Shown: in pieces, positions 1 through 64,000 of the stretch | How positions within the stretch are numbered: the stretch's first letter is position 1 | Layout of the letters: the number at the start of each line of letters is the position of its first letter | From: Herbidospora cretacea | GTDB taxonomy: Bacteria > Actinomycetota > Actinomycetes > Streptosporangiales > Streptosporangiaceae | DNA length: 64,000 bases | Assembly (NCBI RefSeq): GCF_001570605.1 | Contig: NZ_BBXG01000029.1 | Coordinates: forward strand, 1-64,000 | Direction of reading: 5' to 3' | Program-made: the position numbers and the translations under genes | The notes under the pieces: generated by a model | Databases searched by the model: none | The model's input: the letters and a program-made list of their open reading frames with translations, nothing else | What the model was told of the DNA's origin: nothing

Positions 1-1224
1 GATCCGGTCCAGCCAGATGGCCGTGGAGGTGTTGGCCACCGCGGAACCACCAGGCTCGGAGGCCGCGCTGGCCGACCAGTCGGGGTTCACATAGCCGGTG
101 GCACCCGCGTAGGGGTTGTCGACTCGGCCCGGGTTGACGATGTCGTCGTCGCCCTCGGTGGCGGTGACGGTGACGCTGGTCAGGCCGGAGGAGGCGACGG
201 TGATCGGCCGGGTGCCGTTGGTCTGGTCGCTGTCCTGCGCGGCGGCCAGGGTGACGGTCTGCGGGGTCTGCCAGTTCGACGTGGTGAAGGTCAGGCTGGC
301 GCCCGAGGAGACGGTGATGTTGGTGTCACCGGAGCCGGCCGTGTTGGTCACGGTCACGTTGCCGCTGGGCGCGGCCTGGAGGCGCACCGTGTAGGTGGCG
401 GTGCCGCCCTCGGGGACGGTCACGGCGGTCGAGGAGACGACCAGCGCCTGGGTCTGCGTCACGTCGTCGTCGGCCTCGGTCGCGGTGACGTTGACGCTGG
501 TCAGACCGCTGGAGGCGACCGTGAAGGTGCGCGAGCCGTTGGTCGTGTCGCTGTCCTGCGCGGCGGCGAGGGTGACGTTCTGCGGAGTGTTCCAGTTGCT
601 GCTGGTGAAGGTGAGGCTGGTGCCGGACGTCGCGGTCAGGTTGGTGTCACCCGAACCGGCGGTCGTGGTCACGGTCACGTTGGAGCTGGGCTGCGACTGG
701 AGCCGCACCGAGTAGGTGGCGGTGCCGCCCTCGGGGACGCTCACGCTGGTCGGCGAGACCACGAGGGCCTGCTGCGACGGGCTGGGCGAAGGCGACGGGC
801 TCGGGCCGCCGTTGCAGACGGTCCCGTTCAGCGAGAACGAGGTCGGGTTGGTGTTGGTGCCGCTGACCTGGCCGTTGAAGCCGATCTGCACCGACTGGCC
901 GGTGCCCAGGCTGCCCGCCCAGGAGGGCGCGACCACGGTCACGTTCTGGCCCGACTGCGTCCAGGTGCCGTTCCAGCCCTGCTGAACCGTCTGGCTCCCC
1001 GGCCACGTGTACGTGAGCCGCCACGGGTTCACCGCGTCGCCGAGGTTGTTGATCGTGATGTTGGCGCCGAAACCGCTGCCGTTGTCCCACTGTTTGGCGT
1101 AAGTGACCTGGCAGGCCACGGCGGCGCCGGCAGGCGCCTGCATGACGGCGAGCCCGGTGACGGCGAGCAGCATCGCGGCCGCCACCATCAGCGCTCTGCG
1201 CCAGGAACTCAATCGGGGTCCCAT
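1..1224 (-). CDS. Secreted GH6 exocellulase with CBM2 (C-terminus beyond window)
   Basis: The 408 visible codons start at ATG 1224 behind a GAGGAGAAG ribosome site. They encode a signal peptide with twin Arg (about residues 1-36), a cellulose-binding CBM2 domain (about 37-140, with Trp residues and flanking Cys), a Pro/Ser linker, then two repeats of about 100 residues. Each repeat has a PEGGTATY motif and ends in an acidic TE-DDD stretch, like the Calx-beta-type modules of actinobacterial cellulases. The last residues (NPYAGATGYVNPDWSA, then EPGGSAVAN and WLDR) match the start of GH6 exocellulases such as Thermobifida Cel6B. The catalytic domain lies outside the window. Family knowledge: processive release of cellobiose from cellulose outside the cell. 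A CebR-type operator lies just upstream. GH6 is judged only from the domain start, so confidence in secretion and cellulose binding is higher than in the exact family. Confidence 0.85.
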   Translation of the reverse strand, partial: MGPRLSSWRRALMVAAAMLLAVTGLAVMQAPAGAAVACQVTYAKQWDNGSGFGANITINNLGDAVNPWRLTYTWPGSQTVQQGWNGTWTQSGQNVTVVAPSWAGSLGTGQSVQIGFNGQVSGTNTNPTSFSLNGTVCNGGPSPSPSPSPSQQALVVSPTSVSVPEGGTATYSVRLQSQPSSNVTVTTTAGSGDTNLTATSGTSLTFTSSNWNTPQNVTLAAAQDSDTTNGSRTFTVASSGLTSVNVTATEADDDVTQTQALVVSSTAVTVPEGGTATYTVRLQAAPSGNVTVTNTAGSGDTNITVSSGASLTFTTSNWQTPQTVTLAAAQDSDQTNGTRPITVASSGLTSVTVTATEGDDDIVNPGRVDNPYAGATGYVNPDWSASAASEPGGSAVANTSTAIWLDRI

Positions 1225-1253
1225 AGCTTTCTCTTCTCCTCGGCGTACTCGAT

Positions 1254-1267
1254 TGGGAGCGCTCCCA
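1254..1267. promoter_or_regulatory. CebR-type operator (cellulose/cellobiose control)
   Basis: The perfect 14-bp palindrome TGGGAGCGCTCCCA lies 30 bp upstream of the exocellulase start. It is identical to the consensus operator of CebR, the LacI-family repressor of cellulose genes in Streptomyces. This placement predicts repression of the cellulase until cellobiose or cellotriose is present. The regulator itself need not be in this window. Confidence 0.85.
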
Positions 1268-1331
1268 ACATGAGTTCGTTTCGCCGAGGTGTACAGGATG
1301 TTTCCGTTTTCAACGAGATGTCGCAGGACGC

Positions 1332-1931
1332 CTATGAAAGATTCAGAGTGCGTGCGGCCAGCCGGTGGAGGTGCTGCCGGAACCGGGCCAGCACCTCGGG
1401 GTTCTCCGGTCCCATCCGGTCGCCGGCCTCGTCGAGCACGCCGCCCTGCACGAACCCGTGCACACACCAGATCAGCGTCCAGACGCAGTACTCCATGTCG
1501 GCCGTGTCGTCGATGTACCCGGCGTCCGCGGCCTGTTCCAGGACGGACGTCGTCATGGTGATCAAGGGCTGGGAGTACTGCCGCTCCAGGCCGGTGAGGT
1601 CGGCCGCGTCGTACAGCCACCGGTGGATCCACAGCGCCGGGAACTCCGGGTGGGCGACGCAGAAGTCGATATAGCGGTCGACGATCTCGTGCACGGCGTC
1701 CGCCACCGAGATCTGGTCGGCCGTCATCATCTCGTTGATGACGCCTTCGAGCTCCTCGGTCTCGATGCGGGCGGCCCGCTCGATGACGGCGAGATAGAGG
1801 TCCCGCTTGGACCCCCCGAAACCCTCCTCGGCCGGGTCGATCCCGGTCGAGTCGGCGATCTGCTTCAAGGTCGTGGCGTCGTATCCGAGTGCGGCGAACA
1901 GCCGTGTGGCCCCCTGCAGCAGGCTTTCCAT
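1332..1931 (-). CDS. TetR-family transcriptional regulator
   Basis: A 199-residue protein, normal for the family. Residues about 1-50 form the helix-turn-helix (TTLKQIADSTGID, then GSKRDLY); the C-terminal part is helical with several Trp and Cys, as in ligand-binding TetR domains. The usual aromatic LYxHF segment before GSK is replaced by EEGFGG, which is atypical for the recognition helix. The only in-frame start is ATG 1931; a stop lies eight codons upstream. It ends about 65 bp from the CebR-type box and transcribes toward the cellulase gene. The target and ligand are unknown; nothing ties it firmly to cellulose use. Confidence 0.85.
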   Translation of the reverse strand: MESLLQGATRLFAALGYDATTLKQIADSTGIDPAEEGFGGSKRDLYLAVIERAARIETEELEGVINEMMTADQISVADAVHEIVDRYIDFCVAHPEFPALWIHRWLYDAADLTGLERQYSQPLITMTTSVLEQAADAGYIDDTADMEYCVWTLIWCVHGFVQGGVLDEAGDRMGPENPEVLARFRQHLHRLAARTLNLS

Positions 1932-2248
1932 CCAGGGCTCCCGATCCCTAGTTCCTTACCTTTTCCAAGTCCAGCACCCAGCCGGTCACGGGAGAGCAAA
2001 CGGCGCGCTTGACCACGGAATCCCCTTATTTATGGGCGTTTCATGCCTTTCTGAGATGTTTTACTGTCTTAGGTTTGCCATGTCATGGTTTGGTGGCTAG
2101 TGTCGGTTTCGTTGCCAAGTGCTGACCATCCCACAACAGAGCGCTTGACCATCACGTCCGGTCGCCGGCCCCCAGGGCCCGCCGGACACCGCCACCCCTG
2201 CTGACACGCGTGGCCGTCCTGTCGTCGTACGGAAGATCTCCCTTTTTC
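1932..2248. other. Intergenic region with two GCGCTTGACCA copies
   Basis: This 317-bp gap separates the TetR gene from a divergent secreted-protein gene. It is less GC-rich than its surroundings. The 11-mer GCGCTTGACCA occurs at 2005-2015 and again at 2141-2151; each contains TTGACC, a plausible -35 element, and the first is followed about 12 bp later by a TATTTAT stretch. They may be promoters for the rightward gene. I see no RNA gene or coding sequence here. Confidence 0.4.
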
Positions 2249-2872
2249 ATGTTCGCCATCACCGGCATCCTGAAGAAAACGACCGTGACCACCGTCCTCG
2301 CCACCGCCGGCATCGCCGTCGCCGGCCTGGGCGCGACCGGCGCCGCCAGCACCCTGGCCGCCCCCCCGCACGCGAACCCCGTCCGCATCCACACCAAGCC
2401 GGCCGCCATCGTGAAGCCGCTGGAGAAGCCGCTCGTGAAGGAGCCCTCCTTCGTCAAGCCGGCCGTGTTCACCGGCACGACCACCGCCTCCTACTTCTGG
2501 GACGACGCCTCCGGCCGGGCCGGCGACACCGGACTGCCCGCCAGCGGCAAGCCGATGCAGAAGGGCATGGCCGCCTCCCCCAGCTGGCCCCTCGGGACCG
2601 AGGGCTACGTGGTCTACAAGGGCCAGAAGAAGCCGTTCTTCGTCGGCGACCGCGGACCGGGCGTACCGTCGTCGAAGGGCGTCATGCTCGACCTCGACGG
2701 GCAGACCTTCGCCGAGCTGACCGGCGGCTCCTTCGACATGACCACCCTGGCCGTGAAGGGCAACGGCGGCGCCGGCCACATCCCGATCGAATACCACATC
2801 ACCAAGTGGGGCGACGGCACGGGCCTCAAGGCCGCGCCGGTTCCGTTCTCCCTCGGCGCGTGGCGGCACTGA
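2249..2872 (+). CDS. Secreted RlpA-like double-psi beta-barrel protein
   Basis: A 207-residue protein. I chose ATG 2249 because it puts a Lys-Lys-Thr signal peptide at the N-terminus with cleavage near STLAAPPHA (about residue 38), and GGAAG lies upstream; an ATG at 2210 is in frame but makes an odd leader. After a Pro/Lys-rich spacer the domain from about residue 75 has SYFWDDASGRAG, a LGTEGYV strand, and the DRGPG motif followed by MLDLD, the pattern of RlpA/DPBB folds in peptidoglycan-binding or cleaving proteins and expansin-like proteins. Predicted to act in the cell wall or outside the cell. The catalytic Asp of DRGP is present, but enzymatic activity is not certain. Monocistronic, followed by tRNA-Lys. 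Confidence 0.7.
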   Translation: MFAITGILKKTTVTTVLATAGIAVAGLGATGAASTLAAPPHANPVRIHTKPAAIVKPLEKPLVKEPSFVKPAVFTGTTTASYFWDDASGRAGDTGLPASGKPMQKGMAASPSWPLGTEGYVVYKGQKKPFFVGDRGPGVPSSKGVMLDLDGQTFAELTGGSFDMTTLAVKGNGGAGHIPIEYHITKWGDGTGLKAAPVPFSLGAWRH

Positions 2873-2924
2873 GAGGTAACGATGTGCGTTTCGGGCGGGG
2901 GAGCTGCTAAAGTTTTCCTCGCGG

Positions 2925-3001
2925 GCGCCGCTAGCTCAGTTGGTTAGAGCAGCTGACTCTTAATCAGCGGGTCCGGGGTTCGAGTCCCTGGCGGCGCACC
3001 A
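2925..3001 (+). tRNA. tRNA-Lys (anticodon CUU), CCA encoded
   Basis: The cloverleaf is clear. The acceptor stem GCGCCGC (2925-2931) pairs with GCGGCGC (2991-2997). The D-arm contains AGCTCAGTTGGTTAGAGC. The anticodon stem GCTGA/TCAGC encloses the loop CTCTTAA with anticodon CTT at 2959-2961. The T-loop is GGTTCGAGTCC. The discriminator A is at 2998 and CCA is genomically encoded. Confidence 0.97.
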
Positions 3002-3005
3002 AGCG

Positions 3006-3043
3006 AAACCCAGATCACTTAGTGGTCTGGGTTTTTCGTTTTT
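3006..3043 (+). terminator. Rho-independent terminator after tRNA-Lys
   Basis: The arms AAACCCAGA (3006-3014) and TCTGGGTTT (3026-3034) form a 9-bp stem around an ACTTAG-containing loop. A T-rich run interrupted by CG follows directly. Confidence 0.85.
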
Positions 3044-3083
3044 CCTAAAGGCGTTCAAACACCAGACAGACCGCGGTCCGACG

Positions 3084-4013
3084 GTGCAGAATCCGCCTGT
3101 GATCATGTCATTGGGCGACGATCTAGACAGCCGGGTCAGAGGCGCCGCCATGGCATGGCTCCGCCGACGCTCCACGCCGGAGAATCCTGTCGTCAGTCGA
3201 GCGGAACTCCTCGGTTTCCAGTTCGAGGGACGCACCTTCCCGCTGGTCGACAACCAACTGGGCATCCGCAAGCCCCAGGGGTTCAGCGCCGCACTCTCGA
3301 TCCTGACGACCTACCGGTCGGACGGTCGTAGCGCACCCTACGAAGACGCCGTCGGAGACGACGGCTTACTGCGCTACAAGTTCCAGGGGAACCCGAGCCA
3401 CTACACCAACGAGGGGCTGCGGCAGGCGCATCTTCAGGGCGTGCCACTCATGTGGTTCGTCGGTGTGCAGGCCGGCCTCTATCTGCCGTTCTTTCCGGTA
3501 TGGATCACCGCGGTCGAAGAAGCGGCGAAGCAGGTAGCGGTGGCGCTGGAGGAAGCCCAGCGGATGATGCCGGTGGAGGGCCCCGTCAGCCCGCTCGAAC
3601 GCCGCTATGCGGAACGCGTCACCCAGCAGAGGCTGCACCAGCCGGTTTTCCGGCAGCGTGTCATTCAGGCCTATGAGACGAGCTGTGCGATGTGCCGTCT
3701 CCGGCACCGATCGCTTCTGGACGCGGCCCATATTCTCCCCGATCGCCACAGCCTTGGCATCGCGGCGGTCTCAAACGGGCTCGCTCTCTGCAAGATCCAT
3801 CACGCGGCGTTCGATCAGAACATCCTGGGGATCCGGCCTGACTTCGTGATCGAGGTCCGCTCGGACATCCTTGAAGAGATCGATGGGCCGATGCTCAAGC
3901 ACGGCCTCCAGGACATGCATGATCAGCCCATTTCGCTGCCGCGGCACCGAGCGGATCGGCCTCATCGAAATCTGATCGAAGAGCGGTACGAGATGTTCCG
4001 CAGCGCTGGTTGA
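3084..4013 (+). CDS. HNH endonuclease, possible modification-dependent restriction enzyme
   Basis: A 309-residue protein. The C-terminal domain (about 190-290) carries a full HNH/zinc-finger signature: CAMC, then DAAHI, then NGLALCKIHHAAFD. The N-terminal 170 residues have TYRSDGR and a GVPLMWFVGVQAGLY stretch typical of the predicted-restriction-endonuclease group (COG3440), in which a recognition domain precedes the nuclease. Members such as the ScoMcrA/SprMcrA enzymes cut methylated or phosphorothioate-modified DNA; whether this one does is inference. The start could be GTG 3084 or ATG 3105; neither has a clear ribosome site. GC content is somewhat lower than in neighbours, it stands alone beside a tRNA gene, and its end overlaps a decayed gene on the other strand, all consistent with acquisition as a defence gene. 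Confidence 0.7.
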   Translation: MQNPPVIMSLGDDLDSRVRGAAMAWLRRRSTPENPVVSRAELLGFQFEGRTFPLVDNQLGIRKPQGFSAALSILTTYRSDGRSAPYEDAVGDDGLLRYKFQGNPSHYTNEGLRQAHLQGVPLMWFVGVQAGLYLPFFPVWITAVEEAAKQVAVALEEAQRMMPVEGPVSPLERRYAERVTQQRLHQPVFRQRVIQAYETSCAMCRLRHRSLLDAAHILPDRHSLGIAAVSNGLALCKIHHAAFDQNILGIRPDFVIEVRSDILEEIDGPMLKHGLQDMHDQPISLPRHRADRPHRNLIEERYEMFRSAG

Positions 4014-4396
4014 CCGCGGCCGAAGGCGATGGTTCTGCCGTTGCGGACCTTGCCGGCCTTATAGGTCACCGTTTCGACGACCGCGTCCTCCGGGTCGACG
4101 AGCGTGATCGTGTCGCCGTCGTCGCCGAGCCACGAGTCGAACTGGTCGAGGTCCGGGAAGCCTGCCGCGAAGTAGGGCGCCAGCCGCCGGAACAGCTTGG
4201 GCCAGATCACCGTCGTGTCGAGGGCGCCGGCCGTGATCGTGGCGGGGCGGCCCGGGCGGGCGGAGATGCCTCGGCGGTTCAGGGCGGGGGAGGTCCCCGA
4301 GGGCCTGGGGAGCGCTTCGATCAGGGCGGGGGTGTCGGGCAGGAACTTGACGGTGTCACCGTCGGGCTCGGGGACCTGGCGCGGGAGATCGGATAA
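3962..4396 (-). pseudogene. Decayed thermonuclease-like (SNase) gene
   Basis: A minus-strand reading frame opens without a start codon after a stop at 4397-4399. It reads PEPDGDTVKFLPDTPALIEAL, then NRRGISAR, then jumps to VIWPKLFRRLAPYFA and a C-terminal part with GDTITLV. In actinobacterial staphylococcal-nuclease-like proteins a PDGDT-V/I-F segment is followed by a longer catalytic region (with an AIDALETH-like motif) before a WPKLFRRL segment. That middle is missing here, as is the N-terminus. The 3' end overlaps the HNH gene by about 50 bp. I read this as a remnant left by deletion. The family assignment rests on remembered motif patterns and needs a search; a short functional secreted protein is less likely because there is no start. 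Confidence 0.5.
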
Positions 4397-4458
4397 TCAC
4401 CAAATTGCCGTGCAAAAGTTTGTATGTCATCGCCTGTCACCCCGTGGCGAGAATGGAT

Positions 4459-5070
4459 TCAGATCCAGCCTGCTTCCGTGGCTATGCGTATCGCGTCCAC
4501 GCGATTCCTCGCGTTGAGTTTGGTGACGATTTTGGTCAGGTAGTTTCGTACCGTCCCGACCGAAACGTGCATTTGCGCGGCGATCTCGGGGGGCTCCGCT
4601 CCCCCGGCGGCCAGGCGCAGCACCTGGATCTCCCGGCCGGACAGGGGGATCTCGCCGACGTCCCACGCGGTCAGCGCCAGCTGCGGGTCGATGATCCTGC
4701 GGCCGGCCGCCACTTCCCGTACGGCCTGGGCCAGCCGCTCCGACGGGGTGTCCTTCAGCAGGAAGCCCGACACCGACACCGACAGGGCCCGCCGCAACGT
4801 GCCGGGGCGGCCCAGGCCCGTCAGGATCAGGGTCCGGCACGACGGGAGTTTGGCGTGGAGCTCCTCGGCGGCCGACAGTCCGTCGATGACGGGGAGGTCG
4901 ACGTCGATCACGGCGACGTCGGGGCGGTGCTCCAGGGCCGCCGGCACGATGTCCGCGCCGCTGCCGACCTGGGCCACCACGGTGAGGTCGGGTTCGATCT
5001 CCAGGAGGGCGGCCAGAGCGCCCCGGACGATGCGAACGTCCTCGGCGAGGAGGATCCGTAACGTGAGCAC
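4459..5070 (-). CDS. NarL/LuxR-type response regulator of the RiPP locus
   Basis: A 203-residue regulator. The receiver domain (about 1-120) has the acidic pair LLAEDV, phospho-acceptor Asp in VAVIDVDLP, and the KD of FLLKDTP. The LuxR-type helix-turn-helix (about 140-200) contains LSGREIQVLRLAAGG and VSVGTVRNYLTKI. It lies 90 bp downstream of a two-module histidine kinase on the same strand and is its likely partner. The gap contains TTGCCT and TACAAGAT with 16-bp spacing, a possible promoter of its own. Resemblance is to DesR-type regulators. Its targets probably include the RiPP operon upstream, by position only. Confidence 0.9.
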   Translation of the reverse strand: MLTLRILLAEDVRIVRGALAALLEIEPDLTVVAQVGSGADIVPAALEHRPDVAVIDVDLPVIDGLSAAEELHAKLPSCRTLILTGLGRPGTLRRALSVSVSGFLLKDTPSERLAQAVREVAAGRRIIDPQLALTAWDVGEIPLSGREIQVLRLAAGGAEPPEIAAQMHVSVGTVRNYLTKIVTKLNARNRVDAIRIATEAGWI

Positions 5071-5160
5071 GCCATTCCCCCGGCCGGTTTCAAGGTCAAA
5101 ATGAATCTTGTACCGACGTGGCGGAATTAGGCAATGCCGGACATTCTTGACAGAGCGTCA

Positions 5161-7371
5161 TTATGGGATGTCGACCTTTAACAGGAACGTGCCGGAATCT
5201 CGTACGCATTTCAACGAACCGCCGATGGAGTTGAGGCGTTCGGCCAGGTCATCCAGGGCGGTGCCGGGCTCTCCGGGGGGCGGCAGCGCGGGGACGCCGT
5301 CGTTCCGGACCGTCAAAGTCACGTCGGCGGTCACCACGATCTCGCAGCACGTCGCGGCGCTGTGCCGCAGGACGTTCGTGACGGCCTCGCGGAGCACGAC
5401 CGCCAGCACGGCGTCGACCTCCTCGGGGACCTCCCCGGCGCTCGCGTGGACGCGGACCCCGGCCGCCGCCAGGGTCGCGCGGGCGGTGTCGAGTTCGGCG
5501 GCGAACGACATGTGGCGGTAGCCGCTGGCCACCGACCTGACCTCGCCGACGGCGCGGCGGGCGACGTCCAGGACCTCGGCGAGTTCGGCCCGGGCGCGGT
5601 CGGCCGAGCCGGGCAGCAGGCGGTAGGCGCGTTCGCTCTTGACCGTCATGGCGGCCAGGTCCTGGCCGAGCAGGTCCTGGAGTTCGCGGGCCACCCGCAG
5701 GCGTTCCCGGGTGACCGCGCCCCGGGCCAGTTCGTCGCGGGCCTGGTCGACCTGGGCGACGAGGCCGCACAGTGAGCTGATGCCGTACACGACCAGGCCG
5801 GTCAGCAGGGTCGAGAGGGTGAGGTAGGCGGTCCACTCCCCCGGGTCGCCGTGGAACACCGACAGGGCGGCCACGCTGACGCCGACGGCGGCGTAGCAGC
5901 TCCAGCGCCACGCTCCGGACAGGACGATCAACGTGGTGCCGGCCAGGAACCCGCCCATCGAGCCCCACGGAGCGCCGATCCACAGCAGCGGCAGATACGT
6001 CGCCACCACCTGGACCGGCAGCGCCGCGCCCCGGAGGAAGCCCAGGATCAGCGCGATCTGCACGCCCACCAGAACGGCCACGCAGAGCGCGAACTCCAGC
6101 AGGCCGAGCGAGTCGACGCTCTGGGCCAGCACGTTCACCACCATCAGCAGGCCGTAGCCGAGCAGCACGACGATCGCGATCGTGCGGGCCACCCGCAGGT
6201 GCCACGGCTGGCCGGTGATCTGGGCGACCGTCCGCGTCACCGGGTCGTCGACCGGCGGCGGCGCGGGAGGGGCGAGGGGGACCTCGGCGGTGAAGGTGAA
6301 GCGGTCGCCGTCCAGGACGGTGGTGCTTGTGCCGCCGGCCGCCTCGACGCGGGCCGACAGGTTGTCCAGGCCCACCCCCGCGTCGGGGACCGGCGCCGGC
6401 GCGTCGGCGCCGTCGTTGACCACCCGCAGCACGATGTGCTCGCCCGCCAGGTCGGTCTCGACCCGGCAGTGCCGCGCCTTGCTGTGCCGCAGCACGTTGG
6501 TGATCGCCTCGCGCAGCACGATGGCCAGGACCGTGTCGACCTCCTCGGGCAGCGGGCAGGGCGACAGGCTGATCTCGACGGCCATGTCCGCGGCGATCAG
6601 CATCGACTCGGCCGACCGCACCTCGGCCGCCAGCGACATCGGCCTGCTGCCGCCCGCGACGACCCGGACGTCGCCGAGCGCCTGGCTCGACAGCGTGAGC
6701 ACGTCGCGCAGCTCCCGCCGGGCGCGCTCGGCCGAGCCGGGCAGCAGCCGGTAGGCCAGCTCGCTCTTCAGCGTGAGCGCCGAGACGTTGTAGCCGAGCA
6801 GGTCGTGGACGTCCCGGGCCACCCGCAGCCGTTCCTGCGCGACCGCGAGGGCGGCCAGTTCGCCCCGGGCGGCGTGCACGGTCAGCGCGAGCGAGGCCAG
6901 GGAGCTGAGGCCGTAGACCATCAGGCCGGTCAGGGCGGTGAAGTAGGTGCCGTAGACGACGTCGAGCGGGGCCATCCCCTTCCACGTCAGGGCGATCAGG
7001 ACGGTGGCGGGGACGGCGGCGTACAGGGCCCAGCGCAGCGGACCCGCGACGGCCAGCAGCATCGAACCGGCCAGGAACCCGGCGGACGACCCGGCCTGCG
7101 GCCCGGCCCACAGGAACGGCGCGAACGTGACGACGGCCTGGGCCGACAGGGTGAGCGCCTTCGGCCGCGAGGACCACAGCAGGACGTCCCGGGTCGAGTG
7201 GACGAGCTGGAGCCCGAACGCGGTCAGCAGACAGACGACGAACGCGCCGAGCGGCCAGCCGCGCAGCCCCTCGTCCCAGACGAAGATCAGGGCGTTGAAG
7301 GTGTACGCGGACAGCACGGCGGCGATGACGGCACGCGCCATCAGCCCGGGTCGCATTCCTAACGACACCAC
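5161..7371 (-). CDS. Tandem two-module sensor histidine kinase with degenerate second module
   Basis: A 736-residue protein with two complete DesK-like units in one chain: about six membrane segments, a HisKA_3 helix and an HATPase domain (1-370), then the same again (380-736). Module 1 keeps the phospho-acceptor His (RDVHDLLG, near 189), the N-box (REAITNVLRHS) and the G-box (GVGLDNL). In module 2 the His is Gln (RELQDLLG, near 565) and the G-box reads GTALDDL, while the N-box remains. Module 2 therefore looks like a pseudokinase, perhaps regulatory, formed by gene duplication and fusion. I prefer GTG 7371 (GGAG five bases upstream) over ATG 7356, whose Shine-Dalgarno would abut it. That start adds a TTA codon at 7360-7362, so bldA-type control is possible. 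Starts 29 bp after the SagB gene; partner is the next gene. Confidence 0.88.
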   Translation of the reverse strand: MVSLGMRPGLMARAVIAAVLSAYTFNALIFVWDEGLRGWPLGAFVVCLLTAFGLQLVHSTRDVLLWSSRPKALTLSAQAVVTFAPFLWAGPQAGSSAGFLAGSMLLAVAGPLRWALYAAVPATVLIALTWKGMAPLDVVYGTYFTALTGLMVYGLSSLASLALTVHAARGELAALAVAQERLRVARDVHDLLGYNVSALTLKSELAYRLLPGSAERARRELRDVLTLSSQALGDVRVVAGGSRPMSLAAEVRSAESMLIAADMAVEISLSPCPLPEEVDTVLAIVLREAITNVLRHSKARHCRVETDLAGEHIVLRVVNDGADAPAPVPDAGVGLDNLSARVEAAGGTSTTVLDGDRFTFTAEVPLAPPAPPPVDDPVTRTVAQITGQPWHLRVARTIAIVVLLGYGLLMVVNVLAQSVDSLGLLEFALCVAVLVGVQIALILGFLRGAALPVQVVATYLPLLWIGAPWGSMGGFLAGTTLIVLSGAWRWSCYAAVGVSVAALSVFHGDPGEWTAYLTLSTLLTGLVVYGISSLCGLVAQVDQARDELARGAVTRERLRVARELQDLLGQDLAAMTVKSERAYRLLPGSADRARAELAEVLDVARRAVGEVRSVASGYRHMSFAAELDTARATLAAAGVRVHASAGEVPEEVDAVLAVVLREAVTNVLRHSAATCCEIVVTADVTLTVRNDGVPALPPPGEPGTALDDLAERLNSIGGSLKCVRDSGTFLLKVDIP

Positions 7372-7400
7372 AGGGTCTCCACTTACCGGGAAATTTCGGC

Positions 7401-8849
7401 TTATGCGAGAAGGGCGGCGGCGAGCATCGGCCAGTCCGCGTCGTTGACGGGATACTCGTCCTCGGCGAAGCCGCTCCCGGCGTGGCCGACGGCGTAGCCG
7501 CAGACGCTCGACTCGGTCCGCCAGTCGAGCCCGAACACGTGCGCCGCGGCGTCGATGTCGGGGCCGTCGATCCGGCTGCCGGACAGGCCCATGGCCGTAC
7601 CGGCCAGCGACAGCGTCTGCACCAGCGCGCCCGCGTCGGTGAGCACGAGGGAGTAGCCGAGGCCGTTGTACTTCCACGACAGCCGCCGGAACCGCGCGGT
7701 GATCATCAGCAGCACCGGCGGGCGGGAGGCGAGGTTGGCCGAGACGAGCAGTTCGTCCGGGTCGCCGTCGAGCGGGGTCAGCCGGTGGCCGTAGGGGTCG
7801 TAGTGGTAGACCCCCCGCTCCAGGCCGGCGCACCGGTCGACGACGGCGTAGAGCTCCAGTTCGTGGCAGTCGCCGCTGGTCGGCGAGGGGCGGTCGCTCG
7901 TGGTGGTGGTCGCCTCCGTCGACGGCGAGCCCCTCAGCGAGCGGACCCGCGCGGTCCGGTAGAGCAGCGTGCCCAGGTCCTCGACCGTGATCGGCCGCGC
8001 GGCGAAGGTCTGGGCCGGCCGGTGGGCCTCGACGACGGCCGAGAAGGGCGGGTCGCCGGCCAGGTCGGGCCACGACGGCCGGGGCAGCGGGATGCCGGGG
8101 CCGGTCTCCTTCACCACCGGCTCGACGCTGCCGTGCTCGCCGAGCGGATAGGTCACCCCGAAGTCCTGGTCGTGGCGGCCCAGCGTGGAGCGGGTGTGGA
8201 ACATCAGGTCGATCGGCGTCCACGTCGTCAGCGCGGGGTCGTTGTCCTCGTCGAACTCGATCCGCTGGAACGGGTCGCCGGTCGCGGCCTGCACGACCAT
8301 CCCGGCCGCCATCAGGAAGGCGATCACCGACCGGGTCTCGTGACCGACCGAGGCCGGGACGGTCGGGCGCATCAGCGTGCCGAGATGGCCGATCGCGTCG
8401 GCGCGGTGCAGGATCACCCGATGCTGCGACAGCGGGGACTCCAGCAGGTAGTTGGTGCCGTCGGTGGTGAGGACGGCGAAGCGCGACAGCCGCACCGGAT
8501 GGACCAGGGGCCCCTCCGGCAGGTGGAAGCCGGCCTGCGGGGTGAGCGGCACGACGGAGACCAGCGGCTGCTCCCGGTCCACGCCGAACGACCGCACGAC
8601 CAGATGGGCCAGCCGGTCGAGCAGCGCCTTCAGCGCCTGGCGGTCGGCGGACGACCTGATGACGTTGCCGAGCGAGATCGGCCCCAGGCTCATCCGGCGC
8701 AGCGCCTCGACGACGGGCGGCGCGGGCATCGGGAAGACGGTGTCCTCCCAGCGGGAGTGCACGACGACCACGCCCTCGTCCGGGTCGGGCTCGACGAAGA
8801 CGTCCTCACGGAACGACCACAACGGGAACGGGGGGAGCGTGTCGTGCAT
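7401..8849 (-). CDS. SagB-type azoline oxidoreductase (nitroreductase fold) of a TOMM locus
   Basis: A 482-residue protein starting at ATG 8849 behind a strong GAGAGGAG site. The C-terminal half (about 260-480) is a nitroreductase-like FMN domain with RARSLRG-type N-terminal strand (here TARVRSLRGSPST), the HELELYAVV strand, YHYDPYGHRL, and WKYNGLGYSLVLTDAGALVQTLSLAGTAMGL cut into its usual core. The N-terminal 250 residues form the docking part found in SagB/ThcOx family proteins. Family role: flavin-dependent oxidation of thiazoline and oxazoline rings to thiazoles and oxazoles in a modified peptide. It lies 23 bp after the YcaO gene and 29 bp before the sensor kinase, so it is in one operon with both. 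Confidence 0.82.
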   Translation of the reverse strand: MHDTLPPFPLWSFREDVFVEPDPDEGVVVVHSRWEDTVFPMPAPPVVEALRRMSLGPISLGNVIRSSADRQALKALLDRLAHLVVRSFGVDREQPLVSVVPLTPQAGFHLPEGPLVHPVRLSRFAVLTTDGTNYLLESPLSQHRVILHRADAIGHLGTLMRPTVPASVGHETRSVIAFLMAAGMVVQAATGDPFQRIEFDEDNDPALTTWTPIDLMFHTRSTLGRHDQDFGVTYPLGEHGSVEPVVKETGPGIPLPRPSWPDLAGDPPFSAVVEAHRPAQTFAARPITVEDLGTLLYRTARVRSLRGSPSTEATTTTSDRPSPTSGDCHELELYAVVDRCAGLERGVYHYDPYGHRLTPLDGDPDELLVSANLASRPPVLLMITARFRRLSWKYNGLGYSLVLTDAGALVQTLSLAGTAMGLSGSRIDGPDIDAAAHVFGLDWRTESSVCGYAVGHAGSGFAEDEYPVNDADWPMLAAALLA

Positions 8850-8872
8850 GTCGGCTCCTCTCACGTGAACTC

Positions 8873-10828
8873 TCACATGAACAGGGCGACCGGATTCAGG
8901 TCGTCGTAAGCGGTCGGCCGGTCGAGCCGCCCCAGCTTCACCGGGACGTCGAACAGCCGGCCCGGCGCGAACCGCGGCCAGAAGTGCCGCAGCCCCGGGA
9001 CGACGACCTTGACCACGGGCACCCCGATGTCGGGACGGGTCTGGTCGAGGATGAGCGGATCGTGTTTCCGGATGAGGTCGACGTCGGCTTTCAGGTCGTT
9101 GTCGCCCGTGTACGAACCGGGCGCGGCCACCCCGTCGGGAAGCAGGCAGGGATGACTCAGGGTGGAGACGCGGCCCCACCATGGGCGCATGTCGATGTCG
9201 GTGGCGGCGGGCAGGAGCTGGCCGAGCTCGGTGAGCGCGCGGCGGGCGGCGGTCTCCGGATCGAGGTGGGCGCCGAAGCCGAGCATGACCTCGTGGCCGT
9301 CCTTGGTCGACACGGCGGCCATGGCCGGGATGCCCAGGTCGGTCGTCAGGTCGAGGACCCACAGGTCACGGCCGAGCGTCGCGTAGTCGTCGCGCAGCCG
9401 GTCGGTCCACGGGTCGTCGAGGACGACCTCGGGCTGACGCGTCCGGTTGTACCACCAGATCCCGACCGCGTCCCGTTCGACCAGCTCGAAGAAGCCCTGG
9501 AGGAGGGCGTCCTCGACGGAGCTCCCGGCGGCGTTGCCGTTGGAGTCGGCCTGCCCGCCCTCGGAGAAGTAGAGCAGGTCGGTGGGCAGATAGCGCTTCT
9601 CGCCGTCGAGGGTGTAGAGCGGGGTCCATTCGGTGGCGCGGGTCTCGTCGAAGGGCGCGCGCTGGCGCGGGTCGAAGAGCAGCACCGCGTCGGGGTGCAC
9701 GGCCTGCGCGCCGAGCCCCCGGTAGGAGTCGTGGACGACGGGTTCCTCGCCGAGGCGCGAGCCGCAGTAGCGCTCGACGGCCTCGCACAGCGCGCCCACC
9801 CGGGCTTCGAGCGGGGTGCCGCCCTTGCCGCCGCTGTTGGCCCGCAGGCCGCTGACCGGCAGGGCCAGGTTGCGGCCGGACAGATAGGCGTTGAGGAAGG
9901 CGGGCGCGCGCGGGTCGCGGCGGATCTCGTCGGTGACGCCGGTGACCGGGTCGGTCAGGTGGACGTACCGATCCCACGTCTCCTGGAGTCCCGCCGACCG
10001 GTGGGCCTGCACTTTGGGCCTGGACGTGATCCGCACCGGCCCGCCCCGGACGTCCGGTGTCCCGCACTCCGGGCACTGCGGCCGTCGCGTCACGGGGTGG
10101 TGCGCCGCTTCGAGGGTGAGCGGGTCGAACGTCCACAGCGTGTCGAGCGGCCGTCCGGCCAGCCAGCCCGCGATCCTCGTGGCCGCGATCTGGGCCCCGA
10201 CCGACCGCGTCTGCGGCAGCGAGGCGGGCGGCGCGAGCGTCAGCGGAGCCTGCCGCCGGAGCCTCAGCCGGGTGGCGAGACACTCCCAGCAGGCCGACTC
10301 CCCCGGCCGGAACCCCGGCCCGATCCACAGATCGGGCCCGTCGACGGCCACCGGGAGCCAGGGCCGCCCGTCGGCGAGACGGGCGGCGTTCACCGAGGCC
10401 AGCGCGGGGTCGAGATAGTCGTCGCAGACGACCACCACGGGCCCGTCACCGCCGGTGCGCAGCCCCAGTTCCTTCAACGCCCGTTCGACCAGGGCGGAGT
10501 CGCCGAGCGAGACCACCTCGACCTCGCCGTCGGGCAGACCGAGCCCGGCCAGGTCCCAGTAGGCCCGCACCTCGGGAGCCACGTCGACGTCGGGCTGCGG
10601 CGCCACCAGGTCGGCCTCGGACAGTCTCCCGAGCAGCCGGCCGAGGTCGGCCGCGCCGAGCCCGGTCTGTTCGTGCAGGTCGGCCAGGTCGTGGCTGCCG
10701 TCGAGGAGAGGGGCGACCGTCTCGATGTGGTCGCCGCGCAGCGCGACCGTGGCCCGCGCCGAGGTCAGGTAGACCCCGTCACCGGGCACGGTCACCGCCC
10801 GCCAGTGTCGCTTGAACCCGACTTTCAT
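8873..10828 (-). CDS. Fused leader-binding/E1-like and YcaO cyclodehydratase
   Basis: A 651-residue protein. Start ATG 10828 has AGGGAG six bases upstream and gives the family's N-terminus; an open frame runs further up but is antisense to tnpB. Residues 1-250 are the cyclodehydratase partner domain (RiPP-recognition winged helix, then an E1/ThiF-like part) with a structural zinc tetrad CWEC...CPEC. Residues about 260-651 are YcaO, with ATP-binding Glu-rich helices (EARVGALCEAVERYCG, SSVEDALLQGFFELVERD). The pair makes azoline heterocycles from Ser, Thr or Cys in a precursor peptide. The last residues, NPVALFM, lack the Pro-rich PxPxP end seen in many azoline-forming YcaO proteins. Its ATG overlaps a TGA at 10825-10827 that may be the original stop of the precursor gene. 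Confidence 0.88.
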   Translation of the reverse strand: MKVGFKRHWRAVTVPGDGVYLTSARATVALRGDHIETVAPLLDGSHDLADLHEQTGLGAADLGRLLGRLSEADLVAPQPDVDVAPEVRAYWDLAGLGLPDGEVEVVSLGDSALVERALKELGLRTGGDGPVVVVCDDYLDPALASVNAARLADGRPWLPVAVDGPDLWIGPGFRPGESACWECLATRLRLRRQAPLTLAPPASLPQTRSVGAQIAATRIAGWLAGRPLDTLWTFDPLTLEAAHHPVTRRPQCPECGTPDVRGGPVRITSRPKVQAHRSAGLQETWDRYVHLTDPVTGVTDEIRRDPRAPAFLNAYLSGRNLALPVSGLRANSGGKGGTPLEARVGALCEAVERYCGSRLGEEPVVHDSYRGLGAQAVHPDAVLLFDPRQRAPFDETRATEWTPLYTLDGEKRYLPTDLLYFSEGGQADSNGNAAGSSVEDALLQGFFELVERDAVGIWWYNRTRQPEVVLDDPWTDRLRDDYATLGRDLWVLDLTTDLGIPAMAAVSTKDGHEVMLGFGAHLDPETAARRALTELGQLLPAATDIDMRPWWGRVSTLSHPCLLPDGVAAPGSYTGDNDLKADVDLIRKHDPLILDQTRPDIGVPVVKVVVPGLRHFWPRFAPGRLFDVPVKLGRLDRPTAYDDLNPVALFM

Positions 10829-10869
10829 CCGGACTCCCTGCAAGCCGATATTCCCGATAACCCTGCGCG

Positions 10870-12020
10870 TTCGAACGACTTCGCGATAAAACGAAGAACA
10901 TGGCACAGACGGTGAAGCGCGCTTACAAGTACCGCTTCTATCCGACTTCCGAGCAGGCGGAGGAACTCTCCCGTACGTTCGGTTGTGTGCGCCTGGTCTA
11001 CAACAAAGCACTTGAGGAACGCACCCGCGCCTACGCCGAAGGGCGCAAGATCGGTTACGAGCAGTCGCTGCGGCATCTCCAGACGGCCTATGCGAATTTC
11101 TTCGCCGGACGTGCAAGGCATCCCGTGGCCAAATCCAGGAAGCGGTCCCGCCGCTCTGCGGAATACACACGCTCGGCGTTCACGTGGCTGAACGGTGAAC
11201 TGAAACTCGCCAAGATGCGCAAGCCACTCGCCATTGTCTGGTCGCGACCACTGCCGGAAGGCGCTCAGCCCTCCACCGTTCATGTGTCGCAGGACACGGC
11301 GGGCCGCTGGTTCGTGTCGATCCTCGTCGAAGAGCGTATTCGCTCGCTCGATCCGGCCGGAACCGCCGTCGGCGTCGATGTGGGAATCACCGACCTGGTC
11401 ACGCTCTCGACGGGCGAGAAGATCGCGAACCCTCGACACGCACAGGCCATGCGGCGAAAGCTGACGAGGGCTCATCGGACGCTGACCCGGAAGAAAATTG
11501 GATCGCGTAATCGGGCAAAAGCCCGGCTTACGCTCGCCAAGACGTATGCCCGGATGACTGACCGTCGCCGGGATTTCCTGCACAAGCTCTCCACGCGTCT
11601 CGTCCGTGAGAACCAAACGGTCGTGATCGAAGACTTGAGTGTTCGGTCCATGCTCAGAAATCGCACACTGTCTCGAGCCATCTCGGATGCCTCTTGGCGC
11701 GAACTCCGGGCCATGTTGGAGTACAAGACCCACTGGTACGGGCGCGAACTTCTCGTCGTGAGCCAATGGTTTCCCTCCTCCAAGATGTGTTCGAACTGTG
11801 GAGCACTCCGAGAGACCTTGCCGTTGAAGGTCCGTACCTGGGTGTGCGACTGCGGTGTCACCCACGACCGGGACGTCAACGCGGCCCGGAACATCCTCGC
11901 CGCCGGGCTGGCGGAGAGGTCAAACGCCCGTGGAGCCGACGTAAGACCTCAGGGCGCAAGCCTCTCGGGCAGCCGGTGATGAAGCAGGAATCTCGTGGTT
12001 TCAGCCGTGAGAAAGGTCAA
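10870..12020 (+). mobile_element. IS200/IS605-group element carrying only tnpB
   Basis: Boundaries are estimated. The left end contains a CTTCG/CGAAG hairpin (10879-10896) just before tnpB. The right end, after the tnpB stop, has a GAAGCAGGAATC segment, a 7-bp hairpin (about 11993-12012) and the terminal GTCAA typical of actinobacterial TnpB elements. There is no tnpA, so the element would need help from elsewhere to move. Such elements leave no target duplication. It lies opposite to the RiPP operon and between its precursor and its YcaO gene. Confidence 0.65.
10900..11979 (+). CDS. tnpB: TnpB RNA-guided nuclease (IS200/IS605 type)
   Basis: A 359-residue protein with the TnpB plan: N-terminal KRAYKYRFYPT and CVRLVYNKAL (helix-turn-helix part), then a RuvC-like nuclease with Asp in VGVDVGITDL, Glu in VVIEDLSV and Asp in THDRDVNAARNI, and the zinc ribbon CSNCG...CDCG. 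All catalytic residues are present. TnpB uses a guide RNA made from the element's right end to cut DNA and keep the element at its site. Between YEQSL and RHLQTAYANFF, relatives carry about 25-30 more residues (a conserved SSVPLQQ stretch), so a small in-frame deletion in the recognition part is likely and may impair function. It is shorter than the usual 380-400 residues. Confidence 0.9.
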   Translation: MAQTVKRAYKYRFYPTSEQAEELSRTFGCVRLVYNKALEERTRAYAEGRKIGYEQSLRHLQTAYANFFAGRARHPVAKSRKRSRRSAEYTRSAFTWLNGELKLAKMRKPLAIVWSRPLPEGAQPSTVHVSQDTAGRWFVSILVEERIRSLDPAGTAVGVDVGITDLVTLSTGEKIANPRHAQAMRRKLTRAHRTLTRKKIGSRNRAKARLTLAKTYARMTDRRRDFLHKLSTRLVRENQTVVIEDLSVRSMLRNRTLSRAISDASWRELRAMLEYKTHWYGRELLVVSQWFPSSKMCSNCGALRETLPLKVRTWVCDCGVTHDRDVNAARNILAAGLAERSNARGADVRPQGASLSGSR

Positions 12021-12253
12021 CCGCAATACGTCCATTTCGCCGACAGGAGCGACGGCTGGGTCAGGTCGGCGATGCGCAGCGGGTCACCGCCCGCCGACAG
12101 CGGGGGCGCGTCGCCGGCGTCGAGGTCGATGCCGAACTGGGCCAGGGTGCCGGCCGGGTCGTCTTCGTAGCGGGCCGCCAGGGCGGGTTCGGTCCACGCC
12201 CGCATCACCAGTTCGGCGAACCGCCAGTCTTCGGTGTGAGTGATAGTGGCCAT
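12017..12253 (-). CDS. TOMM-type precursor peptide, C-terminus probably altered by TnpB element
   Basis: A 78-residue acidic peptide starting at ATG 12253 with GGAGA upstream. The first 50 residues (AWTEPALAARYEDDP, then LAQFGIDLDAG) resemble nitrile-hydratase-like leader peptides. A double glycine follows at about 55-56, and the remaining core contains Thr, Ser and one Cys, ending KWTYCG. It is the head of the operon that encodes YcaO, SagB and the two-component system. Its stop codon lies inside the right end (GTCAA) of the TnpB element. On the other side of the element, a frame ending ACRESG stops with a TGA overlapping the YcaO ATG, so the original core probably continued there. See the findings. 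Confidence 0.68.
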   Translation of the reverse strand: MATITHTEDWRFAELVMRAWTEPALAARYEDDPAGTLAQFGIDLDAGDAPPLSAGGDPLRIADLTQPSLLSAKWTYCG

Positions 12254-12318
12254 GGCTCGATTCTCCGCGCGACCTCCCCCACGCCGACACTCATCGATTC
12301 ACGAGACGGGTGTGAGAT

Positions 12319-12339
12319 TTTCACGTCGGGAACGTGAAA
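12319..12339. promoter_or_regulatory. Dyad TTTCACGT-N5-ACGTGAAA between precursor and LysR genes
   Basis: Perfect 8-bp arms (12319-12326 and 12332-12339) separated by CGGGA lie in the 239-bp space between the divergent precursor and LysR genes. The position suits a LysR-type binding site that controls the RiPP precursor and its own gene. The rest of the gap holds no other clear signal. Confidence 0.55.
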
Positions 12340-12492
12340 CGGCGTACAGACGGCCGGATGTAAGCGCTTCTAGGCTGGGCCGCGTGAAAAGCATTCGAAT
12401 CCGCCGCCCCGTGAGGCCGCGGCCCGGAACGAACCGGGAGATCGACACGCGCACGCCGTCCGGCGTCCATCTGCCTTATTAAGGGAAATGGC

Positions 12493-13359
12493 ATGTATCA
12501 CGATCTGCAAATCAATCGGCTGAGGGCTTTGGTGACCGTGGTCGAGCTCGGCGGGTTCCGCAAGGCGGCCGAGGCGCTGCATGTGACCCAGCCGGCGGTG
12601 AGCCAGCAGATCCGTCAGCTCGGCGGTCTCGTCAAGGGGCCCATTTTCACCTCGACCGGCCGCGTCCTGGAGCTCAGCACCGAGGGTGAGGAACTTCTCG
12701 GGTACGCCCGCCGCATCGTCGCCCTCAACGACGAGGCCGTGGGCCGGTTCGTCCCGCCGTCGGGCACCGCCCGCCTGACGATCGGGGTGGTCAACCAGCT
12801 CGCCGAGGCGCTCCCGGAGATCCTCCGCCTGCTCAACCGGGGCCTGCCCCACGTGCAGGTCGGCGTGCAGACGGGACTGAGCGAGTCGCTGGAGAACCAG
12901 GTGGCCTCGGGCCAGCTCGACCTGGCCCTGCTCCTCCAGTCGGAGCCGGTCACCGCGCCCGCCCACCAGCTGGGCGAGATGCGCATGGACTGGTTCGGCC
13001 GCCCCGCCCACGGCGAGGGCGCCGCGCTGCCGCTGACCCTCTTCACCGAGCCGTGCACGCTGCGCCGCCGCATCGTCGACGCGCTCGACGAGTCAGAGGT
13101 GCCGTGGCGGGTGGCCTACGAGGGCCCCGAACTCGTCGGGCTGCGCGCCGCCGCGAAGGCCGGTCTGGGGGTCGCCTGCCTGGTGGCCAACGGCGACGAG
13201 CTGTGGGGGCTGCCCCGAGCGGCCCGCCTCGCGCTGCCCACCGCCCCCGGCCCGCTCCCGGTGACGGTCGCGCTGTCGGCCAACGCGACGAACTCGGAGT
13301 ACGTGCCGATCGCGGAGAGGGCCTTCCAGCAGGCGCTGCGCGATTATCCCTTCGCCTGA
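12493..13359 (+). CDS. LysR-family regulator, likely of the RiPP locus
   Basis: A 288-residue protein. The N-terminal winged helix-turn-helix is standard: INRLRALVTVVELGGFRKAAEALHVTQPAVSQQI cut into its usual blocks over residues 7-45. The co-inducer-binding domain follows (about 90-285) with LTIGVV and the LDLALL strand. The start ATG 12493 follows AAGGGAAATGGC. It is divergent from the RiPP precursor gene, the normal arrangement for a LysR activator and its target, and a dyad lies between them. The ligand is unknown. It converges with the CAP-domain gene 40 bp downstream. Confidence 0.9.
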   Translation: MYHDLQINRLRALVTVVELGGFRKAAEALHVTQPAVSQQIRQLGGLVKGPIFTSTGRVLELSTEGEELLGYARRIVALNDEAVGRFVPPSGTARLTIGVVNQLAEALPEILRLLNRGLPHVQVGVQTGLSESLENQVASGQLDLALLLQSEPVTAPAHQLGEMRMDWFGRPAHGEGAALPLTLFTEPCTLRRRIVDALDESEVPWRVAYEGPELVGLRAAAKAGLGVACLVANGDELWGLPRAARLALPTAPGPLPVTVALSANATNSEYVPIAERAFQQALRDYPFA

Positions 13360-13399
13360 CTCTCACTGATGTGGACGGCGTGACCCCCAGCGCGTTCGC

Positions 13400-14107
13400 C
13401 TAGCTCGTGCACCGGCCGAACATCTGCACGTACGTCGCGGCCGGGGTGGCCGACACCGACGGGTCGGCGCTGCCGAGGGCCGCCTTCGCGTACATCTCGG
13501 TGTAGCCGGGCGTGAGGATCGTGTCGCGGTGGCGCTGGCTGCCCATCCACCACGTGACAGCGGCCCGGGGCGTGACCGACGCCCGGCCCCAGCCCTGGTA
13601 GGCGTTCTCGCCGACGGCCCAGGAGGAGCCGCGCCGGCAGTACCCGGCCGCCTTGGCCCTGTCAGCCGGGTCGGTCCCGGTCTCCGGGTTGATGTGGACG
13701 TCACAGCGCGACGGGTTGTACTTGTCCGGCGTACAGTTCCCGACCTGCGCGACCGTCCCCCACCAGCGGATCCGGACGGCGGCGGCGACCTCCTTCGAGG
13801 CGGCGCTGGAGAGCGCGACGGTCGTGCCGCGCAGGGCGATGTAGCGCTTGACCGGCTGCAGTCCCCGGCTGGTCCGCTCGGCGTTGACCAGGCACAGGAC
13901 CGACTTCTCGATCCGGCTCCCCTGCATGTGGTTGTCGTAGCGCCCCCGGGCCGTGTCAGGGAAGGCGGACGCGGGCTGGAAAACGAAATCGATGTCGGCG
14001 CAGGTCGCGGCGCCCGCCAGGGGCGCGGCCGCCAGCGCGGGAGAGGCGGGGACGGTGACGGCGGCGGCCACGAGAGCGGCCGCCCCGAGGAGCGCGAGGT
14101 GTCTCAT
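13400..14107 (-). CDS. Secreted CAP (SCP-like) domain protein
   Basis: A 235-residue protein starting at ATG 14107. Residues 1-27 form an Ala-rich signal peptide cleaved near ALAAAP. The rest matches the bacterial CAP/SCP fold: LCLVNAERTSRGLQPV at its start, a SWAVGENAYQGWG segment carrying the conserved GEN, and a TWWMGSQRHRDTIL helix (the usual W-x-S-x-x-H-x-x-x-I/L). Several Cys suggest disulfides outside the cell. Bacterial CAP proteins are commonly secreted, and their function is poorly known. It is not in an operon: its end faces the LysR gene, and its start faces a divergent secreted protein. Confidence 0.85.
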   Translation of the reverse strand: MRHLALLGAAALVAAAVTVPASPALAAAPLAGAATCADIDFVFQPASAFPDTARGRYDNHMQGSRIEKSVLCLVNAERTSRGLQPVKRYIALRGTTVALSSAASKEVAAAVRIRWWGTVAQVGNCTPDKYNPSRCDVHINPETGTDPADRAKAAGYCRRGSSWAVGENAYQGWGRASVTPRAAVTWWMGSQRHRDTILTPGYTEMYAKAALGSADPSVSATPAATYVQMFGRCTS

Positions 14108-14317
14108 GCGCTCATGGTGCGGCGGGGCGCTTGCCGGGGGCTTGAGTACGCCTTTACTCATTTCGCGAAGTGGCCCGCCGGCGAGTGGCCCGCCGCGTTT
14201 CCGCAGTTCACAGCCTTGGCGACGGCACTGCGGGAGACCTGGTCGCCGCGCTTCAAGCCTGGTGCAAGGAGGCGGGCCAATCGTGCCCATGACTCCCATT
14301 TTCCCAGGAGGAACCCG

Positions 14318-14806
14318 GTGTCCCCGTTCAAGAAGGCCGCCCTCATGGCCGCCGTGACCACCTCGGCACTCGCCCTCGCCGCCCCCGCGCACGCCGACGA
14401 ACCCGGCGAACTGACCGCCCGCCTGACCATCACCGGAAGCGGCAGCGAGTGCCGCGTCCTGACGGTCGGCAAGGTCGGGATGACCAACGCCCAGGCGCAG
14501 TACCTCGTCGACAACGGCGCGACCGCCCGCGTCGAGGTCTGGGCCGACGACCCGATCTACGACAACCGCGTCTACAAGGGACCGGCGGCGGCCCTCAGCG
14601 CGGTGTCGGACAAGAACGGCGGCGGCCTGTTCATCGTCTCCGACCTGCGCCTGTCCTGCGTCAACTACCTCGACGAGGACGACAAGCCGCCCTTCGACTA
14701 CGGCGACGAGATCTACACGAAGATCGTCTTCCAGGGCCCGGGCTACCCCCGCATGACGAAGAAGTCCAACGTCATCCACCGCAACTTCGGCTTCGCCGAA
14801 CCGTGA
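14318..14806 (+). CDS. Small secreted protein of unknown function
   Basis: A 162-residue protein with GTG 14318 seven bases after AGGAGGAA, one of the best ribosome sites in the window. A typical signal peptide (SPFKKAALMAA..., cleavage near PAHA|DE, residue 27) is followed by a beta-rich acidic domain with two Cys (ECRVLTV and RLSCVNYL) that could form a disulfide. The region VEVWADDPIYDNRVYKG and the C-terminal KIVFQGPGYPRM are distinctive, but I do not recognise the family. No enzyme motif is visible. It is monocistronic, between the CAP gene and a LacI gene. Confidence 0.75.
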   Translation: MSPFKKAALMAAVTTSALALAAPAHADEPGELTARLTITGSGSECRVLTVGKVGMTNAQAQYLVDNGATARVEVWADDPIYDNRVYKGPAAALSAVSDKNGGGLFIVSDLRLSCVNYLDEDDKPPFDYGDEIYTKIVFQGPGYPRMTKKSNVIHRNFGFAEP

Positions 14807-14983
14807 CGGCCGCCTGGTGACCTCGGCGTCAGCCGACGGCTGAGCGCCAGGTCTGGCCCGAAGGCGAGCGCATCCCGCGACCGGGCGGGGTCTTTGGTGT
14901 GGCCTGGCGGTCGGACACTGTCGATGGCCGACCTCATCTGACCTGCGCAGCCGCCCGTGCTCCGGTGAGGGGCGATCGTGCTG

Positions 14984-16048
14984 TCAGGCGGAGATCGGCG
15001 GGGTTCTCCGCCTGGCCGGGGCGGCCGTGCTGCTGCGGATCATCAGTTCGGTGCCCAGTTCGACGCGGCGCTGCGGGAGCGTCTCGCCCTCGGCCATGGA
15101 GATCAGCATGGTGGCCGCCATGACGCCCATCTCCGTCAGCGGCTGCCGGACCGTGGTCAGCGGCGGCGTGGCCCAGCGCCAGGCGGGCATGTCGTCGAAG
15201 CCGATGACGCTGAGGTCGTCGGGGATGCGCAGGCCCCTCGCGTAGGCCGCGTGGTAGACGCCGACCGCCTGGCCGTCGTTGGAGGCGAAGATCGCGGTGG
15301 GCGGCTCGGGCAGGTCCATCAGGCGGTGGGTGTGGGTGAGGCCGTCTTCGATCTGGAAGTCGCCGGGGCAGATCAGGTCGGGGTCGACCGGGACGCCCGC
15401 GGCGTCGAGGGCGGCGCGGTAGCCGTCCAGGCGGGCGCGGCCGGCCAGCGCCCAGTCGGGGCCGGTGATCATCGCGATGCGGCGGTGGCCGAGTTCCAGC
15501 AGGTGGCGGGTGGCTTCGAGGCCGCCGCTCCAGTTGGTGGCGCCGACCGACGGTACGGCCCGGCCGGGGTCGCCCGCCGGGTCGAGGACGACCAGCGGGA
15601 TCTCCCGGGCGGCGAGCCGGGCGCGCTGCTCCTCCGTGGGGCCCGAGAAGACCGTGATGACTCCGGCCGAACGGCGGCTGAGCACGCTTTCGAGCCAGCC
15701 CTGGCCGGGGACGTGCCGCCCGCCGAGCTCGGAGATCACCAGGCCCTGGCGGGCCTCGCGGGTGACCTGCTGAACGCCCCGGATGACCTCTATCGGGTAG
15801 TCACCGGCGAGTTCGTGGAAGACGAGCTCGATGAGGCCCGCCGGTTTGATCCGCCGTCGCTGGCGGCGGAAGCCGTGTTCGTGGATGAGACCCTCGACCA
15901 TGGCGCGGGTCTTCGGGCCGACGTCCGTCTGGCCGTTGACGACCTTGGAGACGGTGGCCATGGAGACCCCGGCCATCTCGGCGAGCTGAGAGAGGGTCAG
16001 CGGGGCCGGAGAGGCCGCGCCGGTGGGGGATTCCTCTGTCGGGGTCAT
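14984..16048 (-). CDS. LacI-family regulator, probably of xylan use
   Basis: A 354-residue protein. The helix-turn-helix (LTLSQLAEMAGVSMATVSKVVNG, blocks at about 18-40) is followed by a periplasmic-binding-protein-like sensor domain with RSAGVIT, LDPAGDPG, HRRIAMITG, AIFASNDGQAVG and VIGFDDMP. The hinge helix is atypical: the usual RxPNxxAR segment is replaced by basic RRQRRR, a variant seen in a subset of actinobacterial regulators. It is divergent from the GH10 xylanase, and the 376-bp gap between them holds two palindromes, so it most likely represses the xylanase and itself. No strong ribosome site precedes ATG 16048. Confidence 0.88.
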   Translation of the reverse strand: MTPTEESPTGAASPAPLTLSQLAEMAGVSMATVSKVVNGQTDVGPKTRAMVEGLIHEHGFRRQRRRIKPAGLIELVFHELAGDYPIEVIRGVQQVTREARQGLVISELGGRHVPGQGWLESVLSRRSAGVITVFSGPTEEQRARLAAREIPLVVLDPAGDPGRAVPSVGATNWSGGLEATRHLLELGHRRIAMITGPDWALAGRARLDGYRAALDAAGVPVDPDLICPGDFQIEDGLTHTHRLMDLPEPPTAIFASNDGQAVGVYHAAYARGLRIPDDLSVIGFDDMPAWRWATPPLTTVRQPLTEMGVMAATMLISMAEGETLPQRRVELGTELMIRSSTAAPARRRTPPISA

Positions 16049-16177
16049 ATGCGGAGTTTAGCTACGTGGCTTTCGGTCGTATTCGCAGCAGATCACACCG
16101 CGCGCTTGCCGGAGCGGCCCGAACCCGCTTCTCGTAAATTAGTGCTCTTTTCCGCGAATTCTACGTGGTGACTTCTC

Positions 16178-16188
16178 TGAAACTTTCA
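16178..16188. promoter_or_regulatory. Palindrome TGAAACTTTCA, xylanase-type element
   Basis: An odd-length palindrome centred on C at 16183. It closely resembles the GAAANTTTC elements reported upstream of Streptomyces xylanase genes. It lies 237 bp before the xylanase start, closer to the LacI gene, and could serve that gene. Confidence 0.5.
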
Positions 16189-16364
16189 CTTAACGTCACG
16201 AGCGCTCCGCGATCTTCTTCTGTGCGAACGTCCAGGCAGGGAAACGTTCAGCGGACACCGGCCGGAGGCGGGCGGGATCCCGCCGCGTTGACGGTGGATC
16301 GCGCCGTCGGATGTACTCCCCGGCAGCAACCCACAGGAGCCAACACGACCGTACGGGATCTTGA

Positions 16365-17834
<1,470 letters not shown>

Positions 17835-17848
17835 CCGGCCCCCAGACC

Positions 17849-17930
17849 GGCCCGCCGCCCGTGATCGGGGCGGGCGGCGGGCCTTCCAGACAGCACGCGC
17901 CCCCAGGAGCTCCCTCCCGGGGGCGCGTGC
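17849..17930 (+). terminator. Two consecutive terminator hairpins after xylanase
   Basis: The first hairpin has 12-bp arms GGCCCGCCGCCC (17849-17860) and GGGCGGCGGGCC (17872-17883). The second has 12-bp arms GCACGCGCCCCC (17893-17904) and GGGGGCGCGTGC (17919-17930). Neither has a strong T-run, as is usual in high-GC actinomycetes. Confidence 0.7.
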
Positions 17931-17944
17931 TCCCACTTCACCTC

Positions 17945-18838
17945 GTAGTCACCCGTTCGGAACGACCACCGACTCCCACCGGCGGACCAGAAGCGCTGTG
18001 CGCCACTCCCGGCGGCTGGACCAGCTGACGAAGGCCGCAGCGCCCACAAGTTCGGGGCACCGGAAATCTCCAAGTGACGGACCGGCAGATGGAGACCGGG
18101 AAGCTCAGATGTCCAGCGCGCCACCGCTTCTCAGTGAAAGACCGGCAGACCAGAGAAGCAAAGCCTCCATGTAGGGGACCGGCGCCCACTCCCGGAATGA
18201 ACCGGCTGACAAAGGCCAGGGACGGCCACCCGATCCGGGTGACGGGCCAGCGAGCAAATCCACCGGCTCACACATGTCAGGAGCGGCTACCGACTCCAGC
18301 AGCGAACCGGCAGCCGGAAACCACGAAGCCACCATGTGCGGAGCGCCACCCACTCCTGGCTGCGGTCCGGCCGACAAAGGCCACAAGCTCACACCATCAG
18401 GGGCACCGGCCCCCAGCAACAGACCGCCATCCAAAGCCCACACGGTCAGGACGCACCCGCTCTTAGTGACGCCCCCCGAGCAAAGGCCGCAGAAGTCACA
18501 TGTTCGGAGCGGCCACCCACTCCCATCGGAAAGCAGGCAAAGGCCGCAAGCTCACACGTTCGGGAGCACCGACTGACTCCCAGCAACAGACCGCCAGGCA
18601 GAAGCCGCGAAGCCCACATCTTCAGCACAGCCACCCACTACCGGTGACTAACCACCAGGCAAAGGCCGCAGAGTTCACACGCGCAGAGCGGCGCCCGACT
18701 TTCGGTGGCTGATCCCGGGCGAGGCCGAAGCGCTCACACGCGGAGAGGCGCCCGACTCTCGGTGGCTGATCCCCGGGCGAGACGGCAGAGCTCACACGCG
18801 CGGAGCGGCGACCGACTCTCGGTGGCGGACCGGCATCG
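17945..18838. repeat. Degenerate ~60-bp tandem repeat array derived from LacI 3' end
   Basis: At least 14 units begin near 18030, 18091, 18152, 18211, 18256, 18316, 18376, 18433, 18482, 18539, 18600, 18661, 18721 and 18780; a decayed copy seems to precede them. Spacings are 57-61 bp except two short ones (45 and 49). A unit on the plus strand runs roughly AAAGGCCGCA, AGCTCACACG, GGAGCGGC, CCACTC, GGTGGC, GACCGGC. Units are most alike at the right end, nearest the LacI gene, and decay leftward. The last unit contains the LacI stop codon and its final dozen codons. There are no constant repeats with unique spacers, so it is not CRISPR. It fills the 957-bp gap between the xylanase and LacI genes. 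Confidence 0.85.
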
Positions 18839-19832
18839 GGACGCGGTGGATTTCTCCCTGTCCTGTTTCCTCGCCCATCTGGGCGAACAGGACCTCCACC
18901 GCCTTGCGGCCCAGTTCGTAGTGGGGCAGGGCCACCGTCGTCAGCTTAGGGCGCATCCACGACGCTATCGGGTGGTCGTCGAAGGAGACCACGGACACGT
19001 CGCCCGGCACGTCGAGCCCCGCGTCGCTGAGTGCGTGGTAGGCGCCCAGGGCCAGCCGGTCGTTCAGGCAGATCAGGGCCTTGGGGCGGTGCTGTTCGAG
19101 CAGGTCGGCGGTGGCGGCTGAGCCCTCTTCGGGGAGCCAGTCGACGAACATCCGGCCGCCGGCGATCTTCACGCCCGCCTCGCCCAGGATCTCGCGGATG
19201 CCCACCAGGCGTTCCCGTGCCGCGACGCTGCGCGGGGGGACGTCGCCCAGTTCGGGGCCCACGCCGATCAGGTAGATGCCGTCGCGGTGGCCGGCGTCGA
19301 GGAGCACCCGGGCGGCCGCGCGGCCGGCCTCGACCTCGTCGGGGACGATCGAGGGCAGGTCGGAAGCGGTCTTGGGGAGGGCGTTCAGCAGGACGGCGGG
19401 GCCCACATCCTTGGGGACCTTGATCGTGCGGGTGTACATGGAGGCCAAGATCAGGCCGTCGACCTGGCGGTCCTGCATGGCGTGGAGCAGGCCGCGCTCC
19501 AGTTCGGGGTCGCCCTCGGTCTCACCGATGAAGAGCATCACGCCGCGTTCGCGGGCGGCTTCCAGGGCGCCTTTGATCATGTCGCCGGCGAGGCGGGAGG
19601 TCGCGACGGTGTCGGAGACGAAGCCGATCGTGCGGCTCGTGCCGGTGCGCAGGCCGACGGAGACCGCGTTCGGGCGGTAGCCCAACTCGTCCGCGGCACG
19701 CAGTACCCTCTGCTCGACGTCGTGGGATATGCGCAGCTCACGGCCTCTGCCCGTCATGACGAGCGAGGCGGTGGTGCGGGAAACTCCGGCCGCCTGGGCC
19801 AGGTCGGCCAAGGTGACCCGACGTCGACTCAC
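18792..19832 (-). CDS. LacI-family regulator of the sugar ABC/GH68 operon
   Basis: A 346-residue protein. I chose GTG 19832, which has GGAGG nine bases upstream; an in-frame GTG at 19877 would add an unlikely leader and approach the divergent operator. The helix-turn-helix (VTLADLAQAAGVSRTTASLVM in blocks), the hinge YRPNAVSVGLR and the sensor domain (TIGFVSD, GLILASM, ALICLNDRLALG, VVSFDDHPIASWMRP) are all standard. It is divergent from an ABC sugar importer and a GH68 enzyme, with a LacI-type dyad between, so it most likely represses that operon. Its last residues, RHRESVAAPRV, are encoded inside the final unit of the tandem repeat array, and ESVAAP recurs in the translated repeats. Confidence 0.9.
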   Translation of the reverse strand: MSRRRVTLADLAQAAGVSRTTASLVMTGRGRELRISHDVEQRVLRAADELGYRPNAVSVGLRTGTSRTIGFVSDTVATSRLAGDMIKGALEAARERGVMLFIGETEGDPELERGLLHAMQDRQVDGLILASMYTRTIKVPKDVGPAVLLNALPKTASDLPSIVPDEVEAGRAAARVLLDAGHRDGIYLIGVGPELGDVPPRSVAARERLVGIREILGEAGVKIAGGRMFVDWLPEEGSAATADLLEQHRPKALICLNDRLALGAYHALSDAGLDVPGDVSVVSFDDHPIASWMRPKLTTVALPHYELGRKAVEVLFAQMGEETGQGEIHRVPMPVRHRESVAAPRV

Positions 19833-19870
19833 GGGGGGAGACCTCCACATTCCAACCGCATTACGGGCCC

Positions 19871-19924
19871 TTGACACCGTCGGATACGCACGGTGAGACT
19901 ATCGCATCGCTAATCCGATTTAGC
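19871..19924 (+). promoter_or_regulatory. Promoter and LacI-type operator of the ABC/GH68 operon
   Basis: TTGACA at 19871-19876 is a consensus -35; GAGACTAT at 19895-19902 is a fair -10. The dyad GCTAA-N2-CG-N2-TTAGC at 19909-19924 has the central CG of LacI operators and overlaps the expected transcription start. Binding there by the divergent LacI protein would block transcription. Confidence 0.7.
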
Positions 19925-19938
19925 AAAGGGAGACGCAC

Positions 19939-21309
19939 ATGTCTCATCGAGTTCACTCCCGCCGGAGCCGCGTGGCGATGGTGGTCATCCTGGGGGGAAG
20001 CCTGGCCGCCGCCTGCGCGGCGCCGGGCAGTGGCAACGCCCAGCCGACGGCCGCCGCGTCGTCGGCGCCGGCGCTGGCGTCCGCGCCGACCTGCGGCACC
20101 GAGCCCGTCACGATGAAGGGCTACTTCGAAACGGGTTTCCCGATCGCGAAGGCGCTGACCGACGAGTTCACCAAGCAGCACCCGAACGTCACCTTCGACA
20201 TCCGCGAAGACCAGTTCGCGGTGATCACCCAGAACGCGCCGCGCGTGCTGGCCGACGACCCGCCGGACCTCATGCGCCTCCCGCAGGTCTCCGAGCTGGT
20301 CAAGAACAACCTGCTGAAGAACCTCGACGAGTACGCCAAGGTCTTCGGCTGGGACAAGTGGCCGCCCTCTCAGCTCCAGCAGATGCGGATGGCCCCCGGC
20401 GGCGCGGTGCGCGGCGAGGGCTCCCTCTACGCCATGGGCCTCAACTTCTCCATGACCGGCGTCTTCTACAACAAGAAGCTCGCCGCCCAGATCGGCATGA
20501 CCACTCCCCCGGCGACCCTCGCCGACCTCGACGCCGCCATGGCCAAGGCGAAGGAGGCGGGCCTGGCCCCGATCGCGCAGTTCAACGGCGGCGCGACCGG
20601 CGGGCTGGCCTTCCCGCTCCAGGACCTGATGGCCTCCTACGGCCCGGCCGCCCCCATCAACGACTGGATCTTCCAGAAGCCCGGCGCGACCATCGACACG
20701 CCGTCCAACCTCCAGGCCACCCAGCACCTGGAGAAGTGGATCAAGGCGGGCTACTTCTGGAAGGACGTCAACGCCGTCGACTACGCCACCATGATGAGCC
20801 GCTTCATGAAGGGCGACGGCCTTTTCATGTTCAACGGCGACTGGGAGTCGGGCAACCTCGACAAGCAGATGCCCGGCGACGTGGGCTTCTTCCTGATGCC
20901 CCCGGCCCAGGCCGGCGGCAAGCAGGCGGCCATGTCGGCCCCGCTGACCTTCGGCGTCGGCGCGAACGCCAAGAACGCCGACTGCGCCGCCACGTTCCTC
21001 GACTGGGTCGCCACCGACACCCAGGCGCGCACGATCGGCGTCCAGGTCGGCGGCTCCCACCCGATGGGCCCGGCCGACGCGCCGATGCCGCCGATCGCGG
21101 CGGGCACCGTCACCGAGAGCACCCTGGCGGCGGGCGCGAAGATCGCCGAGGACAACGGGTCGATGGACTTCATCGCCAACGCCACCGGCGCGATCTACGC
21201 CAAGAGCTGGACCCCCAACCTGCAGAAGCTGGTCGGCGGGGAGCAGACCCCGGAGGGCCTGCTCAAGAGCGTGCAGGCCGACTACGTGTCCCAGGTCAAG
21301 GGAGGCTGA
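19939..21309 (+). CDS. Sugar ABC transporter substrate-binding lipoprotein
   Basis: A 456-residue protein behind AAAGGGAG. The signal peptide ends in lipobox LAAAC (Cys about residue 26), so the mature protein is anchored outside the membrane. The remainder is a cluster-B extracellular binding protein (family SBP_1): VTFDIRED, PPDLMRLPQV, GLNFSMTGVFYNKK, GDGLFMFNGDWE. It captures a sugar for the two permeases that follow at 1 bp spacing. The adjacent GH68 enzyme suggests sucrose or a fructo-oligosaccharide; that is inference. No ATPase gene is present, as usual in actinomycetes, where a shared MsiK-type ATPase serves many importers. Confidence 0.93.
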   Translation: MSHRVHSRRSRVAMVVILGGSLAAACAAPGSGNAQPTAAASSAPALASAPTCGTEPVTMKGYFETGFPIAKALTDEFTKQHPNVTFDIREDQFAVITQNAPRVLADDPPDLMRLPQVSELVKNNLLKNLDEYAKVFGWDKWPPSQLQQMRMAPGGAVRGEGSLYAMGLNFSMTGVFYNKKLAAQIGMTTPPATLADLDAAMAKAKEAGLAPIAQFNGGATGGLAFPLQDLMASYGPAAPINDWIFQKPGATIDTPSNLQATQHLEKWIKAGYFWKDVNAVDYATMMSRFMKGDGLFMFNGDWESGNLDKQMPGDVGFFLMPPAQAGGKQAAMSAPLTFGVGANAKNADCAATFLDWVATDTQARTIGVQVGGSHPMGPADAPMPPIAAGTVTESTLAAGAKIAEDNGSMDFIANATGAIYAKSWTPNLQKLVGGEQTPEGLLKSVQADYVSQVKGG

Positions 21310-21310
21310 C

Positions 21311-22201
21311 GTGAAGGCGGCCGTGAAACGGCGAAGCGGGTCGAGATGGGCCGGCTGGTTGTTCGTGCTGCCCGCGGCCGCGTTCTACGTCGTGTTCGTG
21401 ATCCAGCCGCTGGCCATGACGGTGCAGTACTCCCTCTACTCGTGGGACGGCATCGGCGTGGCCACCTGGAACGGCGTCCAGAACTACCTGCGGGTCTTCA
21501 CCGACCCCGACCTGTTCGCCGCGATCCTCAACGCGATCAAGCTGATCGTGTTCTTCAGCGCGGTCCCGGTCGTGCTCGGGCTGGCCATCGCGGCGACGAT
21601 CCGGCGCATCGCCGCCAGCCGTCTCGCGCTGGTGGCCCGCACGGTCATCTTCCTGCCGCAGGTCATTCCGCTGGTCGCGGCCGGGATCACCTGGAGCTGG
21701 CTGCTGTCGTCGACCGGGCTGGTGAACCAGCTCCTGACGTACATAGGACTGGAGAAGATCACCCGCGCCTGGCTGGGCGAGTTCTCGACGGCGCTGCCGG
21801 CGGTCGGGGTGATCGGCGCCTGGGTGCTCCTGGGCCTGTGCACCCTCCTGCTGCTGGCCGGGATGAGCAAGATCGATCCGGCTCTGTACGAGGCCGCGCG
21901 CCTCGACGGGGCGGGCCCGCTGCGTGAGTTCGTCTCGATCACGCTGCCCAGCCTCCGCCAGGAGATCGGGGTCTGCGTCACCGTCACCGTCGTGGCCGCG
22001 CTGGCCAGCTTCGACATCGTCTACATCTCGACCCAGGGCGGCCCCGGCAACGCCAGCATGGTGCCCGGCCTGGAGATCTACTACTTGGCCTTCTCCGAAC
22101 GCCAGGTCGGCGTCGCCTCGGCCCTCGCGGTGGTCCTCACCGTGCTGGTGATCGCGTGCGCGCTGCCGATCCAGTGGCTGACCAGGGACCGTTCATCATG
22201 A
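21311..22201 (+). CDS. Sugar ABC transporter permease (MalF/LacF type)
   Basis: A 296-residue membrane protein with six predicted helices, starting at GTG 21311 directly after the binding-protein stop, with GGGAGG overlapping that stop. The cytoplasmic EAA loop is clear: YEAARLDGAGPLREFVSITLP read in blocks at about 196-216. The N-terminal segment (WLFVLPAAAFYVVFVIQPLAMTV in blocks) is typical of the subfamily. It forms the import channel with the next protein; their reading frames overlap by ATGA. Confidence 0.94.
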   Translation: MKAAVKRRSGSRWAGWLFVLPAAAFYVVFVIQPLAMTVQYSLYSWDGIGVATWNGVQNYLRVFTDPDLFAAILNAIKLIVFFSAVPVVLGLAIAATIRRIAASRLALVARTVIFLPQVIPLVAAGITWSWLLSSTGLVNQLLTYIGLEKITRAWLGEFSTALPAVGVIGAWVLLGLCTLLLLAGMSKIDPALYEAARLDGAGPLREFVSITLPSLRQEIGVCVTVTVVAALASFDIVYISTQGGPGNASMVPGLEIYYLAFSERQVGVASALAVVLTVLVIACALPIQWLTRDRSS

Positions 22202-23022
22202 AAACCGCTCGTCGTGAGGCCTGGACGGGCCGGGTGCTGCTGATCGTGCTGATGGCGGCCACCCTGATGCCGTTCCTCAGCCTCTTCGTCACCGCGCTCC
22301 ACCCGTCGGGCAGCTATCCGCTCGGCCTGGAGTGGCCCGACGACCCGCAGTGGGGCAACTTCGCCACCGCGTTCACCGCCGCCCGGATGACGGAGCTGCT
22401 GAAGTCGAGCGTGCTGATCGTGCTCGGGGTCGTGCCGATCTCGCTGGTCGTGGCCACCATGGCCGGGTTCGCCATCGGGCACCTGCGCATCCCGGGCCGC
22501 CGCGTCATCTTCGTGGCGTTCCTGCTCGGCCTGACGCTGCCGTTCGAGGGCATCATCACCCCGCTCTACTACCTGGTGCGGGACATGGGCGTGCTGAACA
22601 CCCGGTGGGCGATCATCCTGCCGCTGATCGGGCTGTTCATGCCGTTCTCGGTGTTCTGGATGCGGGCCCACTTCGTGAACATGCCGGAGGAGCTGTCGGA
22701 GAGCGCCCGCATCGACGGCGCGGGCACCTGGCAGCTCTTCTGGAAGGTGCACGTGCCGCTGGCCGCCCCGGCGACCTCGTCGCTGGCGATCCTGCTGTTC
22801 CTGTGGACGTGGAACCAGTTCCTGCTGGCCATCGTGCTCGTGGACGACCCCCTCCAGCGCACCATGTCCGGAGCGCTGGGCGCCTTCCAGGGGCAGTGGG
22901 GCACCGACATCCCGCTGCTGTGCGCGGGTTCGCTGCTCATCCTGACCCCGACGCTCCTCGTCTTCCTGATCTTCCAGCGCCGTTTCGTGACCGCCCTGCT
23001 CCAGGGCTCCCTGAAGGGATGA
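22198..23022 (+). CDS. Sugar ABC transporter permease (MalG/LacG type)
   Basis: A 274-residue membrane protein. ATG 22198 overlaps the preceding stop (ATGA), a sign of coupled translation; a longer open frame begins inside the upstream gene and is rejected. Six helices and the EAA loop (ELSESARIDGAGTWQLFWKVHVP in blocks, about 162-184) identify it as the second permease. The segment PSGSYPLGLEWPDDPQWGNF before helix 2 is the usual periplasmic region of this subfamily. Confidence 0.94.
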   Translation: MKTARREAWTGRVLLIVLMAATLMPFLSLFVTALHPSGSYPLGLEWPDDPQWGNFATAFTAARMTELLKSSVLIVLGVVPISLVVATMAGFAIGHLRIPGRRVIFVAFLLGLTLPFEGIITPLYYLVRDMGVLNTRWAIILPLIGLFMPFSVFWMRAHFVNMPEELSESARIDGAGTWQLFWKVHVPLAAPATSSLAILLFLWTWNQFLLAIVLVDDPLQRTMSGALGAFQGQWGTDIPLLCAGSLLILTPTLLVFLIFQRRFVTALLQGSLKG

Positions 23023-24056
23023 CAGTGACCACCACGACGCGGTGGACCCGGCGTCACCTCGATCTGATCACCGACGCCCCCGCGACGACCGCACCGCCCA
23101 TCCTCGGCCCGGTGCCGCCCGCGCTGCCCGGCTACGACCTGTGGGACATGTGGCCGATCCAGGAGGAGGACGGCGCCACCGCCCTCTTCGACGGCCGCGA
23201 ACTCTGGATGGGCCTGACCGCCCCCGCTCTCGGCCACCCCGAGGAGCGCCACGACGTCGCCCGCATCCGCCTGCTCGCCCTCGACGAGGGCAAGTGGGTG
23301 GACCTGGGCGACCAGTTCCCCGACGGCGCCTCGCCGGGCAGCCGCGAATGGTCCGGCACGGCGCTCCGGCGCGCCGACGGCACGGTCTCGGTCTTCTACA
23401 CCGCGGCCGGGTTCCGCGGCGAGGAGCGGCCCACCTTCGTCCAGCGGGTGTTCGAGGCCCGGGAGGGGGTGCACCGGGAGATCGTCCGGTCCGGCGGCGA
23501 GTTCTTCCTCCCGGCCGACGAGCGCGAGGGAGGGCCGGGGAAGATCCGGGCCTTCCGCGACCCGGCGTGGTTCCGGGGACATCTGCTCGTCGCGGCCTCG
23601 GTCCCGTGGGGCGAGCGCCACATGGGCGCCATCGCGCTGACCGGGCCGGAGTCCGAGGGCTACCCGATGTACCCGCCGCTGCTGGTCGCCGACGGGATCA
23701 ACCGCGAGATCGAGCGCCCGCACGTCGTTGCCCGCGACGGCCTGTTCTACCTGTTCTTCTGCACCCACCGCCAGTCGTTCGAACCGGCCGGCGCCGCCCC
23801 GACCGGCCTCTACGGCTTCGTCTCCGACCAGCTCACCGGCCCGTACGAACCCCTCAACGGCTCGGGCCTGGTCATCGGCAACCCGGCCGCCCAGCCCGAC
23901 CAGGCGTACGCGTGGATGGTGCTCGACGACCTGCGCGCCGTGAGCTTCCTCGACTACCGGGGCCCGGTCGAGCGGGCCCACTTCGGCGGCACCGTGGCGC
24001 CGACGCTGCACCTGCGGCTCGACGGCGACCGCTCATGGATCGAGCCGGCCAGCTGA
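23019..24056 (+). CDS. Cytoplasmic GH68-like fructosyl hydrolase/transferase
   Basis: A 345-residue protein overlapping the permease stop (ATGA). It has the GH68 landmarks: YDLWDMWPIQ with the nucleophile Asp of the WDxW motif (about residue 44), EWSGTA, FRDP with the transition-state-stabilising Asp, and EIERPHVV with the acid/base Glu, followed by DGLFYLFFCTH. GH68 enzymes are levansucrases, inulosucrases and fructofuranosidases and are normally secreted and longer. This one lacks a signal peptide and is short, so it probably splits an imported fructosyl sugar such as sucrose inside the cell. Last gene of the operon. Confidence 0.8.
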   Translation: MTVTTTTRWTRRHLDLITDAPATTAPPILGPVPPALPGYDLWDMWPIQEEDGATALFDGRELWMGLTAPALGHPEERHDVARIRLLALDEGKWVDLGDQFPDGASPGSREWSGTALRRADGTVSVFYTAAGFRGEERPTFVQRVFEAREGVHREIVRSGGEFFLPADEREGGPGKIRAFRDPAWFRGHLLVAASVPWGERHMGAIALTGPESEGYPMYPPLLVADGINREIERPHVVARDGLFYLFFCTHRQSFEPAGAAPTGLYGFVSDQLTGPYEPLNGSGLVIGNPAAQPDQAYAWMVLDDLRAVSFLDYRGPVERAHFGGTVAPTLHLRLDGDRSWIEPAS

Positions 24057-24375
24057 GGAAATCTATAGCGGCGGTGGTAGACATTCGCGTACCCGGGTAT
24101 TAGCGTTTGTGACATCGCAAGGAACGAATCAGGAAGGGAGTGTTGACGCCATCGGGATCGCCCGTGCCGGCTGAGGATCGCCGCTCGGGTACCGCAGTTC
24201 CACAGACAGAAAGGTGGTCTACGGTCAAGCATTCGCGATCCGCGCATGATCGCCACACAGTAGGCGGATGCGCACAACAGTAGATCGGCCTGACGGCCGG
24301 TAGATGGTGTTGAACTCTTGAGGGCCCCGGTGCACACGGCACCGGGGCCCATGACGCGTGTTCAGGAAGGAATGT
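24057..24375 (+). promoter_or_regulatory. 319-bp gap with strong hairpin before MerR gene
   Basis: Most of the gap shows no coding signal. At 24322-24350 a perfect 12-bp stem GGGCCCCGGTGC/GCACCGGGGCCC encloses ACACG, ending 25 bp before the MerR start. It has no T-run, so it may be a leader hairpin or attenuator rather than a normal terminator. GGAAC at 24121 followed by GTTG 16 bp later is a possible ECF-sigma promoter, but this is weak. Confidence 0.45.
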
Positions 24376-24723
24376 ATGGACCAACGTCGCCCGGCTGCCG
24401 AAACAGCCGGATCGGCCGAAGACCGGTTCGACGATGACGACTACCCCGCCTACAGCATGGGCGCGGCCGCCGAGATGCTCGGGGTCACCCCGACATTCCT
24501 CCGGGCCCTGGGCGAGGCGCGTCTGATCGAACCGCGACGATCGGGCGGCGGCCACCGCCGCTACTCCCGCTACCAGCTGCGGCTGGCGGCGCGCGCCCGG
24601 GAACTCGTCGACCAGGGCACCCCCGTGGAAGCCGCCTGCCGGATCATCATCCTGGAGGACCAGCTCGCCGAGGCGCTGCGCGTCAACGCCGAATACGAGC
24701 GTCAGAGAGCCGCCGGAGACTGA
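24376..24723 (+). CDS. Small MerR-family DNA-binding protein
   Basis: A 115-residue protein. ATG 24376 follows AGGAAGGA. After an acidic N-terminal tail (EDRFDDDDYPA) comes a MerR winged helix-turn-helix (YSMGAAAEMLGVTPTFLRALGEA, then GGGHRRYSRYQLRLAARARELVD in blocks) and a short helix (AACRIIILEDQLAEAL). There is no effector domain. This form is common and conserved in Streptomyces and relatives, usually as a stand-alone gene. Its function is not established. A strong hairpin precedes it in the leader region. Confidence 0.88.
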   Translation: MDQRRPAAETAGSAEDRFDDDDYPAYSMGAAAEMLGVTPTFLRALGEARLIEPRRSGGGHRRYSRYQLRLAARARELVDQGTPVEAACRIIILEDQLAEALRVNAEYERQRAAGD

Positions 24724-24741
24724 CCCGGAGAACCCCCCCGG

Positions 24742-25353
24742 TCAGGAGGCGGCGGTATGGGCCATGATCGCGCCGGCGATGTCGGGCAGGGGCAGGACCT
24801 GGCTGACGTCCTCCGTCTCGATGGCCGCGCCGGGCATCCCGAAGGATTCGGAACTCACCTCGTCCTGGGCGATGACCGTGCCGCCGCAGTGGACGACGGC
24901 GCGCACCCCCGCCTGGCCGTCCCGCCCCATGCCGGTGAGGATCACGGCCAGGGCGCGGGGACCGAAGGTCACCGCCAGGGTGGCCAGTAACAGATCCCCC
25001 GAAGGCCGCGCCGGGGGCGCGGCCCCGACGTCGATGAGCCCGACGCGCTCCCGCGAGGTGACGAGCAGATGCCGGCCCGGCGGCACGACGAGGGCGAGGC
25101 CGGGCCGCAGCACGCCGGAGTCGGTGGCGACCCGGACCGCCAGGCGGGTCCGCCGGGCCAGGATGTGGGTCAACCGGCCCGGCGCGTCGGGGCTCTGGTG
25201 CAGGGCGACGAGCACCGCCGCCGGGAGGTCGGCGGGCAGCGGCGCGAGCACGTGGGAGAGGGCGTCGAGCCCGCCCGCCGAGGCGAGGAGGGCGACCACG
25301 GAGAACTCCGGCGGACCCATCGGACGCTGTTCCGGAGAGGGGGTAGGAGCCAT
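24742..25353 (-). CDS. cheB: CheB-type methylesterase domain protein
   Basis: A 203-residue stand-alone CheB catalytic domain without receiver. The triad is visible: Ser in LLASAGGL (about 24), His in VALHQSP (about 51) and Asp in TGMGRDG (about 152). CheB removes methyl or amide groups from chemoreceptor glutamates; stand-alone copies beside CheR-PAS proteins in soil actinomycetes probably serve a signalling system other than classical chemotaxis, since no receptors or motility genes are here. It ends 19 bp from the converging MerR gene and is divergent from cheR across a 158-bp gap. Confidence 0.88.
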   Translation of the reverse strand: MAPTPSPEQRPMGPPEFSVVALLASAGGLDALSHVLAPLPADLPAAVLVALHQSPDAPGRLTHILARRTRLAVRVATDSGVLRPGLALVVPPGRHLLVTSRERVGLIDVGAAPPARPSGDLLLATLAVTFGPRALAVILTGMGRDGQAGVRAVVHCGGTVIAQDEVSSESFGMPGAAIETEDVSQVLPLPDIAGAIMAHTAAS

Positions 25354-25511
25354 GTCCTGCCTGCGATTCCGGGGTCACGTCCCACCGGCCGCCGAGGACG
25401 AGACGTCCCGCGAACGCATCCGAAGTGCCTACGGCGGCTTTCCGAGCCTGCCACAGATCCCCCGGCCGCGGCGATCTTCATGGGCCGGATGACCGCGCAT
25501 AGGCTCGGGAC

Positions 25512-26876
25512 GTGACTCCGGACAAGGAACGCGACTTCGACGATCTCCTGGTGATGCTGAAGGAAATCCGGGGCTTCGACTTCAGCGGATACAAGCGGAC
25601 CACCCTCGAACGCCGGATCGCCCGGCGGCTGGAGTTCCTCAAACTGCGGGACCACGCCGAATACCGCGACTACCTGGAACTGGAGCCCGAGGAGTTCAAC
25701 GAGCTCTTCGACAGTCTCCTGATCAACGTCACCGGCTTCTTCCGCGATCCGGCGGCCTGGCAGTCGCTCCGGGCCAACGTGGTGCGCGGCCTCGTCGCCG
25801 GCAAGCCCGCCGACCAGGGCATCCGGATCTGGAGCGCGGGCTGCGCCACCGGCGAGGAGGCGTACACCCTCGCGATGATCCTCGCGGCCGAGATGGGCGA
25901 CGAGGAGTTCACGAGGCGGGTGAAGATCTACGCCACCGACCTCGACGAGCAGGCGCTTCAGGTCGCCCGCGCCGCCGTCTACACCGAACGCCAGGTCGCC
26001 GGGGTTCCGGCCGAGTTCCTGGAGACCTGCTTCGAGCGGTCGGAGAGCGGCTACGGCTTCCGGCGCGACCTGCGCAGGCGGGTGATCTTCGGGCGCAACG
26101 ACCTGACCCGCGACGCCCCGATCAGCCGGGTCGACCTCGTGTCGGCCCGGAACACCCTGATGTACTTCACGACCGAGACGCAGCTCAACGTCGTGCGGCG
26201 GTTCCACTTCGCGCTGTCCGACCCCGGTCACCTGTTCCTGGGCAGGGCCGAGATGCTGCTCAACCAGAGCGACACGTTCGAGCCCGTCGACCTGCGCATG
26301 CGGATCTTCCGGAAGAAGGGCGGCACGACCTCCTTCGCCGGCCTCGCGTCCCGATCGGCGCAGCCGGTGGCCGGCGGCCCGCGCCCGGCGGGCGAGCTCC
26401 ACGTCGCCGCGCTGGCGTCCAGCCCGATCGCCCACATCGTTTTGGACACCGAGGGCCGGCTCGCCCTGCTCAACGCGCGGGCCGAGGCCCTGTTCAACCT
26501 GCATCCCCGCGACCTCGGGCGGCCCTTCCAGGACTTCGAGCTGTCCTACCGGCCCGTCGAGCTGCGTTCGGTGATCGAGCAGGCGCGGGCCGAGGTGCGC
26601 GCGGTGGAGCTGCGGGAGGTGCTCTGGCACCGTCCCGGGGAGCCCCAGCCGGGCGTGTTCGACATCGTGGTGCTGCCGCTGCGGGACGGCGCGGGCCGCC
26701 TGCTCGGCGTCGGCGTCAACTTCCACGAGGTCACCCGGTTCCGCCGGCTCCGCGACGACCTCCAGCGGGCCAACAGGGCGCTGGAGCCCGCCTACGAGGA
26801 GCTCCAGCAGATCAGCGACGCCCTCAAGGCCCGTGAGAGCGAGGCGTCAGAGGCTGCGCCGGGTCACCAGGCCTGA
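25512..26876 (+). CDS. cheR: CheR methyltransferase with PAS domain
   Basis: A 454-residue protein starting at GTG 25512. The N-terminal CheR helices (about 1-75) include YKRTTLERRIARR. The SAM-binding domain follows with VTGFFRDP, IWSAGCATGEEAYTLAMIL in blocks, IYATDLDEQAL and LVSARNTLMYF (the usual CRNVLIYF position, here ARNTLMYF). Residues about 300-420 form a PAS domain (HIVLDTEGRLALLNARAEALF in blocks), and the end is a coiled coil. It methylates glutamates of an unidentified sensor; the PAS domain adds a sensory input. Divergent partner is cheB. Its last 30 bases overlap the converging response regulator gene. Confidence 0.92.
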   Translation: MTPDKERDFDDLLVMLKEIRGFDFSGYKRTTLERRIARRLEFLKLRDHAEYRDYLELEPEEFNELFDSLLINVTGFFRDPAAWQSLRANVVRGLVAGKPADQGIRIWSAGCATGEEAYTLAMILAAEMGDEEFTRRVKIYATDLDEQALQVARAAVYTERQVAGVPAEFLETCFERSESGYGFRRDLRRRVIFGRNDLTRDAPISRVDLVSARNTLMYFTTETQLNVVRRFHFALSDPGHLFLGRAEMLLNQSDTFEPVDLRMRIFRKKGGTTSFAGLASRSAQPVAGGPRPAGELHVAALASSPIAHIVLDTEGRLALLNARAEALFNLHPRDLGRPFQDFELSYRPVELRSVIEQARAEVRAVELREVLWHRPGEPQPGVFDIVVLPLRDGAGRLLGVGVNFHEVTRFRRLRDDLQRANRALEPAYEELQQISDALKARESEASEAAPGHQA

Positions 26877-27509
26877 CTCGTAGGCGATCACCACGAGCTG
26901 GGCGCGGTCGCGGGCGCGCAGCTTGGTCATGGCCCGGTTGACGTGGGTCTTGGCGGTCAGGACGCTGATCACCATGTGGGCGGCGATCTCCTCGTTCGAC
27001 AGGCCCCGCGCGACCAGGGTGACGGCTTCGCGCTCCCGGTTGGTCAGCTCCTCCAGGGCCGCGCCCGCGTTGGGGTGGAGCGGCTGGGCGACGTAGCGGT
27101 TGATGAGCCTGCGGGTGATCGACGGCGCGAGCAGGGCGTCGCCGCGCGCGGCCACGCGGACGGCGTGCAGGAAGTCCTCCGGCACGATGTCCTTGACCAG
27201 GAACCCGGCCGCGCCCGCGCGCAGCGCGTCGAAGACGTGTTCGTCGAAGCCGTAGTTGGTGAGGATGACGACGTGGACGCCGGCCAGGGCCGGGTCGGCG
27301 GCGATGCGCCGGGTGGCCTCGATGCCGTCGAGGACCGGCATCTGGATGTCGATGAGCGCGATGTCGGGCAGGTGCTCCCTGGCCAGCGCGACGCCCTGGG
27401 CCCCGTCGGCGGCCTCGGCCACCACCTCGATGTCGTCTTCGAGGTCGAGCAGCGCGCGGAACCCGCTGCGCAGGAGCGGCTGGTCGTCGACCAGCAGGAC
27501 GCGGATCAC
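26847..27509 (-). CDS. NarL/LuxR-type response regulator
   Basis: A 220-residue protein. The receiver domain has VDDQPLLRSG, the phospho-acceptor Asp in IALIDIQMP and VKDIVPEDF. The LuxR helix-turn-helix is LTNREREAVTLVARGLSNEEIAAHMVIS in blocks, with TAKTHVNRAMTKL. GTG 27509 overlaps the stop of the upstream sensor kinase (GTGA), so they are translated together and form a two-component pair. Targets are unknown. Confidence 0.94.
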   Translation of the reverse strand: MIRVLLVDDQPLLRSGFRALLDLEDDIEVVAEAADGAQGVALAREHLPDIALIDIQMPVLDGIEATRRIAADPALAGVHVVILTNYGFDEHVFDALRAGAAGFLVKDIVPEDFLHAVRVAARGDALLAPSITRRLINRYVAQPLHPNAGAALEELTNREREAVTLVARGLSNEEIAAHMVISVLTAKTHVNRAMTKLRARDRAQLVVIAYESGLVTRRSL

Positions 27510-28621
27510 AGCGTCCGGTCCACGGGCAGTTCGGCCTCGACGGTGAAACCGCCCTCGCCGCGCGGCGCGGCGCGCAGTTCCCCGCCCAGGGCGGTGACCC
27601 GCTCGCGCATCCCGAGCAGGCCGACCCCGGGCACCGGCGTGCAGGCCGGGGTGGCCCGGCCGTCGTCGTCGACCCGGACGGCGAGGGCGCCCGGACGGTA
27701 GTCGATCCGGACCGACGCCGTCGCGGCGGCGGCGTGGCGGGCGACGTTGGTCAGGGACTCCTGGACGATCCGGTAGACCGTCCGGCCCACCGCGACGGGC
27801 ACGTCGTGGCGGTCGCCCTCGATCGTCAGCGTCGCGTCGAGTCCGGTGGTGCGGGCGCGTTCGACCAGGTCGGCGACGTGGTCGAGGCCGCGCGGCGGGG
27901 CCGGGTCGTCGTCGCGCAGCGCCTCCAGGGTGGCCCGCAGCTCGCGGGTCGCCTCGCGGCCGGCCTCCTGGATCGCCAGCAGGGCGCCGGGCACCTGCTC
28001 GCCGCGCTTGCGGGCGACGTGGACGGCGACCTCGGCCTGCACCTTGATGATCGAGATCTGGTGGGTGAGCGAGTCGTGCAGCTCCCGGGCGATGCGCAGC
28101 CGCTCCTCGTCGGCGCGGCGGCGCGCGGTCTCCTCGCGGGTGCGCTCGGCCTCGTCGGCGCGGCGTTCGGCCTGCCGCAGCGCCTCGCCCGCCGCGCCGG
28201 CCGCGATCAGCCAGGCCAGCTCCAGGGCGCCCCGCGCCTGGGCGAACGCCTCGCCGGTGTCGTGGAGGCCGGAGGCCAGGGCCGCCAGCGGGAGGAGTGC
28301 CAGCATGGCCACGCCGGCCGCCACGGTGACCGCCCGGTGCCCGGCGCGGACGGCGGCGTACACCGCGAACAGGAACGCGACGGCGGGGACGTCGTGACCG
28401 GCCGCCTGGTAGCCCACGGCGCACAGACCGGTGACGGCCAGGACGGCGACCGGCGCGCGGCGGCGGGCGGCCAGCGCCAGTCCGCCTCCCGCCAGCAGGG
28501 CGTAGCCGACCAGGCCGGGCAGCGTGCCGGCATGGCCGCCGGACACGCCGGTGACCAGCAGCGTCGCCCCCACTCCGACGGCGATCGCCCAGTCGGCGAT
28601 CCCCGCCCGGCTCACGCTCAT
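27506..28621 (-). CDS. NarL-family sensor histidine kinase
   Basis: A 371-residue protein. Four or five helices fill residues 10-150, followed by a coiled linker rich in Arg and Glu, the HisKA_3 helix with His in IARELHDSLTHQIS (about 185), and an HATPase domain with QESLTNVARHA (N-box) and GVGLLGMRERV (G-box). It has no obvious extracellular sensor, suggesting detection within or near the membrane. It is paired with the overlapping response regulator. The start ATG 28621 overlaps no other gene. Confidence 0.94.
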   Translation of the reverse strand: MSVSRAGIADWAIAVGVGATLLVTGVSGGHAGTLPGLVGYALLAGGGLALAARRRAPVAVLAVTGLCAVGYQAAGHDVPAVAFLFAVYAAVRAGHRAVTVAAGVAMLALLPLAALASGLHDTGEAFAQARGALELAWLIAAGAAGEALRQAERRADEAERTREETARRRADEERLRIARELHDSLTHQISIIKVQAEVAVHVARKRGEQVPGALLAIQEAGREATRELRATLEALRDDDPAPPRGLDHVADLVERARTTGLDATLTIEGDRHDVPVAVGRTVYRIVQESLTNVARHAAAATASVRIDYRPGALAVRVDDDGRATPACTPVPGVGLLGMRERVTALGGELRAAPRGEGGFTVEAELPVDRTL

Positions 28622-28816
28622 GGGCGCACCCTAACCCGGATGCCCGCGCGGGCGACTCCTGCCCGGGGACGACCACCCGCTACCGCGGCCGCGGTACTCT
28701 CCCGGGTTTCCGCCGCGCCGGCGGCAGCGCGAAGTGCCCGCGTCCGCACGACGACCGGAGGCGGGCCCGGCGGGGACGATCGGAGCGTTCTGTCGTACGA
28801 GCGGAAGGAGCACCTC

Positions 28817-29122
28817 ATGTCAGCGATCGCATACCTCGTCGACTACAACCTGACGTCCGGGCGGGCCTGGTCCCTGGTGGCCGCCGGAGTCGGGCTGGTC
28901 GGGGTGGTGGCCGGGGGGCTCGCGCTGGCCCGGGCCCGGCGGAGGGGGACCGTCGTCGCCCTGGGGGCGGGCCTGGCCGGGGCGGTCGTCGGGGGGCTGG
29001 TGGTGGCCGCCGCGGAAGGCGGGCCCGGCACCGGCTACGGCATCGTCGGCGGCTACCTGGCGGTGGTCGTGGGGCTGGTCGCGATGGCTCTCGGCGGCCT
29101 GGCCAGGGTCCGCACCCGTTAG
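28817..29122 (+). CDS. Small membrane protein (DUF6223-like)
   Basis: A 101-residue protein. ATG 28817 has GGAAGGAG seven bases upstream. Three hydrophobic segments rich in Gly, Val and Ala (about 18-39, 47-66 and 73-94) are separated by RARRRG and GGPGTG. It resembles the short DUF6223 membrane proteins of actinomycetes, by composition and layout only. It ends with a four-base overlap with the converging cysN. There is no evidence of a link to the biosynthetic cluster. Confidence 0.7.
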   Translation: MSAIAYLVDYNLTSGRAWSLVAAGVGLVGVVAGGLALARARRRGTVVALGAGLAGAVVGGLVVAAAEGGPGTGYGIVGGYLAVVVGLVAMALGGLARVRTR

Positions 29123-30276
29123 GCGACCGAGATCATCCCGGCCGAGCGGGTCGCGCCGTCGGCGGGGTCGATCAGCAGGCAGGCGCCCGTGGTCCGGCTG
29201 TCGCCGTAGTCGTCGACGGCCAGGTCGGCGGCGGTGCGGACGACCACGTCGCCGATGTCGTTGATGCCGAGCGAGTCTCCCGGCCCGATCGACGAGACGA
29301 CCGCCTGGACCGTCCGGGTGGTGTGCTTCACCAGGATCTTCTCGCCGACGCGCAGGTCCTTCTCGTGCAGGTGGCAGACGGTGGCGTGGAGTTCGCGGGT
29401 CGCCGGGGGCGCGGTGGCCGCCGGGGCGATCAGGCAGCCCCGGGAGACGTCGAGGTCGTCGGCCAGGCGGACCGCGATCGACTGGGGCGCCCAGGCCGTC
29501 GCGACGGGGTCGCCGAGCACGTCGATGCCGGTCACCGTGGTCGTGTGGCCGCCGGGCTGGACGGTGACCCGCTCGCCGACGCGCAGGATGCCGCCGGTGA
29601 GCTGGCCGGCGTAGGCGCGGCGGCCCCGGGTCTTGATGACGTACTGGACCGGAAGGCGGGCGGGGAGCGCGGTGAGGTCCTCGGAGACCTCGACCGTCTC
29701 CAGGAACTCCATGACGGTCGGGCCGGTGTGCCAGTCCATGTGGGCCGAGGGCACGACCACGTTGTCGCCGGTCAGCGCGGAGATCGGGATGGCGGTGACC
29801 TCGCCGGGGTAGTCGAGGTCACCGGCGATCCGGGCGAAGACCTCCTCCGACCAGCCGACCAGGTCCATCTTGTTGACGGCCAGCACCAGGTGGGGCACCC
29901 GCAGCAGCCCGGCGACGTCGGCGTGCCGCCGGGTCTGGTCGGTCACGCCGTGGCGGGCGTCCACCACCAGGACGACCAGCGAGGCCGTCGACGCGCCGGT
30001 CACCATGTTGCGGGTGTACTGCACGTGGCCCGGGGTGTCGGCCAGGATGAAGCGGCGGCGCGGGGTGGCGAAGTAGCGGTAGGCGACGTCGATGGTGATG
30101 CCCTGTTCCCGTTCGGCCCGCAGGCCGTCGGTCAGCAGGGCCAGGTCGCTGGGCGAGGCGATCTTCTCCAGTTGGTCGGACATGACCGACTTGGAGTCGT
30201 GCAGGAGACGTCCGACCAGAGTGGACTTGCCGTCGTCGACGGAGCCGGCGGTGGCCAGCCGGAGCAGCGTGGACAT
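29119..30276 (-). CDS. cysN: Sulfate adenylyltransferase GTPase subunit CysN
   Basis: A 385-residue GTPase. G1 (TAGSVDDGKST), G2/switch (REQGITIDVAYRYF in blocks), G3 (DTPGH) and G4 (NKMD) are present, followed by two beta-barrel domains of the EF-Tu type. With CysD it makes adenosine 5'-phosphosulfate from ATP and sulfate, driven by GTP. It lacks a fused APS kinase (CysC), so making PAPS for the cluster's sulfotransferase needs an APS kinase from elsewhere. TGATG overlap with cysD upstream. It is the last gene of a six-gene leftward operon that begins with the encapsulin gene. Confidence 0.95.
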   Translation of the reverse strand: MSTLLRLATAGSVDDGKSTLVGRLLHDSKSVMSDQLEKIASPSDLALLTDGLRAEREQGITIDVAYRYFATPRRRFILADTPGHVQYTRNMVTGASTASLVVLVVDARHGVTDQTRRHADVAGLLRVPHLVLAVNKMDLVGWSEEVFARIAGDLDYPGEVTAIPISALTGDNVVVPSAHMDWHTGPTVMEFLETVEVSEDLTALPARLPVQYVIKTRGRRAYAGQLTGGILRVGERVTVQPGGHTTTVTGIDVLGDPVATAWAPQSIAVRLADDLDVSRGCLIAPAATAPPATRELHATVCHLHEKDLRVGEKILVKHTTRTVQAVVSSIGPGDSLGINDIGDVVVRTAADLAVDDYGDSRTTGACLLIDPADGATRSAGMISVA

Positions 30277-31175
30277 CAGAAATACCCTTCTCGTTTGCGG
30301 TCCTCCATGGCGGCCTCGGCCAGCCGGTCGTCGGCCCGGGTCGCGCCGCGCTCGGTGATCCGCGACGCCGCGATCTCCGCGATCACCTCCAGCGGGGTGC
30401 GGGCGGCCGACTCGACCGCGCCGGTGCAGGACATGTCGCCGACCGTCCGGTAGCGGACCGTCCGGCGGACCAGCCGTTCGTCGTGGCCGCCCCACGAACC
30501 GGGGCAGAGCCACATGCCGCGCCGGTCGAACACGTCGCGCTCGTGGGCGTAGTAGATCGGCGGCAAGGCGATGTCCTCGGCCGCGATGTACTGCCAGACG
30601 TCGAGTTCCGTCCAGTTGGACAGCGGGAAGACGCGCACGTGCTCGCCGGGCGTGTGGCGGCCGTTGTAGAGGTTCCACAGCTCGGGGCGCTGGCGGCGGG
30701 GGTCCCAGCCGCCGAACTCGTCGCGCAGCGAGAACACCCGCTCCTTGGCGCGGGCCTTCTCCTCGTCGCGCCGGCCGCCGCCGAAGACGGCGTCGTGGCC
30801 GCCCGACTCGATGGCGTCGAGCAGCGGCGTGGTCTGGAGCCCGTTCCGTTCCGGCACGTCCGGCAGCGCGCCCCGGTCGATGTAGTCCTGCACCGAGGCG
30901 ACGTTCAGCCGCAGGCCCTCGGTGACCCGGTCGCGGAAGGCGATGACCTCGGGGAAGTTGTGGCCGGTGTCGACGTGCAGGAGGGGGAACGGCAGCGGCG
31001 CGGGGGTGAAGGCCTTCAGCGCCAGGTGCAGCATGACGATGGAGTCCTTGCCGCCCGAGAAGAGCAGCACGGGGCGTTCGAACTCGCCGGCGGTCTCGCG
31101 GATGATGTGGACGGCCTCGGCCTCCAGCGTCCGCAGGTGGGTGGTGGCGGCCATCTCCAGTGTCGGGGTCGGCAT
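30276..31175 (-). CDS. cysD: Sulfate adenylyltransferase subunit CysD
   Basis: A 299-residue protein of the PP-loop ATP pyrophosphatase type: LLFSGGKDSIVMLHLAL (blocks at about 37-53), HVDTGHNFPEV, GGGRRDEEKARAKERVFS in blocks, and FPLSNWTELDVWQYI. It is the catalytic subunit that joins sulfate to AMP. ATG 31175 follows GAGGAGGG and overlaps the previous stop (TGATG). In this operon the CysDN pair probably supplies activated sulfate for the sulfotransferase 2.5 kb upstream, a specialised copy apart from the general sulfur-assimilation genes. Confidence 0.95.
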   Translation of the reverse strand: MPTPTLEMAATTHLRTLEAEAVHIIRETAGEFERPVLLFSGGKDSIVMLHLALKAFTPAPLPFPLLHVDTGHNFPEVIAFRDRVTEGLRLNVASVQDYIDRGALPDVPERNGLQTTPLLDAIESGGHDAVFGGGRRDEEKARAKERVFSLRDEFGGWDPRRQRPELWNLYNGRHTPGEHVRVFPLSNWTELDVWQYIAAEDIALPPIYYAHERDVFDRRGMWLCPGSWGGHDERLVRRTVRYRTVGDMSCTGAVESAARTPLEVIAEIAASRITERGATRADDRLAEAAMEDRKREGYF

Positions 31176-33049
31176 CAGGCGGCCCTCCTCATCGTCTGGG
31201 TCCCGGCGGCGATCCATTCGGCGACCGCCCGCGACAGGACCGCGCGGGCCCGCCGGTACTCGCCCGCCTCCAGGTGCTCGTGGGGGGTGTGGTCGAGCTT
31301 GGCGTCGCCGGGGCCGTAGGCCACCATCGGCACCCCCTGCCAGGTCGTGGCCAGGGTGTTCATGTCGCTGGACCCCTTCTTGGCGAGGAACCGGTTGACC
31401 ACGCCCTCGGCCCGGAAGGCCCGCGAGAAGGCCTTGACCAGCGGGCTGGTCCGGGCGGTCAGGTGACCGGGGGTGGCCCGGAGCACCTCGACCTCGACGG
31501 GATGGGCGACCTCCCGCAGGTGGCGGACGAGGTCGTCGAGCGACATCGTCGAGGGGACGCGGACGTCCACGACCGCCTCCCCGCGCTGCACGTCGCCGCC
31601 GTTGACGGCGTGGATCCCCAGCACGGCCAGCAGGGCGTCGGGGCCCTCCTCGGCCAGGCTCGCCCGCAGCCGGGCGAGCACGTCGACCATCTGGTCGGCG
31701 GCCGTGGTGACGCCCTGACCGGCGGTGTGCCCGACGGGGTCGGCGACGCCGATCCGGACCTTCAGCAGGCCGTAGTAGCCGATGGTGAGCGCGCCCGCGC
31801 CCGACGGCTCCCCGATGATGACGGCGTCGGCCCGGTAGTGGTCGCGGACGAAGAACGCGCCCGCCGAGGTGATCTCCTCCTCGACCGCGCCGACCACCCT
31901 GACCTGGGTGTCCGGCGGGACGTCGAGGTCGTGCAGGGTCTCCAGGTAGGCGACCAGGCTGCCCTTGGCGTCGACGCAGCCACGCCCCGAGAGGGTGCCC
32001 CCGTCCCACCGGACCGGCCAGCGGTGGGGGACGGTGTCGAGGTGGCCGAGCATGAGGAGGCTGCGGCGGCCCGACCCCTTCCAGGCCACGAGGTTGCCGG
32101 CCTCGTCGACCTCGGCGTCGATGCCGCGTTCGTGGCACCATCCGGCCAGGTAGTCGGCCAGCTCGCGTTCGTCCCGCGACACCGAGGAGATCTCCACGGC
32201 GCGGGTGAGCAGGGTCAGGTCGTCGGCGGGCGGGTCGGCCCGCCAGAACCGGGTCCCGGCCTCCAGCGAGTGGGGCCCGGTGATGGCGACGTCGGCGGTC
32301 CCGTCGAGGGCGATCTCGGCCGCGCGGACCTTCTGCCGCATGCGGCCCCGGGCGAAGCGCAGGCCCTCGCCCCGGGCGACGTCGGGGATCCCCGACGTGT
32401 CGGCGGCGGGGTCGGCCAGCAGGCCCGGCGTGCCGGTGACCAGCCGCAGGTGGTCGGCGCCGAGCGCGTTGGCCAGCTCGGCGGCCAGCACGTCGGCGTC
32501 GACGTTCAGCGGCGGGCCTCCGTCCGCGGCGGCGGCCGGAGGGGCCACGCAGACGACGTCGAACGCGTCGAGCAGCTGGGCCAGGCACCCGGTCGCGACC
32601 TCGGACACGGTCCCGGCCCGGTGGTCCCTGACGATCACCGACCGGCCTCCCTCGACCGCTCGCAGCGGCGGGTTGGGCCGGGCCGTCACCAGCGAACCGG
32701 CGTGGGCGGTCGAGGTGAAGCAGGTCAGCCCGCGTGAGGTCAGCGCCTCGCGGACGCGGGGCAGGGTGACCCGCTCGTAGGCGGCCACGATGTGGTCCAT
32801 CTCCTCGGGCGGGCAGTAGCGCGCCGTGGCGCCGTTCTTCAGGTCGAGGCTGCGGACCGGGCGTCCGATCGCCTCGTAGTGGGCCGCGATGCCGGCCGCG
32901 CCGCCCGCCACCAGGAGGATCTTCGCGCCGCGGCCGCGCAGGCGGGCCACTTCGTCGAAGACCGTCTCATGGGCGAGGCTCGCGCTGCCGATCTTGACAA
33001 CGTAGAGGGCCGCCGTATGGGTGGTGGCGACCTCGCCGAGCACAGACAC
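31175..33049 (-). CDS. LysZ-LysK fusion: carrier-bound amino acid kinase plus M20 hydrolase
   Basis: A 624-residue two-domain protein. Residues about 1-255 are an amino-acid kinase of the ArgB/LysZ family: VVKIGSASLA, LVAGGAAGIAA, LKNGATARYC, LNVDADVLAAELANALGA in blocks. Residues about 275-624 are a zinc M20 peptidase like LysK/ArgE: metal ligands in MLGHLDTVP and GCVDAKGS, catalytic Glu pair in AVEEEITS. In the LysW pathway the kinase phosphorylates the side-chain carboxylate of the carrier-bound glutamate, and the peptidase frees the finished amino acid. Relatives are separate proteins, so the fusion is unusual. Start GTG 33049 (AGGAG ten bases upstream) is preferred to GTG 33058, which overlaps the previous stop but abuts the ribosome site. 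Confidence 0.88.
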   Translation of the reverse strand: MSVLGEVATTHTAALYVVKIGSASLAHETVFDEVARLRGRGAKILLVAGGAAGIAAHYEAIGRPVRSLDLKNGATARYCPPEEMDHIVAAYERVTLPRVREALTSRGLTCFTSTAHAGSLVTARPNPPLRAVEGGRSVIVRDHRAGTVSEVATGCLAQLLDAFDVVCVAPPAAAADGGPPLNVDADVLAAELANALGADHLRLVTGTPGLLADPAADTSGIPDVARGEGLRFARGRMRQKVRAAEIALDGTADVAITGPHSLEAGTRFWRADPPADDLTLLTRAVEISSVSRDERELADYLAGWCHERGIDAEVDEAGNLVAWKGSGRRSLLMLGHLDTVPHRWPVRWDGGTLSGRGCVDAKGSLVAYLETLHDLDVPPDTQVRVVGAVEEEITSAGAFFVRDHYRADAVIIGEPSGAGALTIGYYGLLKVRIGVADPVGHTAGQGVTTAADQMVDVLARLRASLAEEGPDALLAVLGIHAVNGGDVQRGEAVVDVRVPSTMSLDDLVRHLREVAHPVEVEVLRATPGHLTARTSPLVKAFSRAFRAEGVVNRFLAKKGSSDMNTLATTWQGVPMVAYGPGDAKLDHTPHEHLEAGEYRRARAVLSRAVAEWIAAGTQTMRRAA

Positions 33050-33054
33050 GAAAT

Positions 33055-33822
33055 TCACACTCCTCTGGTGTTGCCGCCGTCGGCGACGAAGACCGTCCCG
33101 GTGACGTAGGAGGCCTGGTCGCTGACGAGGAAGGCGGCCAGGGCGCCGAAGTCGTCGACGTCCCCGATCCGGCCCAGCGGGATCCGCCGGGCGACCTGGG
33201 CCAGCTCGTCCTCGACGGCGTCGCCGAACTGCTCGTCCAGGATCGGGGTCCGATGGAAGCCGGGGGCCAGCACGTTCACCGTCACCCCGCTCGCTCCCAG
33301 CGCGCCGACCAGGCCCTTCATGTAGCCGAGCAGGCCCAGCCGGGCCACCGACGACAGGCCGCTCTCGGGGTGGGGCTGCTTGACCGACTCGGAGGCGATC
33401 ATCAGCACCCTGCCCCAGCCGCCCTTCTTGAGGTGGGGCAGCGCGGCCAGGGTCAGCGCGATGTGCGGGATCAGGTTGGCGTCGAGGGCGGCGCGGTAGT
33501 CGGCCACGCCGAACGCGTCGACCGGGCCGAACGGCACGCCGCCCGAGTTGGTCACGATGATGTCGATGCCGCCCAGGGTGGCGGCGGTGTCGCGGACCCA
33601 GGCGGCGGCGGCGTTCTCGTCGCACAGGTCCACCGGGACGCTCAGCACGTCGCCGTCGCCCATCGCGCTCACCTCGACGTGGGCGCGGGCCAGCTTGCCG
33701 GGGTCGCGTCCGCAGATGGCGACGCTGGCCCCCTCGGCGGCCAGGGCCTTGGCGACGCCCAGGCCGAGGCCGCTGCTGGAGCAGGCCACCATGGCGACGC
33801 GCCCTTTGAGCCGCAGATCCAT
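33055..33822 (-). CDS. SDR-family protein without the usual Tyr-x-x-x-Lys
   Basis: A 255-residue Rossmann protein. The cofactor loop reads ACSSSGLGLGVAKAL, a variant of TGxxxGxG found in one SDR subgroup, followed by NSGG. The catalytic Ser is in MIASES, but at the YxxxK position it has SSVARLGLLG, so Tyr and Lys are absent; this subgroup is known in actinomycetes with unclear chemistry. Shine-Dalgarno GGGGAAAGTC precedes ATG 33822, 10 bp after the sulfotransferase stop. By context it would act on the keto-sugar-like side chain made by the transketolase, but the missing Tyr makes reduction uncertain; it could be an epimerase-like or structural protein. Confidence 0.85.
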   Translation of the reverse strand: MDLRLKGRVAMVACSSSGLGLGVAKALAAEGASVAICGRDPGKLARAHVEVSAMGDGDVLSVPVDLCDENAAAAWVRDTAATLGGIDIIVTNSGGVPFGPVDAFGVADYRAALDANLIPHIALTLAALPHLKKGGWGRVLMIASESVKQPHPESGLSSVARLGLLGYMKGLVGALGASGVTVNVLAPGFHRTPILDEQFGDAVEDELAQVARRIPLGRIGDVDDFGALAAFLVSDQASYVTGTVFVADGGNTRGV

Positions 33823-33832
33823 GACTTTCCCC

Positions 33833-34747
33833 TCAGGTCAGAATCGGATAGCCGTACCGGCCGAGCAGCGGGAGCGCGGGGCCGGTGGCGGCGGCGCGGG
33901 CGTGGGCCGGCAGGCCCGTGCGCCAGCGCTCGTCGGCGCGGATGCGCGCCGGACCGGCCGACAGCCGGTCGGGGTTGCCGGTGACCGTGTGGTTCACGCT
34001 CAGCACGACGTTGCCGTCCGCGTCGGCGGGCGGCTCGTCGTCGAGACCGGCGAAGGAGAGCACCCGGGCGAGCGTCCCGCGCGGGTCGCGGCACAGGTCC
34101 TCGTGGCGGACCCGCAGGTAGCGGTCGGGCGCGGCGTGGCCGGACAGTTCGGAGGCCAGGTTGAAGCCGGTCCAGAAGCCGCTGCTGCGCGCGGGGCTCA
34201 TCGGGTCGATGTAGTCCTTGGCCTTCGCGTAGGAGAAGGCGGTCGCGCGCGGGTCGCGGACCATGTGCAGCACCTTCACGTCGAGGTCGGCGCGGCCCAG
34301 CAGGGCCGCCGCCTCGGCCGGGAACTTCGAGCCGTCGACGATGAGGCGCTCGCCGCCGTGCGCGGCGAGGGTCCGGTAGATCGCGGCGGTACGGCCGACC
34401 GCCTGCGCCACCCCCGGAGCCGTGGCGGTCCGGCCGGTCGACTCGGCGATCCGGTCGCGCGTGTGGCGGGTGCGGAGCAGCGCCCGCTGCTGGAGCGTCA
34501 TCAGCCGCGCCTCGCCCAGCCGATCACCACCGGTGGAGGTGATCACCTTCGACCACAGGTCGCAGGCGGTGACGTCGGCGCCGCAGCCGCAGGTGGAGTT
34601 GGTGCCGGCCTTGAGGATGCCGTTCTGCCACAGGTAGTGCAGCTCGCCGACGTGCAGCACGCCGGGCAGCTCGCCTAGGACGTTGCCGAGCATGGTGCTG
34701 CCGCTGCGCAGCCAGCCGGTGATGTAGAGGACGCGCGGCTCACCCAT
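33833..34747 (-). CDS. PAPS-dependent sulfotransferase
   Basis: A 304-residue protein. The 5'-phosphosulfate loop is ITGWLRSGSTMLGNVLG (about 9-25), and VRDPRATAFSYAKAK with RVRHEDLC serve the 3'-phosphate-binding role. A CGCG motif near residue 54 suggests a metal or structural site. It overlaps the encapsulin gene by 8 bp. In azinomycin-, ficellomycin- and vazabitide-type pathways, O-sulfation of a carrier-bound amino acid sets up displacement of sulfate by an amine. Here it probably sulfates a hydroxyl on the LysW-bound chain. The donor PAPS is supported by CysD and CysN in the same operon. Confidence 0.9.
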   Translation of the reverse strand: MGEPRVLYITGWLRSGSTMLGNVLGELPGVLHVGELHYLWQNGILKAGTNSTCGCGADVTACDLWSKVITSTGGDRLGEARLMTLQQRALLRTRHTRDRIAESTGRTATAPGVAQAVGRTAAIYRTLAAHGGERLIVDGSKFPAEAAALLGRADLDVKVLHMVRDPRATAFSYAKAKDYIDPMSPARSSGFWTGFNLASELSGHAAPDRYLRVRHEDLCRDPRGTLARVLSFAGLDDEPPADADGNVVLSVNHTVTGNPDRLSAGPARIRADERWRTGLPAHARAAATGPALPLLGRYGYPILT

Positions 34748-35564
34748 GCCACTTCACCGCCATCAGGTGCTGCGGCAGGTGCACCGCCAGCCCGATCCGG
34801 GAGGTGGCCCTGACCGCGCCGGGAACCAGCTCGATCGAGGCGACGCCCGGCATGAGCAGCGTGCAGGCGGCCCGGAAGTCGCCCATGAGCAGGGTGTCCT
34901 TCGGCATCATGCGGGTCCGCGAGACGGTGATGCCGGAGTTCTGGAACCGGGCCAGCAGGTCGTCGCGGACCATCTTCCAGTACGTCTCGGGATGCGCCAC
35001 CACGCCGTCGCAGGAGCCGCCGGTCTCCTCGATCTCCCCGGCGGCCCGGGTGACGGTGGTGGCCAGGTCGTCGTGGCTCTCCGCCGAGCGGCTGCCCGGC
35101 AGACCCAGCAGGCCGGTGATGGCCCCGTCGGCGGTGCCGTGCAGCAGGGACTCGTTCTCGACGACGGAGAGACGTACCAGAACGCGGTAGTCCACATAGG
35201 CGGCGAGCAGCGCGGGATCGGCGGCGACGCCGTCGGGGAGCGGGACCTCGACGGAGAGGTCGGTCAGCGGCGCTTTCATCAGCCGGGGCGCGAAAGCGGC
35301 CTCCGGGGTGGCGTCATAAGCGGTTCCGGCGCTCTCCAGCCGGCCTTTCGGCGGTTCGTGGACGTAGGCGACGGAATCGTCGGCGACGTCGGCCGTCTTC
35401 AGCAGGTGCCGGACGGTGTAGCGCGGCCGGGCCGCGAACAGCGGGAACGCGGCCGGAAGGTGCAGGTCGAACGGGACCGCGCGGGCCCCGGCGGCCACCT
35501 CGGCGGCGAACCGCTCCCCGGGCGACCCCAGAGCCGGGAGTTCTTGCAGGGCTGTCGCTCGCAT
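34740..35564 (-). CDS. Family 3 (natural-product) encapsulin shell protein, HK97 fold
   Basis: A 274-residue protein behind AGGAGGG, first gene of the leftward operon. The pattern is that of HK97-type capsid proteins. An N-arm and E-loop lie at about 45-110. A long P-domain helix ends ENESLLHGTADGAITGLLGL (about 143-162). The A-domain contains CDGVVAHPETYWKM, then ITVSRTRMMPKDTLLMGDF, and finally ATSRIGLAVHLPQHLMAV. Encapsulins self-assemble into closed protein shells that hold enzymes. Family 3 was defined by genome mining as shells encoded within biosynthetic clusters. No phage genes surround it, and its tight overlap with the sulfotransferase argues for a shell, not a prophage relic. Cargo could be any operon protein; I see no obvious shared targeting peptide. 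Confidence 0.82.
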   Translation of the reverse strand: MRATALQELPALGSPGERFAAEVAAGARAVPFDLHLPAAFPLFAARPRYTVRHLLKTADVADDSVAYVHEPPKGRLESAGTAYDATPEAAFAPRLMKAPLTDLSVEVPLPDGVAADPALLAAYVDYRVLVRLSVVENESLLHGTADGAITGLLGLPGSRSAESHDDLATTVTRAAGEIEETGGSCDGVVAHPETYWKMVRDDLLARFQNSGITVSRTRMMPKDTLLMGDFRAACTLLMPGVASIELVPGAVRATSRIGLAVHLPQHLMAVKWHG

Positions 35565-35789
35565 GAGCCCTCCTAATGGGATATACGACTCCAGCCGAGC
35601 TTAATAATTCACCGAATACATTTCTTCCGTCCGGCGAGTAGGAGCGCTTATGCTCTGAGGACGACGTGTTTATATGGCCCCCGATAAGCGCGGGAATTCA
35701 CTTCGATCGGCAACCCTTATTGGCGATTCACCGCCGATTCTGGTTACGGTTGAAATGCCGAAATTCCCCCGACGACAGAGGGACGAGCC
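35565..35789. promoter_or_regulatory. Divergent promoter region between encapsulin and lysW operons
   Basis: This 225-bp region is relatively AT-rich and must carry promoters for both arms of the carrier-protein pathway. On the minus strand TATATC lies at 35584-35579, and AGGAGGG precedes the encapsulin ATG. On the plus strand TTGGCG and GGTTACGGT lie upstream of lysW. I do not see the TTACC-N17-GGTAA dyad found at the exporter and monooxygenase genes. Confidence 0.5.
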
Positions 35790-35972
35790 ATGCAGAACGT
35801 TGTGAACGCCCCCGAGTGTCCCGAGTGCGCGGCACAGGTCTCCATCGACGCCGACGCCCGGGTGAGCGAGATCGTCGAATGCCTCGACTGCCGCAGTGAA
35901 CTGGAGATCGCCTCCGTCACGCCGCCGTCCCTGACGATCGCCCCCGAGGTCGAGGAGGACTGGGGAGAGTGA
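35790..35972 (+). CDS. lysW: LysW-type amino-group carrier protein
   Basis: A 60-residue acidic protein. Two Cys pairs, CPEC and CLDC, form the zinc knuckle, and the C-terminus EEDWGE matches the conserved ExWGE end whose last Glu is linked through its side chain to the amino group of the substrate. It protects and carries a growing amino acid between enzymes. In primary metabolism it serves lysine or arginine synthesis; in actinomycete clusters (vazabitide A, azinomycin, ficellomycin) it makes unusual diamino acids. Its stop overlaps the lysX start (TGATG). It starts a plus-strand operon of seven genes. Confidence 0.95.
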   Translation: MQNVVNAPECPECAAQVSIDADARVSEIVECLDCRSELEIASVTPPSLTIAPEVEEDWGE

Positions 35973-36820
35973 TGAACTCCGACACCCGCCTCGCCGTGCT
36001 CGCGTCACGGGTGCGGTTCGAGGAGAAGCAGATCATGGCCGCGCTCGACCGGCGCGGCGTCTCGTTCGTCCACCTCGATCCCCGGTCGCTCGTCGTCAGC
36101 GACGACACGCGCCAGGACCTGACGGTGCTCAACCGCGAGATCGGGCACTACCGGGCCCTCTACGCCGCCAGTGCGCTGGAGTCGGCGGGGGCGGCGGTCC
36201 TCAACACCGCCGCCGCCACCCACGTCAGCGGCGACAAGTGGCTGACGACCTCGGCTCTCATGGCCAAGGGCCTGCCGACCCCCCGCACGGCCCTGGCCAT
36301 GACGCCGGAGGCGGCCCACGACGCCCTCGACCAGATCGGCTACCCGGCCGTGGTGAAACCGCTGGTCGGCTCGTGGGGACGCCTGGTCACCGCGATCCCC
36401 GACCGGGCCACCGCCGTGGGGATCCTCGAACACGTCGCGGCGCTGCCCTCGCCCCAGCAGCACATCGTCTACGTGCAGGAACTCGTCGAGAAGGCCGACC
36501 GGGACATCCGGGTGCTGGTCGTCGGCGGGGAGGCGCTGGGCGCGACCTACCGGCGCGGCGACGAGTGGCGCACCAACGTCGCCCGCGGCGCCGTGTCCGT
36601 GAAGTGCGACCTGACCAACGTCCACGCGAAGCTCGCCGTGGCCGCCGCCGAGGCGGTGGGCGCCGAGATCGCTGGGGTCGACCTGCTGGAGGACGCCGAC
36701 GGCCACCTGACGGTGCTGGAGGTCAACGACCGGGTCGAGTTCCGGGGCTTCCAGGACGCCCACGAGATCGACGTCGCCGACGTCATCGCCTCCTACGCGA
36801 TCGCGAGGGCAGAGGCATGA
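35972..36820 (+). CDS. lysX: LysX-type ATP-grasp ligase
   Basis: A 282-residue RimK-like ATP-grasp protein. KPLVGSWGRLVT is the small ATP loop, VQELVEKADRDIRVLVV and GVDLLEDADGHLTVLEVND (in blocks) carry the metal-binding Asp, Glu and Asn. It joins the alpha-amino group of an amino acid, probably glutamate, to the C-terminal Glu side chain of LysW using ATP. The start is ATG 35972 within TGATG; a GTG three bases earlier is also in frame. Substrate choice between glutamate and 2-aminoadipate cannot be read securely; the VNDRVEF region near the end is where the specificity motif lies. Confidence 0.93.
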   Translation: MNSDTRLAVLASRVRFEEKQIMAALDRRGVSFVHLDPRSLVVSDDTRQDLTVLNREIGHYRALYAASALESAGAAVLNTAAATHVSGDKWLTTSALMAKGLPTPRTALAMTPEAAHDALDQIGYPAVVKPLVGSWGRLVTAIPDRATAVGILEHVAALPSPQQHIVYVQELVEKADRDIRVLVVGGEALGATYRRGDEWRTNVARGAVSVKCDLTNVHAKLAVAAAEAVGAEIAGVDLLEDADGHLTVLEVNDRVEFRGFQDAHEIDVADVIASYAIARAEA

Positions 36821-37851
36821 TCCGATGCGCCGTCGTGGGAGGCGCCGGCTACATCGGCGGCGAACTCCTGCGCATCCTCACCGGGCACCCCTCGGCCGAG
36901 CTGACGGCCGCCACCTCACGGCGGCTGCGCGGCCGGCTGATCGACGGGGCCCACCCCAACCTGCGTGGCCGCACCCGGCTGTCCTTCGTCTCCGAGGAGG
37001 AGCTCGACCAGGACGGCCCCTACGACGTGCTGTTCCTGGCCACGCCCCACCGCGAGACCATGCGGCGGATGCCCGAGTTCCTCGGGCTGGCCGCGACCGT
37101 GATCGACCTGTCCGGCGACTTCCGCCTGCACGACCCCAAGGTCTACGCCGACTATTACGGCGTCGACCACGTGGCCCCCGACCTGATCGGGACCTTCACC
37201 ACGGGCGTGCCGGAGCTGCACCGCGAGGAGCTGCAGAAGTCGAGCCGCATCAGCGTGCCCGGGTGCATGGCCAACGCCGGCATCCTGGCGCTGACCCCGC
37301 TGGCCGAGGCCGGGCTCATCCACGGCGAGCTGTCCGTGGACGCCCGCACCGGGTCGAGCGGCGCCGGCGCGACCGCCGGGGCGGAGAACCTGCACGCCGA
37401 ACGCAGCGGCGCCCTGCGCGTCTTCGCGCCCACCCGCCACCGCCACGAGGCGGAGATCTCCCAGGCCACCGGCCTGCCGGTCCGCATGCGGGCCACCGGG
37501 ATCGAGGCGGTCCGCGGTGTGCAGCTCGTCTGCACGGCCCCGCTGACCGAGGGCACCGAGGAGCGCGCGATCCGGGCGGCCTACCGCGACCGGTACGCCG
37601 ACGAGCACTTCGTGCGGGTCGTCGCCCACCGGCGCGGGCTGCACCGCTTCCCGGACGCCAAGATCCTCTCCGGCTCGAACTTCTGCGACGTCGGTTTCGC
37701 CCTCGACGCCGGGTCGACCACGGTCACCGTGATCGCGGCCCTGGACAACCTCGTCAAGGGCGGCGCCGGGAACGCCGTGCAGTGCATGAACATCCGCCAC
37801 GGCCGTCCCGAACGCGAAGGCCTGGAGTTCGTGGGCCTGCACCCCAACTAG
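36817..37851 (+). CDS. lysY: LysY-type carrier-bound acyl-phosphate reductase
   Basis: A 344-residue ArgC/LysY reductase. The Rossmann loop is VVGGAGYIGGELLRIL (about 5-20), the catalytic Cys is in SVPGCMANAGILAL (about 150), and the C-terminal KGGAGNAVQCMN closes the fold. It reduces the phosphorylated side chain on LysW to an aldehyde with NADPH. That aldehyde would be the acceptor for the transketolase encoded next. ATGA overlap with lysX. Confidence 0.95.
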   Translation: MIRCAVVGGAGYIGGELLRILTGHPSAELTAATSRRLRGRLIDGAHPNLRGRTRLSFVSEEELDQDGPYDVLFLATPHRETMRRMPEFLGLAATVIDLSGDFRLHDPKVYADYYGVDHVAPDLIGTFTTGVPELHREELQKSSRISVPGCMANAGILALTPLAEAGLIHGELSVDARTGSSGAGATAGAENLHAERSGALRVFAPTRHRHEAEISQATGLPVRMRATGIEAVRGVQLVCTAPLTEGTEERAIRAAYRDRYADEHFVRVVAHRRGLHRFPDAKILSGSNFCDVGFALDAGSTTVTVIAALDNLVKGGAGNAVQCMNIRHGRPEREGLEFVGLHPN

Positions 37852-37859
37852 GAGTCTCG

Positions 37860-38702
37860 ATGACCACCACCATCGGTGCCCCCCAGGACCTGGGCACGGC
37901 GGCCGGGACCGCCGCCCGGATCAGGGAGCACATCGTCAACCTGTGCGCCAGCCCCGAGGGCGGCCACCTGGGCGGCTCGATGTCGCTCGCGGAGATCCTC
38001 GCGACCCTCTACACGCGGGTGCTGCGGGTCGATCCGTCCCGGCCCGGGGCCGTCGAAAGGGACATCCTGCTGCTCAGCAAGGGGCACGGCGGCCTGGCGC
38101 TCTACGCGGCGCTGACCGAGGCCGGTTTCTTCCCGGCGACCCGGCTCAACGAGTACGCGCAGCCGGGCAGCGAGTTCATGGCCCACCCCCACGCCGAGAT
38201 CCCCGGCGTCGAGATGCCCTCCGGGTCGCTCGGCCACGGGCTGGCGCTGGCGGTCGGGTTCGGGCTCGGGTTCCGGCTCGACGGCGCGGACCGGCGGTGC
38301 TTCGTCGTCATGGGTGACGGCGAGCTCCAGGAGGGCTCCGTCTGGGAGGCCGCCTCGGTGGCCGCCGCCCAGCGCCTCGACAGCGTCGTCGCGATCGTCG
38401 ACCGCAACCGGCTCCAGATCACCGGCGGGACCGAGACGATCGACGCGCTCGAACCGCTGGCCGACCGGTGGTCGGCCTTCGGCTGGTCGGTACGCGAGGT
38501 CGACGGCCACTCGGTGGAGGAACTCGAGGCCGCGCTGACCGAGCCGCCGGTCCCCGGCCGCCCGACCGTCGTGATCGCCCGGACCGTGAAGGGCAAGGGC
38601 ATCCCGTTCGTCGAGGACCAGCCGCGCAGCCACTACGCCAAGCTCGGCGAACGGCAGCACGCCAAGGCCCTCGCCGCGCTCCGGAGAGGAGCCGTGTCAT
38701 GA
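37860..38702 (+). CDS. Transketolase N-terminal (TPP-binding) subunit
   Basis: A 280-residue protein. The TPP motif is GDGELQEGSVWEAA with VDRN (about 155-190), preceded by SKGHGGLALYAAL and SGSLGHGLALAVG in blocks. It is one half of a split transketolase; the other half follows with an ATGA overlap. In the carrier-protein pathways for vazabitide and azinomycin a split transketolase adds a two-carbon ketol unit to the LysW-bound glutamate semialdehyde, giving a seven-carbon chain. The same role is inferred here from the neighbours. Confidence 0.93.
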   Translation: MTTTIGAPQDLGTAAGTAARIREHIVNLCASPEGGHLGGSMSLAEILATLYTRVLRVDPSRPGAVERDILLLSKGHGGLALYAALTEAGFFPATRLNEYAQPGSEFMAHPHAEIPGVEMPSGSLGHGLALAVGFGLGFRLDGADRRCFVVMGDGELQEGSVWEAASVAAAQRLDSVVAIVDRNRLQITGGTETIDALEPLADRWSAFGWSVREVDGHSVEELEAALTEPPVPGRPTVVIARTVKGKGIPFVEDQPRSHYAKLGERQHAKALAALRRGAVS

Positions 38703-39625
38703 GCCCCTCCTCCCGTGAGGTCTACCGGGACGCCGTCCTGGACCTGCTCCCCCGCGACGACCGGCTGGTCTGCCTCGACTCCGACACCGGCCTGTTCGAC
38801 GCCGCGAAGTTCCCCGAGCGCTACGTCAACCTCGGCATCGCCGAGCACACGCTGATGGGCGCGGCGGCCGGGCTGGCCAAGTCGGGCCGGATCCCGCTGG
38901 TCAACACGATGGCGGCGTTCGCGTCGTCGCGCGCCAACGAGGCCGTGAAGATCGACATCGCCCTCAACAACCTGCCGGTGCGGATCGCCGGGACCCACTC
39001 GGGCGTGTCCGCCGGGCACCTCGGGCCGACCCACCACGCGCTGGAGGACCTGGCCGTGATGCGGGCGCTGCCCAACATGACCGTGGTCGTGCCGGCCGAC
39101 GGCCCGCAGACCGGGACCCTGTTCCGGCAGTCGCTGGGCGTCAACGGCCCCGTCTACCTGCGGCTCGGCCGCAACGCGACCCCGGAGATCCCCGACGCGC
39201 CGCCGGTCAGGCTCGGCCTGGCGCAGGTGCTCAGGGATGGCGCCGACGTGACGCTGGCGGCCTGCGGGCCCTACCCGGTGATCGCCGCCCTCGACGCCGC
39301 CGACCTCTTGGAGCAGGAGGGCGTCCGCGCGTCGGTGCTCAACGTCCACACCGTCAAGCCCCTGGACGTCGCCACGATCGCCGCCCACGCCCGGCGCTCC
39401 GGCGTGGTGGTCACCGTCGAGGAACACTGGCGCAACGCCGGGTTCGGGTCGGCCGTGGCCGAGTCGCTGGCGGAGATCACCCCCAGCCTGGTGCTCCGGG
39501 TTGCGATGCCGGACGCGTTCGTCCCCGTCGCCGGCGGGCAGCGGTATCTCGCCGAGCGCGGCGGCGTCACCGCCGCCTCGGTCGCGGCCAGGGCACGAGC
39601 GGCTCTTGGGAGGGATCCGCGATGA
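38699..39625 (+). CDS. Transketolase C-terminal subunit
   Basis: A 308-residue protein with the pyrimidine-binding domain (NLGIAEHTLMGAAAGLA carrying the catalytic Glu, AFASSRANEAVKIDIA, GPTHHALEDLAVMRALPNM in blocks) and the transketolase C-terminal domain (VLNVHTVKPLD, VEEHWRNAGFG). With the preceding subunit it makes a complete enzyme. ATGA overlaps at both ends show tight coupling. Confidence 0.94.
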   Translation: MSPSSREVYRDAVLDLLPRDDRLVCLDSDTGLFDAAKFPERYVNLGIAEHTLMGAAAGLAKSGRIPLVNTMAAFASSRANEAVKIDIALNNLPVRIAGTHSGVSAGHLGPTHHALEDLAVMRALPNMTVVVPADGPQTGTLFRQSLGVNGPVYLRLGRNATPEIPDAPPVRLGLAQVLRDGADVTLAACGPYPVIAALDAADLLEQEGVRASVLNVHTVKPLDVATIAAHARRSGVVVTVEEHWRNAGFGSAVAESLAEITPSLVLRVAMPDAFVPVAGGQRYLAERGGVTAASVAARARAALGRDPR

Positions 39626-41085
39626 CCGTCATGGACGACCTGCGCGGACACCCGCGCGGCAAGCTCGCCCTGGTCTGCTACCAGGACGGCACGGCCGTCG
39701 AACTGACCTACGGCGACCTGCTCGACCGAGTCGACCGCATGGCCACCCTGCTGCACCGCCTCGGTGTGGCCAAGGGCCAGGTCGTGACGCTCCAGCTGCC
39801 CAACTCGTGGCAGCTCGCGGCGCTGATCCTGGCGTGCTACCGGATCGGGGCGATCCCCGGCCCGGTCGTGCCGATCATGCGGCGGCGTGAGGTCCAGTTC
39901 ATGCTGAACCTGACCGAGAGCCCCGTCTACATCGCGCGCCGCGAGTTCCGCGGCTTCTCGTACAAGGACATGATCGCCTCCGTGGACGCGCCGAAGCTGC
40001 GTCACACCCTGTTCGCCGAGGAGCTGTCCCTGCCGGAGAGCGACCTCGACGGCGTCACCGAGTCGGGCCCCGGCGACCCCGCCCAGGTGGCCTTCACCTC
40101 CGGGACGACCGGGGAGCCGAAGGGCGTCGTGCACAGCCACGACACCCTCCACGCGATGAACCGGGCCCAGGCCGACGTGCTCCACCTGACCGCCGACGTC
40201 GTCACGGCCATGGGGTCGCCGACGACGCACCAGGCCGGGTTCACCTGGAACCTGATCATGCCGCTGCTGCTCGGCGGCACCGCGGTCCACGTCGAGTCGT
40301 GGGACGCCGACCGGATGCTCGACATCCTCCAGGAGCGCCGGGTGACCTTCTTCATGGGCGCCCCGACCTTCCTGTCCGACCTCATCGAGACCCAGTCCGC
40401 CCGGCCGCGCGATCTGAGCGCCCTGGCGACGTTCGCGACCGGCAGCGCGCCCATCGCGCCCTACCTGGTCGAACGCGCCCGCGACGTGCTCGGCTGCCGC
40501 CTCTACGCCCTGTGGGGGATGACCGAGAACGGCTGCGTCACCATCACCCGTCCCGAGGACCCGCCGATGCGGGCCGCCGAGAGCGACGGCACGGTCGTGC
40601 CCGGCATGGAGGTGCGGATCGCCGAGGGCGGCCGGCTCCAGGTCAGGGGCGCGTCCCAGTGCCTGGGCTACTTCCGGCGCGAGCACGTCTACCAGGCGTG
40701 CCTCACCGACGATGGCTGGTTCGACACCGGCGACCTGGCCCGCGACGACGGGCACGGCGGCATCCGGATCACCGGCCGCGTGAAGGACGTCATCATGCGC
40801 GGCGCGGAGAACATCCCCGTCGTCGAGGTCGAGAACGCGCTGCTCCGGCACGACGCGGTCCGCGACGTCGCGGTGGTCGGCTACCCCGATCCCCGGCTCG
40901 GCGAGCGGGCCTGCGCGGTGATGGTGGCCTCCCCCGCTCCGAGCCTCGACGACCTGCGGGTGCACCTGGCCGGGCTCGGGATGGCCAAGCAGTACTGGCC
41001 GGAACGGCTGGAGATCGTCGGTTCCCTGCCGCGCACGCCGTCCGGGAAGATCCAGAAGTTCGCGCTGCGGGAGGGGCTGCGATGA
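39622..41085 (+). CDS. Acyl-CoA ligase (ANL family)
   Basis: A 487-residue adenylating enzyme. Core motifs are FTSGTTGEPKGVVHSH (A3, about 154), LWGMTENG (A5), DGWFDTGDLARDD (A7), GRVKDVIMRG (A8) and the late Lys in PRTPSGKIQKF. It resembles medium-chain or cyclic-acid CoA ligases. Followed with an ATGA overlap by an acyl-CoA dehydrogenase, it probably activates a small carboxylic acid for desaturation and attachment. The substrate is unknown; it might be the released amino acid or a separate acyl unit. Confidence 0.9.
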   Translation: MTVMDDLRGHPRGKLALVCYQDGTAVELTYGDLLDRVDRMATLLHRLGVAKGQVVTLQLPNSWQLAALILACYRIGAIPGPVVPIMRRREVQFMLNLTESPVYIARREFRGFSYKDMIASVDAPKLRHTLFAEELSLPESDLDGVTESGPGDPAQVAFTSGTTGEPKGVVHSHDTLHAMNRAQADVLHLTADVVTAMGSPTTHQAGFTWNLIMPLLLGGTAVHVESWDADRMLDILQERRVTFFMGAPTFLSDLIETQSARPRDLSALATFATGSAPIAPYLVERARDVLGCRLYALWGMTENGCVTITRPEDPPMRAAESDGTVVPGMEVRIAEGGRLQVRGASQCLGYFRREHVYQACLTDDGWFDTGDLARDDGHGGIRITGRVKDVIMRGAENIPVVEVENALLRHDAVRDVAVVGYPDPRLGERACAVMVASPAPSLDDLRVHLAGLGMAKQYWPERLEIVGSLPRTPSGKIQKFALREGLR

Positions 41086-42221
41086 ACACCGACTTCACAC
41101 CCCAGCAGGAGACGCTGGCCAAACGGGTCCGCGAGTTCGCCGCCGACCGCGTCGCGCCCTTCCGGGCCGAGAGCGACCGGCGGGCCGAATACCGTCCGGG
41201 CCTGCTGGCCGACATGGCGGCCGAGGGGCTGTTCTCCTTACGCGTCCCCGAGGAGTTCGGCGGCCAGGGCCTCGACGCGGTCAGCGCCGGCATCGTGCTG
41301 GAGGAGCTAGCGGCGGCCGACCTGTCGGTCTGCTACCCGGTGCTCAACGCGGCGCTGGTCGGCGGCGTGCTGGCCGCCAACGGGACCCCGGCCCAGCTGG
41401 CCCGGTGGCTGCCGGGCATCGCCGCCGGGACGTCCGTCGTCGCCCTCGGCCTGACCGAGGCCGGCCACGGGACCGACGCGGCGGCCATCGAGACCGCCGG
41501 GGAGCACTTCCCCGACGGCTGGCGGCTGACCGGCGAGAAGACCTCCATCATGGCCACCGCCTACGCCACCCACGCCCTGCTGTTCGCCCGCACGGGCGGC
41601 CCGGGGGCGCGCGGGATCAGCGCCTTCTACACCCCCCTCCACGGCGTCCGCCGGGAGCTCCACTCCGACCTGGGCTGCCGGGCGGGCGGGCGCGGCCGGT
41701 TCACCCTCGACGGCCTGCACGTCGCCAACGACGACCTCGTCGGACGGCCGGGCGCGGGATTCGTCGAGGTCATGCGCGGCTTCGGGGTGTCCCGGGCGCT
41801 GATCTCCCTGATGGCCATCGCCGTCGGCCAGGCCGCGCTGGACGAGGCGATGGCCTACGCCGGACGGCGGGAGGCCTTCGGCCGGCCGATCGGGAAGTTC
41901 CAGTCGGTCGCGTTCCCCCTGGTCGAACACGCCACGATGCTGCACGCCGCGCGCCTGGTCTCCTACGAGGCCCTGGCCGCCGCCGACGCGGGGCGCGACC
42001 CGCGCCTGCCCGCGAACATGGCGAAGTGGTGGGCCCCCAAGGCCGCCATGGAGGCGGTCCACCAGTCGCTCCTCACGATGGGCCACGTCGGCTGGTCGGA
42101 GGACGGCCCGGTGGCCCAGCGCCTCCGCGACGTCATCGGCCTGCAACTGGCCGACGGCACCGCCGCCGCGACCAAACTGGTCGTCGCCCGCCATCTGCTG
42201 GGACGGGAGGCGGCACCGTGA
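41082..42221 (+). CDS. Acyl-CoA dehydrogenase-like flavoprotein
   Basis: A 379-residue FAD enzyme. ALGLTEAGHGTDAAA is the FAD/substrate loop, GGRGRFTLDGLHV the beta domain, AGRREAFGRPIGKFQSV (with the flavin Arg) the C-terminal helices. The usual catalytic Glu position near the end reads MGHVGWSEDGPVAQ, where many members have GxxGYxxExP; Ser-Glu-Asp is a fair equivalent. It would introduce a double bond in an acyl-CoA or act on a carrier-bound acid. A rare TTA codon lies at 41238-41240. Last gene of the plus-strand operon; it ends 18 bp from the converging CGNR gene. Confidence 0.9.
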   Translation: MNTDFTPQQETLAKRVREFAADRVAPFRAESDRRAEYRPGLLADMAAEGLFSLRVPEEFGGQGLDAVSAGIVLEELAAADLSVCYPVLNAALVGGVLAANGTPAQLARWLPGIAAGTSVVALGLTEAGHGTDAAAIETAGEHFPDGWRLTGEKTSIMATAYATHALLFARTGGPGARGISAFYTPLHGVRRELHSDLGCRAGGRGRFTLDGLHVANDDLVGRPGAGFVEVMRGFGVSRALISLMAIAVGQAALDEAMAYAGRREAFGRPIGKFQSVAFPLVEHATMLHAARLVSYEALAAADAGRDPRLPANMAKWWAPKAAMEAVHQSLLTMGHVGWSEDGPVAQRLRDVIGLQLADGTAAATKLVVARHLLGREAAP

Positions 42222-42238
42222 GGGGCGACGTCGAACCC

Positions 42239-42793
42239 TCAGCGCGCCGGCCGGTCGGCCGTGCCCCGGCGGTAGGTGCGCATCTTCGCGCGGGTGCCGC
42301 AGACGGCCATCGAGCACCAGCGGCTGCCCCGGTTCCGGGACCGGTCGTAGAAGGCCCACTCGCACCGCTGCTCGCGGCAGGTCTTCAGCCGGGACCACGA
42401 ACCGTCGGCCACGGCCGAGGCGACCGCGCCGAGGACCGTCGCGAAGACGCCGCGCAGATCCTGCTGGGCCGGGCGCAGGCCGAGGGTCTCGCCCGACAGC
42501 ACCAGCGGGCAGTCACGGGCGACGTGGCCGATCGTCAGCCGCGCCTCCCGGTCGGGGGCCGAGCCGTTGTTCTCGCGGAGCACGGCGCGCAGCGCCTCCC
42601 GCAGGGTGACGGCGTCGCGCCGGTCGAGCTCGCCTACAGCGGCCGAGAGGCCGTGGCGGGCGAGCCAGCGCTCCACCCCTTCGGCCGTGGCGAACTCGTC
42701 GGGCCCGAACTCCACATTGACGCTGTTCACGAACGACTGGACCAGCGCCAGCGGGCCCGGCGCGGTCTCCCTGTCTCCCGGCTGACCTTTCAC
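42239..42793 (-). CDS. CGNR zinc-finger transcriptional regulator
   Basis: A 184-residue protein. The N-terminal ABATE-like domain (about 10-110) includes LALVQSFVNSVNVEF. The C-terminal CGNR finger has Cys at CREQRCEWAFYDRSRNRGSRWC in blocks and MAVCGTRAKM, where CGNR is CGTR. GTG 42793 is only 3 bp from an inverted repeat, so translation may begin near the transcript start; the frame stays open further up but has no better start. It is divergent from the MFS exporter and probably represses it and itself through that dyad. The same dyad 1.5 kb away suggests it also controls the aromatic half of the cluster. Confidence 0.88.
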   Translation of the reverse strand: MKGQPGDRETAPGPLALVQSFVNSVNVEFGPDEFATAEGVERWLARHGLSAAVGELDRRDAVTLREALRAVLRENNGSAPDREARLTIGHVARDCPLVLSGETLGLRPAQQDLRGVFATVLGAVASAVADGSWSRLKTCREQRCEWAFYDRSRNRGSRWCSMAVCGTRAKMRTYRRGTADRPAR

Positions 42794-42795
42794 GC

Positions 42796-42822
42796 TTACC
42801 AGTAAACGGATTTCACTGGTAA
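42796..42822. promoter_or_regulatory. TTACC-N17-GGTAA dyad, exporter/CGNR operator
   Basis: The arms TTACCAGT (42796-42803) and ACTGGTAA (42815-42822) are perfect 8-bp inverted repeats between the divergent CGNR and MFS genes. A second dyad with the same half-sites and exact 27-bp length occurs at 44340-44366. Confidence 0.75.
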
Positions 42823-42847
42823 CAAACAAGTAAGAGGAGGAAAGACC

Positions 42848-44248
42848 ATGTCCCAGGAGAACCGCAAGCCGGCCCTGGCACTGCTGTGCATGGCCCAGTT
42901 CGTGCTGGTCCTGGACTTCGCGATCGTCAACGTCGCATTGCCCTCCATCCAGCGGGACCTCGGCTTCACCGACAGCGCCCTGCAGTGGGTCGTCGGCGCG
43001 TACGCGCTGTTCTTCGGCGGGTTCCTGCTGGTCGGCGGGCGGCTCGGCGACATCGTGGGACGCAAGAGGATGTTCGTCGGCGGCCTGGCCGTCTTCACCG
43101 CCGCGTCCCTGGCGGGCGGGGTCGCGACCGAGCCCATCGTGCTCATCGTGGCCCGCGCGCTCCAGGGCCTCTCGGCGGCGATGGTGTCGCCGGCCGTGCT
43201 GGCGCTGATCGCGGGCGGCTACCCCGAAGGCAAGGAACGCGCGAAGGCCATGGGCATCTTCGGCGCGGTCGCCTCGGCCGGGTTCACCGGCGGGGTCCTC
43301 TTCGGCGGCGTGCTGACCGAGCTGTTCGGCTGGCGGGCGGTCATGTTCGTGAACGTCCCCGTCGGCGTCGCGCTGGTGCTCCGGGCGGTCAGGCGCCTGG
43401 ACGCCGACCACGTCGCCCACCGCACCCAGCGGATCGACGTCCCCGGCGCCATCCTGGTCACGGCCGGCATGTGCGCGCTGACCTACGCCCTCACCACCGC
43501 CACCGACCACGGCTGGTCGGCCCCCGGCGTCGTCTACCCGCTGATCGGGGCGGCGGTGCTGCTGGCCGCGTTCTTCGTGCTCCAGACCCGCTCGGCCAAC
43601 CCGCTGGTGCCGCTGTCGATCTTCAAGATCCGCGGCGTGGTCGCCGGTGACTCCATCGCGTTCCTGTCGGGCGGCGTCATGTCGATCTCGACCTACTTCC
43701 TGACCCTCTACATGCAGCACGGCCTCGGCTACTCCGCCATCCAGACGGGCCTGGCGTTCTTCCCGCAGGCCGTCGTGACCGTGCTGGCCGCGAAGTTCGT
43801 GGCCGACCTGACCGGCCGCGTCGGGCCCCGGCCGGTGCTCATCGGCGGCGCGGCCTGTCTGACCGCCGGTTCGGCCTGGCTGCTCACCGTCCCCGTGAAC
43901 GGGAGCTACTGGCTGCACGTGCTGCCCGGCGGCGTCCTGATCGGGCTCGGCGTGACGGTCATGATGATCTCCACCGCGGTGGCCGCCACGACCGGGGTCG
44001 ACGGGCCGCGCATGGGCCTGGCCAGCGGTCTGTACAACTCGCTGCGCCAGCTCGGGGTGGGCCTGCTGCTGGCCATCGCCGTGACGGCGGCGGTGCCGAC
44101 CACCGACCCGCAGAACATCGGCAGCTACCACGTCGCGTTCGGGATCAGCACGGTCCTGTCGGTGCTGATCGCGCTGATCGCGGCGGCCGTCCTGCGCCCT
44201 CGCGAGGCCGCGACGCCGGTCGCCGAGAAGGAGAGGGTCGACGCCTGA
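42848..44248 (+). CDS. MFS drug exporter (DHA2/EmrB-QacA type, 14 helices)
   Basis: A 466-residue membrane protein starting at ATG 42848 after AGGAGG. The hallmark LDFAIVNVALPSIQRDLGF (helix 1, motif D1), LVGGRLGDIVGRKRMF (motif A) and VSPAVLALIAGGYPEGKERAKAMG in blocks identify the DHA2 family, with 13-14 predicted helices. Its place beside a one-gene regulator within the cluster makes it the likely exporter of, or resistance to, the cluster product. A terminator follows. Confidence 0.94.
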   Translation: MSQENRKPALALLCMAQFVLVLDFAIVNVALPSIQRDLGFTDSALQWVVGAYALFFGGFLLVGGRLGDIVGRKRMFVGGLAVFTAASLAGGVATEPIVLIVARALQGLSAAMVSPAVLALIAGGYPEGKERAKAMGIFGAVASAGFTGGVLFGGVLTELFGWRAVMFVNVPVGVALVLRAVRRLDADHVAHRTQRIDVPGAILVTAGMCALTYALTTATDHGWSAPGVVYPLIGAAVLLAAFFVLQTRSANPLVPLSIFKIRGVVAGDSIAFLSGGVMSISTYFLTLYMQHGLGYSAIQTGLAFFPQAVVTVLAAKFVADLTGRVGPRPVLIGGAACLTAGSAWLLTVPVNGSYWLHVLPGGVLIGLGVTVMMISTAVAATTGVDGPRMGLASGLYNSLRQLGVGLLLAIAVTAAVPTTDPQNIGSYHVAFGISTVLSVLIALIAAAVLRPREAATPVAEKERVDA

Positions 44249-44260
44249 GAAAAGCGCCGA

Positions 44261-44296
44261 AAAGGCCGGTCCCCGATAAGGGGTCCGGCCTTTTTT
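44261..44296 (+). terminator. Rho-independent terminator after exporter
   Basis: A 13-bp stem with one mismatch, AAGGCCGGTCCCC against GGGGTCCGGCCTT, loop GATAA, then TTTTTT. It separates the exporter transcript from the monooxygenase operon. Confidence 0.92.
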
Positions 44297-44339
44297 CTTC
44301 ATAAACAGCGCTAATCGAGACGCCATTGTTTGCCCGTAG

Positions 44340-44366
44340 TTACCGCCATAGCGTGGAAAGCGGTAA
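44340..44366 (+). promoter_or_regulatory. TTACC-N17-GGTAA dyad before the aromatic operon
   Basis: The arms TTACCGC and GCGGTAA (GTTACCGC/GCGGTAAC including the flanking bases 44339 and 44367) end 16 bp before the monooxygenase ATG. Length and half-sites equal those of the exporter dyad at 42796-42822, so one regulator probably binds both, and the CGNR protein is the best candidate. Confidence 0.7.
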
Positions 44367-44382
44367 CAGCGAAAGGACGGAC

Positions 44383-45618
44383 ATGGCGAACACACTGATC
44401 GCCGGCGGCGGGATCGGCGGCCTGGCGGCCGCGCTCTCGATCGCCCGAGCAGGCACCAATGATCCGCACCGCGTGACCGTGCTCGAACGCGGTGACCGGT
44501 TCGCCGAGCTCGGCGCCGGGATCCAGCTCGCGCCCAACGCGTTCCGCGCCCTCGACCTGCTGGGCGTCGGCGACCGGGTGCGCGAGCGCGCGGTCTTCAT
44601 CGACGAACTGCGCCTCATGGACGGCACCACCGGCCGCCGCGTCACCGGCCTCCCCTTGACGGGGACCTACCGGGAGCGCTTCGGCAACCCCTACGCGGTC
44701 GTCCACCGGGGCGACCTCTACCAGCCGCTCCTGGACGCCTGCCGCGCCGACGGCCGGATCGAGCTCCTGCCGGGCCACGCGGTCACCGGCTACACGCAGA
44801 CCGCGGACAAGGTCGTCGTGACGAGCCGGATCGCCGGCAAGGTGACCGCCGACGGCCGGACCACCGGCTCAGGCACCGTGACCCGCTTCGAGGCCGACTA
44901 CCTGATCGGCGCCGACGGGATCCGCTCCGCGGTCCGGGCGCAGCTGGTCGGCGACGGGCGGCCCCGGGTCTCCGGCCACACGATCCACCGCTCGGTCATC
45001 CCGATGGAGCGGGTCCCCGAGGAGCTGCGGTGGAACGTCGTCACCCTGTGGGCCGGGCCCAAGTGGCACTTCGTGCACTATCCGATCGGCGGCGGCGCGT
45101 TCCTCAACCTGGCCGCCACCGTCGACGACGGAGCCACCCGGGAGGTCGCGGGTGAGCCGGTCGCGCGGGAGGTCGTGCGGAACCGGTTTCCCGGTCTGAG
45201 CGACACGGCCAGAGCTCTGCTCGCCCTCGGCGACGAGTGGCGGACCTGGGTCCTGTGCGACCGCGACCCCGTCTCGGCCTGGACCGACGGCCGGGTGGCC
45301 CTGCTGGGCGACGCGGCGCACCCGATGCTCCAGTACGCCGCCCAGGGCGCCTGCACCGCCCTTGAGGACGCGGTCGTGCTCGGCGACGTCTTCCCCGACC
45401 TCGACGCCTACGCCGCCCTGCGGCGGGAGCGCACCGCGGACGCGACGCGCGCCGCCCGGTGGCTGGGCGACCGGATCTACCACCCGGCCGGCGAGGCCGC
45501 CCGGGAGCGCAACGGCATGCTGGCCGCGCTGTCCGAGACGGACCTGCACGACCACGTGGCCTGGTTACACGCCTACAACCCCCGCACAGAAAGGATCCCG
45601 AGCGATGCGGTTCGATGA
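44383..45618 (+). CDS. FAD-dependent aromatic hydroxylase (salicylate-hydroxylase type)
   Basis: A 411-residue group A flavin monooxygenase. The N-terminal GGGIGGLAAALSIAR binds FAD, DYLIGADGIRSAVR is the DG motif, and GRVALLGDAAHPMLQYAAQGACTALEDA in blocks is the GD motif. ATG 44383 follows AAAGGAC. Relatives hydroxylate salicylate or 3-hydroxybenzoate. In this cluster it would act on salicylate, 3-hydroxyanthranilate or the finished benzoxazole. A rare TTA codon is at 45565-45567. It overlaps the KASIII-like gene by 14 bp. First gene of the aromatic operon. Confidence 0.92.
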   Translation: MANTLIAGGGIGGLAAALSIARAGTNDPHRVTVLERGDRFAELGAGIQLAPNAFRALDLLGVGDRVRERAVFIDELRLMDGTTGRRVTGLPLTGTYRERFGNPYAVVHRGDLYQPLLDACRADGRIELLPGHAVTGYTQTADKVVVTSRIAGKVTADGRTTGSGTVTRFEADYLIGADGIRSAVRAQLVGDGRPRVSGHTIHRSVIPMERVPEELRWNVVTLWAGPKWHFVHYPIGGGAFLNLAATVDDGATREVAGEPVAREVVRNRFPGLSDTARALLALGDEWRTWVLCDRDPVSAWTDGRVALLGDAAHPMLQYAAQGACTALEDAVVLGDVFPDLDAYAALRRERTADATRAARWLGDRIYHPAGEAARERNGMLAALSETDLHDHVAWLHAYNPRTERIPSDAVR

Positions 45619-46642
45619 CATATGGGTCGCCGGAACCGGCGGCACGCTCGGCGAAAGGGTCCCGGTCGAACGGGCCGTCGCCTCCGGCGACTACTCGGCC
45701 GAGGCCGCGAGGAGCACCGGGCAGGTCTCGGTCTCGATGTCGCGGCAGGCCCCGCCCGAGATGGCGGTCGCGGCCGGACGCCGCGCGGTCAAGACGGCCG
45801 AGGACACCGGCGCCCACGTCGGCCCGGACACCTTCCACCTGCACAGTCACAGCCACTTCCAGGGCGTCGACATGTGGCCGGCCGCCTGCTGGATCGCCGG
45901 GGAGCTCCTCGGCACCGATCTGCGCGGCATGCCGATGTCGGTCCAGGCGGCCTCCAACGGCTCGCTCGCCAGCCTGGAGATCGCGGCGAACACGCTCACC
46001 GCCCGGCCCGAGCTGCCCTCGGCGCTGATCACCGTCGCCGACCGGTTCGCGCCGCCCGCCGACCGGTGGTACCTGTCCCCCGGCATGGTGTTCGGGGACG
46101 GCGCGGCGGCGGCCGTGCTGACCAGGAACAGCGGCCTGCTCCGGCTCCGCAGCCTGGTGTCGGAGACCGACGCCGCGCTCGAGGGCCTGTCGCGGGGGGA
46201 CGAACCGTTCCGCTCCGCGCCCCAGCCGGGAGCGGACATGCGCGGCCGGACCCGGGCGTTCCTCGCCCACAGCGGCCTGTCGCTGAAGGACGTGCGCCGG
46301 CGCTCGGCCGAGCGCACCCACAGCGTGGTCACCCGGGCGTGCGACGAGGCGGGCGTCCCGCTTGAGGACCTCGACTGGTTCGTCACGCCCTTCGTCGGGC
46401 GGGCCCTGCACCAGGACAGCTTCCTGCGGCCCTTCGACGGCTTCACGCCGCGCAACACCCTGCTGGAGCTCGGCCTGGCGACCGGGCACCTCGGCCCGGC
46501 CGACGGCCTCTACGCCCTGCACCACCTGGTCCGCGACGACCTGATCGCGCCGGGGGCCTCGGTGCTGGTGCTCGGCACCGGCATGGGCTTCACCTTCTCC
46601 GCCGCAGTGCTCACCAGGGAGGACACGACATGCGCACGGTGA
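45605..46642 (+). CDS. KASIII-like acyltransferase with Ser in place of active Cys
   Basis: A 345-residue thiolase-fold protein of the ketoacyl-synthase III type, with GMVFGDGAAAAVL and the C-terminal LGTGMGFTFSAAVL. At the nucleophile position it reads QAASNGSLASLEIA, so Cys is Ser (about residue 118). The usual His region reads WFVTPFVGRALHQ and the usual Asn region reads TGHLGPADGL. DpsC of daunorubicin synthesis is a known KASIII homologue with a Ser nucleophile, so activity is still possible, probably acyl transfer without decarboxylation. It overlaps both neighbours (14 and 13 bp). A second KASIII-like gene with Cys is 5 kb downstream. Confidence 0.85.
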   Translation: MRFDDIWVAGTGGTLGERVPVERAVASGDYSAEAARSTGQVSVSMSRQAPPEMAVAAGRRAVKTAEDTGAHVGPDTFHLHSHSHFQGVDMWPAACWIAGELLGTDLRGMPMSVQAASNGSLASLEIAANTLTARPELPSALITVADRFAPPADRWYLSPGMVFGDGAAAAVLTRNSGLLRLRSLVSETDAALEGLSRGDEPFRSAPQPGADMRGRTRAFLAHSGLSLKDVRRRSAERTHSVVTRACDEAGVPLEDLDWFVTPFVGRALHQDSFLRPFDGFTPRNTLLELGLATGHLGPADGLYALHHLVRDDLIAPGASVLVLGTGMGFTFSAAVLTREDTTCAR

Positions 46643-47700
46643 ACCCCCGCATCGCCGCGGTCGAGCCGCTGCTCACCCCGGCCGAACTGCGCGCCACCAT
46701 CCCGGTGGGCGACCTCGCCGCCGAGACCCTGCTCCGGGGCCGCGAGGAGATCGCCCGGATCCTCGACGGCACCGACGACCGGCTGCTCGTCGTCACGGGC
46801 CCGTGCTCGGTGCACGACCCGGTCTCCTGCCTCGCCTACGCCGAGCGCCTGGCCCACCTGGCCGAGGAGGTCTCCGACACCCTGCTGCTCGTCATGCGGG
46901 TGTACGTGGAGAAGCCCCGCACCCGCCTCGGCTGGAAGGGCCTGGTCAGCGACCCGCACCTGAACGGCTCCCACGACGTCAACGAGGGCCTGCGCCTCTC
47001 GCGCGAGCTGCTGACGAAGGTGCTGGAGCTCGGCCTGCCCACCGGGTGCGAGTTCCTCGACCCGACCGTGGCCCGGTATCTGTCCGACGTGGTCTGCTGG
47101 GGCGCGATCGGCGCCCGGACCGTGCAGAGCCAGACGCACCGCGCGCTGACCAGCGGCCTGGCGATGCCGGTCGGCATGAAGAACACCACGACCGGCGCGG
47201 TCGGCGACGCCATCGACGCGATCGTCTGCGCCGCCCAGGGCCACGTGTTCCCCGGCATCGACGACGACGGCCTGGCCGCCGTCATCGAGACCAGCGGCAA
47301 CCCCGACTGTCACATCGTGCTGCGCGGCGGCGCGGCCGGGCCGAACTACGGGCCGCTGGACGTCGCCCGGACCCTCGACGCCCTCGGCGGCGCGGGGCTG
47401 CCGCAGCGGCTGGTGATCGACGCCAGCCACGGCAACAGCGGCAAGGACCACGAACGCCAGCCCGTCGTCGTCGCCGACGTCGCCCGCCGCATCGCGGCCG
47501 GTGAGGGCGGCATCGCCGGCCTGATGGTGGAGAGCTTCCTGGCCTCAGGCCGGCAGGAGCTCGTGCTGGGCGAACCCGAGCGGCTGACCTTCGGCCAGAG
47601 CGTGACCGACGCCTGCGTCGGCTGGGACCGCACGACCCGCATGGTCGCCCAGCTCGCCGACGCCGTCGCCGCCGGCCGCGCCTCCACTGTGGCTGCCTGA
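46630..47700 (+). CDS. DAHP synthase, type I (shikimate entry enzyme)
   Basis: A 356-residue enzyme. VVTGPCSVHDP, EKPRTRLGWKGL, ARTVQSQTHRALTSGL and HGNSGKDHERQ in blocks are the signatures of AroF/G/H-type synthases. It condenses phosphoenolpyruvate and erythrose 4-phosphate, the first step to chorismate. A cluster copy that escapes feedback control is typical of pathways fed by chorismate, such as phenazines and benzoxazoles. It overlaps the KASIII-like gene by 13 bp. A conserved hairpin begins 3 bp after its stop. Confidence 0.95.
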   Translation: MRTVNPRIAAVEPLLTPAELRATIPVGDLAAETLLRGREEIARILDGTDDRLLVVTGPCSVHDPVSCLAYAERLAHLAEEVSDTLLLVMRVYVEKPRTRLGWKGLVSDPHLNGSHDVNEGLRLSRELLTKVLELGLPTGCEFLDPTVARYLSDVVCWGAIGARTVQSQTHRALTSGLAMPVGMKNTTTGAVGDAIDAIVCAAQGHVFPGIDDDGLAAVIETSGNPDCHIVLRGGAAGPNYGPLDVARTLDALGGAGLPQRLVIDASHGNSGKDHERQPVVVADVARRIAAGEGGIAGLMVESFLASGRQELVLGEPERLTFGQSVTDACVGWDRTTRMVAQLADAVAAGRASTVAA

Positions 47701-47702
47701 AA

Positions 47703-47765
47703 GCGAGACGCGGACGGCCGAAGGCCGGCCGTGGCTCGCGCTGTGAACCTGCCCAATAGACAGGA
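47703..47765 (+). repeat. Cluster leader repeat, copy A (hairpin plus conserved tail)
   Basis: A 63-bp element 86 percent identical to 55965-56027. It starts 3 bp after the DAHP synthase stop. Bases 1-37 fold into a near-complete hairpin (GCGAG-A-CGCGG-A-CGGCC against GGCCG-G-CCGTG-G-CTCGC), with an A-G mismatch and one G-U pair relative to copy B. The tail CTGCCCAATAGACAGGA contains the ribosome site for the NRPS gene. Confidence 0.8.
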
Positions 47766-47772
47766 CTTGATC

Positions 47773-49878
47773 ATGGAAACCGCACTGCCCCTGGCCCGTC
47801 CCGGCGGGGACCCGGCCGTCACGCACGAACGCGCCGTCGAGACGCCGGGCCGCGCCCTGGTGGCCCTGCTGCACCGCTACACCGGCGAGACCGAGATCGC
47901 GGGCACGCACGTCACCGGCGACATGACCGTCGGCGAGATCGACGCCACCCTGCCGATCACCATCGGCCCGCTGTCCTTCGACGGGACCACGCTCCGCATG
48001 GACGGCGCGGAGTTCGACGCCGACGCGGCCGACCAGTACGCCACCCACCTGAGCCGCTGCACCGACCCCAACACGCGGGTCCGCGACATCGAGATCCTCA
48101 CCCCCGAGGAGACCGGGCGCATGCTGGTGGCCTGGAACCAGACCGGCGAGCCGGTGCCCGCCCCCTACTTCCACGAGCGCGTCGCCGAGATCGCCGAGGC
48201 CACCCCGCACGCCCAGGCGATCGTCTGGCCGGGCGGCACGATGACCTTCCGCGAGCTCGACGCCGACGCCAACCGGCTGGCCCACCGGCTGAGGAAGCTG
48301 GGCGTCCACCGCGGCGACCGCGTCGGGACCTGCTTCCCGCGCGGCCCGGAGAGCCTGATCGCCCAGCTCGCCTGCTTCAAGGCCGGGGCCGCCGCGATCC
48401 TGCTCGACCCCGACTTCCCCGCCGACCGCGTCCAGTTCATGATCGTGGACGGCGAGGCGAAGCTCACCCTGACCATGAACGCCCACCGTGAGGTCGTCAC
48501 CGGCCACGTCGTCACCCTCGACGGCGACGACTGGTGGCTGGAGCCGCCGACTCCGGTCACCTCGGCCGTCGGCCCCGACGACCTGATCCACATCTGCTAC
48601 ACCAGCGGCTCCACCGGCAAGCCGAAGGCCGTCATGGTCCGCCACGGCGCGGCCCGCAACCTGATCCACTCCATGCGGACGATCTGCGGCGTCACCCCCG
48701 CCTCGCGCGGGACGTGGTTGGCCGCGCCCGGCTACGGCATGGTCGAGGTCGAGTGCTTCTCCGTGCTGGCGGCGGGCGCGCCGGTCCACATCCCCGAACC
48801 GGCGGTCGTCACCTCGCCCGAGTGGCTGCGCGACTGGCTCGTGAAGAGCCGGATCACCCACACGCTGCTCATGAAGGCGATGTGCGAACGGCTCTGGGGC
48901 CTGGAGTGGCCGTCCGACACCGTTCTGGAGAACATCCGCATCTGCGGCGAGCGGGTCCAGTCGTGGCCCCTCGGCCTCCCCTTCCACGTCTTCAACCTGT
49001 ACGGCTCCGCCGAGGCCACCGTCGTCGCGACCTGCGACATCACCGACCTGGGGCAGGAGCTCGGCGAACGCGAGCGGGCCAGGAGACTCCCGCCCATCGG
49101 CCGGCCCACGCCCAACGTGCGGACCTACGTCCTGGACGAGCGCCTGAAGCCCGTCCCGCCGGGCGTCGTCGGCGAGCTGTGCGTCGCGGGCGAGAGCCTG
49201 TCGTCCGGCTACCTCAACCGGCCCGAGGCCACCGCCGAGAAGTGGGTCGAGCACGAGCTCGGCACCCTCTACCGGACCGGTGACCTGGCCCGTTTCTGGA
49301 CCGACGGCAGCATCGAGATCGTCGGCCGGACCGACAACCAGGTGAAGGTGCGCGGCAACCGGGTGCACCTCGGCGAGATCGAGGTGGCCATCGCGGCCCA
49401 GCCCGGCGTGCGGCAGGCGGCCGTCCTGGCCAAGAAGGACGCCGACGGGGACACCCGCCTGGTCGCCTACGTCGAGGGCGACCCCTCGATCCGGGACGTG
49501 CGGCGGACCCTGGCGAAACTGCTCCCCTCGTTCATGGTCCCCTCGGCCTACGTCGTCGGGCAGTTCCCGCTCACGACCAACGGGAAGATCGACCGCAACG
49601 CGCTGCCCGAGCCGCCCAAGGAGCGCCCCGACGTCGACAGCCCCTACCAGGAGCCGCGCACCGACGTCGAGCACACGCTGCGCGACCTGTGGGCGACCAC
49701 GCTCGACCTCGACGGCATCGGCGTGCGCGACAACTTCTTCGACCTCGGCGGCGACTCGATGCGGGCCGCCGCGCTGACCGACCGGATCAGGGCGCGGTTC
49801 TCCGTGGACGCCGACATCGACGACCTCTTCGACGACCCGACGATCGAGCGCATGGCCGTGGCCATCGCCACGAAATGA
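47773..49878 (+). CDS. NRPS adenylation-thiolation protein (A-PCP)
   Basis: A 701-residue protein with ATG 47773 after the leader repeat. Residues 1-120 are a non-catalytic leader ending in ILTPEETGRMLVAWNQTG, the stretch that normally links a condensation to an adenylation domain. The A domain (about 130-600) has ICYTSGSTGKPKAVM (A3), LYGSAEAT (A5), YRTGDLARFW (A7), GRTDNQVKVRGNRVHLGEIE in blocks (A8) and NGKIDRN (A10). The PCP (about 625-695) has FDLGGDSMRAA with the phosphopantetheine Ser. It activates and holds one amino acid or aryl acid; without a C domain, a partner must form the bond. The loss of a C domain and the retained linker suggest origin by splitting of a larger NRPS. Confidence 0.9.
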   Translation: METALPLARPGGDPAVTHERAVETPGRALVALLHRYTGETEIAGTHVTGDMTVGEIDATLPITIGPLSFDGTTLRMDGAEFDADAADQYATHLSRCTDPNTRVRDIEILTPEETGRMLVAWNQTGEPVPAPYFHERVAEIAEATPHAQAIVWPGGTMTFRELDADANRLAHRLRKLGVHRGDRVGTCFPRGPESLIAQLACFKAGAAAILLDPDFPADRVQFMIVDGEAKLTLTMNAHREVVTGHVVTLDGDDWWLEPPTPVTSAVGPDDLIHICYTSGSTGKPKAVMVRHGAARNLIHSMRTICGVTPASRGTWLAAPGYGMVEVECFSVLAAGAPVHIPEPAVVTSPEWLRDWLVKSRITHTLLMKAMCERLWGLEWPSDTVLENIRICGERVQSWPLGLPFHVFNLYGSAEATVVATCDITDLGQELGERERARRLPPIGRPTPNVRTYVLDERLKPVPPGVVGELCVAGESLSSGYLNRPEATAEKWVEHELGTLYRTGDLARFWTDGSIEIVGRTDNQVKVRGNRVHLGEIEVAIAAQPGVRQAAVLAKKDADGDTRLVAYVEGDPSIRDVRRTLAKLLPSFMVPSAYVVGQFPLTTNGKIDRNALPEPPKERPDVDSPYQEPRTDVEHTLRDLWATTLDLDGIGVRDNFFDLGGDSMRAAALTDRIRARFSVDADIDDLFDDPTIERMAVAIATK

Positions 49879-49885
49879 GGACGGC

Positions 49886-51190
49886 ATGCATTACTTCGAG
49901 ACCCAGGTCCCCCTCACCGAGGACGCGGTCGAGGTCGCGGCCCGGCTCGCCGACTCGGGGCTGTTCGCCGACCACGTCGTCTACGAGAACGGCGGCGTCT
50001 GGTCCTACGCGGGCGGCGCCCGCGCCGAACTGACCCTCGACCGCGAGGGGGCGCTGCTCCGGCACGAGAACCGCGACGACGTCTTCGAGCCGTGGAACGG
50101 CGACCCGCTGCACCAGGTCGCCGGGCTGCTGGAGACGGTGTCGATCCCCGAATGGCGGGCCTACGGGTGGGCGGCGTTCGAGCTGTCCTACACCGAGGAG
50201 CACGTCGGCGACGGACGGCTGCTGCACCTGGTGGTCCCTCAGGCGGAGGCGCGCGTCTCCGCCGGCCACGCCCGGCTGCGCGCCGCCGACACCGCGACGC
50301 TCACCGCGCTGCTCGCCGCCGTCCAGGCCCCGTCCGCGCCGAAGAACCTCACGCCCACCCCCCTGGACGTCTGGGGCACCGGCGAGGACGCCTACCGCGA
50401 GGCCGTGAAGCTGGCCGTCGAGTCGATCAACGCCGGCGAGCTGCACAAGGTCATCCTGTCCCGCGTGGTCGAGGTCCCCGACGAGGTCGACCTGACCGCC
50501 ACCTACCTGGCCGGGCGCAAGGGCAACAACCCGGCCCGCTCGTTCCTGCTCGACCTGGGCGGCCTGGCCGCGACCGGGTTCAGCCCCGAGATCGTCGTGC
50601 AGGTCTCCGAGGACGGGCACGTCGTGTCGCAGCCGCTCGCCGGGACCCGCGCGCTCACCCCCGACCAGGCGGTGAACGCGTCCCTGCGGGCCGACCTCTA
50701 CGGCTCCGCCAAGGAGGTCTACGAGCACGCCATCTCCGTCAAGGTCGGCACCGACGAGCTGGTCGACGTGTGCGAGCCCGACTCGGTCGAGGTGCCGGAG
50801 TTCATGGCGATCCGCGAGCGCGGCAGCGTCCAGCACCTGGCCTCCCGCGTCTCCGGGCGGCTGTCCCAGGGGATGCGGGCCTGGGACGCCTTCGGCGCCG
50901 TCTTCCCGGCCGTCACCGCGTCGGGCGTGCCGAAGAAGGCCGCCTACGAGGCGATCCGGGCGCACGAGCCGGAGGCCCGCGGCCTCTACAGCGGCGCGGT
51001 CATGACCGTCGACCACACCGGCGCGATGGACGCCGCCCTGGTCCTGCGGTCGGCCTACCGCCGCGACGGCCGGACCTGGCTGCGCGCCGGGGCCGGGATC
51101 GTCGGCCAGTCGACCCCCGAGCGCGAGTTCGAGGAGACGTGCGAGAAGCTCGAAAGCGTCGCGCGTTACCTGGTGAGGAGCGCGGCATGA
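49886..51190 (+). CDS. Salicylate synthase (MbtI/Irp9 type)
   Basis: A 434-residue chorismate-utilising enzyme. The C-terminal half has the salicylate-synthase pattern: HKVILSRVVEVP with the general-base Lys, TGFSPEIV, PLAGTRA, SAKEVYEHAISV, RERGSVQHL, FPAVTASGVPKK, GLYSGAVM and AGAGIVGQSTPEREFEET in blocks. It turns chorismate to isochorismate and then to salicylate and pyruvate. It lies 7 bp after the NRPS gene. Salicylate is an acyl building block in caboxamycin-type benzoxazoles. A plain isochorismate synthase would be the alternative; the whole-sequence pattern fits MbtI better. Confidence 0.9.
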   Translation: MHYFETQVPLTEDAVEVAARLADSGLFADHVVYENGGVWSYAGGARAELTLDREGALLRHENRDDVFEPWNGDPLHQVAGLLETVSIPEWRAYGWAAFELSYTEEHVGDGRLLHLVVPQAEARVSAGHARLRAADTATLTALLAAVQAPSAPKNLTPTPLDVWGTGEDAYREAVKLAVESINAGELHKVILSRVVEVPDEVDLTATYLAGRKGNNPARSFLLDLGGLAATGFSPEIVVQVSEDGHVVSQPLAGTRALTPDQAVNASLRADLYGSAKEVYEHAISVKVGTDELVDVCEPDSVEVPEFMAIRERGSVQHLASRVSGRLSQGMRAWDAFGAVFPAVTASGVPKKAAYEAIRAHEPEARGLYSGAVMTVDHTGAMDAALVLRSAYRRDGRTWLRAGAGIVGQSTPEREFEETCEKLESVARYLVRSAA

Positions 51191-52167
51191 GATTCGAGAA
51201 CCTCTACCTGTCCGGCATCGGCTCCCATCTGCCCGAGATGGTCCCCGCGCCCGACGACGGCTCCGGCATGGTCAGCGTCATGGTCGCGGGCGGCACCCCC
51301 GCCGTCGACATGGCCGCCGACGCCGGAAACATCGCTGTCAAACGCTCTGGGCACGAGCCTGAGGACTTCGTCGCCCTGCTGCACAGCGGCAGCTACCACC
51401 AGGGCCCCGACGGCTGGTCCGCGCCCCACTACGTGCTGCGGAACACCGTCGACCGCCCGATCACCGCGCTCGAAGTGCGGCAGGGCTGCCTCGGCATGCT
51501 GTCCGGCCTGCGCATCGCCGCCGGCCTGCTCGACGAGCCCGACGACGCCGTGCTGCTGACCACCGGTGACAACTACGGCACCCCGCTGGTCGACCGGTGG
51601 AAGGCGTCGCGGATGTTCCTGCTGGCCGACGGCGGCGCGGCTGTCGTCGCGTCGCGGCGGGGCGGGTTCGCGAAGGTCCTGGCCGCCGGGGCGGTGTCGC
51701 ACCCCGAGATGGAGGAGCTCCACCGGGGCGGCGAGACGCTGTTCCCGCCCGACCTGTCACGCGGGCTCAACTTCGAGGACCGCGTCGCCTGGTGGCGGGA
51801 CCAGTGGGCCGCCGGGATCACCCCGCCCATGGGCCACCTGGGCGAACTCGTGAGCGAGGTCGCCTTCAGGACGCTGGAGGAGGCCGGCAGCTCGATCGAC
51901 CGCGTGAAGCGGGTCTGCCACGTCGGCTTCACCGAGGGCCCGCTGACCGACATCTACCTCGACCCGCTCGGCGTCGACGCCGCCAAGGGCACCTGGGAGT
52001 TCACCCGGACCACCGGCCACGCCGGCGCCGCCGACCCGTTCATCGGCCTGGAGTGGCTCTGGACGCGCGGCGACGTCGAACCCGGCGACCACGTGCTGCT
52101 CATCGGCACCGCGCCCGGCATGGAGTCGGGCTGCGCGGTCGTCGAGATCACCGAAAGGAGCCTGTGA
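51187..52167 (+). CDS. KASIII-like enzyme of benzoxazole-type assembly
   Basis: A 326-residue protein with the active Cys in EVRQGCLGMLSGLR (about 101), CHVGFTEGPL carrying the probable His (about 258), and TGHAGAADPF where most KASIII proteins have Asn. Relatives in A33853 and nataxazole clusters transfer an aryl group from a carrier onto 3-hydroxyanthranilate. Overlaps on both sides (ATGA, TGATG) place it in one block with the aryl ligase, carrier protein and amidohydrolase, the exact set known to build benzoxazoles. Confidence 0.85.
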   Translation: MRFENLYLSGIGSHLPEMVPAPDDGSGMVSVMVAGGTPAVDMAADAGNIAVKRSGHEPEDFVALLHSGSYHQGPDGWSAPHYVLRNTVDRPITALEVRQGCLGMLSGLRIAAGLLDEPDDAVLLTTGDNYGTPLVDRWKASRMFLLADGGAAVVASRRGGFAKVLAAGAVSHPEMEELHRGGETLFPPDLSRGLNFEDRVAWWRDQWAAGITPPMGHLGELVSEVAFRTLEEAGSSIDRVKRVCHVGFTEGPLTDIYLDPLGVDAAKGTWEFTRTTGHAGAADPFIGLEWLWTRGDVEPGDHVLLIGTAPGMESGCAVVEITERSL

Positions 52168-53699
52168 TGCTGCCCGGTTGCACGCCGTGGCCGGAGGACC
52201 TGGCCGCCCACTACCGGTCCCAGCACGTCTGGCAGGGCGTCGCCCTCGGCGACCTCCCGGCGGAGTGGGCGCGCGAACACGGCGACAGGACCGCCCTGGT
52301 CTGGCGCGACGAGCGCATCTTGTACCGGGACCTGGCGATCAGGGTGGCCCGGACGGCCGCCGGGTTCGCCCGGCACGGCATCGAGCCCGGTGACCGGGTG
52401 GTGCTCCAGCTGCCGAACACGCCCGACTTCGTGATCGTCGCCTTCGCGATGTTCAAGGCCGGGGTGAAGGCGGTCTTCTCGCTCGCCTCCCACCGGTCGA
52501 ACGAGGTCGGCCACCTGTCCGACGTGTCCGGGGCCGTCGGGTACGTCGGCCCCAACCACGACATCGCCCACGCGCTGCGGATCAAGCACGTCCTCTCGCC
52601 CGGGGACCTCGACGGCGCCCCGGTCGCCCACCCCGCCGCCGACCCGTCGGACGTCGCGTTCTTCCTGCTCTCCGGCGGGACGACCGCGCTGCCGAAGCTG
52701 ATCCCGCGCACCCACGACGACTACGCCTACCAGACCAGGACCGTCGCCGACCTGTGCCAGGTGACCTCGGACGACGTCTACCTGGCCGCCCTCCCGGTCG
52801 AGTTCAACTTCACCTGGGGCTGCCCCGGCGTCGTCGGCACCCTGCACCGGGGCGGCACGGTCGTGCTGGCCGACGACCCCGGCGCCGACGACTGCTTCGC
52901 CCTGATCGCCCGGGAGAAGGTCACCGTCACCTCCGTCGTGCCGACGGTCGCGCACCTGTGGCTGGAGGCCCGCGAGTACCTCGACGACGACCTGTCGACG
53001 CTGCGGCTGGTGCAGATCGGCGGCGCCCGGCTCCAGCCGGAACTCGCCGCCCGGATCGAGCCCGAGCTCGGCTGCCGCCTCCAGCAGGTGTTCGGCATGG
53101 CCGAGGGGCTGCTGTCGATGTCCCGCCTCGACGACCCCGCCGAACGGGTGGTCGCGACCCAGGGACGGCCGGTCAGCCCGTTCGACGAGATCCAGATCGT
53201 CGACGGCGAACTGCTGGCGCGCGGCCCCTACACCCTGCGCGGCTACTACAACGCGCCCGAGCACAACGCGACGGCGTTCACCCCCGACGGCTTCTACAAG
53301 ACCGGCGACCTGGCCTCGGTCACCCCCGACGGCGACCTGGTCATCGAGGGCCGGATCAAGGACGTCGTCATCCGGGGCGGCGACAAGATCGCCGCCGGTG
53401 AGGTGGAGGGCCACCTGCTGGCCCACCCCGACGTCGACCGGGCCGCGGTCGTGCCGGTGCCCGACGAGCTGCTCGGCGAGCGCATCTACGCGTTCCTGGT
53501 CAGCCGCCACGACCGGCCGACGCTGCCCGAGCTCAAGCGGGCGCTGCACGAACGCGGCCTGGCCGCCTTCAAGCTGCCCGACCGGGTCGAGTTCGTGGAC
53601 GCCTTCCCGCTCACCCCCCTCGGCAAGGTCGACAAGAAGACCCTGGCCGCCGCGGCGGCCGACCCGCTGACGGCCCGCGATTGGAAGGAGCGGTCATGA
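52167..53699 (+). CDS. Aryl acid-AMP ligase (EntE/DhbE-like)
   Basis: A 510-residue ANL enzyme. LSGGTTALPKLIPRTHDDY is the A3 region in the aryl-acid form, LPVEFNFTW (where DhbE has LPMAHNYPL-like sequence) lies in the aryl pocket, VFGMAEGL is A5, GFYKTGDLA A7, GRIKDVVIRGGDKI A8 and TPLGKVDKK the late Lys. It activates an aromatic acid and loads the aryl carrier protein next to it. In this context the substrate is 3-hydroxyanthranilate or salicylate. TGATG overlap with the KASIII-like gene. Confidence 0.92.
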   Translation: MLPGCTPWPEDLAAHYRSQHVWQGVALGDLPAEWAREHGDRTALVWRDERILYRDLAIRVARTAAGFARHGIEPGDRVVLQLPNTPDFVIVAFAMFKAGVKAVFSLASHRSNEVGHLSDVSGAVGYVGPNHDIAHALRIKHVLSPGDLDGAPVAHPAADPSDVAFFLLSGGTTALPKLIPRTHDDYAYQTRTVADLCQVTSDDVYLAALPVEFNFTWGCPGVVGTLHRGGTVVLADDPGADDCFALIAREKVTVTSVVPTVAHLWLEAREYLDDDLSTLRLVQIGGARLQPELAARIEPELGCRLQQVFGMAEGLLSMSRLDDPAERVVATQGRPVSPFDEIQIVDGELLARGPYTLRGYYNAPEHNATAFTPDGFYKTGDLASVTPDGDLVIEGRIKDVVIRGGDKIAAGEVEGHLLAHPDVDRAAVVPVPDELLGERIYAFLVSRHDRPTLPELKRALHERGLAAFKLPDRVEFVDAFPLTPLGKVDKKTLAAAAADPLTARDWKERS

Positions 53700-53923
53700 C
53701 CGTCAAGGAGGAACTCCGCACCACCGTCGCCGGCATCGTCGGCGCCGACCCGGCGACCGTGGCCGACGACGACAACCTCGTCTTCCTCGGCCTCGGCTCG
53801 CTGGAGATGATGCGCCTGGTCACCAAGTGGCGGCGGTCCGGTCTGAAGGTCGAGTTCCGCGACCTCGCCGCCACGCCGACCATCTCGGCCTGGGCCGTCA
53901 GGCTGGAGGAGGCGAGGGCATGA
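53696..53923 (+). CDS. Aryl carrier protein
   Basis: A 75-residue acyl-carrier-type protein. The phosphopantetheine site is FLGLGSLEMM (Ser about 35). It overlaps the aryl ligase and the amidohydrolase genes by ATGA at both ends. It holds the aryl-AMP ligase product for the KASIII-like enzyme. A longer frame from 53681 is rejected because ATG 53696 follows the ribosome site GGAAGGAGCGG. Confidence 0.93.
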   Translation: MTVKEELRTTVAGIVGADPATVADDDNLVFLGLGSLEMMRLVTKWRRSGLKVEFRDLAATPTISAWAVRLEEARA

Positions 53924-55269
53924 GCCGCCTGCTGATCAAGGGCGGGACCGTTCACACCGCCGACGCCGCCCATCGGATGGTCTCCGACGTGCTGATCGAA
54001 GACGGTCTGATCGTCGGCTTCTCGCCCGACGCGCCCGACGCCGAGGTGATCGACGCCACGGGCACGCTGGTGCTGCCCGGCTTCGTGAACCCCCACTGGC
54101 ACGAGATGTTCGCGCTGCGCTACCCGTTCAAGGGCGCGCTGCGGCCCCCGTCCGACCGCGACGACAAACCGGCCTTCATGGCGCACGGCGGCGACATCCC
54201 AGCCATCTCGATGGCGTTCGACCGCTTCTACGGCCTCGTCGACGCCCTCACCGACGACGAGGCGCTGGCCGTCGCGCGGTATTCGCTGTGGACCCAGCTC
54301 CGCTCCGGCGTGACCACCCTCGGCGACGTCGGCTCGGTCAACAAGCCCGCCGCGCTGGCCCAGGCCGCGCGCGAGTTCGGCATGCGGCTGTCGGTGTCGG
54401 CCTGGGCCGGCGACACCGCCTGCGGCCGGCGCACCCGCGACACCGACGAGGTCCTCGCGCGGGTCGCCGCGCTCATGGATCTCCAGGACGCGTTCGTGCG
54501 GGTCAGGCCCACCGCCGTGTACGGCACCAACATGACCGACGAGCTCGGCTCCGGCCTGCGGGACCTGTGCGCCCGGCACGACCTGCCGTTCGCCGCCCAC
54601 GTCGGCGCGCTGCGCAACGAGACCGAGGCCATGCGCGCCTGGTTCGGCACTTCTCCGGTACGCCGGTTCGCCGACCTCGGGCTGCTCGACGAGCGGTTCA
54701 CGGCGGTGCACTGCGCGTTCGCCGATCCGGAGGAGAGGGACCTGCTGGTCCGGGCGGGGGCGCACATCACCCACTCCCCCGCCAAATACGGGCCCGCCGG
54801 CGAGTCGACGCTGACCGAGACCCGGCAGATCCCGGCGCTGCGGGCGGCCGGGCTGGACGTGTCGCTGTCGACCGACGGCGCCTCGACGCCCGTGCCGGGG
54901 ATGGCGGAGAACATGACGGCGGCCTGGCAGGCGTACACGGAGATGGCCGCCGACCCGACCGCCCTGCTGCCCAGCGACGCCCTGGCCATGGCCACCCGGA
55001 TCGCCGCCCGCGGCCTCGGGTTCGCCGACGTCGGGTCGCTGGAGGTCGGCAAGCGCGCCGACCTGGTGCTGATCCGCGCCGACGACTGGCGCTACCTGCT
55101 CAACCCCCGTCCGCTGGAGGCGTTCCTGACCCTCGGCGGGTCGGCCGACGTCGAGACGGTGATCGTGAACGGCCAGGTCGTCAAGGCCGACGAGAGCGCG
55201 CTGCGGGAGGACTACCTGGAGGCGCTCCGGTCGTTCTCGGTGCGCTGCCTGGGGGTGGAGCTGCCATGA
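53920..55269 (+). CDS. Metal-dependent amidohydrolase, likely benzoxazole cyclase
   Basis: A 449-residue protein of the Atz/Trz deaminase group. Metal ligands are HWH in FVNPHWHEM, His in FAAHVGAL, His in AVHCAF and Asp in LSTDGAS. In the A33853, nataxazole and caboxamycin pathways an amidohydrolase of this kind forms the oxazole ring from two joined aryl units instead of hydrolysing an amide. The order ligase, carrier, amidohydrolase here supports the same role. A deaminase acting on a purine or pterin is the alternative if the context is misleading. Confidence 0.88.
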   Translation: MSRLLIKGGTVHTADAAHRMVSDVLIEDGLIVGFSPDAPDAEVIDATGTLVLPGFVNPHWHEMFALRYPFKGALRPPSDRDDKPAFMAHGGDIPAISMAFDRFYGLVDALTDDEALAVARYSLWTQLRSGVTTLGDVGSVNKPAALAQAAREFGMRLSVSAWAGDTACGRRTRDTDEVLARVAALMDLQDAFVRVRPTAVYGTNMTDELGSGLRDLCARHDLPFAAHVGALRNETEAMRAWFGTSPVRRFADLGLLDERFTAVHCAFADPEERDLLVRAGAHITHSPAKYGPAGESTLTETRQIPALRAAGLDVSLSTDGASTPVPGMAENMTAAWQAYTEMAADPTALLPSDALAMATRIAARGLGFADVGSLEVGKRADLVLIRADDWRYLLNPRPLEAFLTLGGSADVETVIVNGQVVKADESALREDYLEALRSFSVRCLGVELP

Positions 55270-55964
55270 TCGCCCTCGTCACCGGCGCGGCCGGCGGGAT
55301 CGGCGCGGCGGTCTCCCGGCGGCTGACCGACGACGGCTTCACGGTCGTCGGCATGGACCTCCCCGACGTCGACGTGACCTCCTCCGAGCAGGTCGAGGCG
55401 TTCGTCGACCGGGTCGAGGCGGTTAGAGGACCGGTCGCCGCGCTGGTCAACGCGGCCGGGATCCTGCGGACCGGCCGCGCCGTGGAGCTGTCCGACGGCG
55501 ACTGGGCCGCCACGCTGGCGGTCAACAGCTCGGGCGTCTTCCACGTGTCCCGGGCGGTCGCCCGGCGCATGATCCCCCGGCGCGCGGGGGCGATCGTGAC
55601 GGTCGCCTCCAACGCCTCCCGCACCGCACGGCAGAACATGGCCGCCTACGCCGCCTCCAAGGCCGCCGCGACCGCGTTCACCAAGTGCCTCGGCCTGGAA
55701 CTGGCCGAACACGGCATCCGGTGCAACGTCGTCGCGCCCGGCTCCACGGAGACGCCCATGCTCACCGGCCTCTGGGACGGCTCCGACGCGCTGCGGACCT
55801 CGGTCGAGGGCGCGCCGGGGGCGTACAGAGTCGGCATCCCGCTGGGCCGGGTGGCCCAGCCCTCGGACGTCGCCGACGCGGTCGCCTTCCTGCTCTCCGA
55901 GCGGGCCGCCCACATCACGATGCAGGACCTCACGGTCGACGGAGGCGCCTCTTTGGGCGTCTGA
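55266..55964 (+). CDS. EntA-like SDR, probable DHHA or dihydrodiol dehydrogenase
   Basis: A 232-residue classical [14 protein letters not shown] cofactor loop, NAAG, Ser in TVASNAS, Tyr-Lys in YAASKAA, and PGSTETPM. It matches 2,3-dihydro-2,3-dihydroxybenzoate dehydrogenases. Since PhzE-like and PhzD-like genes follow, the likely substrate is 2,3-dihydro-3-hydroxyanthranilate, giving 3-hydroxyanthranilate. ATGA overlap with the amidohydrolase. A cluster leader repeat starts directly after its stop. Confidence 0.9.
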
Positions 55965-56027
55965 GCGAGACGCGGACGGCCGGAGGCCGACCGCGTCTCG
56001 CGCCCCGAATCTGCCCGATAGACAGGA
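55965..56027 (+). repeat. Cluster leader repeat, copy B (hairpin plus conserved tail)
   Basis: The second 63-bp copy, starting on the base after the SDR stop. Its hairpin is more perfect than copy A: GCGAGACGCGG pairs fully with CCGCGTCTCGC, then one A-A mismatch, then CGGCC with GGCCG and loop GGA. The tail CTGCCCGATAGACAGGA provides the ribosome site of the phzD-like gene. Confidence 0.8.
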
Positions 56028-56038
56028 GCTGTTCAACC

Positions 56039-56662
56039 ATGGCGATCCCCGCGATCGAGCCCTACCCGATGCCGGCCGAGGCCGAGCTCCCCGACAACAT
56101 CGCGCAGTGGCGCGTCGATCCCGCTCGCGCCGCGCTGCTCGTCCATGACATGCAGAACTACTTCCTGAGCCCGTTCACCGACCCGTCGGCGCTGCTCGCG
56201 AACGTGGGCGCGCTGAAGGACCGGTTCTCGGCGGTGGGCGCGCCGGTCTACTACACCGCCCAGCCCGGCGGCATGAGCACCGAGGACCGGGGGCTCCTGA
56301 TGGACTTCTGGGGCCCCGGCATGACCGCCGACCCCGCCCACCGGGCCATCGTCCCCCGGCTGGAGCCCTCGCCCGGCGACGTGGTGCTGACGAAGTGGCG
56401 GCCGAGCGCGTTCTGCCGCACCGACCTGCTGCGGCTGCTGCGCGAGCAGGGCCGCGACCAGCTCGTCATCTGCGGCGTGTACGCCCACGTGGGCATCCTG
56501 ATGACCGCCCACGAGAGCTTCTCCCACGACATCCAGACCTTCGTCGTGGCCGACGCGGTCGCCGACTTCACCCCGGACTTCCACCGGCTGGCCCTCGACT
56601 ACGCGGCCTCCCGCTGCGCGGTGACGATCTCGACCCGACGAGTTCTGGAGGCGACATGTTAG
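56039..56662 (+). CDS. PhzD-like isochorismatase
   Basis: A 207-residue protein very close in pattern to PhzD: ALLVHDMQNYFL with the catalytic Asp, YTAQPGGM, LMDFWGPGM, VLTKWRPSAF with the catalytic Lys, and GVYAHVGILM, where PhzD also lacks the Cys of other cysteine-hydrolase relatives. It removes pyruvate from 2-amino-2-deoxyisochorismate to give 2,3-dihydro-3-hydroxyanthranilate. EntB-type action on isochorismate is the alternative; GPGM and the PhzE-like partner favour the amino route. Overlaps phzE by 7 bp. Confidence 0.93.
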   Translation: MAIPAIEPYPMPAEAELPDNIAQWRVDPARAALLVHDMQNYFLSPFTDPSALLANVGALKDRFSAVGAPVYYTAQPGGMSTEDRGLLMDFWGPGMTADPAHRAIVPRLEPSPGDVVLTKWRPSAFCRTDLLRLLREQGRDQLVICGVYAHVGILMTAHESFSHDIQTFVVADAVADFTPDFHRLALDYAASRCAVTISTRRVLEATC

Positions 56663-58506
56663 ACCGGCTGCTGAGCCCGGACCCGCCCCCGTTCGCCCTG
56701 CTGCACCGCCCGGGATCGGGCGTCGCGGACATCGACGTGATCGTGGGCGACGTCTCGGCCCATGAGCGGATCGCCGACATCCCCCTGGACGAGGAGGGTC
56801 TCCCCGGGCACGAGACGCTCGTCCTGCTGCCCTACCGCCAGATCAGGGAGCGCGGCTACGCCTGCCCCGACGACGCGGCCCCCCTGCTGGCGATGACCGT
56901 GACCGGCCAGGCGGCCCTGTCCGTCGACGACGCGCTGTCGGTCCTCCCCGACGAGCCGATCTCGCTGGCGGACGCGTCGTTCGACACCACCGACGAGGAG
57001 TACGAAGCGGTCGTCCGCCGCGTCCTGGCCGAGGAGATCGGCGAGGGCACCGGCGCCAACTTCGTCATCAAGCGGACCTTCAGCGCCTCGATCGAGGGCT
57101 GGTCCCACCGCACGGCCCTGTCGTACTTCCGCCGCCTGCTCGGCCGGGACCCCGGCTGCCACTGGACGTTCGTGATCTGGACCGGCACCCGCACGTTCGT
57201 CGGCTCGTCCCCCGAACGCCACATCACCCTCGACGCGGGCACCGTCGTGATGAACCCCATCAGCGGCACCTACCGCTACCCGGGGACCGGCCCCGAACTG
57301 CCCGGCGTCCTCGACTTCCTGGACGACGAGAAGGAGGCCGGCGAGCTCTACATGGTCCTCGACGAGGAGCTCAAGATGATGGGCCGCGTCTGCGACCAGG
57401 GCGGCCGGGCCGTGGGCCCCCACCTGAAGCAGATGGCCCGCATCGCCCACACCGAGTACCTGATCGAGGGCCGCAGCTCCCTGGACGTCCGCGACATCCT
57501 GCGCGAGACCCTGTTCGCCCCCACGGTGACCGGCGGCCCGCTGGAAAGCGCCTGCCGGGTGATCTCCAAGTTCGAGCCGGAGGGCCGCGACTACTACGCC
57601 GGGATGGTCGCCCTGATCGGCCGCGACTCCTCGGGCGCGCGCTCCCTGGACTCGGCGATCCTCATCCGCACCGCCGACATCTCCTCCACCGGAGACATGC
57701 GCATCTCGGTCGGCGCGACCCTGGTCCGCGACAGCGACCCGGCCTCCGAGGCCGCCGAGACCCGCGCCAAGGCGGCCGGCCTGCTGGAGGTGCTGAAGGG
57801 CGGCGCCTGCCGCGCCGCCCCCGCGGGCCTGGACGCCCACCCAGCCATCTACCAGGCGCTGATGTCGCGCAACGAACCCCTGGCGGGCTTCTGGTTCGAG
57901 GGCCCGGAGTGCCGCGACCGCCGGATCCCGGAGCTGTGCGGCCGGAAGGTCCTGGTCATCGACGCGGAGGACACCTTCACCGCGATGGCCCGCCACATCA
58001 TCCGCGCCCTGGGCTGCGAGGTGACGGTCAGCCGCTACGACGAGCCCTACGACGTCGGCGACCACGACCTGGTGATCGTCGGGCCGGGCCCCGGAGACCC
58101 CCGCGACGTCCACCACCCGAAGATCGCCCGCCTGCGCGAGACGACCCGCGAACTCCTCGACCGGGGCATCCCCTTCCTGTCGGTCTGCCTCGGTCACCAG
58201 GTGCTCTGCACCCTGCTCGGCCTCCCCCTGAGGAAGATCCCGTTCCCCAACCAGGGCGTCCAGCGCACCATCCCGCTCTTCGGCCACAGGGAACAGGTCG
58301 GCTTCTACAACACCTTCGCCGCCCGGTGTTTAACCGACAATCTGGGTGAAATCGCCGTCTCCAGGGAAGAGGACGAGGTCCACGCCCTCATGGGCCCGGG
58401 TTTCGCGTCGGTCCAGTTCCACCCGGCGTCGGTCCTGACCAGGAACGGCGTGGAGATCCTGGCCGACCTGATGCTGCGACTGACCCGAGAGGAAGCGACA
58501 TGCTGA
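56656..58506 (+). CDS. PhzE-like aminodeoxyisochorismate synthase with altered glutaminase triad
   Basis: A 616-residue fusion. Residues about 1-400 are the chorismate-binding part (FVGSSPERHI, MNPISGTYRYP, DEELKMMGRVCDQGG in blocks). Residues about 420-616 are a class I glutamine amidotransferase with the nucleophile in SVCLGHQ. The His-Glu part of the triad reads QFHPAS, so the usual Glu is Ala. The enzyme should convert chorismate to 2-amino-2-deoxyisochorismate, but glutamine hydrolysis may be weak and free ammonia may be used. A rare TTA codon lies at 58330-58332. The order phzD-phzE and the SDR upstream make a 3-hydroxyanthranilate route. Confidence 0.92.
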   Translation: MLDRLLSPDPPPFALLHRPGSGVADIDVIVGDVSAHERIADIPLDEEGLPGHETLVLLPYRQIRERGYACPDDAAPLLAMTVTGQAALSVDDALSVLPDEPISLADASFDTTDEEYEAVVRRVLAEEIGEGTGANFVIKRTFSASIEGWSHRTALSYFRRLLGRDPGCHWTFVIWTGTRTFVGSSPERHITLDAGTVVMNPISGTYRYPGTGPELPGVLDFLDDEKEAGELYMVLDEELKMMGRVCDQGGRAVGPHLKQMARIAHTEYLIEGRSSLDVRDILRETLFAPTVTGGPLESACRVISKFEPEGRDYYAGMVALIGRDSSGARSLDSAILIRTADISSTGDMRISVGATLVRDSDPASEAAETRAKAAGLLEVLKGGACRAAPAGLDAHPAIYQALMSRNEPLAGFWFEGPECRDRRIPELCGRKVLVIDAEDTFTAMARHIIRALGCEVTVSRYDEPYDVGDHDLVIVGPGPGDPRDVHHPKIARLRETTRELLDRGIPFLSVCLGHQVLCTLLGLPLRKIPFPNQGVQRTIPLFGHREQVGFYNTFAARCLTDNLGEIAVSREEDEVHALMGPGFASVQFHPASVLTRNGVEILADLMLRLTREEATC

Positions 58507-59162
58507 ACGTCCGCGAATGGGGCGGCGGCCCGAAGACGGCGGTGCTGATCCACGGCATCATGTCCGACTCGGGCTGCTGGTGGCAGGTCGGCCCCGACCT
58601 GGCCGCCCGCGGCTACCACGTGCTGGCCGTCGACCTCCCCGGTCACGGCCGCAGCGCCCCCATGCACGACGCGACGGTCGAACGCATGGCGCTGGAGATC
58701 TTCCGGTCCGTCCCCTCGGACGTCGACCTGGCCATCGCCCACTCCATGGGCACCTTCATCATGGGCACGTCCCTCGTGCCGCAACGCGTCGTCTACGTCG
58801 ACGCCCCCACCGGCCCGAGCCACTCGATCGAGGAAGCCGCCCTGCGCGCGTCCTACGAGAAGGCCAAGGCCAAGCGGACCCTGGCCACCCTGACCGAGAG
58901 GCACCCCGACTGGCACGAGAACGACCGCGCGGCCGAGGCGGAGGCCGCGAAGCTCTTCGACGTGGAGACGGCGGTGGCCCTGCTGCTGTCGTCCTCCGGC
59001 AAGGACTACACGCCACCCCACAAGGGCCTGGTGATCAGAGCGGAGAACAGCCGCTTCGTCCCGGAAGAGACCGAGGGAGCCATCACCATCAAGGGCGCCA
59101 GCCACCACGTCTGGTACGGCCACCACGACGAGTTCATGGACGCTGTCTGCGCAAAAAAATAG
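58500..59162 (+). CDS. Alpha/beta hydrolase
   Basis: A 220-residue protein. LIHGIMSD carries the oxyanion HG, the nucleophile Ser is in IAHSMGTF (about 82), and the His is in GASHHVWYGHH (about 204). The acid is probably the Glu or Asp after strand 6. It overlaps the phzE stop by 7 bp and is the last gene of the operon. It may release a product from a carrier, hydrolyse an ester, or act as a proofreading thioesterase; the substrate is unknown. Confidence 0.88.
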   Translation: MLNVREWGGGPKTAVLIHGIMSDSGCWWQVGPDLAARGYHVLAVDLPGHGRSAPMHDATVERMALEIFRSVPSDVDLAIAHSMGTFIMGTSLVPQRVVYVDAPTGPSHSIEEAALRASYEKAKAKRTLATLTERHPDWHENDRAAEAEAAKLFDVETAVALLLSSSGKDYTPPHKGLVIRAENSRFVPEETEGAITIKGASHHVWYGHHDEFMDAVCAKK

Positions 59163-59188
59163 CCCCGCCAATCCAGTGGATGGCGGGG
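59154..59188 (-). terminator. Terminator of the NYN gene (minus strand), end of cluster
   Basis: CCCCGCCA (59163-59170) pairs with TGGCGGGG (59181-59188). On the minus strand the hairpin is followed by TTTTTTT (59160-59154), a good terminator for the NYN gene. On the plus strand it may also slow transcription from the cluster. Confidence 0.8.
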
Positions 59189-59249
59189 AACAGTGCTTGA
59201 AGACTACCAGGCGTGACGGATTCGTCGCAACTCGTTCGCCGCCCTGACC

Positions 59250-59876
59250 CTAGAAGGGCACCGCGTAGTTGGTCGGATCCCGGACCACGTCGTAACACGA
59301 CCTGCCCAGCAGGTGGGACCAGATCTTCGGCTGATCGAGCGACAGGGCCCGCTGGGCGCCCGGCCCGTTCCAGGCGGCCGACTCGACCCGGGGCCCGCCC
59401 TGCGGCCTCATCGCGGCGACGATCTCAAGCGCGGGCTTGAGGTCGGTGTCGGTGGACATGAGGATGCCGACGTCATATCGGCCTTCCAGAGCCAGCCTGA
59501 CATAGTCGATGGCGAGGGCGACATCGACGCCCTTCTCCTGGGGCTTCACGCCGGGCGGGCAGCGGTCGGGCCATCCGCGCGGGTAGCGGAGGTCCCGGAA
59601 GACGCCCACGGTTCGGGGATCGCCCTCCCACGTCACCCGCTGCCGCATGAAAGCGGCATGTCCTTTGGCGTCTCTCAACGGGTGAGGCTGCCCCCGGTAG
59701 ACACGCACTTCGGTCAGCTCACGCTCGAAGCGGCTGTTCTCGACCAACCACGTCCCGAGGCGGAGAGGGTCGATCTGCCCATCTCGTCCGGGAGCCAGCG
59801 ACGGCTCGTGGAACGTCTCGCGAGCGCCCTTGTAGACGTTCTGGTAGTCGATGAAAAGGATCACGCGATCGGGCAC
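59250..59876 (-). CDS. NYN-domain (PIN-like) protein
   Basis: A 208-residue protein starting at GTG 59876 with GAGG eight bases upstream. The acidic cluster of the NYN/PIN nuclease fold is visible: LFIDYQNVYKG at the N-terminus, KGVDVALAIDYVRLA (about 115-130) and LMSTDTDLKPAL (about 140-150). NYN proteins are predicted metal-dependent ribonucleases; bacterial members of the LabA/DUF88 group are mostly uncharacterised. It is a single gene between the biosynthetic cluster and a structured intergenic region. Confidence 0.87.
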   Translation of the reverse strand: MPDRVILFIDYQNVYKGARETFHEPSLAPGRDGQIDPLRLGTWLVENSRFERELTEVRVYRGQPHPLRDAKGHAAFMRQRVTWEGDPRTVGVFRDLRYPRGWPDRCPPGVKPQEKGVDVALAIDYVRLALEGRYDVGILMSTDTDLKPALEIVAAMRPQGGPRVESAAWNGPGAQRALSLDQPKIWSHLLGRSCYDVVRDPTNYAVPF

Positions 59877-60006
59877 GGGGGATGCCTCACAGAATCAGTC
59901 GCCGATCCAGTGGCCGGACGACAGGGATCATTGACTCTTTTGGCGGAACGCTACCAGCAGTAGCTTCTCCATCGCACAAAGTCGCCGATGAGTCTTCGAA
60001 CATACG

Positions 60007-60133
60007 TCGGGGCCGGTCGCAGTCCCCCAACTGCGGCCGACCCCGACTCCAAGCGGTGCCGCCGAGGCGTCCTCCCCCAAAGACGCCTGGACGGCTTCCC
60101 CCGCTCTCGGGCGCGGTTCCCCCTCCGCGCCCT
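60007..60133 (+). ncRNA. Candidate 6C-type small RNA with C-rich hairpin loops
   Basis: The 367-bp gap between the NYN and OsmC genes contains three hairpins in a row, each with a run of C in its loop. Hairpin 1: 17-bp stem 60007-60023/60030-60046, loop CCCCCA. Hairpin 2: AGGCGTC/GACGCCT (60065-60071/60082-60088), loop with CTCCCCC. Hairpin 3: GGGCGCGG/CCGCGCCC (60109-60116/60125-60132), loop TTCCCCCT. A further CCCCC lies in the linker. Two adjacent hairpins with C-runs in their loops define the 6C RNA of actinobacteria, found in Streptomyces and Mycobacterium. The loops here have five C in a row instead of six. No good T-run follows. The strand is assigned because the loops must be C-rich. 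Confidence 0.55.
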
Positions 60134-60243
60134 TATGGGAAAAAGGCTTGTGTGGCGGCTTTCCAGCCCCCTTGACCTGCTTCCACGTTACTGAACCGAC
60201 CTTAAGGACCACGCAATGCCACAGCCGGATGTTGGTCTAACTC

Positions 60244-60633
60244 TCAGGAGTGCGGCAGGTCGAGCTTGACCTCGGTCCCGGCTTCCAGGGATCGGCTCAC
60301 GATGCAGTGCCTGTCGTGCACACGCTGGGCTATTTCGTGGAACTTCGCCATCGTCATGCCCTCGGGAAGCTCGATTTCGTAGCTGACCGTCACTTTGCCC
60401 AGGAGGGTCGGAGCAGACCTTTCGGAGCTGACCGTCACAGAGAGCTCGGGGAGCCGCAGGCCCCGCTGGGCCGTCAGAGGCTCGACGGTCATGGCGTTGC
60501 AGGCCCCGACGGCGACCTGGAGGAGCTCGACCGCGCCGAACTCGCCCTCCCCGTGGCCCAGGGCGACGGTGGCGCCCCGCTCATTGGTGGCGACGAAGCC
60601 GGCGGGGGTCCGCGTAACCCGTACATCTCCCAT
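60244..60633 (-). CDS. OsmC-family protein
   Basis: A 129-residue protein, the usual length. The two redox Cys are in AVGACNAMTV (about 45) and HDRHCIVSRSL (about 111), the pair used by OsmC/Ohr thiol peroxidases against organic hydroperoxides. Start ATG 60633 has AGGG eight bases upstream; an in-frame GTG lies three codons earlier. It is 10 bp downstream of a sensor kinase gene on the same strand and may be co-transcribed with it. Confidence 0.92.
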   Translation of the reverse strand: MGDVRVTRTPAGFVATNERGATVALGHGEGEFGAVELLQVAVGACNAMTVEPLTAQRGLRLPELSVTVSSERSAPTLLGKVTVSYEIELPEGMTMAKFHEIAQRVHDRHCIVSRSLEAGTEVKLDLPHS

Positions 60634-60643
60634 GAAAAGCACC

Positions 60644-61684
60644 CTACGGGAACGCCAGTTTCACGAGCGTGCCGCCGCCGGGGGCGGGACCTGCGGAGAC
60701 GGAGCCGCCGTGGCTGTCGACGACCTGGCGGACGATGGCCAGGCCGAGGCCTGAGCCGGGCTGGGAGCGGGCGCCGGAGGAGCGGTAGAAGCGGTCGAAG
60801 ACGTGGGGGAGGTCGTCGACGGCGATGCCGGGGCCGTGGTCGCGGACGGTCAGGACGCCGTCGCGCAGCAGGACCTCCACGGCCGAGCCGGCCGGGCTGT
60901 ACTTGGCGGCGTTGTCGAGGACGTTCCCGACCGCGCGCGACAGCCGGTCGGCCACGCCCTGGACGACCACCGGTTCCAGGTCCGAGGCATACCTGGTCAG
61001 GGGCCAGTGGGCCGAGGCGCGGGAGATCTCCCGCAGCACGATCTCGTCGAGGCGCAGCGGCTCGACCAGCGCCTGGGGCTCCTCGTCGCGGGCCAGTTCC
61101 ACGATGTCGGAGACCAGGCCGGTCAGCTCCTCCAGGCCGCTGATCACCGCGGCGGCGACCTCGGCGCGCTCGCCGGCGGGCAGCTTGCCGCGCTGGAGGA
61201 GTTCGGCGTTGGTGCGGACGGCGGTCAGCGGCGTGCGCAGCTCGTGGGAGGCGTCGGCGACCAGGCGCTTCTGCGCCTTGGCCGAGCGTTCCAGGGCGTC
61301 GAGCATGGTGTTGAAGCTGCGGGCCAGGCTGCCGAGCTCGTCGTCGCCGGTCACGTCGATCCGGGTGGTGAGGTCGCTGGTCGCGGCGACCCGCTGGGCG
61401 GCGACCTTGAACTTCCCGACCGGGCGCAGGCCCGTCCAGGCGGCGATCCAGCCGAGCGCGCCGGACAGGCACAGGCCGCCGAGGGCGATGGCGACGAACG
61501 GCCAGCCGAGGTCGGTCACCTCGGCCAGCCCGGCGAGCACGCCCGACGGCGGGCGGTAGCCGTAGCTGCCCATGGCCGACTCGACCCGGTTGCAGGTGAT
61601 CCGCCAGGCGGCGTAGATGACGACGATCACGCTCACCGCCCCGGCCAGCGCCGAGGCCAGGGCCATCCGCCAGTGCAGTTTCAC
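60644..61684 (-). CDS. OmpR-type sensor histidine kinase
   Basis: A 346-residue protein. Two membrane helices (about 7-28 and 62-84) flank a short extracellular loop; a HAMP domain, then HisKA with His in [14 protein letters not shown] (about 142), and HATPase motifs [17 protein letters not shown] and [12 protein letters not shown] 61684 overlaps the response-regulator stop (GTGA), so the two form a pair. The layout resembles mycobacterial MprB-like kinases. The signal is unknown. Confidence 0.95.
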
Positions 61685-62379
61685 GAGCGCTCCCGCCCCG
61701 TGGACCGCAGGGCGTAGCCCAGGCCGTGGACGGTCTGGATGAGCCGGGTCTCCCCGTCGGCCTCGGTCTTGCGGCGCAGGTAGCGGATGTAGACCTCCAG
61801 GGAGTTCGAGCCGGGCGTGAACTCGTAGCCCCAGATCCTCTCCAGGATGACCTCCCGCGTCAGGACCTGGCCGCCGTTGCGGATCAGCAGCTCCAGCAGC
61901 GCGTACTCGGTGCGGGTCAGGTCGAAGACCCGGGTGCCGCGCCGGGCCTGGCGGCGGTCGGGCAGCAGGTGCAGGTCGGAGAAGGAGGTCTCGGGGGGCG
62001 GGGCCGCGCGCCGCAGCAGCGCCCGGACCCGGGCGAACAGCTCCTCCAGGGCGAACGGCTTGACCAGGTAGTCGTCGGCCCCGGCGTCGAGGCCGGCGAC
62101 CCGGTCGCCCACGCCGTCGAGGGCGGTGAGCATGAGGACGGGGGTGCGGTCGCCGTTCTTGCGCAGGCGGCGGCAGACCTCCAGGCCGTCCATCTCCGGC
62201 ATCATCACGTCCAGGACGACCACGTCGGGAGCGTTCCCGGCGATGGCCGCGAGGGCCGTGACGCCGTCGACGGCGCTGGCCACGCGGTGGCCCTCGACGC
62301 GGAGCGCGCGGGCGATGGCGGTCCGCACTTCGGGCTCGTCGTCCACGACGAGCACTCGGGTCTCTGGCACGTCGGCCAT
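61681..62379 (-). CDS. OmpR-type response regulator
   Basis: A 232-residue protein. The receiver has VVDDEPEVR, the phospho-acceptor Asp in VVLDVMMP and YLVKPF; the winged helix has [29 protein letters not shown] in blocks and TVHGLGYAL. It resembles MprA/PhoP-type regulators. It is divergent from the apbE-like gene and translated together with its sensor kinase. Confidence 0.96.
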
Positions 62380-62528
62380 TGTGGCCTCGGTTCATGAAAA
62401 GTCGCTGAGGAACGTAAAGAATCAGACATACCTCTTAAAAAGGACGAACGTGTTGAGATTGAATCGTTATCGGGGTTGAACGCGTCCGTGCTCCGGCGCG
62501 TACCTCCCGTCGGAGACGAAGGAGTGCG

Positions 62529-63323
62529 ATGACTACCTCTACGGACACCACCACCCGCCGGATCGACCGCTTTCCCGGTGCTCACCGAGCTGAGGACCTC
62601 ATGGGATCGCATGTCGGGATCGACATCCGCACGGCTCTCCCGCAGCGGGAGCTGCGGCCGCTCCTCGACGACGCGTTCGGGTGGCTGCGCTGGGTCGAGG
62701 AAACTTTCAGCACCCAGCGGCCCGACAGCGAGCTCAACCGGCTGGCGCGCGGGGAGATCACGCCCGAGGAGGCGGCGCCCGAACTGACCGAGGTGCTCCA
62801 GCGGTGCGCGGAGCTCGGCAAGGCCACCGACGGGTTCTTCGGCGAGGCGGCCGGGGCCGGATACGTGCGCGACTGGGCCCTGGAACGCGTCTCGCGCGCG
62901 CTGGCCGCCGCCGGGGCGGTGGACCACTGCGTCAGCGCAGACGGCGACGTGCGGGTCCGGGGCTCCGCCCGGCCGGGGGTGCCGTGGCGGGTCGGGCTCA
63001 AGGATCCCCGTGAGGGGGCGGTGTCACGGGTCGTGTTCGCCCACGACCTGGCCGTCGCCACCGCCGAGCGGCCGGGGGGCTCCGGCGGGCAGGGCGACCT
63101 GGCCTCCGTCACCGTCGTCGGGCCCGACCTGGCGACGGCGGGCGCGTACGCCACGGCGCTCTACGCCATGGGCTCGGTCCGGGCCCGCCGGTTCGCCCGG
63201 GAGATCGCGCTGCCGAAGGACGTCCAGACGACGCCCTACGACGTCATGCTCACCGGGCTCGACGGCCGGGTGACCAGCACGCCCGGGTTCCTCGTGCACG
63301 GGCCCGAGGTCAAGGCCAGCTAG
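62529..63323 (+). CDS. ApbE-like FAD:protein FMN transferase, motifs partly altered
   Basis: A 264-residue protein starting at ATG 62529 behind GGAG. It follows the ApbE plan: a MGSHVGIDI strand, a WVEETFSTQRPDSELNRLARG segment in blocks, DGFFGEA, WRVGLKDPR, and AVATAERPG. Compared with actinobacterial ApbE proteins, the region after DGFF lacks the Asp-Pro-Ser-Gly-x-x-Lys-Gly motif (here GAGYVRDWALE), and the later Thr-Asp pair is unclear. ApbE covalently attaches FMN to flavoproteins. This one is short and may have weak or changed activity. Divergent from the two-component genes. Confidence 0.78.
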   Translation: MTTSTDTTTRRIDRFPGAHRAEDLMGSHVGIDIRTALPQRELRPLLDDAFGWLRWVEETFSTQRPDSELNRLARGEITPEEAAPELTEVLQRCAELGKATDGFFGEAAGAGYVRDWALERVSRALAAAGAVDHCVSADGDVRVRGSARPGVPWRVGLKDPREGAVSRVVFAHDLAVATAERPGGSGGQGDLASVTVVGPDLATAGAYATALYAMGSVRARRFAREIALPKDVQTTPYDVMLTGLDGRVTSTPGFLVHGPEVKAS

Positions 63324-63604
63324 TCGTCGGGGTCGACGTCGTGTTTGGACAGATACTCGATGTAGACCGGGCGGAGCGCCTCTCCCAGCGTGCCCTCACC
63401 GGCGGCCATCGCGTCGCTCAGCAGCGCGGAGACCCTGCTCAGGTCGTTGGCGGTCTCGTCCTCGCGCCCGCTGGCGCCCTGGGCCGCCGGGATGACCTTC
63501 AGCAGGTCCCAGAGGAACCCGAAGTCGCCATGCCTCACGGCATAGCGGACCGCGCGGTCGTGAAGTTCCTTCGCGGAGAGCTGTTCGAGCTGGTCGACGT
63601 TCAT
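63320..63604 (-). CDS. Small acidic protein of unknown function
   Basis: A 94-residue helical protein beginning MNVDQLEQLSAKELHDRAVRYA in blocks, with GDFGFLWDLLKVIPAA and a tail DPDD. No membrane segment, Cys or catalytic motif is visible. The pattern looks like a short conserved actinobacterial protein, but I do not recognise a named family. ATG 63604; its end overlaps the apbE-like stop by four bases. Confidence 0.7.
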   Translation of the reverse strand: MNVDQLEQLSAKELHDRAVRYAVRHGDFGFLWDLLKVIPAAQGASGREDETANDLSRVSALLSDAMAAGEGTLGEALRPVYIEYLSKHDVDPDD

Positions 63605-63720
63605 GATCTGGCCCACCCCCAAGCGGTGATTTCCCGGGACGATCACCACCTATGCCCAACAACGGGTCAGAGTCACGCGACCTTCGCTCAGACGGGCCCG
63701 GACATGCGAGGATCACCCTC

Positions 63721-64000
63721 GTGAAAGTCATCGTCAAGATCATCGTGATCGCGGCGGCACTGTGGGTCTCCACACGTGTCGTCGACGGCATCACGATCGG
63801 CGGCGATACGACCGCCAAAGAGATCGGCACACTGCTCGCCGTCGCGCTGATCTTCGGGGTGATCAACGCCCTCCTGAAGCCGATCATCAAAACGATCGGC
63901 TGCGCCTTCTATGTCCTCACGCTGGGCCTGTTCGCGCTGGTCGTGAACGCCGGTCTGCTCCTGCTCACGAGCTGGATCGCCGAACAGCTCAAGCTCCCGT
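63721..64000 (+). CDS. Four-helix membrane protein (phage-holin_4_2/YvlD type), C-terminus beyond window
   Basis: The 93 visible codons start at GTG 63721. Helices at about 2-18, 35-53, 58-80 and 82 onward, with VDGITIGG between the first two and GVINALLKPIIKTIG around the second, give the pattern of the YvlD/phage holin family IV superfamily, short integral membrane proteins of unclear function in many actinomycetes. The gene runs past the window end. Confidence 0.8.
   Translation, partial: MKVIVKIIVIAAALWVSTRVVDGITIGGDTTAKEIGTLLAVALIFGVINALLKPIIKTIGCAFYVLTLGLFALVVNAGLLLLTSWIAEQLKLP

Follow-up and report, generated by a model that had tools for sequence, protein, structure and literature searches.

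A gene identified by family model and predicted fold as encoding a Family 3 encapsulin lies in the window (the whole 64 kb stretch of Herbidospora cretacea DNA analysed here), within a biosynthetic cluster that combines a LysW-type amino-group carrier protein with sulfation. Of 114 distinct shell-bearing loci, 113 have a sulfotransferase gene no more than 6 kb from that of the shell; the one exception is at a contig end. In the loci compared, the shell was mutually exclusive with the aminotransferase and with AziU2/AziU3. Both observations are new here, and the near-constant sulfotransferase neighbour and the absence of aziridine enzymes make the role of the shell testable. We propose, with a probability of roughly 0.45, that the cluster makes a seven-carbon (C7) imino acid that is reduced rather than transaminated and then sulfated, and that the shell houses either the sulfation or its electrophilic product.

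The 274 aa shell protein (34740-35564, minus strand) passed the curated family model NF041188 (330.9 bits, cut-off 180, E-value 4.6e-99). A structure model predicted a whole HK97 fold with high confidence, and phage HK97 was the closest match by both fold and profile; assembly into a closed shell is putative. The dN/dS of the gene against three Herbidospora relatives was 0.11-0.15, indicating purifying selection, and 20 residues, including R48, R52, E70, E88, R127, and R131, were invariant across 44 shell sequences. No PHROG family matched the protein, no relative was detected in the viral contigs searched, and profile scans of the neighbours showed that biosynthetic genes, not phage genes, surround the shell gene. 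Shell genes of this kind are already known as Family 3 encapsulins. The first-pass annotation had proposed such an encapsulin in a LysW-type, sulfation-linked cluster; the family model, the structure model, and the carrier and sulfation genes support this, and the ORF list and domain scans placed the genes it named on the strands it gave. Neither outcome that it named as refuting, a model lacking the HK97 fold or homologues mainly in prophages, was obtained in the structure model and the viral searches above.

The shell operon on the minus strand also encodes a Sulfotransfer_3 sulfotransferase (33833-34747; PF13469, 1.4e-14), an SDR-like protein with Ser/Arg in the active-site columns of the catalytic Tyr/Lys (33055-33822; PF13561, 1.2e-42), a single-chain LysZ-LysK fusion predicted to act as carrier-bound substrate kinase and carrier hydrolase (31175-33058; PF00696 and PF01546), and the CysD-like small subunit (30276-31175; PF01507, 1.7e-42) and CysN-like GTPase subunit (29119-30276; PF00009, 2e-40) of an ATP sulfurylase. 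The fusion scored above the cut-off for TIGR01902 (279.8 bits, cut-off 163.1) and below it for NF003367 (289.9 vs. 363) and NF010659 (125.8 vs. 223). No APS kinase domain was found in the CysN-like protein by domain scan. Divergent from this operon, on the plus strand, are genes for a 60 aa LysW-type carrier with a C-terminal EDWGE (35790-35972; PF21344, 51.4 bits, cut-off 27; just below the cut-off of TIGR01206, 51.9 vs. 53.2), a LysX-type ATP-grasp ligase (35969-36820; TIGR00768, 246 bits, cut-off 143.4; TIGR02144, 267.8, below its cut-off of 275.6), a LysY/ArgC-type semialdehyde-forming reductase (36817-37851; TIGR01850 argC, 335.4 bits, cut-off 233.6; PF22698, PF01118), the N-terminal (37860-38702; PF00456, 1.5e-42) and C-terminal (38699-39625; PF02779, PF02780) halves of a transketolase, an acyl-CoA ligase-like adenylating enzyme (39622-41085; PF00501, 6.6e-70; TIGR03208, 464.3 bits, below its cut-off of 792.3), and an acyl-CoA dehydrogenase-like flavoprotein (41082-42221; PF00441, PF02771, PF02770). 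An ABATE/CGNR zinc-finger regulator on the minus strand (42239-42793; PF11706, PF07336), found again as f31/f26 in the gene maps of related loci, and an MFS transporter on the plus strand (42848-44248; PF07690, 2.5e-50) follow. A LysY-transketolase fusion suspected from an ORF at 36825-38702 was rejected: LysY lies in another frame, and the transketolase half begins at 37860. Start codons were corrected for some genes, including those of the LysZ-LysK fusion and the CysN-like protein.

The shell and sulfotransferase genes share an 8-base overlap, the SDR-like gene lies 10 bases from the sulfotransferase gene, the couplings of CysD and CysN are 1-base overlaps, and the rightward genes from lysW on mostly overlap by 4 bases. 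The first-pass annotation had read fixed ratios of shell and enzymes from such overlaps, which suggest translational coupling at most. Gene order, which it had suggested comparing in other genomes, was the same in all five other Herbidospora loci fetched; like the family-model hit, this speaks against chance. The limits it had set (29119-42221) proved too narrow, since the conserved cluster extends rightward to ~58.5 kb and a linked module occupies 4.5-13.4 kb. The C7 skeleton suggested by the transketolase, the shell-less azinomycin/vazabitide-type counterpart, and the benzoxazole and TOMM modules, all described below, also go beyond that annotation.

The rightward extension is a caboxamycin-type benzoxazole cassette, likened by function and gene order, and its presence in the shell cluster is new here. 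The genes from 44326 on are all on the plus strand. They encode a 3-hydroxybenzoate 6-monooxygenase-like FAD monooxygenase (44326-45618; PF01494; NF006021, 418.5 bits, below its cut-off of 459), a KAS III-like acyltransferase (45605-46642; PF08541/PF08545), a PF00793-type DAHP synthase (46630-47700; 1.7e-76; cbxF function), an adenylation enzyme with a carrier domain (47731-49878; PF00501, PF00550), a salicylate synthase (49886-51190; TIGR03494, 440.5 bits, cut-off 325.15; cbxA), a second KAS III-like protein (51187-52167; PF08541/PF08545; cbxB), an AMP ligase (52164-53699; PF00501, 2.2e-63; cbxC), an acyl carrier protein (53696-53923; PF00550, 7.9e-9; cbxD), an amidohydrolase (53920-55269; PF01979, 3.7e-36; cbxE), an SDR in the place of cbxG with the dihydro-dihydroxybenzoate dehydrogenase function (55266-55964; PF13561, 3.6e-49), an isochorismatase (56039-56662; PF00857, 3.8e-38; cbxH), and an anthranilate/ADIC synthase-like protein (56656-58506; PF00425 and PF00117; below the cut-offs of the NCBIfam anthranilate synthase models; cbxI). 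Compared by function with the published cbx table (PMC5481532), cbxA, B, C, D, E, F, G, H, and I are thus all represented, and the order from salicylate synthase through KAS III, AMP ligase, ACP, amidohydrolase, dehydrogenase, and isochorismatase to anthranilate/ADIC synthase is the same. The window differs from that cluster in having its DAHP synthase gene upstream and of the PF00793 type, whereas cbxF is called class II there; an extra KAS III and an A-PCP protein are present, and the cassette adjoins the shell/LysW module.

The module to the left, on the minus strand and likewise new here, resembles TOMM (thiazole/oxazole-modified microcin) clusters in its YcaO cyclodehydratase with leader-binding domain (8873-10795; PF02624, 4.4e-83; TIGR03882, 99.1 bits, cut-off 36.9; TIGR03604, 200.1, below its cut-off of 219.25), its SagB-type dehydrogenase (7401-8849; TIGR03605, 143.7 bits, cut-off 78.4), and a nitrile-hydratase-like small peptide. 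The latter, a candidate precursor ending in KWTYCG (12017-12208; TIGR04351, 45.8 bits, below its cut-off of 65), was 84-90% identical in 4/4 other Herbidospora stretches read there. A distance of ~24 kb, occupied in part by unrelated genes, separates the module from the shell gene. A YcaO gene was near the shell gene in 16 of the 36 shell-bearing genomes searched, at 15-38 kb in 6/6 Herbidospora, 8.5-9.8 kb in two Nonomuraea, ~8 kb in five Streptomyces, and 21-42 kb in G322, G351, and G217. The 14 shell-linked YcaOs put in a tree formed one clade (SH-aLRT 100), in which the sole unlinked member came from a Pseudonocardia genome that is itself shell-bearing, and a shell-less Herbidospora (G043) had no YcaO of this type. 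The other 20 genomes had no such YcaO near the shell; among them, six had none at all, G242 carried an unrelated-looking one ~25 kb away, and in G345 and G352 YcaO was on other contigs. A matching SagB dehydrogenase (51-54% identity) also occurred in five genomes without a shell match (G156, G173, G150, G192, and G160). We therefore treat these genes as a linked module only and do not take their membership of the pathway as proven.

The sulfotransferase was the near-constant partner of the shell. Since 16 genomes had 6-14 PF13469 matches each, we estimate the chance expectation of a sulfotransferase near the shell at ~1-2%. Thirty-seven of the 114 loci came only from a named set chosen without NF041188, and all eight shell proteins scanned with this model (four from that set and four others) passed it. 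Two unrelated enzyme pairs were found beside shells: a PF13469 sulfotransferase with an SDR, and a PF19798 sulfotransferase with an aldo/keto reductase (19/114 loci). The comparison links the shell to sulfation as a single chemical operation, in clusters of different types that use either of two unrelated sulfotransferase/reductase sets.

We compared the 43 shell loci carrying the LysW-type pathway (LysW in 43/43, transketolase in 42/43) with 19 shell-less LysY/transketolase loci, a count that omits three of 22 places (L246, L247, and L249) on short contigs of genomes whose shell is on another contig. AziU3, AziU2, and a DegT aminotransferase gave no tblastn hits in the 43 shell loci, whereas the 19 shell-less loci had the aminotransferase in 19/19 and AziU3 in 14/19, with two AziU3 copies and one AziU2 copy matched to PDB proteins and the others assigned by similarity to these. 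DegT seeds from the shell-less loci served for the aminotransferase search, which covered ~10 kb to the left and right of the shell. The search for further aminotransferase classes covered the window plus a few genomes: PF00202 was absent within 30 kb of the shell in five genomes and PF00155 likewise in four. Within the window, none of the called genes at 29-59 kb, each of which was scanned, encodes an aminotransferase for a C6 amine, and tblastn gave no AziU2/AziU3 hit across the 64 kb. A separate AziU-type cluster (L235) is present in the same Herbidospora genome. In the LysW/transketolase setting, the shell takes, cluster by cluster, the place that an aminotransferase and, in most cases, an aziridine synthase occupy in the shell-less counterparts. 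Many switches between the shell and AziU modes were considered and are not claimed, because the LysY tree requires at least five changes as drawn but its starred branches force just one. The LysX and LysY pair was incomplete or missing in 71/114 shell loci (some of them truncated where the contig stops), which rules out the C7 skeleton as a general feature.

The residues of the SDR-like protein were compared in the 86 of 114 loci with an SDR of >190 aa within 8 kb of the shell. Ser/Arg stood at the catalytic Tyr/Lys positions in 86/86, a change in the aligned sequences that is new here and that makes reductase activity doubtful, though imine reduction might do without this pair. In two loci (L089 and L090), neither an SDR nor an aldo/keto reductase was seen, although the flanks were long enough.

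In the pathway that we propose, glutamate would be extended on the LysW-type carrier by LysX, LysZ, and LysY, and the split transketolase, from which the C7 skeleton is deduced, would add two carbons to give a 5,7-dihydroxy-6-oxo amino acid. In the counterpart route, the ketone is transaminated and then sulfated, and the aziridine is closed by AziU2/AziU3. Here, the SDR-like protein would instead reduce the C6 carbonyl, or a cyclic imine formed with the alpha-amine after release by LysK. The PF13469 sulfotransferase, fed with PAPS by CysDN, would sulfate a hydroxyl. The first-pass annotation had inferred that the shell confines LysW-bound, sulfated intermediates, but this operon also encodes the LysK hydrolase, so sulfation may come after release from LysW. 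The expected product type, 5-hydroxy-6-(sulfo-oxymethyl)pipecolate, would be an electrophilic beta-amino sulfate. The shell would house the sulfation step or hold the sulfated electrophile pending its displacement or its coupling to an aryl (benzoxazole) partner. This gives a Family 3 shell a predicted substrate class and product skeleton. A more tentative extension is that Family 3 encapsulins are an alternative to AziU2/AziU3, a virus-derived nanocompartment where a sulfate-activated alkylating imino acid would be made, ring-closed, or stored, letting sulfate act as a biosynthetic leaving group with the cell unpoisoned, and that no Family 3 system, on any substrate, would do without the sulfotransferase as its partner. 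If true, a protein compartment would render leaving-group chemistry safe.

Searches for cargo signals and self-resistance gave no support to these proposals. Visual inspection of sampled termini of the sulfotransferase, SDR, ST5, aldo/keto reductase, DegT, and DAO proteins revealed no targeting tail. Nor was one found in the tails of the seven enzymes shared by shell and shell-less loci (LysW, LysX, LysY, LysZ, LysK, and the transketolase halves TKN and TKC), whose ends depend on gene starts from a simple gene caller. AlkZ (PF06224) was rejected as a DNA-alkylator self-resistance gene of the cluster: copies were present in 22/22 genomes, and none lay near the shell in the 21 that could be judged (in G345 the shell is on a short contig).

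Packaging could serve channelling or flux only, for instance by confining PAPS or PAP, without any special electrophile. This would fit the sulfotransferase being the single near-constant partner in clusters of unrelated types and the many Family 3 loci without the LysW/transketolase module. Ordinary sulfotransferases, however, function without shells, and an ST5-family sulfotransferase (PF19798 verified for one) is present in 10 of the 19 LysY/transketolase loci that have no shell; we consider this reading rather unlikely. The cluster-by-cluster exclusion of AziU2/AziU3 and the 20 invariant residues could also mean that the HK97-fold protein has lost its shell role and replaces AziU2/AziU3 on the sulfated intermediate as a soluble enzyme or chaperone. 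This is improbable given the complete fold predicted with high confidence; the invariant residues may be structural, and we know of no catalytic HK97 protein. Storage or export of a finished toxic product by the particle would agree with the MFS transporters in many mapped clusters; it, too, seems improbable, as those transporters would be redundant, no release module was present among the genes scanned, and encapsulins are described as carrying enzyme cargo (PMC8346489). That the gene is left over from a prophage, or is a capsid gene carried along with no part in the pathway, is scarcely credible, despite HK97 being the closest match: its dN/dS is 0.11-0.15, it is kept in 114 distinct loci, 113 of them with a sulfotransferase, and it is unmatched in PHROGs and viral contigs.

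Judged from gene content, the shell-less counterpart of our proposed pathway is the azinomycin/vazabitide-type cluster (LysW or N-acetyl route), which shares LysW, LysX, LysY, LysZ, LysK, the split transketolase, and sulfation; sulfate is published as the leaving group for the azinomycin aziridine (PMC9570651). The shell cluster differs in lacking the aminotransferase and AziU2/AziU3 and in having another sulfotransferase family, an SDR, and the shell. The closest known systems are the 'natural product' encapsulins of Family 3 (Andreas and Giessen 2021, PMC8346489), which belong to the same family (NF041188) and lie in biosynthetic clusters with a sulfotransferase, an SDR, and a LysW-like carrier. 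The one studied cluster makes 6-chloromethyl-5-methoxypipecolate peptides, with which the proposed C7 skeleton is consistent, and the role of its encapsulin is stated there as unknown. The words transketolase, YcaO, RiPP, and cyclodehydratase do not occur in the main text of that paper. To its account, we add the exclusion of AziU2/AziU3 and the aminotransferase, the alternative pair of ST5 sulfotransferase and aldo/keto reductase, the substituted residues of the SDR, and the adjoining benzoxazole cassette.

A profile search with the Family 3 encapsulin model NF041188, which describes the shell gene of the window (34740-35564, reverse strand), gave matches in 81 of 345 genomes of the order, 70 of them above the cut-off. 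Eighty regions around shell genes, 80 named loci and the window yielded 114 distinct loci after identical ones were merged (loci are numbered with L, genomes with G and protein families in the locus maps with f). A sulfotransferase lay within 6 kb of the shell gene in 113 of the 114 loci and within 5 kb in 101, and an SDR or aldo/keto reductase lay within 8 kb in 110, the seeds having been drawn from the same loci that were tested. The shell gene of the one locus lacking a sulfotransferase within 6 kb, L111, is about 800 bases from a contig end; neither type of reductase was found within 8 kb of the shell gene there or in L084, L089 and L090. As 16 genomes contained 6-14 PF13469 matches each, a chance sulfotransferase neighbour this close would be expected in an estimated 1-2% of loci; SDRs are common, and their presence is thus less informative. 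The nearest pair was a PF13469-type sulfotransferase with an SDR in 91 loci and a PF19798-type sulfotransferase with an aldo/keto reductase in 19, the Pfam types being checked on one representative of each. The pairing is thus one of function rather than of descent. Judged by gene content, the shell gene is associated with sulfation across the loci.

The SDR-like protein calls for caution regarding its proposed reductase step. The catalytic Tyr and Lys columns held Ser and Arg in all 86 aligned shell-linked SDRs, with the catalytic Ser retained. As aligned here, the solved SDR 5va8 has the same change, which therefore marks an existing SDR subfamily and is not specific to shell clusters.

LysX and LysY were present together in 43 shell loci, accompanied by LysW in all 43 and by a transketolase in 42; the exception, L128, is on a short contig whose map stops after LysY. 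Shell-less relatives were sought with the LysY of the window in 342 genomes, which gave 50 places, 28 of them on shell contigs. The other 22 were all fetched; three short contigs, in whose genomes the shell cluster is split, were set aside, leaving 19 shell-less loci. Each of the 19 contained LysW, a transketolase and a DegT-type aminotransferase. AziU3 with AziU2 occurred in 14; of the two, L253 showed AziU2 alone, as a weak match. Comparison with PDB AziU3 identified two of the AziU3 copies (7wuw; 1.2e-82, and 6.8e-71 for the copy in the Herbidospora cretacea genome), and one AziU2 copy matched its PDB counterpart (6.3e-52). Both proteins reportedly act in azinomycin aziridine formation, according to a 2022 paper, in agreement with the PDB names.

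In contrast, the AziU3, AziU2 and DegT-type aminotransferase seeds had zero matches in any of the 43 LysX/LysY shell loci. No aminotransferase was present among the called genes of the window at 29-59 kb, and a span of 30 kb around the shell gene, to either side, contained no PF00202 in five other genomes and no PF00155 in four; the nearest match to either, in G232, was at a distance of about 33 kb. The H. cretacea genome holds both kinds of cluster: the shell cluster on contig 29 and, on contig 8 (192500-212400), a shell-less LysW/transketolase cluster with AziU2, AziU3, a DegT aminotransferase (PF01041) and a PF19798 sulfotransferase, predicted to be an aziridine pathway. The exclusion between shell and AziU/aminotransferase genes is therefore by cluster. 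The combination is the same in L064, L100, L105 and L132, which are shell loci of a second type and whose LysY proteins are very distant. In the LysW/transketolase setting, comparison of gene content places the shell where other clusters have the aminotransferase and, mostly, the aziridine synthase. The first-pass annotation had proposed a Family 3 encapsulin in a LysW-carrier and sulfation cluster; this is borne out, as a known kind of system, and its general guess about the shell becomes specific: tied to sulfation, in place of an aminotransferase and aziridine synthase.

At the N-terminus of the shell protein, residues 11-24 comprise an S-P-G motif and a helix that are largely conserved; P15 and G16 did not vary among 44 sequences. 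In a structural alignment of the shell model with HK97, the first aligned pair was model residue 14 and HK97 residue 76, within the segment that is lost on maturation; the motif may therefore face the interior. A Family 1 encapsulin is also present in this genome (contig 16; PF04454, 1.1e-95).

A caboxamycin-type benzoxazole cassette (44326-58506) adjoins the shell cluster. Genes at 42.8-58.5 kb specify an MFS transporter, a monooxygenase, two KAS III-like proteins, a DAHP synthase, an adenylation-carrier protein, an AMP ligase, an ACP, an amidohydrolase, an SDR, an isochorismatase, an anthranilate/ADIC synthase-like protein and a salicylate synthase (TIGR03494, above cut-off). The gene order A-B-C-D-E then G-H-I of the caboxamycin cluster, as given in PMC5481532, is matched, but the DAHP synthase of the window is upstream and of another class. 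Actinokineospora pegani (L202 and L203) likewise has the benzoxazole set beside its shell cluster, as does Streptomyces sp. SirexAA-E over the stretch covered (L193, ending before salicylate synthase). The shell-linked amino acid is therefore probably coupled to a benzoxazole acid by a single large cluster. A TOMM/RiPP module (4459-13359) comprises a response regulator, a histidine kinase, a SagB dehydrogenase, YcaO, a small peptide ending KWTYCG and a LysR regulator. Linkage of this module to the shell was observed in six genera, namely Herbidospora, Nonomuraea, Streptomyces, Actinokineospora and two others; the LysR family adjoins the module in Herbidospora, and in Streptomyces it is located between the shell gene and LysW. 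The module is absent from most other shell genomes, and close SagB relatives also exist without a shell; we therefore treat it as linked and not as a proven part of the pathway.

Seven shell loci (L076, L078, L079, L087, L088, L089 and L090) encode a LanM-like protein (DUF4135 and LANC-like; L078 scanned). Near it are genes for a DegT aminotransferase and for a glycyl-tRNA synthetase with fused alpha and beta parts (L089 scanned); the synthetase might be a self-resistance copy. LanB N-domain proteins (f17) adjoin the LysW/transketolase/shell set in L039 (scanned) and related Actinomadura shell loci; KAS III genes are also present there, and some of these loci have asparagine synthase-like genes too.

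PMC8346489 names 132 Family 3 systems and sorts them into six classes of cluster, in which sulfotransferases, SDRs, NRPS/PKS and LysW-like carriers occur. Its authors propose that hydroxyls are sulfated by the SDR and the sulfotransferase working one after the other; the association of shell, sulfotransferase, SDR and LysW is therefore not new. It describes the chloromyxamide cluster, whose products contain 6-chloromethyl-5-methoxypipecolic acid, as the sole one studied, and states the role of its encapsulin as unknown. Among the later papers listed, in a search covering few subscription papers, no title dealt with Family 3 function. In azinomycin biosynthesis, transamination converts the product of the transketolase into DADH, which is then sulfated, and the neighbouring amine displaces the sulfate to form the aziridine (PMC9570651). 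With no aminotransferase, the same C7 ketone could be reduced directly, or could close on the alpha-amine before reduction; if the imine is protonated beforehand, hydride transfer to it might, hypothetically, dispense with the Tyr. Once sulfated, a beta-amino alcohol of this type would be an electrophile. Closure followed by reduction would give 5-hydroxy-6-hydroxymethylpipecolate, and this proposed product has the skeleton of the chloromyxamide pipecolate residue.
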